Assembly (NCBI GenBank): GCA_963971425.1
Contig: OZ020514.1
Coordinates: forward strand, 27,144,602 to 27,208,601
DNA length: 64,000 bases
Direction of reading: 5' to 3'
Source: Bryoerythrophyllum caledonicum
Taxonomy: Eukaryota > Streptophyta > Bryopsida > Pottiales > Pottiaceae
Position numbers and translations under genes: made by a program. Below are positions 1-64,000 of this stretch, one piece after another. The notes under the pieces were generated by a model. The model did no database searches. It was not told the DNA's origin and saw only the letters and a program-made list of their open reading frames with translations. Within the stretch, counting starts at the first letter, position 1; the number at the start of each line of letters is the position of its first letter.

Positions 1-1924
1 CTGGAGAAACACCAGCCACCGGAGTCTTGGAGTCTGGCGGTGGAGGGGGCTGTTCCGGTGATCCTTCAGAGAACGGAGGTACTGGTGGTTTTGTCTCAGA
101 AGCTGACCCGGTCTCCTGGGCCAAGTCTCTATAGCTTCCGGAAGGACTCCTTGGCCCGGGCGCAGTCTCCGGGACACGGACTTTGGTGGTGCCGGGAGGT
201 CGCCTTCCGCCGGAGGATCTAATAGACGCATGTTGGGTGGCGACAGTAGATCCGGAAGCTTCTTCACAATCTCACCCGTACTTGGATTGGGAGGTAAGAT
301 ACCCTCTATCGGTGTCCGAGGTGACGGAGTGTCGAGAGACTCCGGATTCGCTAAGGTGCCCGGAGCTGGAGTTGTCTTGGTCGGTGGTTACGGAGAGGCC
401 GTAGTTCGTGTTGGGATCGTGGTGCCTTCCGGTCCAGGTGCTGGTGGGTCTTCCGGAAGCACCTGGGTGATGTTCTGGACTAGCAACTTCATCTGCTCCC
501 AGGTCCGCCCATCTTCTCCGCTTGATCTAGGAGGAACTGGATGATGTTGGCCCTGGAAACCTTCTCCTTCTTCTCTACCAGTTCGGTGAAGAGCCGGCTC
601 CGATTCATCACATCAACCAGGAATTTCAGGGCCGTTCGGACCTCTATCATGGCAGCTGCGAAACCATTGGCCTTTGCCTCAGCCAGTTTCCGGGCCGTCA
701 CCGCCAGAGCTGCCTCTTGAACATAGTGCTTTACCTTCTTCTCCATCTCCGTGCTGGCCTTGTACATGGAGGAGATTTAGGTATGCAGCACCTTCGTGCC
801 CATCTCCCTGCTCCGAAGTTCCTCCACCCTATTGATGGCGTCTTCCAGCCGGTCGACGTCTAGACTCCGGAAGATCTGGTTTGCGCTGGTGGTGATGACG
901 TAGTTGGTCTCTTCAAGGAGGCCAACTCTCCAACCGATCTTCTGGGTGAGCTCATCCATTTATTTGAGCTAACCCTTGGAGTCCTCCTTGTCGACCTTCC
1001 TCCTCTTCCGGCTCGTCTCTGCTGAGGGTCCGGACTCGTCTTCTTCGGACGATGCGGAGGAGCTGTGGATGCCCGGACTCTCCAACTCGGGCTCCTTCCC
1101 CCGAGGTCTCTTCAGAGCCCTCCAACCTTCCGGAGTGCCTGTGGTTGTTGCTTCCGGCACAGGCTCTTTCCCTCCGGATTCTTCCTCCTCTGACTCGTCC
1201 CCTCCGAATTTCTGGAAGTTGAGAATCTCGTCGTACTGCCTGACCTCCGCCGGAGTTAGCTGCTGGTGGTGACACTAGAGGTGCACCACATATGAGGCCA
1301 GAGGTGTTGCTGATTTCTTCACCTTCTGGAGATTGGCCACAAGACGGTTGATCATCTCGGTCATGAGCGTCCCCCAGTCTACGACTATCTTCTCTCGGAG
1401 CGCTCCGAGGAAAGTACAGGCCCACTTCGCCACCACCCATCTCGGCTTTTCCGGATGGAAGATAGAGTTTAAAGCCCTAGCACGAGCTGGGCGTCCTGGA
1501 GCCGAAGGTCCTACAAGTTGTAGCCATCCTTTGGGTTCGCTGGTCCCTCGAATTCGTCCGTTAAGAACTCGTCCCGCCGTTCCACCACCTTGGTGCGGCC
1601 GGCCCGAAAGTCGTACGCCTGAGACCATTCCGGAACTCCCTTGAGTTCCGAATGGGCTCTCATCAACCCCTTATACTTCTCGTCTGGGGTGCCTACAAGT
1701 TCTCGGACGTAGACCTCCTCCCAGATGCCCCAGGCAACTTCGAGCAAACCCTAGCACGCCATTGTCTTCAAGCTCGCCTTCAGTAGGTTATACTCATCTT
1801 GGTCAAGTGGGATGTCCGGAATAACGTAGGTCAAGGGGGGGAACACAACTACTGGCTCTTCATCTCTCCGGTCTTGCCCGTCTCTACTCGTACTCTTCTT
1901 CTTTGCCATCGGTACCAACTTCAT
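1..1924 (-). pseudogene. Alpha ORF1 pseudogene (gag-like)
   Basis: Homologue of the long ORF at 24762-26821. The ATG is at 1922-1924, matching the start of the other copy in sequence and context. Reading is scattered over several frames: 1511-1747, 1275-1628, 969-1440, 777-959 and 489-767 each match successive parts of the better copy. At 1-480 a minus-strand frame still encodes the Pro/Ser/Thr-rich tail. Near 500 this copy keeps the reading frame that the other copy has lost, while it has its own one-base deletion a few codons upstream. The last about 50 codons are off the window. The function is unknown; the globular N-terminal half, acidic middle and helical C-terminal region suggest a structural (gag-like) protein, which is inference. 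Confidence 0.8.
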
Positions 1925-2456
1925 GAGGCCTGCCTATTACCTCACTGTCTCTCAATGTTGTCCCTGCACGCACCAACCTCACAAAAACCCTCCCTAACGG
2001 ACGCACGTCCGTTCTAACCGTCTAAGCTTCAAACCCTAATGGCAAGCAGTTCGGAAAACCGTAAGAATGAGAGAGAAAGAGAGAGAGAAAGAAAGAAAGA
2101 GAGCTGGAGCAAAAACCTCGACACGCAAAGACAAAGTGAAAATAAAGAGTCTCCTACCGAACCCCAGCCTTTTGTAGTCTGGCCGTTAGTACGGCTCATG
2201 ATGACGGTTGATGGTGACATCTCTGGCTGACGGATCCGGATAACTGACTGACCCGAAATTCCGATAACTACTCCGGCTCCGCTATAGCAATTTTAGGCTC
2301 AATTAGGGTTTGCAGTCAGGTCCATCCGACTTTATTCTTACAAGAAGACTATAGGTTGTATTTCAGCACGAACTATCGTAACCAATTAACTAATTTTTTT
2401 GTATTGGCCGGAATTTAAGGTTAACTTCCGGCACCATGTGGGAACGGAGTCCCACA
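1..2456 (-). mobile_element. Alpha element, copy a (3' part off window)
   Basis: This is a minus-strand copy of the element that is complete at 23449-27350. Its 5' end lies at 2456: the terminal hairpin (TGTGGGA, six bases, TCCCACA, read on the minus strand) abuts plus-strand Alpha sequence that begins abruptly at 2457. The order is hairpin end, about 530 bp of leader, then a broken ORF to the window edge. It has therefore inserted into another Alpha copy of opposite orientation. Its 3' end, and so its second target duplication, lies left of base 1. The expected duplication at the visible side would be GTCAG (2457-2461). Confidence 0.8.
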
Positions 2457-2700
2457 GTCAGCTTCCGAGACAGAACCACCAACATCTCCGGTGCCGGAAG
2501 GTTCAATGGAACAGCCCCCTCCACCGCCGAACTCTAGGACTCCGGTGGCTAGGGTTCCTCCAGCGACCGGACCATCGACCCTGAAGACCAACCTTGTGCT
2601 GGCAACGTCGAAGAAAGCGAAAGGCAAGCAGCGAGCTCCGGTGGAGATCTCTCCTTCTCGCGGGAATGAGAGAAATCGGGGGCCGGGTGCACCGACCTAG
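2457..2700 (+). pseudogene. C-terminal tail of Alpha ORF1
   Basis: The plus strand encodes a Pro-rich stretch ending in VEISPSRGNERNRGPGAPT and a stop at 2698-2700. It matches the last about 80 residues of the ORF at 24762-26821, which ends in RSGRNRGPGAPT. It starts in mid-gene because copy a is inserted at 2456/2457. Only the tail of the protein remains here. Confidence 0.8.
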
Positions 2701-2911
2701 ATTAATTAGGTGTAGTTTTCTTTTTGGGGTCTAGATTCCGAATCATCAACGATTAACGATGGGCCCGAAGTACACCCGGCTGTTGTCGGAATTGGCTGCC
2801 TTTTTGTGTAGTTAGAATGGGGATTCCGGAGTCGGAAACTTTTCCGAGATTTTAGGATCTGAGATCCGATCTGGAACTTTTTCCGGATTTCTCGGATCTT
2901 TTAGATTAGAT

Positions 2912-2936
2912 TGTGAGCCGCAAAAACGGCTCACGG
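2912..2936 (+). repeat. 5'-terminal hairpin of Beta element 1
   Basis: GTGAGCCG, six A-rich bases and CGGCTCAC form a perfect 8-bp stem directly at the element's first bases. Beta element 2 has the same arrangement at its corresponding end (13813-13837), with a 7-bp stem. The outer terminus at 6571-6578 is a further copy of the same half-site. Confidence 0.75.
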
Positions 2937-3845
2937 TGACGAATGGACCACGCATTGTGTCCATTAAGGTTAACAAAGTAGTGGAAATGGGTTATCCCAT
3001 TGGTTAGCTCTTGGTTTTTGATGAAAATGGCTTAATAGCCTTGCCATTTACTAATTCCTTAATAGGAGCCACTTTATGGCAACCACGGATTTTATTACGT
3101 TAACCAAAAAAATATTTAGGAAGGAAAAATGAAGAGAAGATTGAGCAAAAACAAAGACAATAGAAAAGAAGAAGAAATAGAAGTGGTGGAGAAGAAATTA
3201 CCTCCTACCGAGTTGGGGACCACAATTGGCCACGGTGAAGAAAACACGGGAAAAAAAATTGAGAGAAGAAGAAGAATGATGGTGGGGGAAAGGAAAAAAG
3301 AAGGAGGCTTAAAAAGCCCTCAAAAAGTAGTTAAAAGGGCCCAAAAGGCTTGAGCAAACCCCTCACCAATCACTAAGTAAAGTTAGGAATTATCCTAAGC
3401 AAGGGGAATTCAATCTAGGTAGATTAATTAGATTTAGCATCCTTGAATTTAGCTTAGTGGTTCACTTATTGGAGATCATGCGCACCCCATGTGGCATGAA
3501 GTTAAAGTTGAGATTTAGGAATTCGTTGATTAGTGGGACAACCACTTTTGTTAAATGCAAGGGTGGCACGGAGATAAGTGTCATAGGTTAATAGGTTTTT
3601 TAAGACTAAAGTCATTAATGGAAGAAGGCAAAGGCGGCGGGGAACGCCCTTAGGAATGAGCGGGGAGCAAAGGAGCTTGGGGGTTACCCCCTGGAGGGCT
3701 CTCATTCTCTTGACGGGTGAGTGAGAGTGAGTGAAGGTGAGTGAAGGAAAGGGAGATAGGGAATGAAGGAGCGTGGACAAGGAAGAGCCAGTAGCCCCGG
3801 CCAGTGAAGGGAGTTTTTATTGTAGGAAGTAGCGAATTCGGTGAC

Positions 3846-6142
3846 GAGAGCAGAGGAGAGCACGATCACGAAGAAGAAAATGACGACAGCACAGGAGAGC
3901 ACGATCACGAAGAAGAAGAAGACGACAGCAGAGGCGAGCACGATCACGAAGAAGAAGACGACAACAGCAGAGGCGAGCACGATCACGAAGAAGAAGAAGA
4001 CGACAGCAGAGGGGAGCACGATCACGAAGAAGTAGAAGACAACAGCAGAGGCGAGCACGATCATGAAGAAGAAGAAGACGAGCGTAGCGGCGAGCACGAT
4101 CACGAAGAAGAAGAAGACGAGAGCAGAGGCAAGCACGATCACGAAGAAGAAGAAGAAGAAGATAGCAGAGGCGAGCACGATCACGAAGAAGAAGAAGACG
4201 ACAGCAGAGGGGAGCACGATCACAAAGAAGAAGAAGACGAGAGTAGTGGCGAGCACGATCACGAAGAAGAAGAAGACGACAGCAGAGGGGAGCACGATCA
4301 CAAAGAAGAAGAAGACGAGAGCAGGGGCGAGCACGATCACGAAGAAGATGAAAACGACAACAGAGGGGAGCACGATCACGAAGAAAAAGAAGACGAGAGC
4401 ACAAGAGACCACGATCACGAAGAAGAAGAAGGCAAGAGCAGGGGCGAGCACGATCATGAAGAAGAAGAAGACGACAGCAGACGGAAGCACGATTACGAAG
4501 AAGAAGAAGAAGACAGCAGTAGAGGGGAGAACAATCACGAAGGAGAAGAAGACGACACCAAAGGACAGCACCATCACGAAGCAGAAGAAGACGACAACAG
4601 ACGGGAGCACCATCACGAAGAAGAAGAAGACGACAGGAGAGGACAGCACCATCACGAAGCAGAAGAACACAACAGCAGAGGGAAGCACAATCACAAAGAA
4701 GAAGAAGACAACAGCAGAGGGGAGCACGATCACGAAGAAGAAGAAGACCGCAGCAGAGGGGAGCACGATCACAAAGAAGGAGAAAACGAGAGCAAAGGCG
4801 AGCACGATCACGAAGACCAAGAAGACGACAGCAGAGAGAGCACGATCACGAAGACGAAGAAGACGACAACAGAGGACAGCACGATCACCAGGAAGAAGAA
4901 GACGACAGCAGAGGCGAGCACGATCACCAAGAAGTAGAAGACGATAGCAGAGGAGAGCACGATCACGCCGAAGAAGAATACGACAGCAGAGGGGTGCACG
5001 ATCACGAAGAAGAAGAAGATGACGACAGCAGAGGCGAGCACGATCACGAAGAAGAAGAAGACGACAACAGAGGCGAGCACGATCACGAAGAAGAAGAAGA
5101 CGACAACAGAGGGGAGCACAATCACGAAGAAGAAGAAGACGATAGCAGAGGCGAGCACGATCACGAAGAAGAAGAAGACGATAGTAGAAGAGAGCACGAT
5201 CACGAAGAAGAAGAAGACGACAACAGAGGCGAGCACGATCAAGAAGAAGAAGAAGACGGCAGCAGAGGAGAGCACGATCACGAAAAAGAAGAAGGCGACA
5301 GCAGAGGGGTGCACGATCACAAAGAAGAAGAAGACGACAACAGAGGGGAGCACGATCACGAAGAAGAAGACGACGATAGCAGAGGCGAGCACGATCACGA
5401 AGAAGAAGAAGACGACAGCAGAGGGGAGCACGTCACGGAGAAGAAGAAGACGGCAGCAGAGGAGAGCACGATCACAAAAAAGAAGAAGGCGACAGCAGAG
5501 GGGTGCACGATCACGAAGAAGAAGAAGACGACAACAGAGGGGAGCACAATCACGAAGAAGAAGAAGACGATAGTAGAGGAGAGCTCGATCACGAAGAAGA
5601 AGAAGACGACAACAGAGGCGAGCACGATCACGAAAAAGAAGAAGGCGACAGCAGAGGGGTGCACGATCACGAAGAAGAAGAAGACGACAACAGAGGGGAG
5701 CACAATCACGAAGAAGAAGAAGAAGAGGACAACACTGGAGAGCACGATCAAGAAGAAGAAGAAGATGGCAAGAGAGGAGAGCACGATCACGAAAAAGAAG
5801 AAGGCGATAGCAGAGGGGTGCACGATCACGAAAAAGAAGAAGGCGATAGCAGAGGGGTGCACGATCACGAAGAAGAAGAAGAAGAGGACAACACTGGAGA
5901 GCACGATCACGAAGAAGAAGAAGAAGACGATTGGAGAGGGAAGCACGATCACGAAGAAGAAGAAGACGATAGTAGAGGAGAGCACGTTCACGAAGAAAAA
6001 GAAGAGGACACCAGAGGGGAGCACGATCATGAAGAGGAAGAAGACGATTGCAGAGGAGAGCACGATCACGAAGAAGAAGAAGACGACAGCAGAGGGGAGC
6101 ACGATCAGGAAGAAGACGAAGACGACAGCAGAGGGGAGCAAT
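3846..6142. repeat. 39-bp minisatellite, about 59 units
   Basis: Tandem repeats of a 39-bp unit, roughly GAGCACGATCAC then GAAGAAGAAGAAGACGAC then AGCAGAGGC, fill 2.3 kb with point changes and small 3-bp length changes. Because the unit is a multiple of three and purine-rich on one strand, frames stay open on both strands for hundreds of codons. One plus frame reads HDHEEEEDDSRGE per unit, another STITKKKKTTAEA; the minus strand gives hydrophobic VLPSAVVFFFFVI. Long ORFs here (3804-4937 and 4994-6151 on plus, 3702-4820 and 4808-6169 on minus) are by-products of the repeat unless transcripts show otherwise. Confidence 0.95.
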
Positions 6143-7290
6143 AAAAGCTAATAAGAGTACAAAAAACAAACATAGAAAACAGAGTCATAACCACGAAGAT
6201 AATGAAGAATTAAACTTTGGGCATAAAAAGAAGAAGCCTGTCTGCTGGTCGCTGCTGCCAGGGTCGCACTTAGGCTTGGAATTGGTTGTTGAGGTTCTAA
6301 TCAAGTTTACAAGGTGGAATTAAACCTGTCGAAACTTTAAAACGCTGAGAACGGGGTTTTGAGGTGGAACTTATGCTTATTTTAAAGTTGGGTTTAACTT
6401 AAGGCTCAATCTAACCATTACAGCACTAATCATTAACGAACCTTCTCAAGTGACCACACCTTGGGTCACCGTGCTTGTATGAATGGTTGAATAGGGCCTG
6501 CACAAGGGGTTGTATCCCACATTAGGGTCTTGTGTTCAAGGTAAGCCATCCATTAGGGGGTGGTTTATTTGGCTCACAAAGATCTAGCGGATTTCCGGTA
6601 GGAGTAGCTAGGAGGAAAGCTAAGGTTAGAAGGGACTTAGTTAGTACTTGATTGTGAGGTTTTGGAGAAAAACCTTTCATCTTGTCCTTCTCGCTCTAAA
6701 TACACTTCAAACCTTATTACCAGACTTGCTTCCTTGTATACTTTGGTGTAGAGTGTAGACTTTGTGTGATTTTTACCTTGTTAGTGCGATTGTATGAGAA
6801 TTCTCCCGGAAGGCAGAGTGGTAACCATGTGCGGTAGAGGGGAAATCGGTTAAGGTCCGTGTCGAGAGATCGCTTGGGAGAGTTGGAGGGCTGTTGCAGA
6901 GGTGTGCCTGGTAGAATCCAGGGTCCGGAAGTAGCCTGGAGGGGAAGAGATGAACTACAGAGGTGTTCCTGGTAATCTCTAGGAAACGGAAGTACTCGTG
7001 TTAACCTGGATTCCGGTCAAGGCCGGAGTTCTCCCCAAAGATAGGAACAAAGCCTGATGCGTAGGTCTAGACATAATACCCTCGACGAGTGCTAACCTCC
7101 GCTCCGGAGATGTACAATCATACTTACCGGAATGTCGTTGTAATCCAAATTTTACTCTGTGTGACCGCATTCACAGGGCCATCCGGATGTCGTGACAGTC
7201 TAAGTTTAGCAACACCAATCAAATCACCGGTTAGCGAAGTAGGAGAGTGGTGTTCGGTCACTATAAGTTCCGGACCAGGAATGCTAGAAT

Positions 7291-7375
7291 GTGAGCAGTG
7301 AGCAGTGGGCAGTGAGCAGTGAGCAATAAGCAGTGAGCAGTGAGTAGTGAGTAATGAGCAGTGAGTAGTAAGCAA
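7291..7375 (+). repeat. GAGCAGT tandem repeat, left end
   Basis: About twelve degenerate copies of the 7-mer GAGCAGT lie just inside the left terminus. The complementary array (CACTGCT) lies just inside the right terminus at 10709-10757, so the two form extended inverted repeats of the element. Confidence 0.9.
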
Positions 7376-7589
7376 TTTATTTTTTTCAGTTGGGCACCCT
7401 ATAACCACAGATTTGGGGTGATTTACAAGAAACAATTTCACATTGTGACCTTTTTCTGTGGTATGAAAAAAGATCAAAATGGGAGAAAGTTGGATTAAAA
7501 AACCCCGAAATAAACTATTTGGAGGATATTTGGATGCATGTAGATAGATGAATGTAGATGAATGATTGCTTAACTTATAGTTAAAAAAA

Positions 7590-8845
7590 ATATAGCAACT
7601 TCTAAAATATTAGTAAATAAAAGAAAAAAAAAAGAAAAAAAAAACCAACCAAGGGGCTCCTTGGTACCGAAGAGGGCCCTGAGGGTGAAACCAAAAAAAA
7701 CAAAAAAAACAAAAAAAAACAAAAAAACCACTCGAAGGGCTCCTCGGTACCAAAGAGGGCCAATGAGGGCGAAACCAAAAAAAAAAACATAAAAACAAAA
7801 AAACAAAAAAACCAGCTGAAGGGCTCCTCGGTACCGAGGAGGGTCATGAGGGCGAAACCAAAAAAAAAAAACGGCTGAGGGGCTCCTCGATACCAAGGAG
7901 TGCCTTGAGGGCAAAACCAAGAGAAACCAAAAAAAGAATACAAAAAAAAAAATTTAAAAAATTTAAAATTATCGCCATTAAGAAAAATTCTCCTTAAAGG
8001 GTTATTCAAATTGCCCATTTGGCACTTCAAACTTCTTCGTATATTTGAATACAAAAATTCTTGCTTTCACTACAATGTTACATAGTTTTACAATTCTTGC
8101 TTCGACTACAATTTGAGTGAGGGAAAAAATGGCACCTTGGTACCAAAGTGCCCATTTGGCACTCCAAACTTTTATGAAATTTTGAACACTAAAATCCTTG
8201 CTTCCACTATAACTTTACATAGTTTGAATGAGGGGAAAAATGGCACCTCGGTAACGAAGTGCCCATTTGGCACTCCAAAATTTTATGTAATTTTGAATAC
8301 TAAAATTCTTGCTTCCACTATAATCTTCATCGCAGTGGAGCATTAGGCCAACGCAAAGCAAGGGTGAATTGCAAACACTTGTATTATATATACAGATTCT
8401 TGTGCAAGGCAAACCTAGAAGACAACAAGTAAATACATGCACCAAGTCTTAGTTTCAATGAAGTACAGCTCCTACTCCGCAATAGTAATCTCTAAGTTTT
8501 CCTTGTTTTGGTCATGGTAGTTATGGCAAGTTATTGCCTCATTTATAGTTTAACTTTGAAAACTACACAAAACTTTGGAGGGCCAAAATGGCTCCTTGGT
8601 ACCGAGGAACCCTTTAGGGCTTCACAAAAAACTTGTGAAGTTCAACGATTCTCACTTGTAGAAATAGTAGAATTTATTGAGGAAAAATATTTTGAAACAT
8701 GTTTTACTTGTTGTTGGGAACGGGAAAAAAAATCAAAAAAATTAGACAAAAAATAAAGAAATAAATGGGCCTAGTAGGCTCTTTGGCACAGAAGAACCTC
8801 TTTTGACTTCTTTAAGATCTTGTAGTTCAGTGATTCATCTTCTAA
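7590..8845. repeat. Internal direct duplication, unit 1
   Basis: The segment starting AGCAACTTCTAAAATAT at about 7590 is repeated from about 8846. It contains A-rich palindromic cassettes (7640-7920), then a unique part (7960-8840) rich in TTTGGCACTCCAAA-like motifs. The two units differ by scattered substitutions and by indels in the A-rich tracts, so the duplication is old relative to those tracts. Confidence 0.85.
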
Positions 8846-9370
8846 AATATAGCAACTTCTAAAATATCAGTAAAAAAAAGAAAAAAGAAAAAAGAAAAAC
8901 CAGCCAAGAGGCTCCTCAGTACCGAGGAGGGCCCTTAGGGCGAAACCAAAAAAAACAAAAAAAAAACAAAAAAAAAAAAAAACCAGTCGAAGGGTTTCTC
9001 AGTACCGAGGTTCGAGGAGGGCAATGAGGGCGAAACCAAAAAAAAAACAAAAAAACAAAAAAACAAAAAAACCAGGCAAAGGGTTCCTCGGTACCGAGGA
9101 GGGCCATGAGGGCGAAACCAAAAAAACCAAAAAAAACAAAAAATTTAAATTTTTTTAAAAAAAAAATTAATTTTTTAAAAAAAATTTTTTAATTTTTTTT
9201 AAAAAAAATTTAAAAAAAAAACAGCAGAGGGGCTCCTTGGTACCGAGGAGTGCCCGGAGGGCGAAACGAAGGATTAAAATAAAATTAAAAAAATTAAAAA
9301 TTAAAAAATTAAAAATCCATGGCCAGGGGGCTTCTCGGTATCGAGGAGCGCCCTGAGGGCAAAACCAAAG
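7640..9370. repeat. Dispersed palindromic cassette CTCCTCGGTACCGAGGAG
   Basis: An 18-bp palindrome centred on GGTACC, followed by GGGCC(A/C)TGAGGGCGAAACC and a run of A, occurs about nine times (near 7650, 7740, 7825, 7880, 8910, 9000, 9080, 9235 and 9330). Several copies are perfect or differ by one or two bases. Each could extrude a short hairpin. No protein is implied; the Phe-rich minus-strand ORFs are translations of the A-runs. Confidence 0.85.
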
Positions 9371-10170
9371 GAAACCAAAAGAAAAAATACAAACTTACAA
9401 AAATAAAAATAAATTATCGCCCATTAAGAAAATTCCTCCTTAAGGGGTTATTCAAATTGCCCATTTGGCACTTCAAACTTCTCCGTATATTTGAATACAT
9501 AAATTCTTGCTTTCACTATAGTTTTACATAATTTTACAATTCTTGCTTCCACTTCAATTTTAGTGAGGGGAAAAATGGCACCTTGGTACCAAAGTGCCCA
9601 TTTGGCACTCCAAAATTTTATGTAATTTTGAATACTAAAATTCTTGCTTCTATTATAATCTTCATCGTTGTGGAGCATTAAGCCAACGCAAAGCGTGGGT
9701 GAATTGCAAACACTTGTATTATATATACAGATTCTTGTGCAAGGCAAACCTGGAAGACAACAAGTAAATACATGCACCAAGTCTTAGTTTCAATGAAGTA
9801 CAGCTCCTACTCCGCAATAGTAATCTCTAAGTTTTTCTTGTTTTGGTCATGGTAGTTATGGCAAGTTATTGCCTCGTTTATAGTTTAACTTTGAAACTAC
9901 ACAAAACTTTGGAGGGTCAAAATGGCTCTTTGGTACCGAGGAACCCCTTAGGGCTTCACAAAAAACTTGTGAAGTTCAACGATTCTCACTTGTAGAAATA
10001 GTAGAATTTATTGAGGAAAAATATTTTGAAACATGTTTTACCTGTTGTTGGGAACGGAAAAAAAATCAAAAAAATTAGACAAAAAATAAAGAAATAAATG
10101 GGCCTAGTAGGCTCTTTGGCACAGAAGAACCTCTTATGACTTATTTAAAATCTTGTAGTTTAGTGATTCA
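8846..10170. repeat. Internal direct duplication, unit 2
   Basis: Second copy of 7590-8845. The match resumes well at 9415-10160 (compare 7968-8820). A 230-bp block of the single-copy part in unit 1 (about 8150-8270) is missing here. The A-rich cassettes at 8890-9370 are expanded, with an almost pure A/T stretch at 9140-9220. Confidence 0.85.
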
Positions 10171-10319
10171 TCTTCACTCTTGAAAGGTATATTTTTTTTT
10201 GCGGCATGAATTATGAAGCACTGTTAACTAACATAATTTTTTTTTCCCATTAAATTTCATATTGCTCATAGAGAAATTTTGGTAAAACTAGATGAGATTT
10301 TGAATGGATGCTCTAAACT

Positions 10320-10495
10320 TCATTCATCCATAAACTCTGTCCAAACTTATTCATCCATTCAAAATATATCATCCAAATTTATTCATCCATTTAAAATATA
10401 TCATCCAAAATATATCATCCAAACGTATTCATCCATTTAAAATATATCTTTTAAAATATATCATCCAAACTTATTCATCCATTTAATGATGAGAA
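10320..10495. repeat. ATTCATCCA/AAAATATATC tandem repeat
   Basis: Short units of TTATTCATCCATTTAAAATATATCATCCAAA recur about six times with deletions, inside the Mutator-like element. Similar ATCC-type motifs also occur at 20700-20930 and 30440-30520. Confidence 0.8.
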
Positions 10496-10708
10496 ATAGT
10501 CAACTTCATATTAAAGTTTGGTTAGGTTTGTCTCTAAAATTCAACATTTATTTTTATGTGAAGCAATTTCATAGCCCATTTGTAAGTGAAAAGTCACATA
10601 AGACATTTGTAAACCATGGTAATAGGTTGCAAAATTTTACTTTTTAAAGTATCATTTATAGAAAAATCCTATAATTAGAATATCCATGTCCATTTTTATC
10701 CTCCCTCC

Positions 10709-10757
10709 TCACTGCTCACTGCTCACTGCTCACTGCTCACCGCTCACAGCTCACATC
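10709..10757 (-). repeat. GAGCAGT tandem repeat, right end
   Basis: About seven copies of the 7-mer on the minus strand (CACTGCT on plus) form the inverted counterpart of 7291-7375. The array is shorter on this side. Confidence 0.9.
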
Positions 10758-11282
10758 CTAGCGTCGTTGAGTTCCGGACAGTGGGTGCCTAGCCACTTAA
10801 AGTCAGCAGGCAGTGGAAAATCCAGCCACTTACACAAATTAGGATCAGTGGACTTCGGCCACTTGCTTAAGAACTCCAAGAGACTCTCTGAGGAGGAACA
10901 GAGACAAATCAAACTACCCTCCGGACTTTCGGAAATTACTTTCCGGAAGACATTGTACACAATCCGGACTCCGGAAGGATCCGGATCCCTACTACACAAG
11001 CAAAGAGCATAGCTAACCTTTGAAACGATTGTTGTGATAGTTTAGTATTTAGGAGTGTTTGGAAAAGAACCTTAGGTCTCTATGGGAACGAAACTGGAGC
11101 GGTTACTTTGGAAGCATATAGTGACGATTAGGTGCATTTTGGAGGAATATTGTCTCTACGAACTGCAACAGAAGACCTTGCCGGTGACAACAACCCCGTG
11201 TCTGATCATAGCCCACCTAGGGACAACTCTGCAAACGAGCACAATGGAGATGCACTACATGACCATTTTCACAATGTCCACG

Positions 11283-13837
11283 TGTGAACCAAATAAGCCC
11301 CCCTCTGTGGAAGGGTTTATTGTGGACACCGAACCCTAACCCTACTCACAAGGTTATCACTACAAGGAGCTCATGCTCCCACATACACAAGATGGCAAGT
11401 GGTGGAAGTATTCTCTATCATATGGTTAGTGAAACTTGCTCAACTAAGTTAGGTATTTAATTCAATTAATGCACTTATCTTCACTTCACAGTCCTTGACT
11501 CCTACGCCCTTCTTCTGACTTCTGGTTTATTCTTCTTTTATCTTCCTTTTATGGTTCTTTTACTGTTCTTTTACTGTTCTTTTCTTCCCTTTTTATTTAT
11601 TTATTTATTTATTTTTATTTTATTTTTATTTTATATTATTTTTATTTTATTTTATTTTATTTTATTTTATTTATTTATTATTATTATTATTTATTTTATT
11701 TTTTAATTTTTTTAATTTTTTTTGTTACGTTCACTTCCACTCTTGGTTCAGGTCCTTACTTCACTTACCCGCCGTTTAACACTGATCAGTGACTTCGATT
11801 TACTTCTTAAAGATTGCACGCTATTGGTGTAACTTCAAAGCTTCATAACTTCTGGTGTAATCGTCCAAATCCGGTTTTTTAAACGCCTATTATTACTAAT
11901 TTGTCACGACCGACTTAATGAGCAATCCACAACTTCAATTTAACATGTGTATTGACCCCCACCAAGGCGACCAGCAGTCATCTCCACAACAATTACGAAA
12001 CTATGACAATTCCATACACACTCCACCACAATTCAATTCACCATGCAAGAATCAGCTACTAATGTGGACAATTGTCAATTGATTGGCAATTCATGCCTAA
12101 GTTCGAATAACCTAATTTTCCATCATTTGGGCAGCGCTTCCGCGCTAGTTTTAACACAAGGAAATTAGGCAACTAACGCAATCAGGAGCCTTCTACAACC
12201 AAGAACAATCAGCTTGCACACAAGGAAGAAGGGGGGAAGATCGAGATAACCAAGAACAGAGGGTAGAAACAGGAACAAGGAGACTCCCTGCTCCTTGCTA
12301 CTCCAGAGCCCCTCGTCTTGTCGTAATCCACAGCTGCTCGTCTTCGCCTCGGTGCTTCCTCAGCCCTTTCGATCGCTCGCCCTGTGCTGCCTCGTGCACG
12401 CCAAAGCCTCCTCCGCACCTCGATGTCCGCTCCGCACGCTGCTCCAGCCTTCCGGCGCTCCTCTCCTTGAACACAACCTCCTCACAGACCCAAAAACCTT
12501 GCACTCACATCCTCATCGTGCACGGCACCAGCGATTAAGAATTGAACCGCCCCTCCACGGACTCCAGCACCTCTTCCGATCCTGCCCAACCGAAGCGCGC
12601 CTTCACACCTTCCGCCCACAGATTCAGGCGTCCCACTCTAGTGCAACAACGACTCGGATCCAGCACAGACGCGACCTCGAACTCGTGCACGTCCCCTCCA
12701 ATGTTTACAGAATCGACCGCCGCCTTCACTTATGCTCGCTACGGTCCACTCGCAGACGCCGCGGATCGTCCTCCGCTCTCAATCCGTGCGCAACTCTGTT
12801 CTGCCGTCGTGGATCCACGCCCGTTCCGTGCAGCGCCCTCGGCGCTCCAGACACAACCCCCGATCTGCAGTTGCACACACGCGAACCCAACCACCTCCGG
12901 CACCACTCGCCGAGCCTGCCCACATTTACGAACTTGTTGCACTCTCAAAACCCTACTTCGCACACACTCTCACAGGCGGGGCTCTTCCCCTTCACTCGTC
13001 TCCCTCCAACTCACGCTGCGGCTCTTCCGCCATTCCCTTCTCCAGACGCGAGACCCCACGACCCAAAAAAACGAGGGAGCGAAAACAACTTCCTGTCCGC
13101 AGTCAACCCAGCGCCCTCTAGCTCCAACGGCAGCCGTGCATGTAACTCACGCTGGAAGTCCAGCGTTTCTTCAGCAGATTCCGGGGAATATTCCCTGGGA
13201 AAACCCAAAATTCCCCCTCGCCAGCTCGGGGGAAGGAAGAAAACAAAAATAAAAAAAAGGTTTTTAAAGGTAACTTCGGCATGCCATTAAGGGCAGCCCA
13301 TGATCGCCAATAATTGGTGCTAATTTCTCCCCTCGTCACCATCTAACTTTTCTAATTTCTTCCAAGGCCATGTGCCACTACTTCGTGCATGGTTTTTAAA
13401 ATATTAACTCAAAAGTGGCCACATCATGGTTGCACTCCGCATTTTGTTTACTTTTGTTTTTGTTTATTTAATTACTTATTTGTTTACATACCTCCTTGGT
13501 TTTTTAGTGTGTTTTTCCCAAGGTTTCAACCCATTGTGTTAAAAACACATGTGGTTTGAGGTGTCTCCCTTTTTGCAAGAATTCTTTTCGTCTTCTAAGT
13601 TTTTCCTTTTTCCTCTTTTTCTTTTCTTTTAATTTTTAGGTTTTTAACAAAATTAGATCTCCAATTGGAGATGATGACCTCTTCTAAATTAGGAAATGGC
13701 AAGTAAAAGGCCTTTTCAAGCCCTTTAACCACAATGGGTGGTTTAGTCTAACCATCTCACCCTAACTACCACTTTCTAATGCTAACTAGTTAATCTTAAT
13801 GCCCAAATGACATCGTGAGCCGTTTTGGGGGCTCACA
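11283..13837 (-). mobile_element. Beta element 2 (LTR-type unit, 2555 bp)
   Basis: It is flanked by a perfect 5-bp duplication CCACG at 11278-11282 and 13838-13842. Termini are TGTGAACC at 11283 and GGCTCACA at 13830-13837, read on plus. In minus orientation its first bases form the same hairpin as Beta element 1, and the following 150 bp are similar; the distal ends are also similar. It has no minisatellite like element 1; instead it carries an A/T microsatellite and a C-rich segment (12290-13230). The absence of pol genes and of direct terminal repeats suggests a solo LTR or a deletion derivative. Removing it restores the reading frame of gene X. Confidence 0.8.
11585..11725. repeat. (TTTTA)n/(TTTAT)n microsatellite
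   Basis: About 140 bp of TTTAT, TTTTA and TTA units with drifting period, within Beta element 2. No coding content. Confidence 0.9.
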
Positions 13838-14957
13838 CCACGGCAACTTAGTGGATCTTTTTGCGTTTGATGACGTCAACGGAGAAGCAATCCATAATAT
13901 TGTAGAATTATCGGGAGAAGATCGTGCCTAAGAAGCTAGGGCAGAGGAAGATGGGTCGGCATTGGGGGGCAATCTTGATGGAGATGACAACATTTTGGAG
14001 AATCAGTCTTTCAACTCAAACGGCTCTAGCGCCTCAGGCCATTCTACTGACCATGGCCCCGATCTCGACAGTCATGGCATTGGCATTGTGGCGCACAATG
14101 CATTTCTTCACGATGGAAATGAAGTGAGCACTGGTGGAAACAATAATGAATCCCATGAGCCAATGGCCACCACGGGGTCCATTGAAGTTGTGAGGAGCAC
14201 TCAGGTTTTGCCACAAGCAATAGAACCGGACTCAAAGGAAGACATGCCACTCCAAGATTTTTTTCGGCGGCCACGTGTTCCAAGTATTGCATCGATCGGA
14301 AGAACTCTTTTACGTGTAAAGAAAAAGACCTCTTCAACCATAGTTTGGCCACCCGTCCACCGTAGCGCACTTGGCCCAAATGGTGGTGTGGAGTGCGCGA
14401 TACTAATCTCACAACTTTCCTCCGCGAGGGTTGGGTCCTCTACTATGAGCAGCCATTTAGGGACACGGAGGGGCGAGAACAATGGTACTCTCCCTTTCTT
14501 CACGGGACCTTGGCAAAGTGGAACCTCGGAGAGAGTCATTGGGGCCTAAGGCAACCGCTCTAAAAACATGGATGGAGTAATAGACAAAAGGAAGAATATC
14601 CGAGCAAAACGACTTGTGAACGCCGCATCAACTACTGTAGCCGAGCTACAATTACGAAACTTGGCCTCGGAGATTGAGGAGTACGTGGCACCAGTCTTGG
14701 AAAATTCAGCGGAGAACATCTCATCATCAGGCAATGATGTAGACGATGAGGATTTTGATGAGGTACCCGGCAACAATACGGTGGTGCTTTGCGGGCTCTC
14801 TGTTCCCCAAAATGTTTGCCGATCAAATTGGAAGCGGAAACACAATGAAGAATCAGAGAACTCAGATGATAAAAAGATGACAGACAGTAGGGTACTACAA
14901 GTTAAAACTACATTTAGTGGTGTTGTGATTGCATGGCACAATAGTACCGTAGCTTAA

Positions 14958-15605
14958 AATATGTACTTGGAGTTGAGAGTGCCCATTCATAAAGGCACCA
15001 CATTGAAATAAATAATTTTAAGGTTAGACCACCCTTGTACGATTGTATTCTTTCAAATTCTTTCTACCTCAGCCCTTTTGAGGCGCAAACGTTCCCCACG
15101 AACGAGCGCGTCTGGCCCTTAACCGCGCGCACCCGATAGGCAGGTGCGCACGCGACCCACAGCGGTACGCGCCAGGCTTGTAACGCTGCGCGCCCGACCT
15201 TAACGGTATGCGCTCGGTCCTGAGGATTACGCGCTCGGCCTCATTGGTACGCGCCCGGCCTTAATTGGTAAGCACCCGACTTTAATTCGTATGCGCCCGA
15301 CCCTAATTGGTACGCGCCCGACTTTAATTGGTATGCGCCCGACCCTGCATGAATGCGCCTGATCTAGACTGCTACGCGCTCGGCCCTGAATGCTGCTCGC
15401 GTGGTTCGAAGGCACGCGCCTGCCCCTTAATGTGACGTGGAAAGCCGTCTGACGTGTCGGCACACGTGTTTTACTAGGGGATAAGTTGAAAATTTGATTT
15501 AAGGTTTGCAAATTTTTTTTATACGCAACTGTCCGCCAAAAAGTGTTGCCCGTCCTATCTGTCCGTCCGTTCGCTGTCTTTGGGCCCATGTCCGTGTATG
15601 TAGAC
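14958..15605. repeat. Spacer with 21-bp GC-rich tandem repeat
   Basis: From about 15160 to 15400 a 21-bp unit (TAYGCGCCCGACCTTAATTGG) is repeated roughly ten times with decay. It gives a heptad repeat of the type VGRVPIK on the minus strand, an effect of the period rather than a clear gene. Homology to the Gypsy polyprotein on the right stops near 15606. I see no gene in the rest of this stretch. Confidence 0.75.
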
Positions 15606-16163
15606 AACTTTGTGAGCCGGTCGGATGTCCTTCTCTAATTCAATCCGGTGTTCAGCCAGGGATGGCGGAATATCCGTCAGGTCCTTATATGTCCATGCAA
15701 ACATGTCCTTGTATGCATGGAATAAGGCTTGAGCCTTGGCCATCAGTCCTGGGGGCAAGTCGGCATTGACCAGTAGATGCTTGGGCTCCTCCAGGGTTCC
15801 CATGTTGATTTTTCAGAGTTGTTCAAACTCCAGAAGACTCCATCCAGCGATCTTCATGGACTTTAATAAAACTTGGGCAGGTGTCTCGTCCGCCGGGATG
15901 TCACCCTCAACATAAGTATAAAAGTGGTCTGGATACTCTCTGGGTTGGGCTGCTGCTAGGATCTCTTGGTGGTCCTCAGAGTCCCACCGGCCTTGAAAAA
16001 ATAGACTAGGCACAAGCGGCTTGCCTCGCTGTCCCGGAGGCAGGCTTGTGCCCGGGGTCGGGCTGAGGTTTGGTAAAGTCACCATGCCAACCGCTAGAAT
16101 CTTGGGTTTAGTCTCCAGCCACCGGCTCCCTCTTCCACCGTCAGCCCTTGTGCAAAATTGCAA
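15606..16163 (-). pseudogene. G1 linker up to the reverse transcriptase start
   Basis: Two same-frame pieces (15813-16163 and 15606-15803) encode an acidic linker and then FAWTYKDLTDIPPSLAEHR, the conserved region just upstream of RT in Gypsy elements. The match is lost within about 15 residues, where unrelated DNA begins, so the rest of pol has been deleted or displaced. Confidence 0.8.
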
Positions 16164-16617
16164 CAGACCAAGACCGTCGGGAGCTTTGGCTGGGGTCCGA
16201 TCTTTGGATTCACCCGGATTGTCTTGATTGTTCCGGCTCCCCAGATGGCCACCAGGTTGTTACCCCAGTCATACGTAGCCTTCGCATCAATCAACCAAGA
16301 TCGCCCGAAGAGCATGCTATATGCCTCATTCCCCTCTTTGTTGTTGATGACCGTCAAGGTGATTAGGTAGGGGATGTCATGAATGTAAATTTTTACATTC
16401 TTGATCACTCCCACCGATCCACTGTGGTTTGATCAGCCATCTTCAGTTGGTATGGTGCCCGCTGAGTTGCGCCGAGACCCAACCTCTTTCGTTCTTCCTC
16501 AGTGATCAGGTTGACTCCGGACCCACCGTCAATTAGAACACCTACTAGTGTTCTATTGCCGACCCTGACTGTCATTACCAATAGGTTCTCGTCAACATCC
16601 ACGGAAGAAGTCAACAC
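16094..16617 (-). pseudogene. G1 aspartic protease region
   Basis: The minus strand encodes VGVLIDGGSGVNLITEEE at about 16500-16550, the position of the D-T/S-G active-site loop of retropepsins. The usual Thr/Ser after the Asp is Gly. Downstream, after a frameshift near 16410, comes a segment with LFGRSWLIDAKATYDW, resembling the second half of Gypsy proteases. Broken, so inactive. Confidence 0.75.
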
Positions 16618-17040
16618 TCAGTTCGTCTCCAAGATTGCACTTGATAAGGTCAGCATCAGGTCTAATGTGACCAATGTTGGGGCTGCCAGAGTTTTCATGG
16701 CCGAAAAAAGGTTGGCTCTCATATACTCACTGAGGTTGGATGCTATATGCAAGAGCTGCCCGACCGTCACTGTGACTGGAATCTCTAATATCGTCCGGCT
16801 TACGATTTAGAAAGCCTCCTCGATGCTGATGTTGGGGACTGGCTTTGACGCCGGCCGAGGAGACTAGAGTACATCCGTGTCCGGGTATTCTGCCCAATCT
16901 GCCGCCATGTTAGCTTCACCATCTTCATCCGGGATGGCTGAGAGTTCTCCCATTGGTCCGGCCTGGTTAGTGGCCTCATCCTGCTGGATGTCTTGTATGG
17001 TCTTGATCATGTCGTCTCGAAGGCGCTCTTCGGCCTTCTA

Positions 17041-17560
17041 CTACTCCGGTGTCCAGGAACTATCTTCGTGATCAGGAGGTGGCAAGACAACCTTCAACCG
17101 CTGCGCTCTAGTGAGGTTGGCTACCTCCACCTCCACCTCTTCTTCCAGGAGTCGGATGGTGACGCTACTCACATGGTGTTCGGGTTTCCCTTGTGCCTTG
17201 GCGGAAGATGCTAGAAATGCCTCCCATTCATGCCTATGCGGGCAGTTGTAGTGCCGATGACCGAGTTGCTTGCATAGAAAACATACCTCCGGCTCGGTAT
17301 TTCTCATGTTGGAATTCCCTCCGGATCGTACATATTGAGGCCGTGAGTAACTTTCCTGACTTGGTTGGGCAGGGAATTCCCAGTGGCCGGTTTGATGACA
17401 ACTTCATTCACCCCGACTGCGTTATTGTCATTGGTCCTATCAGTAGGACCCTCGGAATTTGCCGGGTTAAACGAGCACTCAGCCTCCGTGTGGCCCGATC
17501 GCTTGCATCCGTTGCAATACTTTCGGGGTGCCTCCTGGGCTTGTGCCTTGTTGGCTAGAC
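17041..17560 (-). pseudogene. G1 nucleocapsid with two zinc knuckles
   Basis: Two CX2CX4HX4C knuckles are visible on the minus strand: CNGCKRSGHTEAEC (about 17480-17525) and CFLCKQLGHRHYNC (about 17245-17290). All four zinc ligands are present in each. Such knuckles bind RNA in gag proteins. They lie in different frames, about 190 bp apart, with broken sequence between. Confidence 0.85.
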
Positions 17561-17639
17561 TGGATCCCTTGCTGCCACCATCACTTCTTCGGACTTCAAC
17601 CCGGGTTGCCTTCCCGGTTGAGTCGGTAGAGTTTTCTTC

Positions 17640-18180
17640 ACATCAAAGGGCTACATCGACCAGCTCAGTCAAAATTCTGACTGCTACCACGCTAGTAGGG
17701 ACTTTGATATAGTCCAGTAGGCCAGCCTAAAAATTGGTAAGCCGGAAGCCCTCGCCAGGGTCTGACTGCAAACATTTAATTAGAGTCATAAACCGGTCGT
17801 AGTAGTCCTGGATCTTCTCTCGGTCTTGTTGCTTAAATGATTTCAGCTCCCGGCAGACCGCCTCATCTGTGGTATGCTCCCGGTATCGGCGACGGAATGC
17901 TGCTTTGGCCTCCTTCCAACAATAGTCTAGGTGGTTCTCCTGAAATGTTTCATACTAGTCCCCCACTTTATCGATCAAGGTAGTCCCAAACAAATTGATA
18001 ATGAACTGTTCTTCGCGCTGGTCCTCCAACCATTGTCTCTCAGCTTCTTGCCTTCGTGCCGCTTGCTCCTGCTCTTTCAGGGAGCCCATAACATCGGCTA
18101 GGTTAGGGAGTGGCCTGAACGTCGGCTGTTCCTCACCGCCACGTCCGGTCGGGTCATTAAGCTCTCTCATCTAGGTCCGA
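17640..18180 (-). pseudogene. G1 gag (capsid region)
   Basis: The minus strand shows an N-terminal piece (17955-18170) rich in Gln/Glu/Arg. It is followed in another frame by WKEAKAAFRRRYREHT, CRELKSFKQQ and DYYDRFMTLI, which match the pattern of the retrotransposon gag family (helical capsid-like domain; assembles the virus-like particle). A stop near 17943 and a frameshift separate the two parts. More N-terminal sequence continues to about 18900 in broken frames. Confidence 0.8.
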
Positions 18181-19159
18181 TATAGGTCTTCTCTGGCCCT
18201 CCGGTGTCGTGCATCATGTTCGGCTTGTGCTTAGGCTCTACAGAACTCATATCTCTGGTAGTCCTCCGAGGTGTCTTTGGCCGGTTCCGGAAAAACTCCT
18301 TAAATGAAGATGTTGTTGGTGACAAATGAATCGGGTCAGCAACCCAGTGTCCAGGGGCTGGTGCCCCATGTGCAGTCCATACCTCCTCGGCTAGTCTTCT
18401 TCCAGCTTCCTTCTCATCCGCTCTAGGCTATCCGGCAGGTTGGCTGGTGTGCGGTTCTCCTTCGGTGTTGAGGGGTAGACTGGTAACTTCATCAAAATGT
18501 ACCTTCATGCTGACCTCTCGGGGGTCCGGGTGCCAATCTGGGAGTTTCTCCATGTGAAAGTCCCTTCTTTGTATCTCCGGTTGTCTTCTGTCTTCGCCTA
18601 TTGGCTGTCAATCACCCCAGCCTGGGGATTGCTGACCGCCAAGTTGTACGCCGGTTTGCCCTCTTGCATAGTCTGGTCTCCAGGATAGGTTCTGGGATAA
18701 TTCCGGTCTCTCCAAATCCATCTCTCTCTCATGTGGTGAATGTGAGGCTTGCTGTACGCTGGCCTCCGAGGTATTATGTGGTCCATCCATGACCGTATTA
18801 ACCTCCAATTTGTCCGGCCGCAGTACTAGCCGGGTTATGCACGGTTGCTGGAATTGACTCCCTACATCTCCTAGACCTCCTCCTCCCTAGTACCATCCAT
18901 GCAGAGTGAATTGTCTTCTGCTTCTGATGACTGACTTCCGGTGTTGGCCTGGTCGAGTTGTCTTGCCAACTACTTCAGTATTTGGTCTTCCCTGGGTGCC
19001 CGGGTAGTGATCGGGGATCTCTTTTGTCCTATGTCCCTCTTGTGGTCCTTCTTTCCGGGTGCCGATGTACTGCCCTGGTCCTGCAACCTCTCCAACCATC
19101 CACTGTCTTTTCTCTTTTCCTGTTAGCAGTGCATTCCTCTAGTCAAGCTGCTGCCTAGA

Positions 19160-20690
19160 GGCTAGTGAGTAGTGTCCGCATATTATAGTTCAAATTTTTC
19201 CTTTCCAATCATTTATCTAATAATACAAAATTTTCCCAATTTTCCTTTCTTTTTAATTTTTAGTTTTTAACTTGAAAGATGTGTTTCCGGAAACCTACCT
19301 GGTCCGGGTGCACCAGCCCCTTTCTGCAGTGGAACAATCCTCTGGTCCGGGTGGTACACGGGTGAATCCGGGAAGTGGTTGAAGCTGACCGGGTTTCAGT
19401 CCGCCTGGACCTCTGGTCACCAGAGGTGCCAGTCTTCTGGTCTGATTTGGAGCTGGTAGGCCTCCGAGTCTCTGGGTGTCGCCGGTAATGATCGGATGTC
19501 CAAGTGAGACTCCGGGTTGGCTGCAGCTGGAAGCCTCCGGGTCTCCAAGTATGACTGCATATAATTGGAGGGCCGAATTGGGACTCCGGGCTGGTTGCAA
19601 CTAGAAGCCTCCGGGTCTTCGGGTGCCACTGGATGTAGTACTAAACAGTTTACAAACTCGGCTGCCAGATAGTCAGGGTTGCCTAGCAATAACTGCTATA
19701 AAATAAGCTAAAACTGCCACTAAACTGCCTCTGAAGCTACCTCTAAAAACTTCCTCTAAAACTGCCGCTAAAATTGCCTCTAAACCCTCCGCTAAACGTC
19801 TAGAAAAGTTCACTTAATGTCAAGAAAATTTTGCTAAATGTCAATAAAGTTCCGCTAAACGTCCACACAAATTACGAAAGTGTGAACGGGAGCAAAAATT
19901 TAAAATAAAAAAATTCAAAATAAAAAGGGGGAAAACTTGCCTGGAGACTTGTTGTTGGTTGCCGGCTGTTGCTAGCTCCCAATGAGCTGCTGCGCGGCCT
20001 GCTCTAGCTCCTCGTTACCTCTACCTCTTGCTCCTGAACATGGTGGGCAGGCTGGGACTGGGCCTGAACTGCTGCCGAGACTGGGCCTAAACTGCTGCCG
20101 AGACTGGGCTTGAACTGCTGCCCGGACTGGGCTTGAACTGCCCGCTGAGCTGGGCCTGAACTGCTGGCTGGACTGCAAAACGTCTGGAATTCCTAATTTC
20201 GCATTTTCTCAAAAATTACAGTTATTAGTGTTTTTTCAAAAACCCACAAAACCCTGGTGGTGCAATGTATAGAGAAACACTCTAAATCTAAGATGCAACT
20301 CAAAAACCTTCAAAAATTTCAAAAAACAAGCCTCAAAACCCTAGATCTAGATCTCAAAGCTTCAAACCCTAGTTGCTTCCTTGTAGCAAGAGCCACATGA
20401 TTCGAACTTGTGTATGGTCGCGAATGTTAAAGGGAGGTTGATCTACAAACTCTCTTTCACATAAACCCTAGAAACCCTAAGAAACCCTGATTTGCTCAAA
20501 ACACCTTGTAAAACCTCAAATCACGTCGGATTTTATTGGCTAGCTCATAGTTTGTACATGGCAAAGTCTCTCCAACTCAATGTGACCTCATAAAACACTA
20601 CAAAAAACCCCTCAAACCCTAACGTGTCTAAGCTCTAGCTCCTAGTTACAAGAGAGAGAGAAAGAGAGCTTCCAAGCTCCCCCTCCATGT
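19160..20690. repeat. Repeat-rich leader/LTR-like region right of G1
   Basis: There is no convincing gene. Units of about 73 bp containing GAAGCCTCCGGGTCT lie at 19440-19630. Short TAAACTGCCTCTAAAA units lie at 19700-19870. A unit of about 27 bp (GACTGGGCTTGAACTGCTGCC) is repeated at 20040-20170. It lies upstream of G1 gag on the minus strand and may be its leader and LTR, but I found no clear LTR ends or primer-binding site. A GA-rich run lies at 20650-20668. Confidence 0.5.
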
Positions 20691-20699
20691 GCACCAAAT

Positions 20700-20930
20700 C
20701 CTAACGGAAGTCATCCAGCGGATGAACATTGGGTTGGATGAAAGTCATCTGGATGCCCACGTTCATCCAACTGATGGATGAAACTGGTCAAGACGGAAAT
20801 CATCCGCCTAGCCAGGTTTCATCTGGCCAATCTAGTCGATGAAACACTGTCCGGGGAGGAAATCATCCGCCTGGTCAGCTACATCCATTGAATAGGCAAA
20901 AACTCATCCAAAGTCCAAAAATGAAAATTA
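20700..20930. repeat. GGATGAAA-type degenerate repeat
   Basis: The motif (G)GATGAAA or its complement TTTCATCC occurs about ten times in both orientations. A weaker cluster of the same motif is at 30440-30520. No reading frame or end structure is visible. Confidence 0.65.
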
Positions 20931-21039
20931 CTACCTGGGTCCGCTAATCCTGGTTCTTTGCTTAACTATATGTCTAGTTAGGGGTACACTTTGCAAGCTG
21001 TAAAACTCACTCAATAGAATCACCTAGCACTCGCCACAA

Positions 21040-21533
21040 TGTCGATGTAGTCTGAACTGTCTTCTGCGCAATCGCATTCGAATAGCCATCCGGATGATGT
21101 GAAAGCGTCGGTTCAGCAACAACAATCATCTACTGGTTAGCGGAGTAGGAAGAGTGGGTGTCTAGCCACTTTAAGTTACGAGGCAGTGAGGAATTTGGCC
21201 ACTTACACAAACATGATCAGAAGCCTTCCGATTACTCGTTTAAACCGTCCAAATGACTTTTCTAAGGAGGATCAGAGATAAATAGAACTTCTTTTCAGTT
21301 GTCCGAAAACTATTGAAAGACATCCAATATCCGGAAGGATCCAAATTTTGAGCAAAAGAATGAATAGGAAAGCTAACTTGTGGAGCAGCATTTCATAGTT
21401 TTAGTTTTTGTAGTATATTCATAAAAGAACAAAACGTCTCTATGGGAACAAAATTGGAGCGGTTATTACTTTAGAAGCATTAAATGAAAATTGAGTGCCT
21501 TTTGGAGGAATACTAACTCGACAACATGCAACA
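21040..21533 (+). mobile_element. Alpha element, copy c (3' end fragment)
   Basis: It matches the last about 450 bp of Alpha copies b and d in plus orientation, including GTGGGTGTCTAGCCACTT and the GGTCTCTATGGGAACAAAA-like stretch, and stops at the same terminus (ATGCAACA, 21526-21533). It is more diverged than b and d. Its 5' part is missing; a boundary lies somewhere near 20950-21040. It abuts the methyltransferase polyprotein at 21534. Confidence 0.7.
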
Positions 21534-23340
21534 GCTTGCCCTTTATAGCCTCCCAAATCATGAAGATTATAGGCAGAACAGCTACGATGCAAACGTATGA
21601 ACGCTCCTACTCTTCGTGCCTCATCATTAGTAAGATGTGGCCCCAAATCCAAAGGCCAATCATCAAACTCCGTGGTCTCTTTCTCCTTTGTAGAAGACTC
21701 ACCCCGTATCGGCACGATCGGTGATTGATACTTTGTAGCAGAGAGGGCATTTATGACCCTTGACTTCTTACTCACAGGATCCACAAAAAATCTCGTGTCA
21801 TGGTAATAAAACCGGGATGAGATATTTGAGACATCCTCTCAACCACAGTCATCGGCCAAGGCTGCAAAGACACACTGAGCATGAAGCTCCTCTGTTGCAT
21901 GCCTCTTCACACGAAAAAAACAACTTTGCTTCCTCAATCTTGGTGACATGTGGCATCACTGCCCCATTACCATTAAAATTTGCCCCTAGCACGCGTAGAT
22001 GGGCACGCAAATGGCGCTCAACGGCATAAATGAGGCCACAAACTTACACGAGGTGTTGAGGTCAATGGCTTGACCCAACAAATGACGACATTGGCCCTCA
22101 AAGAGATCCAGTGCGGCGGTGGTGCCTGTCAAAAAGCCCATTGCTCGCTCCCTCTCATTGGCACAAGGCACCTTGTAAATTTGAGAAGTAGAATCCTTAA
22201 CCATGCCCAAACCATGTGTCCTAAAGCCAAAAGACCCTAGGTAGCACATCAATGTGGGAAATTCCCCCCAAGTTGAACCAATTCGGTTCAACACGGCCAA
22301 TGGTGGCTCATCATCCTTGGTAACCTCCGTGGAAACAACATGGTTGTCTAAGTTGTCATCGACCTCATGGCGTACGGGTCGTTGCACTTAGACGAGTGCA
22401 AAGCTGAGCGGTGTCAATGATGCCATGTTGGTCCAAATCCAACGTGGCCGATGGGTGTAAGAGCCCAATGCAGCCGCATCAACAAACGTGAGGGCGCCAA
22501 GGAGAAGATGGATATATGCCGCATCCCCATGCACCTTTGTCCATCTATCTTCCAATGGGGGTACATTCTCAAAGTTGTAATCTAGTGGCATCGTTTAGTG
22601 GGTAACCCACCACTGAATGAGCTAGAGCAGACCAACAAAGAGACCCAAGCGTAATTCATCCAAGCCACGTCCAGTGACCGCCTGTGAATGGTCTTGGCAA
22701 GGCCATCCCGGAATCACCAAGTCCACGTGACCTAAACGGCGCAGATCATCCTCTCCGATGGACATCACACTACGTGCCAACTTGCAAAAATGCCCCCGAA
22801 TGGCAGAAGGTGATAACTACTGCGGATACAACGCCACAAGATGCTAAATGTGATGGTGAGTGGCACGATTGGTTGCAAAGCTACTATCCACGTGGATATA
22901 CTGGTGTACCTAGAATTTGGCCTCTAATACAGCCTCGAGCCTTGTATCAGTACCGGCAAATAGCTCCACGAGAGTAATACCCTCCTCTAGTGGTCGCCAC
23001 TAAATAGTACAAGCCAACAACGTAGTGGAAGAGTCCACTGAAAGTTATGGAGCATCAAGAGTATCCACAATCTCTCGACTGCAATGAGTGAGTTCCAATT
23101 GAGATCGTCATGGAGGAAGTTGATCCTTGCAATGACGTGAAGGGATCTTCACCAATCGGTGCTCACGTGATTCCGCTATCCCCAAAATAAAAGCATATGT
23201 CTCTTCCAGAAGCATAGAACCACATGGCAAATTGGAAGCCAAAGCACTATAGCCAAACACAACGTCCTCTATAAAGTCACCACGCTAGCTGCAAAGACAA
23301 TTGGAATGAGCTCCATTCTGCCATCACCGGCAGTCTACCC
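21440..23340 (-). pseudogene. Retroelement polyprotein with C5-cytosine DNA methyltransferase domain
   Basis: C5-methyltransferases transfer methyl groups from S-adenosylmethionine to cytosine in DNA. All recognisable parts lie in one minus-strand frame. In order these are a leading segment with RGDFIEDVVFGYSALA (about 23280), motif I VELFAGTDT (22951-22978, normally FxGxG), motif IV DLVIPGWPCQDHS with the catalytic Cys (PCQ at 22694-22702), motif VI FENVPP (ENV at 22562-22570), motif VIII HRPRWIWTN (about 22426-22452), a target-recognition-like region, and motif X around ERERAMGF and LLGQAIDLN (22050-22160). A linker ending in AYNLHDLGGYKGQ follows, of the kind found before Gypsy reverse transcriptase. 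About ten in-frame stops and no frameshift are seen, so it is inactive although the key residues remain. An upstream segment continues right of the Alpha insertion at 27351. Confidence 0.85.
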
Positions 23341-23448
23341 AGGCTTAATCCAAGCCTCTTCTGTTCAGTTATCCACCCCAAAATCAAATGGATAAAGGGC
23401 TTGCTAACCCACGAATACACAACATTCTAATTCAAGTACCACCATAGT

Positions 23449-26400
23449 TGTTGCAGTTCGTAGAGACAGTATCCCTCCGGAATGCACCCAATCGTCACTA
23501 GATGTTTTCCAGAGTAATCGCTCCGATTTCGTTCCCACAGAGACCTAATGTTCTTTCTCCAATATTCTGGATTACGAAACTATATCCCAGCAATCCGTTT
23601 ATGAGTTAGCTATAGTCATTACTAACGTAGGGTAGATCCGGATCCTTCCGGATTCTGGATTATGTACAGTAATTTCCGGTAAGTAATCTCCGGAAGTCTA
23701 GAGGGTATTTTAATTTATCTCTGTTCCTCTTCAGAGAGTCTCCTGGAGTTTTTAAACGAGTGGCCGGAGTCCACTGACCTTATTTTGTGTAAGTGGCTGG
23801 GTTTCCCAACGCCCGGTGACTTTAAGTGGCTAGGCACCCACTGTCCGGACTTTATAGTGACCGAACACCACTCTCCCTACTCTGCTAACTGGTAATTTGA
23901 TTGCTGATGCCAGACGTCGGCTCTCACGACATCCGGAAGGCCTCCCGCACGCGGTCATACAGAGACTAATCCGGACTACAACGACATTCCGGTGGGTATG
24001 GTGGCAATTCTCCGGAATAGAGGCTCACCGTTTCACTATGGTTATTCCGTCTAGGTATTGGTGTCAAGCTTTTTTCCTATCATAGGGAAGAATTCCGGTA
24101 TTGTCCGGAATCCAGTTTTGCACGGTTCCTACCGCGAACTAGAGATCCCCAGGAACACCTCTGCAGGTTATCTCCTTCCCTCTTGGCTACTTCCGGACCC
24201 TGGAGACTACCAGGAACACCTCTGCAATAGCTCTCTCCAGCTCTCCCGGGCGAACTCCTGACACCTACCTTAATGGTTTCCTCCTCCGGCAAGACAGTGA
24301 GACACACTTAACCGGAAAATAAACTTACACAACCCTACCCACAAGAATGGATCCGACACCCACGAAGGTCTACACACCACTCACATGCACGAGATAGCAA
24401 GGATGGTCCAAAAGAGTAGTGTGTATTACTAAGTGAGAATACAAGACAAGAGGTTTTGCCCAAAACGTCACTACTAAGTACTCTTTGAATTCTCTAATTT
24501 CAGATTTTCTTCTACCCATGTCTACGGAAAATCCGCTAGATCTTGTCTAAAAGATCCGAGAAATCCGGAAAAGTCCCAGATCGGATCTCAGATCCTAAAA
24601 TCTCGGGACATTTCCGGCCTCCGGAATTCCTAGTCTAACTACAAAACTGGCTATTGATTCCGGCAGCAGCCGGGTGCACTTGGGGTCCCATCGTTAGTCG
24701 CTGCTAATCCGGACTCTAACCCTGAGAAAAGAAGAAAAAGAAACATAAAATCTAACTAATCCTAAGTGGGAGCTCCTGGGCCCCGATTTCTCCCACTCCG
24801 GCGGGAGGGGGAGATCTCCACCGGAACGCGCGCCTTATCCTTTGCCTTCTTTGAAGTCGCCGGTGAAAGGTTGGTCTTCCTGGTTGATGGTCCGGCTGGT
24901 AGAGGAACAACCACCACCGGAGTACTCGCGTCTGACGGTGGAGGGGGCTGTGCCGGAGAACCTTCCGGAAGCGGAGGTGCTGAGGCCCCCGCATAGGAAG
25001 CTGACCCGGTCTCCAGGACCAAGTCCCTGTAGCTTCCGGACGGACTCTTGGGTCCGGACGCCAACCTCCGTGACACGGACCTTGGTGCAGTTGGGAGGCC
25101 GCCTTCTGCCGGAGGATCTGGCAGCCGCATATTGGATGGCGAAAGGAGATCCAGAAGCGTCTTCAGGATCTCACTTGTACTCGGGTTAGGGGGTACGATC
25201 CCCTCCGTCGGCGTCCGTGGCGAAGTGTCTAGGGACTCCGGATTCGCGGAGGTTCCCGGAGCTGGAGTGGTCTTGGTCAGTGGTTCCGGAGGACCTGCGG
25301 TTCGTGTTGTGGTCGGGGTGCCTTCCGGTCCAGGTGCTGCTGGTTCTTCTGAGAATTCCACGACAATGTTATTGACAGCAACTTCATCTGCTCCCAAGTC
25401 CGTCTCATCTTGTCCGCCTCGTCGAGGAGAAACCGGATGATGTTGGCCCGAGTGACCTTCTCTTTCTTCTCCACCAGTTTGGTGAAGAGCCGGCTCCGGT
25501 TGACCACGTCGACCGGAATGTCCAGGGCTGCCCGGACCTCTAGTATGGCTGCTACGGAAGCGTTGGCCTTCTCTTCCGCCAATTTCCGGGCCGTCACTGC
25601 TAGCATTGCCTCTTCGAGGTACCGCTTCATCTTCTTCTCCATTTCATTGTTGGCCTTGTACAGAGACGCAATCTGGGTGTGCAACGCCTTTGTGCCCACC
25701 TCCCGGCTCCAGAGTTCCTCCACCTTGTGGATGGCGTCCTCCAGTCGTTCCACGCCCAGGCTCCGGAAGATCTGCTCCACACTAGTGGTGATGATGTAGT
25801 TGGTCTCCTTAAGGAGTCCAACCCTCCAACCAATGTCGCGGGTGAGCTCATCCATCAGCTTGAGCTGACCCTCGGAGTCGTCCCAATCCACCTTCCTCTT
25901 CTTCCGGTTGGTCCCCTCTAAGGGTCCAGACTCGTCTTCTCCGGACGATGCAGATGAGCTACGGATGCCCGGACTCTCCGTCTCGGGTTCCTTCCCCCGC
26001 GGTCTCTTTGGGGCCTTTCGGCCTTCCGGAGTGCTGGTGGTGGCTGCTTCCGGAGCTAGCTCCCGTTCTCCGGATTCTTCTTCTTCAGACTCGTCCCCTC
26101 CGTACTTCTGGAAGTTGAGGACGATGTCGTACTTTCGGACTTCCGCCGCAGTGAGTTGCTGGTGGTGCGTATAGAGGTGTACCACATAGGAGGCCAAGGA
26201 TGTTGCTGTCTTCTTCACCTTCTGGAGGTTGGCTACAAGACGGTTGATCATGTCCGTCATGAGCGTTCCCCAATCCACGACTATCTTCTTCCGGAGTGCC
26301 CCGAGGAAGGTGCAGGCCCACTTCGCCACCACCCGCTTCGGCTTTTCCGGATGGAAGATAGGGTTTAAAAACCCTAGCACAAGCTCGGCGTCCAGGTGCC

Positions 26401-27350
26401 GAAGGTCTTGCATGTTGTAGCCGTCCTTCGGGTCCGCCGGGCTCGCAAATTTGTCCACCAGGAATTCGTCCCGTCGTTCCACCACTTTGGTGCGTCCGCC
26501 ACGGAAGTCGTACGCATGGGACCATTCCGGAACTCCCCAGTTTTCCGGATGGGCTCTCAGCAACCCCTTGTACTTCTCATCTGGGGTGCCGATGAGCTCC
26601 TGGACGTAGACCTCCTCTCGCATGCCCCAGGGAACTTCGAGTAAACGCTCGCAACCCATCGTCTTTAGGCTTGACTTCAGGAGGTTGAATTCGTCTAGGT
26701 CCTCGGGGATGTCCGGAAGGACGCGGGCCAAGGGTGGAAGCCCCACTGCCGGCTCTTTGTCTCTCCTACAACGTCCATCTCTATCCGTCCTCTTCGTCTT
26801 AGCCATCGGCACAGACTTCATGAGAGCTTCCTAAATCCTCACAGTCTCTCAAGGTAGTCCCTGCACGCACCGTCCTCACAAAAGCACTCCCTAACGGACA
26901 CACGTCCGTTCTAACCGTCTAAGCTTCAAACCCTAACGGCCAGAGGTTAGAAAACCGTGAGCGAGAAAGAGAGAGAGAGAGAGAAGAAGAAAGCCTTAAT
27001 GCGAAACCCTGCACGCGAAGAAGAAATGGAGAAGAAAGAGTTTTTCCCCCAAACCCCATCCTTAAGTAGTCCGGCCGTTAGTACGGAGTCGTGATGACAG
27101 TTGATGGCGATAGTTTCGGCTGACGGTTCCGGAGAACTGACTGCCCCGAAATTTTGGTAACTGCTCCGGCTCTGATTTTAACATCTTTTGGCTTAATTAG
27201 GGTTTGCAATCCGGCCCATCCGCCGTTATTCTTACCTGACGACTATAGGATGTATCCTACTGGGAACTATCATAACTACTTAACTAATTTTTTTGTTTTA
27301 GCCGGATTTTTAAGTTAACTTCCGGCACCATGTGGAAACGGAGTCCCACA
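23449..27350 (-). mobile_element. Alpha element, copy d, complete (3902 bp)
   Basis: Flanked by a perfect 5-bp duplication ATAGT at 23444-23448 and 27351-27355. In minus orientation it starts with the hairpin end TGTGGGA...TTCCACA at 27350 and ends ...AACTGCAACA at 23449. TG...CA ends and a 5-bp duplication indicate integration by an LTR-retrotransposon integrase. The order is terminal hairpin, about 530 bp leader, ORF1 (26821-24762), then 1.3 kb rich in CCGGAA/TTCCGG. No direct terminal repeats, RT or integrase are visible, so this is either a very long solo LTR that contains a gene or a non-autonomous element. It sits inside the methyltransferase retroelement. Confidence 0.85.
24762..26821 (-). 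CDS. Alpha ORF1, gag-like protein, one frameshift
   Basis: ATG at 26819-26821 (a second ATG five codons on). The frame runs 514 codons to 25277. The true continuation is the overlapping minus frame ending at 24762. Comparison with copy a shows that one base is missing near 25375, so the ancestral product was about 690 residues. Visible parts are a basic N-terminus (1-25), a conserved globular region (about 40-235, with ELIGTPDEKYKGLLRAHPE and WACTFLGALRKKIVVDWG), an acidic Glu/Ser-rich segment (240-310), a Lys/Arg cluster, a long helical, probably coiled-coil region (320-500), and a Pro/Ser/Thr-rich tail of about 190 residues. No zinc knuckle or enzyme motif is seen. A structural role is inferred; it could instead be a captured host gene. 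It is much better preserved than neighbouring elements. Confidence 0.7.
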
Positions 27351-27640
27351 ATAGTCCACCCAATTAGGTTAGGGGTCCCAAGGCCTTGTTGTATGGGAAC
27401 CTACAAAGCCCTTGGTGGAGATCACATGTCGGTTGTCTCTAATGAAATTAGTGTAGGGAAGCACTTAGAGTAGAAAAATGTTTATCCTCGAGAGGGGGAA
27501 GTAGTTCTATACACAGAAGCCTATGTCCCGTGGCCATATGCTTAGTGAAGAGAATGAACAAACACTACATTCACGCCGGTCCCATTATAAGACAATAGTT
27601 TTTCTTCTTCTTCTTTGCAAGTCCAATGGAACCATTTAAA
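27351..27640 (-). pseudogene. Upstream flank of the methyltransferase polyprotein
   Basis: This is the sequence that was contiguous with 23443 before Alpha copy d inserted. On the minus strand a frame with RPWDP and PNWVDY leads across the duplication into the methyltransferase frame, with stops. No domain is recognisable. Confidence 0.45.
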
Positions 27641-27872
27641 GCAAAGAGCCGCTAAATTTGGTTCCAACAAGATCTTTGCATTCTTTAATCATCACCGCAA
27701 TTATGTCCTTCCCAAGAAGTTGGGAGGAAAACTAAATTTACAATATAAATATAGTTCTCTAACGCATGGGAAGAAGGAAGGCCTTTGCCAAGGCGAGAAT
27801 GGAGTTTTTCCAACTTTGTTCCTCTATACCTTTAAAGGGTTGATTCCCCGCCCTCACGTCCTCGACCTCACG

Positions 27873-28107
27873 TCCCCGCCCCTAACGTCCCCGCCTCTTC
27901 CCCGCCTAATTTTGGAATCAGAAAACTTTGGATGAGCATAACTCACTCAAAAATATCCCAAATCAAGCATTTGAGGTATGTCTAGGCATTTAAATTTTTT
28001 GTAAATGCCAGAAAACATCTCATACGCTTAATTTGGACTATTTTTGAGTGAGATATGGGCATTTAAAGTTGTTGATTCCAAAATTGGGCGGGGAGGGGCG
28101 GGGACGT
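27873..28107. repeat. Foldback (inverted repeat) with GC-rich ends
   Basis: Two arms of about 110 bp are inverted around a short A/T spacer near 27990-28005. Both contain CACTCAAAAATA and AATTTTGGAATCA and end in GTCCCCGCCCC-type sequence. The arms are roughly 80% identical by eye. This is a MITE-like or foldback structure without coding sequence, lying between the gag at 28.4 kb and the methyltransferase. Confidence 0.75.
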
Positions 28108-28437
28108 CTCCGCCCTAGTGCCATGGTGGCGTGATACGTCTGAATGTGACGTGGCCATCATAGTAAAAAACTTACTTGCAAAAAACTATTGGGCGCACTT
28201 TAGGCAATCCGTCCGAACTGTCCGCCCATCCGGTTGTCCCGTCCGATCACCTCAACCCGTCCATTATGACAACCCTGCTTCAAAAAGGCCATTGCGCTCA
28301 TCCACTTCTTCAACTCCGCCAATTCGGCATGAAGAGTCTATACTGCATCCAATCTAGCAGCAAAAGACCCTAGACGCTTTTTCGGATGAAGAGAAAGCAC
28401 TTCTGATCATTATGGCTAGTCTTGCCACAATGAGAAC

Positions 28438-29500
28438 ATGTCACAACTTCTTATCCTTGCCCCCAACCTTCTCAGCGAGCTTCGCTGCCTCGGACTTAGG
28501 TTGTGCATTCACCGTGCTTGCCCCCTTCTTCATGGAACAATTGGAGTCTCCCTTGGTGTGACCCGCCTCGCCACAAGCCCAACAATGCACAACCGTTTCA
28601 GGTTGTGCCTCTGCCAAGCTACCAATCGCTCTAGCAAGTTTCTTGGGCTTTTGAGCCTCCAACAGTGACGTGACCAAATTTGTAGCCTCGCTCACGCCCA
28701 ATGCTCTATCAAGCGCTTCTACCTCGGCAAACACTTGTGCCAAAGTGGCATTGCCGTGATTCCGGAAAAGAAGATGTGGACTAATCAACTCTACCATCTG
28801 CTTGTCCAACTTGGAAATGAAAACCTTCACCTGCTCGTGCTCTGAGAACACATCAGCGGCCTCTCCTAACAATCGTGCCAACCAAATATACATAGTGCGA
28901 GGGATATCTTGCTACTCTCAACGGAAATCCAAGATGTGCTGCATCTTATCACGCGTGAATCCTCCATATTCTACCTCTAGATGCGCCATGAGTTGCGCCA
29001 AAGGATCCAAGGCTGGCGGATCGCCAACCACCATCAATGTAGCACGTGTAGCTACGGCCAAACAGAACATGGTTCCCAAGCCAACACGTTTGCTCACAAT
29101 GGCAATACCCTTGCCTCTAGAGTCCGCATTGAGGAAACTATTTTCGACCTTGAGCTCTTTTGTGGAAGTCGAGAGTTGAGCAATTGCGCTATTGATGCTA
29201 ATACTCTTCAAGACGGCGCAACTTTGCCTCGTGCTGCAAGGTCCATCTCCCGTATGATTGAAGGGCCTCCAACTCCAAATGCTAGGACACGAGCTCGAAC
29301 GAATATCAATCGTTAAACGACGACGTCCATTCACGCTTTTCCTTCATCCAAGTCTGGAATTGGAGCCGCCAATTGGGTAGGGAGATGCCCCCAACTCGTC
29401 CAAAGCACTTGTTTTGTACGACATGACAGAGATTGTCCACCATGTTATCAAACGTAGCCACATCCCAGACCCAAATCCTATAATCAATATCCAACACCGA
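28438..29500 (-). pseudogene. Gypsy-type gag G2 (probably of the methyltransferase element)
   Basis: One minus-strand frame covers 29334-28441 with a single internal stop near 28915. A further upstream piece (29497-29306) is in another frame. Downstream of the stop, TMYIWLARLLGEAADVF and VKVFISKLDKQMVELISPHL are typical of plant Gypsy gag capsid regions. A knuckle CWACGEAGHTKGDSNC follows, with spacing CX2CX4HX6C instead of HX4C. A Lys-rich end closes the frame at 28441. It has the same orientation as the methyltransferase polyprotein and lies upstream of it, so I infer that both belong to one element. Confidence 0.75.
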
Positions 29501-29529
29501 AACAAGCTTAAATGCCTTGTTGATATCCG

Positions 29530-31100
29530 ACCCTAGCTCAAAGTTTGTAGTAGAAGCATTTCACGAGTAGACTGGTGAGGAAAGCGGTAGAACCAACTCT
29601 AGGTACTGACCATGAACAAAAACCACCTCAAGACCTATCTACGGAAAGTATCTAAAGGATATGGGTGCAGACAGGCAACCTGCACCTACAAAACCACCAA
29701 ATTTTGTAGTTCACCGATCATCACCTCTAGCTAGCACAAGTCCAACCACAAACCCCCACATAAAAAGGTCTTGCCGGCCTTGCCGGCCCTACTTCATTCT
29801 ACGGTACCCTATTGCAATCTAGGACAACAAGAAATGGGGCCACCGGAAAACACCGACAATAAGCTCACAACACGGAGCAGGTACTGCACAAGAATCCAAA
29901 AATTAAAACCAGATCCTCTCTCCAACAATATTAAAGCAATAAATGAAAATGACTAGAGCCACTAGCACTTCCCTGCAATGGATAGTCACAAAGCCGCAAA
30001 AACCGCAACAAAAAAAAGGAGGACACTCAAGAGTGTTTCCCCAAGTCCCAAAACTTGAAGTTCTATGGAAATTTTTGGAAAGTTGGTGTTCAAAAATACA
30101 ATTCAGCCTTAAAACTCATCACTTAGGGCTGAGGATCAACTCCAAATGCCAATCCAATAATATCAATGGATTTCTTGGCAAATTTCACATAAAGTGAGCG
30201 CAAATTTTGCTCAAATCCAAGCTAAATTGCCTCCACAAATGAACTTCAAAGATTAGACTAATCTTTTTTTATTTAACACCCACAATAATGTGGTTTTTGA
30301 AAAACTTTTTAATCAAAAGTTTCTCATTCACACTAGATAGAAACTCCTCTAGAAGGCTCGAATTCAAAGTCAAAATCCTAAAATAGTAATTATTTTGGAA
30401 GATATTAGCTCACAATTAAATAAATCTGCCCAAAATTGCAGTTTCATCCACAGTGGATGAAACATGAGGCCGCGGATGAAAAATTGATCTACGGATGAAA
30501 AAATTCAAAATGGACGAAACTATCGGCAACAGGTGCAGCAACTGTCCTTCTTCACTCCAAACTTTCACCGCCCTCAATTTCTTCAAAATTTGTCCAAATC
30601 ACGTGCCATTTGTTGCGTTGAAATCGTATTAATGCGCACTACAACATCAATCTAAGTACCTACAAAATGATTCCATCTTTCTCATTAGAGACTATTTGAG
30701 GTCATTGAAAGGCCTTTGCGGGGCAGTCCCTTGCGGAAAAATGACGGTGACATCACTGCTATCCATCGTGTTACCAATGCTGCCATGTTGATGACTCCGT
30801 TGAAATTTCCTAAAATGGGCCAATGAGGAAGGTTGGGAGCAGTCGACGTGGAATGTAGACTATTTGAGGTGGAGTACGTACTTACGGCCAGTCAATAAAC
30901 TAGGAATATTTTTTAATATGCACGGTAGTTGACGTTGACCTTGTGCTCAAGTTCTTTGTACGCATGCTAGAAGGATAAACACTTTAAAATTGATCAGCTT
31001 CTATATAATAAGATAAGAATTGCATAATCGATAATAGAAATTGGGAGCTATTTGAGCGGGAAAATTGCCACAAGGCGCAACATGGAGCAACAGTCATACA
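29530..31100. other. Spacer without recognisable gene
   Basis: AT-rich sequence with only short open frames. A small cluster of GGATGAAA-like motifs lies at 30440-30520. I see no domain, RNA gene or element end here. Confidence 0.6.
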
Positions 31101-31125
31101 AGCGCTCTCAAGAAGCAGTGTAGGT

Positions 31126-32253
31126 GTGATGAAAACAAAGAAGACGGAGCAAAGTAGAGAGCTAGCTGCCAGCTTTACCGTTTTTGCTTGTGTTGTAGCT
31201 TGCTTATTTGATAACGAAATCATGGTAGGGCAGGATAACCCAGCAGGTGAGGTGCGGTCCGTAGTGATTTACAATGCCAATGATTCTGCTGGAAGGTGGA
31301 TTCCATTACGGATTGAGATTGGCTCATGGATTACTTTGAAGCCTGCAGCACGCGGTCCATGCGCAACAGATGCTTGTCAACATAGTGAGGAATCCTTTGC
31401 GGGTGCATAGAAGGCATAGATTGTCCGGTTTAAGTTTTATGCCAACACTGTTCGAGGTAGAGATGTGCAGAAGCTTGTAGCCGTGCAAGTACATCACCCT
31501 TATCAGCGTCGACAATTAGAACTTGATCTGTCGTCATTAGCTAGTGAGCCCCGGGCATGCAACTATTTGCATGCCTCGTACTGAGATGATTTGAAGCCGC
31601 CCTCATCTATTTTGGATGTCATTTTGGTGCTACACCATGAAATTGGCGAATCCGGACACAATGGGAGGAGCCATAGACAGTTGCTACAGAATGGCACTTT
31701 TTTTCTTAGAGCAGTGTATATACCTCGCTCTGTCTCGAGTTGTATGGAAGTTTGGACATCTGAGGCCTTTTGATTGTAGATGTCACATGACGTTGCAACC
31801 GCAATGAAGCGGAGCACGGAGAGCAAGGTTGCACATGTACAGTGGTTCCTACCAGTCCACATAATGGCTAATTTGTTTGAGCTAGTAGACGACATTCGGC
31901 GCACTCAAGCAATGTACATCTTCCGATCTCCGTCAACCTTGCTTTTGGCAAACTTAATGGATCCTAGGTGGGATGAGAAGTGGCAGAGCGGACAAGACAT
32001 CATCAAATGTGTAGTCAGCCAAGGCACCGTGGGATTTAGTTACCATCTAGCACAACAAATGTTATATATGAACTTCTGCTATGTCAGATATAGGCATGAA
32101 GGGCAACAATGGGTGGCGATGGATCAGACCGTGATTACAGACATAGTGAAGGCGGAGGTTGTGTTTTGGAATGAAGAGATGCCTACGTTTGAGGGTAGGA
32201 AGGCATGGCTTATGTTCCAGATTTGGAACAAGATTGCAATTTTAATGCCTTGA
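31126..32253 (+). pseudogene. Unknown broken gene
   Basis: Two plus-strand frames are plausible parts of one gene. At 31126-31410 there are 94 codons, with a hydrophobic VFACVVACLF segment. At 31780-32253 there are 157 codons containing HIMANLFELVDDIRR and FRSPSTLLLANLMDPRWDEKW. Between them lies sequence that reads in mixed frames with stops. The composition (Trp, Met and balanced charge) looks protein-like rather than random. I do not recognise the family. The hAT element at 32526 lies just downstream and may have split it. Confidence 0.4.
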
Positions 32254-32799
32254 GAAGTCATTCTAGACATCTACGACCTTGTTATTGAATGGCTTGGTCG
32301 ACCAGACAGGAAGGTATGTTTTCTTTCACACATCAAAGTAAAATTTGACATATAGATGATGACATCATGACATCTGCATTGTATTGTTGAGTTTGCAAAT
32401 TGATGTTGTCATAGATAAATCATTGGCTGGAACGGAGCATTGAGATTCAAGCTGTCATGCCATCAAGAGCAAGATTTAAGATGGTTATGTAGGAGTCATG
32501 CTTCAGCAAGCCTTCATGTGTACAGCAGGGTTGTCTATCGTGACATTGTGACAGTGACGTGCCGTCATGACGCGACATGTCGTGATGGACCTTCTCGTCA
32601 CGACACAATAGAGTCAATCTAGGGTCAAAGATGAACTTTACCCCTATATATGGTACATTAGTTACCTCGGCGTCGACGTGGCCGTCCAATGTGGCACTCA
32701 AATCCAATGTGGCTATCCTAGATGGCAGTCATATCCTATGTGTATACCATTACTTTACCGTACTGAGTTAACTCTAAATTACCCTCAACTCCAATTCGA

Positions 32800-33085
32800 G
32801 GGCAGTTCGCGGTCAATCCGCAGGCGGTCCGCGGCCAGTTCGTAGTCAATCCACAGGCAATCCGCGACCAGTCCGCGGGAAGTTCGCGGCCAGTCCGCGG
32901 CCAGTCCGCAGCGAGTCCGCGGCCAGTCCGCAGCTTGTCCGCGCCATGTCCGCGGCCATTCCACGGTCAGTCCGCGGCCATTCCCCTTTCAGTCCACGGT
33001 CATTACCCTTTGAGTCCGCGGCCATTCCACATTCAGTCCGCGGCCATTCCGCAGGCAGTCCGCGGGTTGTCTGCAGCCATTCTGC
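32800..33085. repeat. TCCGCGG-rich subterminal block, left
   Basis: The motif (A/G)GTCCGCGGCC recurs about every 10-20 bp. This looks like the dense subterminal repeats to which hAT transposases bind (known for Ac/Ds-type elements; binding here is inferred). Confidence 0.8.
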
Positions 33086-33089
33086 ATAC

Positions 33090-34755
33090 CCCCTCACCTT
33101 TGAGCGGACATAGCGCACGGAGTTCCTGCTCAAATCTTACGTTTGAGGACATTTAAAACATCTACGTTTCACGAGAATGTCGAAAATGTCCTCACAGTTG
33201 ACATTTGAGCCGGTAACCAAGGTGATGTGGCCTCCTGTCCGCGGGCAGTCCGCGGGCTGTCCGCAGCCATTCCGCGTATTCCCTCACCTTTGCGCGGACA
33301 TAGCGCACAAAGTTCTTGCTCAAACCTTACGTTTGAGGACATTTTAGACATCTACGTTTCACAAGCATGTTGAAAATGGCCTCACACTAGACATTTGAGT
33401 AAGTAATCAAGCTAATATGGCCTCTTGTCCGCGGGCAGTCCGTGGGCTGTCCGCAGCCATGCCGCGTACCCCCTCACCTCTGCGCAGACATAGCGCACGG
33501 AGTTCTTGCTCAAATCTTACGTTTGAGGACATTTTGGACATCTAAGTTTTAGGAGGATGTTGAAAATGTCCTTACAAATGACATTTGAGCAAGTAACCAA
33601 GGTGATATGGCCTCTTGTCCACGGGCAGTCCGCGGGCTATCCGCAGCCATTCCACGTACCCCCTCATCTTTGAGCCGACATAGCGCACGGAGTTCCTGCT
33701 CAAATCTTACGTTTGAGGACATTTAGGACATCTATGTTTCACGAGAATGTCAAAATTGTCCTTGAAAGTGTATTTTAAATTGAGTATCCGGGTTGTAATA
33801 GCTAGACTCGTTGTCCACAACTCTATTGGACCCCATCCAACTCCTTCTATTTCGGAGGTTGTGGCGGAATAATTATTCCTTCATTGTTTCTTGTGAAGTC
33901 ACTTTTGGCATCAACATTTAATAAGAATGTTAAGAACGTCTTTCTTTATATGATTTGAATAAAATGTGAGGTTGCTAGAGCCTCCTAAATGTGGCCATAT
34001 TCTCCCACCCTACTTCTACTATCTATCCAACTTTGAGACCTTCTCCCTCTTCCTCATTCCTCCCTCTTATTCCCTCTTACTCCCACTTCGTCTCTTGCCC
34101 TCTCCTTCCCTCCTACTCCGTCTCCCTCTCCTTCCCCCCCCTCCTTCCACTCCCTTTCCCTCCTTGTTTGCTCTCCATCTTCCTACCCCTGTCTCTTTTG
34201 TTATTTCTTTCTCAATATCTTTCTTTTCTTGTTTTTTTCTTAAATTCATTTCTTTGTGGATATGAATATTTTCAACTTAGACTTCATGATTTTGTTTTTT
34301 GAATAAACAAGTATCTCTTTTCTAAATTTCATCCTTATTGAAATCCTTCTTGCTCTATTCTTTTCATGTGTTTTTATTCTTAGTTAATAGCTTGGTGTTT
34401 TATTTTTTTGTTTAAAATGGTTAAATGCTCAATCATTGACTCTAGTGTTTCACGATAGGCTTCTTCTATGGAGTATGTTCTTTAAAATACCCATATGGCA
34501 TTCAAATTTAGTTCTACCAACCAATTAGTTTGAAGCAACTTTATGGTTGGTACAACCTTCCAAAGATAATTTGTGAAATCCTTGCAATCATTAGTCTTTA
34601 TGAAGCTCCCTTTTTACCCATATGAATCATGTAAGATCCATCTTTGGCATTAATAGTTTGTATGGATATCCAATTTGTCTTTTCATGTAGCATTTGGTTC
34701 CATATGGAAGCTCTTTGGGGTCCCAAAGCATAAACCCTTCTTCCTCCTTCTTCCT
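33090..34755 (+). repeat. Inverted arm, left
   Basis: Collinear with 38975-40640 on the other strand: paired positions add up to 73730 at every point I checked from 33141 to 34684, which means no insertions or deletions. The translations of 33169-33351, 33966-34265 and 33991-34302 are identical to their partners. The C/T-rich stretch 34020-34220 (complement G/A-rich) lies in the arm. Confidence 0.95.
33120..33765 (+). repeat. 190-bp tandem repeats in the left arm
   Basis: About four units of about 190 bp, each with GCTCAAATCTTACGTTTGAG, ACATCTACGTTTCACGAG and TCCGCGGGCAGTCCGCGGG. The units differ from one another by several percent yet match their partners in the other arm. Confidence 0.9.
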
Positions 34756-35934
34756 AATTCTTTTAATGGCAATTTTTGGAGTGGGATCATTCCTTTCCGC
34801 GCTGTCTTTCCTCTTCTGGTCTCACTCTTTTTTCCTTTCATTCTCCATAGTCTCTCTCTCTTCTTGTATAATTTTTTTTTTTTGAAAAATTGTCCTTCTC
34901 TTTCATTATTCTCTTTAATTATCTTTTATTGTTGATTTGACATCATTTTTGGATTTTCTCATATTTTAATAATAATTCTACCACTCAATTTAGAAAGTAT
35001 TTAATCTTTTTCTTAGATCCCATGTAGGCTTTCAAATTTCCTTTATAAAAATTGTGTTTGCTTTTTAATTTGATGTTTATATATATTTTTCTTTCCTATT
35101 GCCCCTCAATGAATAACTTATTTTCTTTGAAAAGTTGTCCTACTTCCTCCCTCCTTCTTCCTCAGTATTTCTATTTAACTTTTAGTTTTGGTCTTTCAAG
35201 TGGCCCTATTCTTAGTAAGTATTTTTTGTGCTATAGAAAAATAAATAAACACGTCATTGAAAGTGCCCTTGGAGCTCAATTGATCGGACTAAATAACATC
35301 AATTATTATTAATGGAGAGATTGATGATGAGCTTTGGTAATTAATGCATTATTTCTAAGTCCAACTAGTTTGCAGCGCCACATTATCATTAAGGATTTCT
35401 AATTTGTCTCTCTTTTATAAAGATTTGTTCCTCCTTATAAAAAATTTCCCCTCTCTAATTTGCATTATTGTTAAGCTCAATGAATTTGAATCGCCATGTC
35501 AGCGGGGCTCTCTATTCCTCTTTTAAGTCATTGTCCCTCTCTGAACCTCTCTCCATTGATTCTCTAATTTTTGTTTTTGAAAAAGGAATTCCATATCTCC
35601 TTCCGTTTCCCTCTCTATGTCTTGTTTTATTTTTATTTTAAAGTCTTTGTTGCCCTTTATTTAATTAATTATACACTATTAAGAAAATTCTTTTCCTTTA
35701 ATTCCTTATAGGATTTCCTCCTTACTTTTATGATTCATTCCTTCCTCCCTCCCACTTCTATTATGTTTTAAAATTCTAATTTAGATTATTCCTCTCTTCT
35801 CTCAAACTATCTTTTGTAATTGAGATTATTCCTCACCCACTCTCTTCCCTACTTTAATTCAAACTGTCTCTCAACGACTCTGTTTCATCTCTTCCCCCTC
35901 TCCATAGCCCTTAAATTTCCAAGGTTTGTTTACA

Positions 35935-36600
35935 CCAAAAACACTTCAGAACTACTCGATCTAGTGCAATGAGTAAGGAAGAAAAGAGAACCTCTTATTT
36001 TTAATTCTAACCGTAGAATATTAATTAACCTCAATTAAAACTTGTTAAGTAACATACTCAAAATATTTCATACTCATTGACAGCAGATGTTGAAAGATTA
36101 TGGTGCTTGGAATAGAGAAAACAATTCCTTTTCTTCCCTAAATTGAGTAGCAAGATTAGCAAGACCTTAACGCCACATAGTGTCAAATCTTTGCACACGC
36201 AAGGTCTAAGTTCAATATCATCATATCTAGTATGATATTAGTTACTCATAATCCAAATTCGAGAGGTAGAAACGGAGTGAAGCATATTCAAAACAATTAT
36301 GCAAGGAGTGGAGGTTCAAAAATTGCCAAGCCACTTTATAATGTTTTTTGATCTATTATCTTCTAGGAAAAGAATCTAAACGGTCAATAAGAAGGTTACA
36401 CCACATCTTCTAGTTGAAAAATAAAATGTAAGAAATATGAATATTTATAAGTTTATGTGGAAAAGAATAAATGCTTTTGGTAGCTTGCCCAATCATGTGA
36501 AACTATGAAAGAAATGCACATCCATCCTACATAGCATAGGACACGTAGTTTAAAATTTTGGTTTCCCTTTTGCACATTTGATTTTAACTAAAAATTAAAT
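35935..36600 (+). repeat. Dispersed repeat R3, copy 1
   Basis: Shares ordered blocks with 37740-38670 and 46020-46740: ACTTCAGAACT...CTAGTGCAATG near the start, an ACTTGTTAAGTAACATACTCA block, and GGAGGTTCAAAAATTGCCAA. Non-coding, diverged. Confidence 0.75.
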
Positions 36601-37739
36601 AAAAATGAAATTTTTCTAGGATACCCCCTACTACCTAGTCTTCCTTCTCCAACTTTATAATAATGGTTCAATACTTATGTAATACTAAGTCCACTTTTGA
36701 TTTTAAATTCTCTCATAAAATTCCACCAATAACCTTCAAAGAATACAAGGCATTACAAATCTTAAATGATTTATTAGCAAAGAAAAATCAAAACTTCTAT
36801 CTCGAAAGTATAAAAAAATTTACCTACCTCTTCAATTAAATTAGCCAAAATCTAATTGGAGATTTGAGAACATATACATCATTTAGAGTTTCAATAGAAT
36901 TTGCAGTATATCAAAATTCATAATCTTATTTTAAACCATTGTCATGCACCACCACATCGTGTGCAGATAACATCGTGCCACATGAGCAGTCGCACACCCC
37001 TGGACAAAACCCGGGACCAACAGTGTCCAAATCTAACACCCCTGTCCCCACGAACAATAAAACAATAGGTCATACTATAAAGCAAACACTATCAACAACT
37101 AAGACTCGGGAAAAAAAATTTAGAGTCTATAATTACCAATACTTTCATGTAGTAAGCGGTCCACGAACCTCTGTACTAATAAATAAGTAGAAAACACTTA
37201 TATATTACAACATAGTCAAGTCCATGCCATTCTTAATGAATTATTGCATGATAATAATGGAGCTAGCAGTGTGTGCACACACACCCTCACTTCGTTATGT
37301 GGGAGACTCAATTTGTGAAGGATAAGTCTCACAACAACATCTACAAAGGTCATTTGTGATCCAAGTCCCAAATGAGGTATTCAAAAGACACCATCATTAA
37401 CCTAAAGCCACTTGGCACTAAAACTAACCCTAATATCTAATTAGAGTTAATTTTAATGCCTTGCCACAACAAGAGAACATATTACTATGTTAGGTGGTTT
37501 CTAACACTTAAACCACCTCTGCAAACTCTATTGTGCGCCAATCTGTACACCATAGCAATTGAAATGATTTCTTTGTTTCCATTTGGAACAAAATTAAAAC
37601 AAGCAACCAACACCTTTAAGCTCTAAAACTTTGAACAACCATACATATGCAAGCAATTCAAAAGAATTATTTTGGTCTAAATGCCTTGCATACAAAATCA
37701 AATCAACATATTTTAGATTAACCTCTAAAGGCCCAAGGC

Positions 37740-38670
37740 ATTTTTGCACCAAAACACTTCAAAATTGCTCGGTTCTAGTATAATGCCTAAGAAGGGAGAC
37801 AAAAACTTTTTATTTCTACATCCAACCATAGGATCTCAATAATGACTTCCTTATTGATGTCCCCACAAAAATTCATAAACTTCAACCGCACGGATTGAAA
37901 GATTATAGTGTTTGAAGTAAAGCAAATAGTTCATTTTCTTCCCTGCATTTCGTGGATCAACAGACTTTGGCTTCACTTGGTATCAAATTTTTGCACTACA
38001 TAAGGTCTAAATCCATTACTATTGTATTTAAGATGATGTTAGTTCCTTATACACAAATTTTTAGAGGTAGAAAAAGGGTGTAGCTTATTCAAGTCAACTG
38101 TGCTAGTAGTGGAGGTTCAAAAACTGCCAATTTTAGTTTTTTAGTTTTAGTTTTTTAGAAACTTTACATGTTTCAGAAATGATCCAAACGGTCAATATGA
38201 AGGTCTGCACCACATATTGTTGTGGAAAAAATCAAAAGTGAAAAAAAATAAAATCTCTAAGTTTTATGTGGAAAGAATTTTTTTTTTGTAAATTGCCCGA
38301 CAATGTGAGGCAATATGTGGAAATCTTTGACTTGGGTTCATGCGCTATTTTCCACTCAAGACAAGGTTTTTTTTTTGAAAATATGAAAGGAAATAATATT
38401 ATTTGCTAGTATTGAAAATCTTACATTCAATAGACTATACGAGCAAAAGGTTTTGGAGGTGCCCGATGTGCCTGCTCTCCTCGTTTGAAATTCAAATTGC
38501 TATAACTTTTTTAATGACATCGGATTTAAAAAAAATCATTTTCCCACATGAATTTTAGTTATGCCCTTCTACAATCATTTTTTTTGTAGTTAGAAATTGA
38601 CACCATTGGAACCTAACCAAATTTTCAAATTGTCATTTTGTGACACTTGGGCTTTAAGGGGTTTAAAAAC
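37740..38670 (+). repeat. Dispersed repeat R3, copy 2
   Basis: Longest match is to 46020-46740, extending through the ATAACTTT...CGGATTT block and AAATTGACAC to the GGGGTTT end. It lies inside the hAT element. Confidence 0.75.
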
Positions 38671-38974
38671 ACAAAAGTATGAAAAGCTCAAAAAGTATAT
38701 AATCATTGATTTGTTGATAAAACATGGATTTTTTTAAATGCAAAAATTTAAAGTTGAATTGCCACAAAATATAAAATATTTCCCTATCCACAAACATTGT
38801 CATGTTTTTTTATAATATGCAATGTATATAATATATTTCAATCAAACGACAACTTTTTTAATAACTTATTTGTATGTAAATCAATTTCTTTAATTTCCTT
38901 GAATTTGAACCAAACGCTTGCTGAAATATAACATTCTTCATAGACTTTTTCAACTACAAACCGTGAAGAGAATT

Positions 38975-40640
38975 AGGGAGGTGTAGGAAGAAGGGTTGGT
39001 GTTTTGGGACCCCAAAGAGCTTCCATATGGAACCAAATGCTACATGAAAAGACAAATTGGATATCCATACAAACTATTAATGCCAAAGATGGATCTTACA
39101 TGATTCATATGGGTAAAAAGGGAGCTTCATAAAGACTAATGATTGCAAGGATTTCACAAATTATCTTTGGAAGGTTGTACCAACCATAAAGTTGCTTCAA
39201 ACTAATTGGTTGGTAGAACTAAATTTGAATGCCATATGGGTATTTTAAAGAACATACTCCATAGAAGAAGCCTACCGTGAAACACTAGAGTCAATGATTG
39301 AGCATTTAACCATTTTAAACAAAAAAATAAAACACCAAGCTATTAACTAAGAATAAAAACACATGAAAAGAATAGAGCAAGAAGGATTTCAATAAGGATG
39401 AAATTTAGAAAAGAGATACTTGTTTATTCAAAAAACAAAATCATGAAGTCTAAGTTGAAAATATTCATATCCACAAAGAAATGAATTTAAGAAAAAAACA
39501 AGAAAAGAAAGATATTGAGAAAGAAATAACAAAAGAGACAGGGGTAGGAAGATGGAGAGCAAACAAGGAGGGAAAGGGAGTGGAAGGAGGGGGGGGAAGG
39601 AGAGGGAGACGGAGTAGGAGGGAAGGAGAGGGCAAGAGACGAAGTGGGAGTAAGAGGGAATAAGAGGGAGGAATGAGGAAGAGGGAGAAGGTCTCAAAGT
39701 TGGATAGATAGTAGAAGTAGGGTGGGAGAATATGGCCACATTTAGGAGGCTCTAGCAACCTCACATTTTATTCAAATCATATAAAGAAAGACGTTCTTAA
39801 CATTCTTATTAAATGTTGATGCCAAAAGTGACTTCACAAGAAACAATGAAGGAATAATTATTCCGCCACAACCTCCGAAATAGAAGGAGTTGGATGGGGT
39901 CCAATAGAGTTGTGGACAACGAGTCTAGCTATTACAACCCGGATACTCAATTTAAAATACACTTTCAAGGACAATTTTGACATTCTCGTGAAACATAGAT
40001 GTCCTAAATGTCCTCAAACGTAAGATTTGAGCAGGAACTCCGTGCGCTATGTCGGCTCAAAGGTGAGGGGGTACGCGGAATGGCTGTGGATAGCCCGCGG
40101 ACTGCCCGTGGACAAGAGGCCATATCACCTTGGTTACTTGCTCAAATGTCATTTGTAAGGACATTTTCAACATCCTCCTAAAACTTAGATGTCCAAAATG
40201 TCCTCAAACGTAAGATTTGAGCAAGAACTCCGTGCGCTATGTCTGCGCAGAGGTGAGGGGGTACGCGGCATGGCTGCGGACAGCCCACGGACTGCCCGCG
40301 GACAAGAGGCCATATTAGCTTGATTACTTACTCAAATGTCTAGTGTGAGGCCATTTTCAACATGCTTGTGAAACGTAGATGTCTAAAATGTCCTCAAACG
40401 TAAGGTTTGAGCAAGAACTTTGTGCGCTATGTCCGCGCAAAGGTGAGGGAATACGCGGAATGGCTGCGGACAGCCCGCGGACTGCCCGCGGACAGGAGGC
40501 CACATCACCTTGGTTACCGGCTCAAATGTCAACTGTGAGGACATTTTCGACATTCTCGTGAAACGTAGATGTTTTAAATGTCCTCAAACGTAAGATTTGA
40601 GCAGGAACTCCGTGCGCTATGTCCGCTCAAAGGTGAGGGG
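38975..40640 (-). repeat. Inverted arm, right
   Basis: Partner of 33090-34755, essentially identical. At the inner edge the match fades between 38955 and 38990. At the outer side it continues with mismatches into one additional 190-bp unit that the left side lacks. Confidence 0.95.
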
Positions 40641-40840
40641 GTACGCGGAATGGCTGCGGACAGCCCGCAGACTGCCCGCGGACAGGAGGCCATATCACCT
40701 TGGTCACTTGCTCAAATGTCAATTTTGAGGACATTTTTGACAGCCTCGTGAAATGTAGATGTTGGAAATGTCTTCAAATGTAAAATTTGAGCAAGAACTC
40801 CGTGCGCTATGTCCGCGCAAAGGTGAGGGGGTACGCGGAT
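39960..40840 (-). repeat. 190-bp tandem repeats in the right arm
   Basis: About five units of the same repeat in opposite orientation. The outermost one (about 40640-40840) has no counterpart at the left. Confidence 0.9.
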
Positions 40841-41110
40841 TGGCTGCGGACAGCCCGCGGACTGACCGCGGAATGGCCACGGACTGGCCGTGGAATGGCT
40901 GCGGATTAACCGCGGATTGACCGCGGACTGAACGCGGACTGAACGTGGAATGGCCGCGGACTAGCCGCAGACTGGCCCCGGACTCGTTTAGGACTGCCCG
41001 CGGACTGACTGCGGACTGATCGCAGACTAGCCACGGACTAAACGCGGACATGACCGCGGAATGGCTGCGGACATGGCGCGGACAAGCCGCGGAAAGCCTT
41101 TGAAAACGGA
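40840..41110. repeat. CCGCGGA-rich subterminal block, right
   Basis: Inverted counterpart of 32800-33085 with the same motif, but not aligned base by base, so the two blocks have rearranged independently. Confidence 0.8.
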
Positions 41111-41389
41111 TTGAGGCGCGGATTGGTGCGGACACATGCTGAAATTTACTGGGACATGAATTTATCGTAGTTGATGACATGTTTGCACATGTGGCATACA
41201 GATTCCTTTTTGTATCCAACGTGTCTGTCTTGAGGTAAATGTAAATATTGTGTTTTCTGATGTCAAAATGGCCGTGTCACAGTAAAGTCACGATCCGTCA
41301 CAATGTCATGCCGTCATTATGTCGTGACATCGTGACATTGTGACGAAAATTGTCCCTGTCACGACACAATAGACAACCCTGGTGTACAG

Positions 41390-42770
41390 TGGACAATATG
41401 GTCATGAGGCAATAATTTGTAGGTGGCTTATGTGACATTGCGTTGTCTAAGATTTTGTAAAGGTGAAATAGGTGCAAAAAACATCTTTTAATTTATGCAT
41501 ATTGTTAAAGCCTAGGGATGAGTTCAGTTGACTTGTAACTCTCATTTTTTATGTCCGCTATAAAATTGGATATTCAATTGAATGCAGAGGTTGAGCTCTA
41601 AAATATTGTGCTCATATTTTTGTAGTGCAGCACAATCCACCTTTGATTCACTAGTTTTTTTTCAGAAGCTTACATGCCACATTTAGACTAGGCAACATCT
41701 TTGGCGCAAATGATTTTCTTGACACTATAGAATTGGTAAATGCTTCAGCAGCACACTTAAAACTAAGAGTAAATGACCAAAAAATTGCACTAATGGGATA
41801 AACAGGGATTGTAGGAAGTGCGTACGCGTAATAATGTATTCTTCAGCGGTTGACACTAATAGAATAAGAAGAGAGGTTGAGTAACATTTAATACATTCAA
41901 AGAAAATTTAATAAGATGTTTGTGTGACATTGCTTGAATGCTTCAGTAGCGCACTTTGAAAGACAAGACGAGAATTGAGGTACACTGCTTTTCTAAGAGG
42001 CAAATGCTAAGTCCATATACGAAAAGAAAAGGACAAAAGGATGGCATTTTGACATACAACGGTAGTCATGATCTCTTGAGTCTCCACACGGTTTAGCAAA
42101 TGAATAGGATCCCTTAACGCCATCATACACTTGATGGGATACACATTCAACATCGCTTCATGCTATTATGTTCCTGACTTTAAAAAAACTCGGAAAAAAA
42201 TTTAAAAAAATACTAAAATAAAAAATGTCATCAAGAGCTCTCTCCACATGGCTTGCTTACTCTCCATGTGTTTTTTTATTTCAAAATAATCAATAAACGG
42301 ATGTTGCCACTTTAAATCTAAGTCTTTCAATAATACATTGATTCTTGTAGATATTACATTCATATCCTAGAAATAGTCAAAGTACGTCTAGAATTCCAAC
42401 ATTCTAAGAGACCAAAGGACTGCAAAATGAAGTGAGATGCCTCAACAAATTACACTGTTAAACAACCTGCACAATTTTGTATCAAATAAAACATGTTAAA
42501 TGAAGATAGTCCGTAGAAGAATGAAATACAATCCTGCCTGAAGTAGGCTTAGCTCAAGCAGCAACTTGCTACGACTTTGCTGAATGCTACAGCTTGCAAT
42601 ATTATCTATAGTAAAGAGCCTAGAGTGTTCGTGCATATTGTGAAAACAAGCTAGCTATGTTTAGTACCAACACCCACACATATTACAAATTCCTCTAGAC
42701 CAAATAAAAAGTTGTTGACTAGCAGATGAAAATGTAGAGCCTGCATAATACCATCCTAATTCTATAACAA
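41390..42770. other. Spacer right of the hAT element
   Basis: No gene or element end recognised. The AT-rich sequence contains only short open frames. Confidence 0.6.
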
Positions 42771-42774
42771 AGCA

Positions 42775-43400
42775 TCATGTTGAAGCAAGATCCACCTCCA
42801 TGGCGACAACATTGGCAATTTTGAGGATGTCGGAGTATTCTAAAGGTAGAGGTTCTGCTGTGAGAAGTACGTGAATAAGACTAACTGTTGATTCTACTAC
42901 CTTGCCGGCAACATCGGCTGCTACTACATTGCCGGCGACAATGCCCGTCACATCCTCGGTAACAACATCGCCGGTCACTACATCGCCAATCACTACATCG
43001 CGAGTTACTACATCGATCGTCACCACATCGCTAGTCACTACATTGCCAGCTCCTACATCACCGCCTACTACATTGTTGGTTACTACATCTTTGGATATTA
43101 ATCTAGGCTCACAAAAAATAGCATGGATTTGGTCGGACCAATCAAAGCCGAGTCCTTGCGGACATGCTTACAATGAGGGATACTCGAGTGATGAAATACA
43201 AAGTTTGAGTTTGGCATCTTACAACCTTATCTCGACACAACCTAGTGGAGGTGCCCATCCTTCCTTCTATAGTGCTGCGGCAACAGTCTCTCATGAGGCA
43301 TTGTCAATCTTCAAGCCCCATTGGCCCATCCATCCTCTAGTAGGCATAACATTGCAGCCGGGACAACAAAGATGCTCGCCTAGCACAACCTGAAACATAC
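42775..43400 (-). pseudogene. Possible 3' coding part with pentapeptide repeat
   Basis: A minus frame reads into a DVVTG-type pentapeptide repeat and ends YSDILKIANVVAMEVD and stop at 42775. A plus frame over the same bases is also open (42902-43393, TSPVT repeats), since the underlying repeat is 15 bp. I cannot decide which strand, if either, is coding. The minus strand is favoured because it lies downstream of the spliced gene at 43804-44932. Confidence 0.3.
42915..43100. repeat. 15-bp minisatellite (ACTACATCGCCGGTC)
   Basis: About twelve units of 15 bp with point variation. As a multiple of three it leaves long frames open on both strands. Confidence 0.9.
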
Positions 43401-43803
43401 AAAATGGATAAAGCAAACATCCGCAAGGGAGGTTTGCTAGAGCCATCTCTGCCAAGTAGCATCCGCAAAAGACTCATGGGAGAGATTATTTTAGAGGTAA
43501 AACTCTCTCACAGTTCACACGAAAGGCAGTAAAAAACCATTGAAGACGAATATAACTCTCTTGAACAATCATGACGTCAATTTTGGCACCAAGGTCACCG
43601 ATGGAATCCTACAGTAGAGACATTTCGGTGCGCAGCCCTCCAACATCAGTCCAATGCTTGATTTCAGATAACATAGCTGTCAATGCGGCCAACACAGCAG
43701 CGACACCCTCCATCACAAAGCGCAAGCAAGCATTAACCATTTTTTTACACCGCTCGTCGAAGACCATGCCTTGCTTCGAGCGTTGGATATTTGCAAACTC
43801 CTC

Positions 43804-44932
43804 CTACTTTGCTTCCTCACCACGCGTCAACTCGTGATGTCTCTTCTCTCGCTTTGCCAACTCCATCTCTGCATGTTGTAGCCGTGATTTGATGTGGTGT
43901 ACATCTGCTTCTATCTCCTCACGTTTCTTGATGAATGTTACTGTCCCTTTCAGTCGTGATTCCCGGAGTGGTGCTTTCGCCTTCGTCTTTGTACCGCGTG
44001 GTTGGCGCACGATAGATCCAATGCATTGTGTCCCTTGCTGCTCTTGTGTACTACTTGCGTCATTTTTTGCTAGTGTCAGGGCTCGAGACAGCAGATCACA
44101 AAACACATCTAGCATTGCCTGGATATGCTCATGCAAGCATAGAGGAGTAAGCTTTCTTGGATTGCTACTCGGATTTTTGACGCGGACCTGCATGAGCACC
44201 ATACATAATTAGAACACAAATAGTCAACAAGCAACAAAATTAGTAAAGGCGTGCTACAACGTTGCCAAATCGGTGAAGATATGTCACAGCGTTGTAAAAT
44301 CAATGAAGATGAGCTGCACCGGACCTGCATGAGCACCATGCATACTTTGAACACAAATATTCAGCAAGGAACAGAAAAAACACACACAAGATATTTACCT
44401 TCCCTAGCTCAGCGGTGCCTTCCGCCCTATTAATCTTCCATGACTTTTTCTCTTCAAGCATTAGTCCTCTTACAAACGCACTCCCGAATTCCCCATTGTC
44501 TGGGATTGTTCTGCCATATACACGTTGGTACATGCAAAGCGCCCGTGCGGTTGTTTCTTCGTCCATGTGTCGTATCGGATGTCGATACTTATTCTTGTTT
44601 AGAGGATAGGTGTCCACAATTGCCTCCTAAGAAAGACTATTTTCTTCCTTCAAACGCTTGAATGGAACCCCCTTCATGGAAAGGCCTCCTACCTCATGGA
44701 AGAACTCTACGTTGTAGCATGCATTTTCACCAAGGAGCAATGGGGCACGCTTGGTTAATTGGTTCCTAATGTTTGGTCCTAAATTGCTTAGGTCAAAAGG
44801 GTCGGCCCATATGCTTGGATTGAGGATGTGAGGAGAATGAGGAGTTGCATCACTATTGTCCCTAGAGATCTCGTCAACAACGTTTGCATGCGATGGAGAA
44901 ACCACCTTCGCTAATTTTCCACGTTTGCCCAT
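43804..44932 (-). CDS. Unknown gene with one phase-0 intron
   Basis: Exon 1 starts with ATG at 44930-44932 (MGKRGKLAKVV) and runs to 44399. Donor GTAAAT at 44398, acceptor CAG ending at 44188 and exon 2 from 44187 to the stop at 43804 keep the frame (phase 0). Exon 1 contains NLGPNIRNQLTKRAPLLLGE and RHPIRHMDEETTARALCMYQ. Exon 2 has a basic segment (RQPRGTKTKAKAPLRESRLK) and a C-terminal coiled-coil-like region. One in-frame stop near 44627 interrupts exon 1, so the locus may be a pseudogene or have another intron there. A second acceptor-like copy lies at 44325. I do not recognise the family; a transposon-associated gene is possible. Confidence 0.5.
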
Positions 44933-45171
44933 TCTAAAGGTAAGCAATATGCCACACGAGTTTGTGACACTGAAAGCATTCGAAACTACAGCAAATGGTG
45001 AGAAAGAATAGAGAATGGTGAGATAGAATAGGAAATGGTGAAACAAAATCAGTGAAGGTTGTTACGGAGTTAGTGAAGACTGCTACAGCAAATGGGACGT
45101 CGTGAGATTGAATGCAATGTGAGACTGTAAGCAATATACCACATCCAAATAAGACCTAGGTTTCCTTGAGT

Positions 45172-45590
45172 TTATTTAACAGACAACGTTAACTTTAAAG
45201 ATGTACGACAGAGCGTAGGCCAGGCCTTGTAAAAAATCGTTTTTTGACACACTACTTGTATTCTAAAAAAATTCTTAAAATGTACGTTGAGGTATGTTAA
45301 GTCAACACTATGTACTCTTTGATGTTGTGACTTGCTTAATGAACCGTAGTGGCTTAATATTTAGGATTCCAAAACCAAAATAAATTTGGTACACCAAAAA
45401 ACCTTAGGATTCAAAAGGACCATTCAAGGGTTTTGTTATTCATTACAGTCCCTTTCTAATGGTACCTAAATGCCCAAGCCTTATAAATTTTGTACTTTGG
45501 ATAAATGTGAACACATTCCAAGCTCATAGAGTTGCATCTTTTCATCCATTATGATTTTTGTGGATACTTGTGTTGTTTATGTATATGTTT
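45172..45590 (+). repeat. Inverted repeat IR-A, left copy
   Basis: Matches 48045-48422 in opposite orientation, for example ACGTTGAGGTATG, GTCAACACTATGTACTC, GGTACACCAAAAAA and GGATAAATGTGAACACATTC. The copies are roughly 85% identical by eye. No target duplication could be assigned. Confidence 0.85.
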
Positions 45591-45779
45591 TATATACTAT
45601 ATTATGTGCACATAATACAATATTTCATATTGTATATAGAATATGTATTATATATAATAATACACATGCTAAATATCACATTTATTTAATATACTATATC
45701 TATATGCATTTGAATTTTAGTGTATCCAAGTTTGTAATTAGTGTATACTCACAATAAATGTCATTTTGAACACATGATA

Positions 45780-46990
45780 AAAGTGAACTTGAACAAACTT
45801 CAAATAATTAGGTAATAAAAGTGTACAAATTCTAAGTAATAAATGTAAAATTTCTAAACTCTTGTCAATCAAATCTTATTGTTTGTAGTGAAGGGGGTCT
45901 TTGCAGAATCTTAGAGGGATTTCCATAAAATATCTCAAAAGAGGAAATAAAAAATTATTAAATTAGAATAAAATTAAATTTTGTTGGAAGCCTCAGCAAC
46001 ACTTAAGTTCTAAAGTACCGTGAGAGTTTCACATAAAAAGCACTTCAAAATTGTTTGAATCTAGTGCAATGTATAAAGAAGGATACAAAAACTATTATCT
46101 CTAGTTTTGACCGTAGGATCTAAATTAAGACTTGTTAAGTAACATACTCACAGAGTTTAATAAATTTTGATCGCATAGATCAAAATTCAATATCTATACT
46201 CAATATCATCATGATAAGCATGAAGTAAGTTCCTTAAACACCAATTTTTAGATGTAGAAGAGGGGTGTAGCATATTCAAAACAACTAAGCAAGGAATGGG
46301 GGTTCAAAAATTGCCAATTCACGTTTCATTTTTTTGTAAACTTAATATGTTTTAGATTGATAATCCAAATGGTCAATAGAAAGAATTATACCACATAGTA
46401 TTGTTGTGGAACAGATAAAAAGTTTTTAAAAATGAAGATCTCTAAATCTTATGAGCAAAGGAAGTTTTTTTGGGTACCTTGCCCGACAATGTGTTACGAT
46501 GTCATTTTTTGAGTACCTGCTCGGTCTGGCCAAATAAAATTCAAAGTCCTATAACTTTGTCATGAAATGTCGGATTTGGGAAAAAAATTGTTCTCCCATT
46601 GAGGTATTAATAATGCTCATTTACAATAAAAAATTTAAAGAAAAATGCTATAAATTGACACTGTAAGCGCCTGACCAAACCTCCAAATCGCAATATCTGG
46701 ACACTTGGTCCTTCAGGGGTTTGAAGTGCAAGCTGTATAGTGGGGAATCGAGATTAAATCTGGCACACTGCTCCAAGGGCTGCCACATCAAGTCAATGAT
46801 GTAGCCTACACGAGGCGCGTATAGCAAGGCCCAGATGTTCAAAGGTTGAGAGGTAATAGTATGTTTTTATATAGAATCTACAACGTCTACAAAAGACGAG
46901 GGGATAATGTTCTTTGACCTGTGCTCGGACCAAGCTGCAGCAGCTGGTGTTGTACCATGCGCACCAGTATTGTGCATCCAAAACTTTGGA
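45780..46990 (+). repeat. Inverted repeat IR-B, left copy, interrupted
   Basis: The pieces 45780-45930 (with GTGAAGGGGGTCTTTGCAGAAT) and 46720-46990 (with GTTGTACCATGCGCACCAG) match 49080-48540 on the other strand. They are separated here by repeat R3 copy 3. The second piece encodes a short Cys/Trp-containing stretch, CAWYNTSCCSLVRAQ, on the minus strand; the partner has CAWYYNNCCCVVQAQ on plus. Confidence 0.75.
46020..46740 (+). repeat. Dispersed repeat R3, copy 3
   Basis: Third copy of the repeat at 35935 and 37740; it interrupts IR-B. A shorter minus-strand copy is at 50480-50640. Confidence 0.75.
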
Positions 46991-48044
46991 GGTTCTTGTA
47001 CCTCTTATAGAGAGAGTGACCGGCTGTTCTTTGTCATTATGAAGTGCATAGTACGTATTGAATGAGATATTTTCACAATTACAAGTACAAAAGGACCACT
47101 TGACATATTAGAACCAATTTTGTTCAATCAATAAACAATTGCCAAAATCAACTTTTTGAGAATGGAACTAGAGGATCTTCCTTTAAACTTACCTGGAAGA
47201 TGTCTTAAACTTTTTGTGAATTTTGACTGAATAGAATAAAAATAAATTATCAAAATTCGTATCCCAAAATAATACTTTGTTCTTTAGAGATTAGCCTTTA
47301 AACGTCAGTCAAGAACTATATATAAAGACACATTTTATTCAATACAATTAAAAAAATATGCATCAGAACTTAACAAGACGTACACCTTGATATTAAATGA
47401 TTTGTCAACTAACATTGTTCATTTGAGGATTATTCTAATATCTAAACCTCAACATGTTTAGACACAAGACCATACATGTGGAATATTGTGGCCACTTGTA
47501 GCACCTTATGACGATTTAGCTTTAATAGCAATAAATAATGAGCAATAAACAATGAGCTATTATATATCAATACTTGTTATTCTATGTCATATATCAAAAT
47601 CATAAATTTTTCAAAAGTAGAATAATATGAATCCATATAAATATTTGTTTATAATTGAATACATTTACATATTGATCCTAATCTTTGAAAAACCATATCC
47701 ACCTATCCTTTATTTGAATTCAACAATATTCAATCAAGGTTTATTTTTATAAATAGAGTTGCCGGGATTTCTTATTGGGAGTATAAGTATGTATTCAAAA
47801 CTAAATTTTATGTTTAGTTTATAGATATGTTTTCAAAGTAAACTTAATCTAAGTAAGTATCATCAAAGTCAATGCCACATGTCGCCACCTCCTACGGCAA
47901 GTATCTCCTAGGTTTCATATGATACTCGTAGCGCAATCAATATATAGATAAAGAGACTATTTGTTATTGAGAGAATAGTATATCAACCTATTTTCACCAA
48001 TTGAAAATGTAAGTTTCCAAGGTTTTCATAAGTAAGAGTAAATA
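46990..48044. other. Spacer inside the inverted repeats
   Basis: AT-rich; no gene, RNA or element end recognised. Confidence 0.6.
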
Positions 48045-48422
48045 TTATAAAAATATAGGCCACATGAATCCACAAAAATCCACAAACAACCCAAGTATCC
48101 ACAGAAATCATGATGGATGAAAAAATGAAACTTTTTGAGCTTGGAATGTGTTCACATTTATCCAAAGCACAAAATTTATAAGGCTTGGGCATTCAAGTAC
48201 CATTAGAAAGGGACTACTATGAATATCAAAACCCCTAAACCATTCTTTTGAGTCCTAAAATTTTTTTGGTGTACCAAATTTATTTTGGTTATTAAACCCT
48301 AAATATTAAGCCACTACGGTCCATCGAGCAAGTCACAACATTAAGGAGTACATAGTGTTGACTTAGCATACCTCAACGTACACATCTCTAAAGTCAACTT
48401 TGAGTGTTAATAAACTTGAGCA
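48045..48422 (-). repeat. Inverted repeat IR-A, right copy
   Basis: Partner of 45172-45590. Together with the second inverted pair (45780-46990 with 48540-49080) it indicates an old inverted duplication that was later rearranged. Confidence 0.85.
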
Positions 48423-48539
48423 TTTATGATCTTATATTACCTTTGTCTCACAACGTCTCACCATTTGCAATACAACACCATGAGTCCATGACGAGATTTC
48501 TAGGCACAGTTGTGATGGAGCTCCACATCCTCAAAATCC

Positions 48540-49080
48540 TAGCATAATGGTGACCAACGAGCATAATGGTGATAATCAAAACACTAGCATGTGCGCATGG
48601 TACTACAACAATTGTTGTTGCGTGGTCCAAGCACAGTCGAAGTACATTATCCCATCATCCTTGGTACGCGTTGGCGATTGTGCATATAAACATACCGATA
48701 CCTCTCCTCTTTCAAATATCAAGGCCTTGGTATACCCGACTTGTGTAGGCTACTTGATTGAGTAGACGTGGCAGCCCGTGGAGTAGTGTGCCGGACTCAA
48801 TCTTCCTACACGGAATGATGTACCATGTCTATAGAAGCGTAGCTGTGAAGCATCAATCATATTTTTTATTTCTTCCTTGTGATTTTTTTTAAGAAACCAC
48901 GATAAGATTCTGCAAAAACCCCCTTCACTATAGAGAATTAGATTTGATTGACAAGAATCTAAAAATTTTACATTTACTAATTCTAAATCATACACTTTTA
49001 TTAATACATAATCTAAATATAGTATAAGATATTGTATTATGTATATAGAATATAGTGTACAAAACATACCCATATATACA
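48540..49080 (-). repeat. Inverted repeat IR-B, right copy
   Basis: Uninterrupted counterpart of 45780-46990. A short conserved frame (48590-48770 on plus) may be a captured gene fragment. Confidence 0.75.
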
Positions 49081-52000
49081 ATATATAGAAATAGCGTACT
49101 TGGTTGATACCAATTTCAAACTGTCAATTTCAGTGCAATGCTTAAGATTATTTTTATTTCAGCTTAAATTCATCATTATTTTAAGATAAGAATTAAATTT
49201 TTTATTTATTTCTATTGGAGTTTAAGTCTATTTTTATGTGAAGTTTAATCTAATTTAAAAATCAACGATAGCCTATAATATATTCAAAAAGGACACAAGT
49301 ATTTTGAAGTGTCCCAATCATGCCACAAAGTGTTCCAATGACGTCACAAGACCATGCCTTGCTTTGAGCATTGGAATCCTAGTGATGTGAAGCCCCGTTG
49401 TGGCTAATTTATTTCACTTCACCCGCCATGGAGTTTTGATGTAGTCCATTTAATTCACCTGGAGGGAGTTCCAACAAAACTCATATTCCAAAAATATCCC
49501 AAATTCCACGATTGAGCTCAGTTGGAGCTGAATTGACAAAACTAATAATTAAAACTAGAGTAGGAATTCTTGAAGAAAAATTGACTTTTTCCATTTTGAT
49601 TAATATGAAATGACAAGGAAAAATATAATTCAAACTACACAATCTATGCCACGTACGATAGATGCCATTTTCATTTTTTTTCATTCCCATTTTTTTCCTT
49701 TAAAACTTGAAAGTTTTTTATTTGAGAGTGCTATACCTTTTATCTTTTGATGAAGATTTTTACTACAAATTCAAGTAATAGAGAGCAAGAATTCATAACA
49801 TTTATATATCATATAATGTGCCTACATTAAACATTGTTACTCTATTCCATCAATCGTTGATTGTATGCTATATATTATATATATGCTATGATTTAAACTA
49901 CATCTTATATAAATTATATATGCTACATATAATGGGTACTATTTTATAATTCATTACAATAAAATTGGTATTTAGTATTAATCACACTAAGTAATTTATA
50001 AAATTTACAAGTTTTTACGGTTCATGAATATCAAAGCTGTAACAAATCCATGAGCAACAGCTTACCAAAGTTTTCACATTGGACAAATTACTACAATTCA
50101 TTTCCTGTCATTGGACACGTCTAGTTTCTGAGATGTATGTCTGAAGTTGATGGAACATGTCCAATGGACAAGTGATGAAGATTAATTTGTTCAATGTGAC
50201 AACCTTGCAGCTTACCCTCACATTACCTTGGCAACGAGTCTCACCATTTGTTGTAGCATGCCTTCAATAATCTCACCATTGTGACCAAATACATATTTTA
50301 TACAACATATACAATGATTTACAATATATGTTACTATAGTTACATTCAAATTTCTAATAGCCAAGCGTTGAGGACTCTTGAAGGTGTGAGCATGTTCTAT
50401 GGTGTCAATTTATAATATTTGTCAAAGTTTGTTAATCCACTAAATGCAAAGAAGAAAGTGAACCCCTTTCTCTACTTCAAACAATAGAATCTTTGGGTAT
50501 GTTACCTAGTAAGTATCAATTGAGATCGTGCTATCAAAACTAGAAATGAAAGTTTTTGTTTGATTCCTTACTCATTGCACTAAAACAAGTAGTTTTGAAT
50601 TGTTTTTGGAGTGAAACTATTATAGAAATTTAAGGGTTAATATGTGTCTTATATGATATTCTTATAATATGAAGCAAATGATATACAATATGTGTACCAT
50701 ATGTAATATATGTGCTATATTTATATATTGAATTTTCACTATATGCAACAAAGGATATATTCCATAGGTGGAAGGCATCTTTGGCACCTCCATGCCGAAT
50801 ATTTAATTTCTGTGGAAAAAAAACATTTGAAGATTCAAAAAGAAAATAAAGTAGTTTTCAACACGAAAGCGATATAACATTTTACAAATTTACTCACAAT
50901 ATTTATAGCCAAAGGTGCCTTCCACCCACGATAGTCACAATATTCCACAAGAAACTAGTAATAACATAACAATAATATATAATATTAACTTTTAATAAAT
51001 TAAAAATAGCAATATATGTCTAGATGATACCCGTGTTTATGCCAAGCTTATATCCATGTAATGCATAGGTGATATCCATGTAATGCATAGGTGATATCCA
51101 TGTAATGCATACTAGATGATATCCACGTAATGTAGTACCGTATCTGTATAAAGCCGAAAGTGAGGCTTCCACCTACGGTACCACATTCTATGGTGTAGAA
51201 TTTGATCACAATCAAGGTTTAAATATTAAAATGACCCCCAAATTTTTTTGTATTCTATAAAGTAAAATACATGCCCATATATACATTATCTACGACATAT
51301 TGTCACCGAGTTTACCCTCACCCCATTTATTATATTAAGAAATTTTTGAACTCTAAGTTGTCCTCAATGGCCCAAGGCCAATCTCTAGTTGAGTAAATTA
51401 ATGCCCATTAATTACTTTAGATACCCGTTATATGCTTGGATTGCCTAGGTATAGAAAGTAGAAGTATGAAAATATTCCAAAAACATGGATGGATCCTGTT
51501 TACATGACAAACGGTAATCTTTTGTATAGGAGAATGCTTCCTTATTTACTTCAGCCTTACTTGTAATTTATTGAAAATACTAGTTATTTACTTAGATATC
51601 CAAACCAATACTCTATATGGGCCTTGATAGTATACATTGTTGATTCATCTAATCCGTTATTTTTTCTCACATCCAAACTATTTCAAAGGATAGATACCGA
51701 CGTAGAACTGTGGGGCAACAGGGATTGCCGAACAATACTTTCTTTAGTATAAGCTAAATCTTAAATTATTAATGGAAATCCGATGTAAATAATGGCTATA
51801 AAATGGGTATAGGACAAGAGTATAATGGTTATTACGGGTACGACTATCTATATGATACACATATTGAGCTTGATTAAGTTTGAGACTACAAAAAGGAATG
51901 ATTTCTCTATAGTGTAGTTTGTTAGAAATATCCAAAAAGTATCTTCCACTAACGCACATTATCGAGAAATGATTAAAAGATTTTTCCTTAAATGGAAACA

Positions 52001-52870
52001 AAGTCACCTTGCACGTTATCTGTATTTTATGGTCTTATGTTAATAGTAATTCGAACCACACACCAAACATTGACTTGGTTTGGAAAAGGTGTGGAGGAAC
52101 AAGTTAGTAACCCAATGTAATACCTATGTAATGTCTAGGTGATATTCATGTAGTATCTTGGTGATATTGTTGTCCGTCTAAACGGTAAATATGGTGATAC
52201 CCATACCCTGTGATATCCATAACCGTTGATATACATAAGCGGTTATACAATATGAGCAGTGATACACATTTGCCGAGAACATGTTTGCTGCAGGTCTCGG
52301 TTTGAGGGAGAGAGCAACACCACTACTGTATAAATTGTTGCACCATTTTGCTGCCAGAACTAAGTTTTCTGCGTTGCAGCTGAAGAGCCTAAAGAGTCTT
52401 ACAGTACATCTCATTGCATTATGTTCTATGGTGTCAATTTATATCATTGCATTTTAGTGTTTAATGCATTCATAGAGTTTGGGTGCTAAAATGTCAAAGG
52501 ACCTTTCGAATTAAGTGGATCCAATGATTCATCATTTCAACGATGAATTTTAACTTAGCCGTTCTCAACTTGTCATGCTTCAACATAAACTGCTTCATCA
52601 TGCGGGCTTGTGACTTAGCAATGTCCGCATCCCATGAATTTTATCACGCTTCAAATATTTAATGTAGCAATAGCCTATGTTGTCTCTTCTCTAGCGTAAA
52701 TGATTGTTGAGTGGTTAAGTTCCTCTTTCAATCTAGTTTGTCACTCAATCCAAGCCACTCGTTCAGCACAATTACATGCCAACGTTACAGCACGGTGCCG
52801 GCCTATCGCGTTCATGTTTTTTCCTTGTTGTAGCACCCTCTATAATTTTATAGAAAACTAATTGTTGTTT
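49081..52870. other. Long AT-rich spacer
   Basis: No supportable gene. It contains a minus-strand fragment of R3 (50480-50640), a 22-bp tandem repeat (51045-51135) and a related GATAT-rich cluster (52110-52260). Confidence 0.6.
51045..51135. repeat. 22-bp tandem repeat (GATATCCATGTAATGCATAGGT)
   Basis: About four units, the last ones diverged. Similar words recur at 52110-52260. Confidence 0.85.
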
Positions 52871-52880
52871 TATTGCCAAC

Positions 52881-53168
52881 ATGACGTCAGAGCAGAAGAA
52901 GAGAAAGTCACGAGTGTCAGCAGGGAAGAAGAAGCATAAGAAGACTGAACGCCATGCCAGCGAAAGCACCAACCTTGTTGTCTATATTGAGTCGAAAAAT
53001 CGCCACAACGACGACAACACTGAGCCAAAGGATCGCCACATCGACGACGCTATTGAGTCGGCGGGGCGCAAGAGCGACGACGAGAGCCCATCGCCCTCTC
53101 CTCGACGCAACAAACTAATAAAATGTGTAGGCAAGTTTGAGAAAGCGATTGATCTCACAGACATCTAG
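52881..53168 (+). CDS. Small Lys/Asp-rich ORF, possible first exon
   Basis: It encodes 95 codons starting MTSEQKKRKSRVSAGKKKHK, strongly basic at first, then with repeated KNRHNDDNTEP/KDRHIDDAIES phrases, and ending KAIDLTDI. The open frame is compositionally biased. It lies 280 bp upstream of the RING-like remnant on the same strand and may be its 5' part. No domain is recognised. Confidence 0.35.
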   Translation: MTSEQKKRKSRVSAGKKKHKKTERHASESTNLVVYIESKNRHNDDNTEPKDRHIDDAIESAGRKSDDESPSPSPRRNKLIKCVGKFEKAIDLTDI

Positions 53169-53452
53169 TTGGACATAGCGGTGCGGATGGTTGCAGCAGC
53201 ACCAATGCTACTAGGGCAAGCAATGAGCAGCTTTAGATGTTCAGACAACAAATCTACAAGGTTAACAATAATCGGCCTGACAATGCCTATTAATCTATGC
53301 GTTTCTTAAAAGCTTGTTACGCCACTTTTGTCCACAGAAAGCCGGTAAACTGGGTGGCAGAAGCAGTGGCCCATTTCAAGCGTTACACTCTACGCCAAAG
53401 TCGCAATCCATTGAAGCTCCGGCCAATTGCAACACGCAGTCAAGTATAAAAT

Positions 53453-54198
53453 TTGTGCAAAATAATTTTTGAACTAGCCAGTGGTGGCAGCAGTGGTGTT
53501 TGGGCAGCTCATGTTAATTCTTGCCCAAAAATGCCAATGATACAAGATATTGTCTTTGCCGAGGAGGTAAGCATCGAGATGGCTAAAGTGGAGGCTGCTG
53601 CAACTACGCTGACAAAGACACATCGACAACTTCATGACGCCTTAGAAATTTTGGATGCGATTGACGACGCCACGGAGGACGCATTGGAAGTTGCTTATTG
53701 TGTTGCTTCAAAGGAGGCACGCCGACTCATTTGTGTGGCGGCCTCTGATGAAGAGCACCTTGCTAAAGCCAAGGAAGCAAAGGTTTTGTAGGAGAACTGA
53801 AATATTTCCGCGCTGAAGACGAGGCGATTTGTCTGGTGGTTCGTGGTTTGGAGCCAGCAACAATACAACAGCTTAGGGAGCACGAGGATGCAATTGCAGC
53901 ATTGGCGTGTGCTGAAGCGGCTTTCGCACAAGCAAGGCGTCCTGAACTTACACTTCGACCTAAGCACGCCTTCAAATATCCACAGTTGTAATCCGTACCT
54001 CCGTTAGGCATGCCTGGTCTCGAAATGTGTTCTTTTTGTAACTTAGGGTTCGCGGGAAAAGCCGCCGTGTTGTCATCTTGTGGTTGTTTTATGCATTGTG
54101 CATGTGTGGCCGAGCTCATTGCAAGCCAGAACTACCGTTGCAGGCGATGCAAGGACGTCCACCTTACTTCCTCACCAATCCACCTTGTTGCTTCATAG
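53453..54198 (+). pseudogene. RING-like zinc-finger protein remnant
   Basis: A first part (53453-53787) encodes an Ala/Glu-rich helical region. After a frameshift near 53785 the sequence continues in another frame, LREHEDAIAALACAEAAF, meets a stop at 53988-53990, and in the same frame reads on from 54010 into CSFCNLGFAGKAAVLSS, CGCFMHCAC and CRRCKDVH. The ligand order CX2C, CXC, X2 H, X2 C, CX2C is a C4HC3 RING-type arrangement, as in some E3 ubiquitin ligases. All eight ligands are present. Given the shift and stop, this is a pseudogene, unless unrecognised introns remove them. Confidence 0.55.
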
Positions 54199-55930
54199 GT
54201 AGCTCAATTTGGCAGTGTCTTGGACAACCCTCGGTGTTTGGAGTGCAGTGCCTTTTGCACCGTCCTCAAAAACATTGTTGAAGTCATCAATACTCCTATC
54301 ATTGATCTCTTTGTAGACAAAATGACAGTCTGAGGGCCATGACTGCTTTGGAATTGGAGGCCCTTCTGAACATGCAGGAACCCTAGACATGCGTGCGTTG
54401 TCTTTGTGCAAATTTTAGATTGGTTAGACCAGTTTTTGAATAATAGTAACTTCTGCAATTGCAAGGTAGTGAAGTTGTCGTAAGTCTGGAACTTTTTTTT
54501 TCACAATAACATGTCAACTGCAGGCTTAAGTGGTGAAGTACGGAACTTTGATTAATTTTTTTTGCAAAGGCAATATTTGCAGCAAACAATTGTCTGCATT
54601 CAGCCAAGATTGACTTGCTCGCATTTTCAAAAGTATTTTATAACAACAAAACTATGTCACCACTGAAATTTTATTTACGTGTATCACTATGTAATGTATG
54701 CGTCCATCATTGCGAATGAAGGTTGTTTGTGTTTCAGAGTGCAAAGAAATCTATAGGAGGTGAGGTTTGATTAGTAGGTCGTCAAATCACGAGGTGATGC
54801 TGCGTGTCTTGAGCCAAGTTGGACCATGGGTAGTTTGATCCATAACAACACAAGTATAAAATCTCTAAGTGGAGTCTAAGTTAAGTGCCATATTACTTAA
54901 GTGCCACATGTCCAAGTTAAGTCCCTATGGCATCACGTGCCTTCATCCACTTATATTTTTAATTCTATTGTGTTCGGTTCACATATTGAAAAAACCCCAA
55001 ATGAAAGATGTTAGACGAAAAATCTTCAATCCAAGGTGTCAAGGCTAGGCTAAAAATTAATACATGTTTTGTATTCTATGGATTAACATATGTTGTTGCA
55101 AGTATTGCACATGAGGGTGTCCAAAAATAGAATTAGAACAGTGAGTAGCAGAAGGCTATCTAATTCACTAAAGTTGTTGCAAATTTGTGATTTGATAGAG
55201 TGTTCATAAACCACATCATTTGATTTAAGAGGTCCGGACAATATATTGTGGCAGAACCGCAATAGTCAAAGGTGGCGCACTAACTTACATAGTATTGTAG
55301 TTCTACACATATGGCGTATAGTAATTCTCCCCCCATCCTCCTACTCTATGGCTACATTTTAAAATAATAAGTGCCAAGAAGATTTGGTGAATTTAGTATC
55401 TTGGATGAAGTAAAATTTTATTTTTTCATAGGCATCTACTAGAATGATTAACTAACCAAATTCTTGCTTTATTATAGTAATATGATAGAATGTGTAGTAG
55501 GATATTTAACAGTATGATGGAATGCAACAGCACGCCTGTCTGTGGTAAAGTTTGCAATGTAGATGACTTCTAGCACAAGCTCATTCCTGAGTCGTTGGGT
55601 TCATAGCCAAAGTTGACGTGATTCAGCACAACTCTTCAACTTCACTTGTGCACATTCACCATTGTGTTATAAGATGAGCTATGGAAGGGAACGTAGACTC
55701 CTTTGTGCCATGCTTATCCAAATAGATGAAGCATAGACTTAACATATCTTCAAGAAGCCAATCAGCATCACATCTTTGCATATACATATATTAGGGCTCT
55801 TTTAATAAGTAGGATAATTTGCGCTGCACTAAGAGATTGAATTTTAAAAATTGTATATTATATAACATTTGAGATTGCCTTGAACACATGGTAGCCATCT
55901 CAAGCACTTCTGCATAGTCTATAATTGCTT
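54199..55930. other. Spacer without recognisable gene
   Basis: AT-rich; only short frames. No repeat structure or element end noticed. Confidence 0.6.
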
Positions 55931-55934
55931 TGAC

Positions 55935-58160
55935 TTAGAGTGTAGCACTGTATAGAATACCTATGTCAATCAGTGAAAGATTAGTCCGATTGAGAGGAAT
56001 CTTGTGTGCCCTGTGGACATTGTGACCTTGGGATTGGTTCCTCGTCGCCACTGTAGCTGTCGCCAGAGCCCAATGAAGGCTCTTCGTCTGCATTGCCTTG
56101 TAGCTCTCCAACATTTGTAGTGACGTATCGCCTACCTTCTCGTGTGCGCCCTCCTTGCCATTCAGATCAAGTAGCAACTGCATTGGAAGCATGCCAAGCG
56201 TCTCGCCGCCTGATCTCGCCTCCAATACCTTTGGTTCGGGAAGACTAAGCTTTGCATCCGCAATTCTCTTATTCAACTTTGCATCATACATGTGTTGGAT
56301 GTTCCGATACCAAAACTCATACTGCTGCACAGCTACACTAGTCCGAACCTATGTTCCTCTGTGCTGAGAGTGTGCCTGACCCAACGACTTGGCAACATGA
56401 TGGAATTTTCACCATACCCTGGCAGGTCTACACGGATAGGATTCCATATTTTTCAACAAACCAAGGCCCGTGCTTTATGAGAGCATGCTGCAGTTGGACA
56501 AGTCATGCTTCAACATTATACAAGACAAACAACAAAGCCAAAAGCAAATTGATTCATTGCTGCTATCACTTGAGTGTTAGTTGCCTTAATAACCTATATG
56601 GCGTGAAAGGAGTGTTTAAGCTCCAATACTTAATGTACATGTGAGGATAAACTTACAATGTAGTAGGTGACATGACTTTCTCCAAATGCAGTAATATATA
56701 CTGCCCCTAAAGCATCCATTCTAATTCTACAATTGATTCTCTGATCTGATGACAATACTAGTCCAATAAAATATGGCACCAACTCCTCCAATTTTTCCCA
56801 CATAGGTTGCCGCTTAATTATAGTTTGCCTATTCTCTAGGTTGTTTATCTCAGACATACTTATGTCCAACCAGACTGTGGTGTGAGTTGACCATGAACTG
56901 GGACGAAATAGCTTAATGGCTACTTCGCCGAGCGGGCTTGGTTTCATGACAACGTTACCAAACTTTCTAGACTTCTTCACATCTTGCTTCAACACGCAAT
57001 TTTCTGATTCAACTCCAATAGCAGAAAGCATTTTCTCCATGAGATCTATCGCTTCCGTTTTTCTAGCATTGCCCTACATGTTCCAAAGGAACACAAAGTG
57101 TACTTGCAGAATTTTCTCACATATGCAAATTAGTGCATGTAGAGTGCATATGTGGATTTGTGACTAAGGAATAGGTAGCACTTGTTTCCATCATGGATGC
57201 GTGGCTGCATTGACAAGTTCAGCTCAAATCTTAGAGGCAAACATGCCACCCTGTCATTGGCCCTTCCCTCTAGTCATCGCAATACCTTCTATATCCGCAC
57301 CTGTCACTGTATTTTCTCTCTCGTGCTTCTGCTTACAATAGATGCAATTCATTTTATAAGACGGACCATGCTAAAGCCTATTCATGCACTTAATAGTCTT
57401 CATATCTGCGTTCATGTGCCACTCACCTGTGAAGCGGCCACGACCTGGTACCTCTAACAGTTGGCCATCATTCTGAGTCCGAATGACCTCAGGAAATTTT
57501 GTTTGTTGAAATACCCAATTGAAAATTTCGTAAGACTTCTTGTCCATTTGGAAGCAACCTACCAGCCAAATCTCCCGTTTAGATTGCACTGAAAAATATC
57601 TTTCATCATTACGACAAATCATTGGATCCAATGCACGATTCATCAACGTCAAGCTCACGTGCTCAAACTTTTTCTTACGTAGAACCTCTGCTTTGTCCAA
57701 TTTCAATACGAAGACAAGCGGGCTACCGTTGCACTATGCATGTAGAAATTTTATGTTAAGACACTCGAAAATACGTGGAAGTTTAAGAAAGGTTCAAGAA
57801 CCGTTAGAGCAAATAAAAGACGAGATCCCCATTGACTTCCCAATGTGCGCTTCAACAATCTATAACTTTAAGGTACACAATACTTATGCTATGCAGAGCC
57901 GCTCTTGAACTTCTATTTGGATTATTATGAAAACCAGTCTCTCATGCATGTTTACAGGTCCAATCAATGCTTTATCCAATACCGCTTGTACTTCATTAGG
58001 ACTACCTAATGCTTCATCAAATTCTCGTTTAATTGAGATTGATGATGTACCGCCATTCAACCTACTTATCGGAACACGGTTGTTGCTAGTGCATCCCCTT
58101 GGTGTTTTAAGTGCCCACAACACCCCAAGTGGTGACTTGTGTATCATTCCTAGGATTTAG
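55935..58160 (-). CDS. Unknown multi-exon gene
   Basis: The minus strand shows several protein-like blocks bounded by splice signals. Block 1 (about 58147-57950) contains KREFDEALGSPNEVQAVLDK. Block 2 (about 57733-57427) contains LDKAEVLRKKKFEHVSLTLM and GCFQMDKKSYEIFNWVF, with acceptor TAG at 57734 and donor GTGAGT at 57426. Block 3 (57073-56657) contains PSPLGEVAIKLFRPSSWSTH, with donor GTAAGT at 56656. Block 4 (56324-55935) contains EFWYRNIQHMYDAKLNKRIA, with acceptor CAG. Blocks 3 and 4 join in phase 0. The block 2 donor is phase 1, which does not fit the block 3 frame, so either an exon is missed or the gene is damaged. The family is not recognised; the even composition argues for a real gene. 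Confidence 0.5.
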
Positions 58161-59940
58161 GTGAAGCTAGCTAAGTTAGGACACTCCGATTATGACTCCT
58201 TCCTATACTTCTTCTTATGTTTCTTATCCAATCAAGCCTAATGTGGTCACCTTACCTTTCCGGTTATCCGGATTGCCTCTCCTCACTTCCTGTTTCCGGT
58301 TTAGAAATCGGATCCGGGAATATCAAACCACAAGTAACAAAAATCTGCTTTAGTTTTTCCTCATGATGTTAGCTATCAGAGGACGTGTCCTATTTGAAAG
58401 GGACGGTGTACAAAACTCTTCCCTCGTAGATTAGAGTGGCGAAAGACTCCACTATCAACCCTACAACTCCTACACATCACAAACAAACGCATCAGGGTGG
58501 TGTCTACCTCCTCACAACTATAGAGACGTTGCCAAACATGCGGTCACACAAGAGGTTTTCTGACCCTTCGCTTACCACAACGACAGGAATCCTAGAGAAT
58601 CCGGATCCAATTATGACCAATTACGATTTCTATCCCTCTCGCGGAATCTTAAAAAATCTCGGATCCCTCACCTCTCATTTCCACTGCAATCTAGGCTTTC
58701 AAAGGTTATTCAATCATTCCTGAATGGGGTACGTCCGTGATAGGACCACTTTAGAGCTCACACAAAAAGAGATAGAAAGGTGTCAAGATTAATGACACAA
58801 ACTTAACATTAAAAATGGGCCGCGCATCTCATACAATCTTAGGGAAAAATGCCTTACAGTTGGGTGCTTGCAGACCCTCTTCCTAACACTAAGATAATGA
58901 AAACCGGATTCTAGCTGCAACGGCGGCTATGCAAGGCGTCCGACCTACACACCAAAATCCAAGTCACGCGATTTCACAATCTACCCACGCTTTCACGATT
59001 AGGTCAACTAATAAGACCCTAATAGACTCGCAACTTACAACTAAATAACCTCTCTTCGGGAACAAAACACAAAACGCGGAAGCCCACGATGAGCCTCGCG
59101 GACACCTCATTCCCACGATGAACACCTACCCATCAGACAAAATAGTCCCTCACTGCTGGCCTGTTACTTTCCAACTACCAGCGACCAGATCCGAAAGTTA
59201 CGGATCAGATTCACCGTTCCCGAAACAAGTTCCGATTTCGGGTGAAAATCCTAATTACCGGGTCACCGCTGTTACCGTTTAACCCTACTACCAGACTTCT
59301 AACTATCTACGGGTAGTTCCTTGAGCACAAAACAGGGCTTGGCCCTAGTCCTTGTCTTTCAGATCCTGATCTTCGTCCCCCTCCGACGAGTCTGAAAGCC
59401 TCACTATCGAAGTTCTGACTCGAGGTGATGAATCAGGATTGGCGCATGGAGGTGTTTGTATAGGTGGTATTCAGGTAGAAACTATCGAGGGAGTTGTGGA
59501 GTTACCGGAAGGCGTGCCACGTAGCCCTAATTGGTTAATAGGGTTAGAGTTAATGCACGTGACGGCTAGGTCAATGGTGGTGTCTTTTGACACCTCATTT
59601 TGGGACTTGGAGCCCAAATGACCTCCACGTGTGTGGTTGAGGGAGACTCATATTCCTCAAGTTGAGTCTCCCACATGATGAGGTGAGGTTATGCACATTG
59701 TGATCATGCTTCAACTCTTCAAGAGTAGCATGGACTTGACTATCATGTAGTTACAAGTATTTTGTACTTGTTGGTTACTTGAGAAAGATCATGTTGCGGC
59801 AATAGGTGTAACCTTGACATTATAAGCATGGAAGGGCGGTAGTCTACGTTGTGTGTGGGTAGGAGAGTGAATGCGCACAAATTAGCTTTCTGATTCTCCC
59901 TCTTTGTCGTGGAGCTCTAGCGTAACTTGAGGTCTGTGGC
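58161..59940. other. Spacer with short frames
   Basis: No supportable gene. A plus-strand frame at 59400-59621 (with GVVELPEGVPRSPNWLIG) is protein-like but short and isolated; its family is unknown. Confidence 0.5.
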
Positions 59941-59952
59941 GCAAGGAGCTAT

Positions 59953-60378
59953 GTGCTCGAGGCTGCAGATGCGGAGTGTCGCTCGAGGGACCAAGAGTAC
60001 GTCGAAAATAATACGGCAAGAAGTTGGGAGCTACGTTGCAGCACTCTGGAGAAGTTGACGCTGACGGGGTTCGACATCCAGACAATCGTGAAGGACTGTG
60101 GCATATACGCTGCGTGCGGAGACGCGTCTCAGCAACTTCCGTCGAAACAAGACGACTGTCGAGGTGACGTGCACGGTGCTTCACCAGTGGTTGACAAGGG
60201 CACTCTTGGTGATGGGCGGCAAATTGTATTCGTCGGAATGCAGGCGGGCGGTAGCCGGAGCAGAAGCCCTGCGGGTCGCAACGCCAGTTCAGAGGCTCAC
60301 CGTGGAGAGCAGAGCCCTACACCTCGAGAGAAAGAGGGTTTGGCCGTGGAAATCAGAGAGGTAGACCTCGGTGACTAG
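59953..60378 (+). CDS. Small ORF of unknown function
   Basis: 142 codons including the start, in a locally GC-rich stretch. It contains two Cys in a DCGIYAACGD segment and an Arg/Ser/Pro-rich C-terminal half. The minus strand is also open over much of it, so coding is uncertain. Confidence 0.25.
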   Translation: MLEAADAECRSRDQEYVENNTARSWELRCSTLEKLTLTGFDIQTIVKDCGIYAACGDASQQLPSKQDDCRGDVHGASPVVDKGTLGDGRQIVFVGMQAGGSRSRSPAGRNASSEAHRGEQSPTPREKEGLAVEIREVDLGD

Positions 60379-61478
60379 CAGGGCATTCGCATCCAACGAC
60401 GGTGCGATGAGCGTGCTAGGCTTGAGTTGAGAGCACGGAATTATTTCAGAGGAAGTGATCTGGGCATCGGCTATTGTTCTGTTGTTCGAGTGACCGTGCG
60501 TTATTGAGGTGAGATGAGCACATGGGTTATGCTGACAATGCCGTCCGCGGGAGAAATGGTGTACATTTTTGTGTGTAAAGTGCCGCCATTCTAGCTAGAA
60601 GTCGGAGCAGATGAAGCATGCCCTAGGTAAAGCAGACAACAAACATAAACGCAGTTTATGGGTCGCTTGGGGTTCGAGCATCGTCTTCTTGTGTGAAGAG
60701 TGCGGCGCCATTACGTGTGCAGAAGAATCGGTGGAGAATTGCGTTTGTGGCAAGCAGCGAGTGCTGTGAACTCCGCGTGCAGGAGAAGAAGCAGCGTTTC
60801 AGGGCGCGCCACAACTTTCGCCTCGACCTCCTCCTGCGATCAAATCGTTTGTGTGCAGACGCGGGGATTTGGGCTGTGCATAGGGGTCCCAAAGTTTTGA
60901 GATTTTGTTAATGCTGAGGACCTCAGGCATAGAAAGAATTTGTACAACAGTACAAGTTATAGAAATGGCCTCGCCAGGCTTCGGTTAAATATAGGTGTAC
61001 AAATTATAGAAATGGCCTCGCCATTGCTTCCACATCACCAGAAGCACCTCAAAAATTCACACGACACCACAAGTGAATTCAATAAAGATTCAAGGAACCC
61101 ACAAGTATCAACCACTCACCCGATTGCAGTGTGGATGTTGTAAAACCAAATGAGCACCTCCACGCTTCATTAAAACTTCACATAGTACTCGAGATATGCC
61201 TTCACGTCTGCCTGACTGCTCGCCGCAGCTTGCAACGAGCTCATGTGCATGCCACATTCTCGTCTTTGTGTTGTGCTCTTCACTTACAGACCACAATTTC
61301 TAGTCTCGCGCTTTTTCTCCTCGTCCAGGCTTCGCGTCAACTCCGAGTAACTATGGAGTCGAGTCATCGTCCTCTAATCGCACTGTAAAATGTCAGGTCT
61401 CGCTTCAGCCAGTGCCCTGCAAGGAGGAAGCTCCCGGTCATCTTTCCATACACCTCGCACGTTGAGAAATGGATCAAT
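60379..61478. other. Spacer
   Basis: No recognised gene. A short direct duplication of TATAGAAATGGCCTCGCCA is at 60957-60975 and 61005-61023. Confidence 0.6.
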
Positions 61479-62480
61479 GTGAACGGGCCCGGTTTTTCTC
61501 GGAGAAACACCCCTTTTGCGGTAGGCGTTCGTGAAAGAGTAGTGGAGAAAGTTGTCACTCAATCGAAAGATGAGGAGGATACAATCCAACCGGTAGTAGA
61601 AGAAGAACCTTTTGGCGAGCCTGACGTGAGTGTTGTAGAATCCAATCTACTCAAGAAGCGATATGAATCAAATTTTGATTTGAAAAACATGGCCATAATA
61701 TATGGAGGTGGAGAGCGTGGTGTACAGAGATTTTTGAGTTCCATGGGCATCATCGAGGCCGATGACTTCAAATGAAAGTTCACCATGTGGTGTGAACTCC
61801 AGCAGTCCCATAACCCCAACTTCAACCCGTATATGGTTTAGAGAGCCTTGTTTGGATGTCTAGAGGGAGCTCCATTAACAGATTATGGAGAATTTGAGGC
61901 GGCTCACCTTGTAGAAGTCTTGGGATGGAAAGATTTCTACGCATCAGATTATGTGGATGTTTTTGGTGGGGTACCGAGGGTGCCATCACTCATGGGCAAG
62001 GAAAAACAAGAGGAGGGCACAAGAGGTGCGGGTAAGATGAGGCAAACAGTGGAAATGGTGCATGTTCCACCTCTATTTAACCCCATAGCCATGTTCTTCA
62101 TATAACTTTGCCGAGACTTCAAAGGTCAACGGGCGGACAAGATGAAGGCGTTGAGCTCATTCGCACGAGGAGAAGATGAATCCTTGCTAGAGGCTCATGC
62201 GAGATTGTAGAGACTGATCTCAGCTACTCATGGAGCCACGGAGCAACAGGCGGTGCAACATTGGAATAGTATCTTTTAGATGGAGCTTAAAACCTTAGTT
62301 TGCGATGAGGCATTGCGTTTGAATGAGGCACCGACATTGCGATTTGTGTTTAAGGCTTCAGAGCAAATTGGGATCAATATGTTGGAGGAGAAGGCATCCA
62401 TGGGATTTCACAACAGCAATGATTGCAAGCAAGGCAAGTCCTCCACCCTCCAGGCTGGTGGATTATTTTTATTTGCGGTG
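61479..62480 (+). pseudogene. Gypsy-type gag G3
   Basis: One plus-strand frame runs from 61479 to about 62480 with five in-frame stops (61773, about 61840, 62103, 62208 and 62277) and no frameshift until the end. It includes LVEVLGWKDFYASDYVDVFG, then FKGQRADKMKALSSFARGED, AVQHWNSIF and RLNEAPTLRFVFKASE, which follow the pattern of plant Gypsy gag capsid. A remnant zinc knuckle ICGAKGHSKAKC (about 62470-62510) keeps CX4HX4C but has lost the first Cys. Gag builds the retrotransposon particle. Confidence 0.75.
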
Positions 62481-62502
62481 CCAAAGGGCATTCCAAGGCT
62501 AA

Positions 62503-63974
62503 GTGTTAGAAGCTTCACCCCAATTGAAGCCTTCTGGAGGGAAAGGAGGCAAGGCTAGAGGCAAAGATAAGGACTCGAAGGCCTCAGGAGGGGAGAAGAA
62601 GAGTTGGAAGGCCAAGTTTGCAGAACTAGAGGCTCCAATAGCGGCCATGGCTGCAAATATTGCTTTAACAAGTGAGAAGCCTCAAGTCACCCCTAGTTTA
62701 CATATTAAGGGCGGGTTTAGACCCGATGATGATGATTTTGAATGTTACATGTTGAGTGGTATGGGACTTGTTACCACAGATGGCGTGCGGGAGGCTTATG
62801 TCCTCACACGGAGCCAAACACCGATGATCAAAGAAACATTATGTGGAGCAAGCCCAATTCTAGACCCTCAACATGGGAAGGACAATCGGCAAGTTTGTTT
62901 GCCACAGTCGTTTATGTTGGAGGAGATGGTGCCAACATCTTCCATGGTACTTCCAAATCGGTAGGGGGCGCCTTTGACACGCCCTACGGTTAGGGTTGAA
63001 GAGCCACCGGAAGCAGTGGTCACCGAAGCGTCAAACATGGTTTGCCAAGCTTCATTGTATTATGCGAAAATGATGTCACAGAAAGGCTTCAATTCGGCAA
63101 CAGTCTTGAAGATGGCGGCCACAATGTGTGAGTTAGATAATTCCACGAACGTCAATGCTTTGAAGACAGAGATGATTGGGGAAGAGGCGGATGAGAGTCA
63201 TGGAGAAAATGTGGAGGGTCTGCTTTCAACAGCCATGCGTGTCAAGACCATGGCCGCTAAACCTGCAATCGAAAGGTCATCCATTACACTTGGTGTGGTG
63301 GTGGTTGACAACTCCTAGGGGATTTTCCAACTTGTTAGGCCTTAGGGGAGGGTGTTGTACCTCAACGAGTACTTTTGGATTCAGGAGCTCAACTGTTGAT
63401 GCTAGGAGCATCTGCCATGGAGGGGTTGGGTTCGACTCGGGACACTTTGGAGAAGTGTCCATGGAAAATTAACACGTCTACAGGGGTACGGAGTAAGCTA
63501 CGGACATCACAAAATTGGAGTTGATGTTGCGACTCAATGAAGATGAAGTCGAGGATGCGAGTTTCATGAAGGTGAAAGCTATTGTCATGGAGGCCAAGTC
63601 ATACGATGTCTTGGTGGGCTCGGAAGTACTATTACCCCATTGGGTTCACCTTGGATTTTGGGAGGAAACCGCAAAGTTATAGACCAGGATAGCAAGCAGG
63701 AGATGGGCGGAAGGCACAGCTGCCAGATCGTTTTATTCAAGTTCTGACTGGCAACTTTGCAGATGTGTTTGCCTTCTCGGAAGGCATGGATGTAAGACCA
63801 CCATGGTTTCATGAGAGTTTTGATAATTTCTCCATGGATACTCTTACACTTCATGAGATGGATGCCCATGTGGGTGACACAAGTGGTAAGCCAGGGCATT
63901 TGGCCATGTCAAGGATTGTGAATGGCTGGACATTAGAATGGGTTGAAAAATACTTGTTCCTTGCAGTTTCATAA
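62503..63974 (+). pseudogene. G3 gag tail, protease and downstream polyprotein
   Basis: After a frameshift near 62500, a Lys/Gly-rich tail (62503-62964) and a further segment (62974-63318) continue the polyprotein. Then LLDSGAQLLMLGASAMEGLG follows, with the D-S-G-A protease active site at 63378-63389 and the typical YDVLVGSE strand at about 63605. The final part (63700-63974) reads on with GNFADVFAFSEGMD and stops at 63974 or leaves the window. RT would be expected further right. Stops and shifts show that it is dead. Confidence 0.7.
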
Positions 63975-64000
63975 TATGATCCGCGTATTGCGTGTGCTTC

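Follow-up and report, generated by a model that had tools for sequence, protein, structure and literature searches.

Layout and decay of the element copy

The window, the whole stretch of 64,000 nucleotides from Bryoerythrophyllum caledonicum that was analysed, contains on its minus strand the remains of a gypsy-type LTR element, in which a C5-cytosine methyltransferase (MTase) domain lies between the end of a retropepsin region and the start of a reverse transcriptase (RT) frame (Table 1). This copy is a truncated, broken relic in a nest of elements, and it was read against L001 (CADCWO010000201.1, 9285 bp), a relative with intact frames (see below). Motifs I (VELFAG), IV (PCQ), VI (ENV) and VIII (RPRWIW) and the C-terminal LLGQAIDLN follow each other along a single minus frame, in the order given by an earlier, sequence-only reading of this DNA; the frame itself, however, is not open, being broken by six in-frame stops in 316 codons (22999-22052), and the 1.9-kb alignment to L001 contains three inner gaps of one base each. 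The homology includes the feature up to 23340, where that reading had ended it, but extends as far as 23418, where the retropepsin region ends. The stretch that it took for a linker of the kind preceding RT is real (E 6e-25 to L001 ORF2). Its description of a retroelement polyprotein with an MTase holds for the gypsy type of the element, but not for the copy as it stands, since no RT sequence was found in the window with E of 1e-3 or lower by queries cut from 126 RT-bearing proteins.

Table 1. Features of the window around the MTase relic, and a second relic (positions in the window)
Feature	Position	Strand	Basis or remark
LTR-like repeat, inverted, left edge of MTase piece	21029..21536	-	Repeat comparison with right arm
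RT-frame start (linker before reverse transcriptase), ends abruptly	21530..21727	-	71% to L001 ORF2 residues 1-66
MTase C-terminal extension, reaching the first-frame end of open-frame clade relatives	21731..22051	-	tblastn with P0001 and L001 ORF1; alignment to L001
C5-cytosine MTase domain (relic), motifs I, IV, VI, VIII and C-terminal motif in order	22052..22999	-	Motif order, Pfam, protein search, tree
Linker, protease to MTase	23000..23266	-	tblastn with P0001 and L001 ORF1
Retropepsin region, C-terminal end (counterpart of the relatives' ILVGQQALYP stretch)	23278..23418	-	tblastn
LTR-like repeat, right edge of MTase piece, reading outward	23446..23997	+	62% to left arm; 81% to 10773-11170
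Sequence of another element separating gag and MTase remnants	23446..28281		Gag-like frames 26830-24762 (-)
Gag remnant, same element family as MTase piece	28275..29701	-	72-79% nucleotide identity to L001, three pieces
Second, different MTase-element relic: gag, retropepsin, WPCQG motif IV stretch (63901-63999), ending at window end	61707..63999	+	

By blastn, positions 1803-3684 of L001 correspond to 23415-21534 of the window (80.7% over 1884 columns), and L001 8532-8991, 9233-9285 and 75-815 correspond to pieces of 29701-28281 at 72-79%, the gag alignment comprising 741 columns at 77.6%. The zinc-knuckle match of the gag remnant (E 0.0012) is under the Pfam cutoff. No counterpart of L001 815-1803 was found at the locus; its place is taken by some 4.9 kb in which another element has gag-like frames, and a second copy of that element lies at 4-2456 (79%). 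A search for an LTR pair as direct repeats within 23200-29000 found none. Because the LTR-like sequence of the gag-like element carries on beyond the right arm, the inverted repeats that flank the MTase piece are taken as members of one LTR family that inserted twice, in opposite orientations; capture of the MTase fragment inside a DNA transposon, a reading prompted by these inverted flanks, is a possible alternative. A single ARAGORN call of a tRNA inside the MTase (22359-22452) was taken as spurious, and an Rfam scan of the window gave no match.

Between the window copy and L001, C-to-T changes on both strands were counted at 100 of 400 CG and CHG sites and at 84 of 650 CHH sites (odds ratio 2.2, p 1e-6), a contrast to which codon usage could add. 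Because this excess fits the deamination of methylated CG and CHG sites, methylation of the copy by a host system of the plant type is probable. The CHG decay and the relationship to elements of liverworts agree with a bryophyte host, perhaps a moss. The proposal that such an element could tune or evade host silencing gains nothing from this locus: nothing shows evasion, and the decay of the copy is of the CG/CHG methylation type. The differences from L001, sorted by codon position up to the stop (97/92/147, p 2.6e-4), are a sign of past selection at the protein level before the element died, with codon usage again as a possible contributor.

The gag of the second relic shows 38% identity to P0035 of Marchantia, and its motif IV stretch (E 5e-5 in a 3-kb search) belongs to a clade different from that of the first relic, again closest to P0035. 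The presence of two relics within 64 kb suggests that MTase elements are common in this genome.

The enzyme and its intact-frame relatives

Taken alone, the window MTase stretch, with stops read as X, is a weak match to its family (PF00145, E 0.0041, 17 bits against a cutoff of 22; best PDB match DNMT3B, E 0.013), because it is damaged by stops and frame breaks. Among 5.8 billion proteins, 15 relatives with E of 1 or lower were identified, and the best open-frame match, P0001, has an E value of 7.8e-129 at 66% identity. P0001 itself exceeds the Pfam cutoff (PF00145, E 1.2e-12, 48 bits), so that the homology is far beyond chance, and the profile search proposed in the sequence-only reading thus gave a significant family match through open-frame relatives. 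Five of the eight relatives scanned with Pfam are above the PF00145 cutoff, the three others (P0011, P0012, P0015) being short and without any match; the NCBIfam dcm model gave E 2e-11 at 44 bits, under its cutoff of 100.65. Judged by these matches, the domain is almost certainly a real C5-cytosine MTase inside the remains of a gypsy-type LTR element.

A profile of five relatives against PDB gave the best match to DNMT3 (5e-11), followed by M.HaeIII (2.5e-5), M.HhaI (8.5e-5), 4onj (registered as "DNA methyltransferase"; 1.3e-3) and DRM2 (7e-3), and none of the 49 sequences matched at E 0.01 was named DNMT1, CMT or DNMT2. By its match to solved structures the element MTase is thus predicted to be of the DNMT3-like type. 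In DRM enzymes the motif order is rearranged, with VI-X before I-IV. Here the order is I, IV, VI, VIII and C-terminal motif, and the element MTase is therefore not DRM. The motif IV Cys is present in 56 of the 57 domains with a letter at that position (58 aligned), partly through sample selection, because databases of predicted proteins favour open frames and the count of losses is a lower bound; ENV is exact in 47 of 58. The residue before the catalytic Cys is P in 40 of the 58 domains, E in 15, and other or missing in three, and the change between P and E took place at least five times on the tree: the EC form is carried by Closterium and by five of seven proteins with a relocated MTase (see below), and the PC form by the window clade (as PCQ) and Klebsormidium.

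L001 was identified by scanning prokaryote contigs with the alignment of five relatives, which gave five loci, four of them weak Streptomyces matches and the single long one L001. It is filed as a contig of a cyanobacterial MAG and is most likely plant DNA that was wrongly binned. The two ends of L001 overlap by 127 bases, as expected of an assembly with one collapsed LTR. ORF1 (3-3491) includes the Gag CCHC part, the retropepsin region and the MTase, with the start of Gag at the other end of the contig, and ORF2 (3492-6635) includes RT, RNase H, integrase and a C-terminal PHD finger. The Pfam E values are 7e-12 (DNA_methylase), 4e-31 (RVT_1), 2e-38 (RT_RNaseH), 1e-17 (H2C2), 1e-13 (rve) and 4e-10 (PHD), and the protease match (8e-4) is under cutoff. 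Within ORF2, RVT_1 (128-286), RNaseH (374-478), H2C2 (614-668) and rve (687-780) follow each other, and the Ty3/gypsy pol order of RT, RNase H and integrase is thus present. The MTase precedes the RT linker, as the sequence-only reading had placed it, but in L001 it closes the Gag-protease frame at a stop codon, and RT belongs to a second frame. The branch leading to L001 in the protein tree has almost no length, against 0.38 for the window, and L001 therefore stands close to the ancestor.

ORF1 and ORF2 of L001 share one reading register, with a single TAG between them; the next six bases, CAATCA, fit CARYYA, the context rule of TMV-type stop readthrough. The stop codon and its nucleotide context are those of one nucleotide sequence, L001, in which two TAGCARYYA sites were found against 0.36 expected, with 15 of 200 shuffles reaching two; the context alone is weak evidence for readthrough. 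ORF2 has its first Met at residue 117, downstream of where the RT profile starts (48) but just upstream of the RVT_1 match of Pfam (128). An ALSATK-like motif ends the first frame in 12 relatives as in L001, these relatives having been chosen for their like ends. In P0053 and P0054 an early Met in the RT frame makes re-initiation possible. The sister group (P0003, P0005, P0006, P0013, P0014, P0022-P0024) has a different sequence at the end of the first frame, and the stop and its context need not be common to both groups. On the arrangement in L001, we give about even odds to expression of the MTase at the level of Gag with UAG readthrough.

Spread, architecture and number of captures

With up to 8000 candidates scored in each search, the L001 MTase gave at least 37 matches among longer proteins, and ORF2 at least 2908, of which 120 were listed. 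These searches covered proteins of 0.55-1.75 times the query length, and the lack of RT in first-frame proteins is thus biased, because fused proteins of about 2400 residues lie outside this range. The green relatives that carry a name are from Marchantia polymorpha, Calypogeia fissa, Closterium strains and Klebsormidium nitens; the expectation of a plant group other than that of the published alga was borne out by the two liverworts, Marchantia and Calypogeia, together with Closterium. A Riccia sorocarpa protein is also among the relatives, without an MTase in that protein. Because a short stretch of MTase precedes RT in two Tetraselmis striata proteins (E about 1e-9), chlorophytes may be carriers too. 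In viral contigs no relatives were found with P0001 or the RT frame as query, and the alignment query gave six loci of weak similarity only (38-61% in short segments).

The local set of 173 proteins (171 from databases and the two L001 frames) includes 81 with a match to the MTase profile (L001 among them), 126 to RT and 34 to both. The PHD profile matched 74 of the 173, of which 72 also have RT and 19 have RT and MTase; the PHD finger may be unrelated to the MTase, since an MTase is in the same protein in only 19 of the 72 proteins with RT and PHD. The MTase is located before RT in 18 of 25 two-domain proteins and after it in seven. In all seven of the latter it is inserted between RNase H and integrase, and they form one clade of the RT tree at a support of 100. 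One protein of this relocated type, P0143, falls outside the others in the MTase tree of 59 rows, and is joined to them at 98 in the outgroup tree.

The 59-row MTase tree was made of 57 of the 80 database MTase proteins, L001 and the window, fragments and some partial or redundant rows being left out by hand. The window is sister to L001 at 99 (SH-aLRT) within a clade of 16 rows at 100, and support for the deep branches is weak. The patristic distances in the MTase tree agree with those in the RT tree (Mantel r 0.70, p 0.0001, n=26 elements), which says that MTase and RT appear to travel together. This comparison used L001 and 25 of the 34 two-match proteins; those left out were P0038, P0043, P0066, P0140, P0150, P0156, P0158, P0169 and P0171. 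Klebsormidium P0098 has 46% identity to L001 in the MTase and 47% in RT-integrase over 88% of ORF2, on a long branch without firm partner and with weakly supported placement, and the L001 MTase is 36-41% identical to Closterium P0123 and P0110 in the aligned parts. In the outgroup tree (31 database proteins, L001, eight distinct bacterial or phage rows from 10 loci, and two DNMT3 rows), the bacterial rows form a separate clade at 100. A quick search of this tree placed vertebrate DNMT3 (fragments of two) among the retro-MTases, and a tree that holds the retro-MTases together has a log-likelihood higher by 11 (AU 0.669), by which a single origin of the retro-MTases is allowed, not proved.

Because the MTases of the Klebsormidium, Closterium and bryophyte elements are related, as are the RTs that accompany them, and the trees agree, we consider it probable that the MTase was captured once, long ago, by a gypsy lineage of green plants and inherited with the element, as judged from trees without plant host DNMT3s. 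The idea of another, separate capture in the sequence-only reading is not how these trees look. A version of it, in which bryophyte elements took the MTase from a host DNMT3 apart from the Klebsormidium elements, draws on the weak deep branches, on the long and partnerless branch of P0098, on the one clade with the MTase elsewhere in pol, and on the absence of plant host DNMT3s from the tree rows; in the available text of de Mendoza et al. (2018, PMC5890265), moreover, the charophyte acquisition is put in the K. nitens lineage. It is nevertheless unlikely, given that the MTase and RT trees agree, that the L001 MTase shows 46% identity to P0098 and 36-41% to Closterium but only profile-level similarity to DNMT3, and that the MTase precedes RT in 18 of the 25 two-domain proteins. 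About equally unlikely is a role other than DNA methylation, the MTase acting on RNA (the element RNA or its tRNA primer) or being a non-catalytic part of the particle. The E in place of P before the catalytic Cys, in 15 of 55 scored domains, makes an unusual motif IV, the placement at the level of Gag would suit a structural part, and RNA methylation was raised, in the available text of the 2018 paper, for a LINE-borne enzyme inactive on DNA in yeast (PMC5890265). The nearest solved kin, however, are DNMT3 enzymes, the Cys (56 of 57) and exact ENV (47 of 58) are kept, the window clade has PCQ, and a DIRS-borne enzyme of Symbiodinium methylated CG de novo, according to the same text (PMC5890265).

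Two readings in which no MTase element exists are both very improbable. That a host or domesticated DNMT3 gene stands by chance beside retroelement debris might be read from the LTR-like repeats of another family that bound the window piece on both sides, but the piece is preceded by a protease and followed by an RT linker, as the MTase is in L001 and in single-protein fusions of MTase and RT, and it has six stops and no open frame. Such a chance neighbourhood is ruled out by L001 and the 34 proteins with MTase and RT matches, and these also contradict a stand-alone host gene without pol, the case that the sequence-only reading had named against itself. Contamination by a bacterial or phage MTase is raised by the bacterial MAG labels of L001 and P0003, and by the weak similarity of bacterial, plasmid and phage C5 MTases. 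L001, however, has the gag, RT, integrase and PHD of an LTR-type element, and named eukaryotic proteins from Marchantia, Calypogeia, Closterium and Klebsormidium are its kin; the separate bacterial clade (support 100) and the plasmid matches, at most about 34% identical (best 5 of 35), rule out a bacterial origin. The best explanation of the whole, at a probability of about 0.72, is thus a dead copy of a Ty3/gypsy-type element that would have encoded a DNMT3-like C5 MTase between protease and RT. Its basis is that gag, protease end, MTase and RT linker are homologous to L001 and to the named liverwort and algal proteins, that MTase and RT have diverged together, and that open-frame relatives keep the catalytic residues.

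Proposed working and comparison with known systems

In the proposed working of an intact element, the MTase would be made within the Gag-protease precursor, hence at the level of Gag and plentiful in the particle, and a minority of ribosomes would pass the UAG to make RT-RNaseH-integrase-PHD. Because the order is Gag, protease, MTase, stop and RT, the MTase would be abundant where the cDNA is made. Freed inside the particle by the protease, it would methylate the new double-stranded cDNA before or during integration, and the PHD finger of the integrase would bind histone H3 tails and steer the insertion. Copies marked in advance would enter the genome resembling silent chromatin of the host, with less harm to the host and less detection of the element. 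Self-methylation of the cDNA by the element MTase has somewhat less than an even chance.

The PHD finger of L001 is nearest to those of CHD4 and PHF12, with UHRF1 close behind. The PHD fingers of these three proteins are readers of H3 N-termini, and their Cys/His pattern is matched by the L001 finger, which differs in its place at the C-terminal end of the RT-integrase frame. In some gypsy elements a chromodomain is located at the C-terminal end of the integrase frame. DNMT3 joins a reader of H3K4me0 to its MTase, and by analogy the element may have rebuilt this pairing of reader and MTase across two of its proteins. The widest reading is tentative and, taken as a whole, rather doubtful: an ancient lineage, from green algae to land plants, would carry a kit to write and read chromatin, in which an MTase dosed with Gag by a leaky UAG, and thus present in many copies in each particle, pre-methylates the cDNA, and the integrase carries a PHD reader by which the cDNA is brought to chosen chromatin; the MTase would have been relocated once, to between RNase H and integrase, and at least five changes between PC and EC in motif IV would point to altered chemistry or substrate.

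These elements raise the question of why a parasite would bring along an enzyme that serves to silence parasites. With a lineage present in very different green hosts, the Cys kept in 56 of 57 domains and the MTase tracking RT, it is harder to call the association an oddity than with one green-algal and a few dinoflagellate cases. The question is testable, because members are present in the genetic model Marchantia polymorpha, and a Gag-linked MTase predicts many molecules per particle, unlike an enzyme made in Pol only.

As far as the available text of the literature goes, an element of this kind, gypsy with a DNMT3-like MTase, is known since 2018 (PMC5890265), and the novelty here is apparently the spread in bryophytes, the Gag-linked position with its stop, the PHD partner, the relocated form and the change from PC to EC. 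No description of such elements in mosses or liverworts was found in the text available from open-licence literature, nor any mention of an MTase linked to Gag, of the UAG, of a PHD partner, of a relocated MTase or of the EC motif, some of which the figures and supplements of the 2018 paper may hold. The portions available of PMC8226279, PMC10952607 and PMC9516144 do not mention retroelement-borne enzymes. A PHD finger with a Gypsy-like integrase is noted for a Ginger1 DNA transposon in the available part of PMC2836005.

Among other known systems, PpDNMT3a/b are DNMT3-type C5 MTases of non-flowering plants (Yaari et al. 2019, PMC6453930). Plant DNMT3 is a possible donor of the element MTase and differs from it as a host gene with a DUF3444 C-terminal part, the consulted text mentioning no gag or pol (PMC6453930). 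SymbioDIRS-Dnmt3 and SymbioLINE-Dnmt are likewise retroelements with a C5 MTase of their own, but they belong to other retroelement classes and, by the account of the 2018 paper, to an unrelated capture, and their hosts are dinoflagellates; SymbioDIRS-Dnmt3 showed de novo CG methylation, and the SymbioLINE-Dnmt tested showed none in yeast, as stated in the available text, which also suggests self-methylation of retrotranscribed DNA (PMC5890265). KnitGypsy-Dnmt3 of Klebsormidium nitens, described by de Mendoza et al. (2018, PMC5890265), is also among the closest known systems. In the portion available it shares with L001 the gypsy type and a DNMT3-related MTase in the polyprotein without DRM rearrangement, and the legend describes its repeats as arranged as in DIRS elements (PMC5890265). 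P0098 (KFL_009030040, partial), a K. nitens protein of the KnitGypsy-Dnmt3 kind, is kin of L001 in both MTase and RT. It has MTase and RT in one frame, with no PHD listed in this partial protein, whereas L001 has a stop after the MTase. L001 thus differs from KnitGypsy-Dnmt3 in having the MTase in the Gag-protease frame, followed by an in-frame UAG, in the PHD finger after the integrase and in belonging to another host group. Beside this one green-algal case, as described in the available text, the relatives in liverworts and green algae suggest a wider spread of such elements.

Second relic and repeats in the window

The second relic of a methyltransferase element, of which the nearest relative is Marchantia P0035 (P-numbers denote database proteins related to the retroelement methyltransferase or its RT frame), is truncated by the window edge shortly past motif IV. 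The arms of the inverted repeat, 99% complementary and spaced by 4.2 kb, contain tandem units of 190 bp and CAGTCCGCGGC-like repeats of 11 bp, and the whole looks like a recent foldback-type element. For the 517-residue frame within the gag-like copy at 24902-27350, no Pfam match was found; the LTR-like repeat of this element at 21029-21536 is inverted and diverged. The 39-base array gives long open frames on the plus and minus strands alike, those on the plus strand being acidic with GEHDHEEE-like repeats.

Additional features of the window
Feature	Position	Strand	Remark
Methyltransferase-element relic no. 2	61707-63999	+	clade other than that of main relic
Inverted repeat	33048-34769 and 38961-40682		1.72-kb arms
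Gag-like element, two copies	4-2456 and 24902-27350		79% to each other
LTR-like repeats of gag-like element	10773-11170, 23449-23849, 21029-21536
39-base repeat array	3843-6140		about 58 copies

Variation among the database relatives

Glu replaces Pro ahead of the motif IV catalytic Cys (ECQ, ECK or ECA) in the C5 methyltransferases of P0040, P0043, P0045, P0048, P0050, P0051, P0093, P0110, P0113, P0117, P0123, P0133, P0134, P0165 and P0168, and at least five changes of this Pro/Glu residue were counted on the tree. The methyltransferase is located between RNase H and integrase, not before RT, in P0045, P0048, P0051, P0102, P0113, P0117 and P0143, which form a single clade in the RT tree. In P0140 and P0158 of the chlorophyte Tetraselmis striata, a methyltransferase fragment lies ahead of RT.
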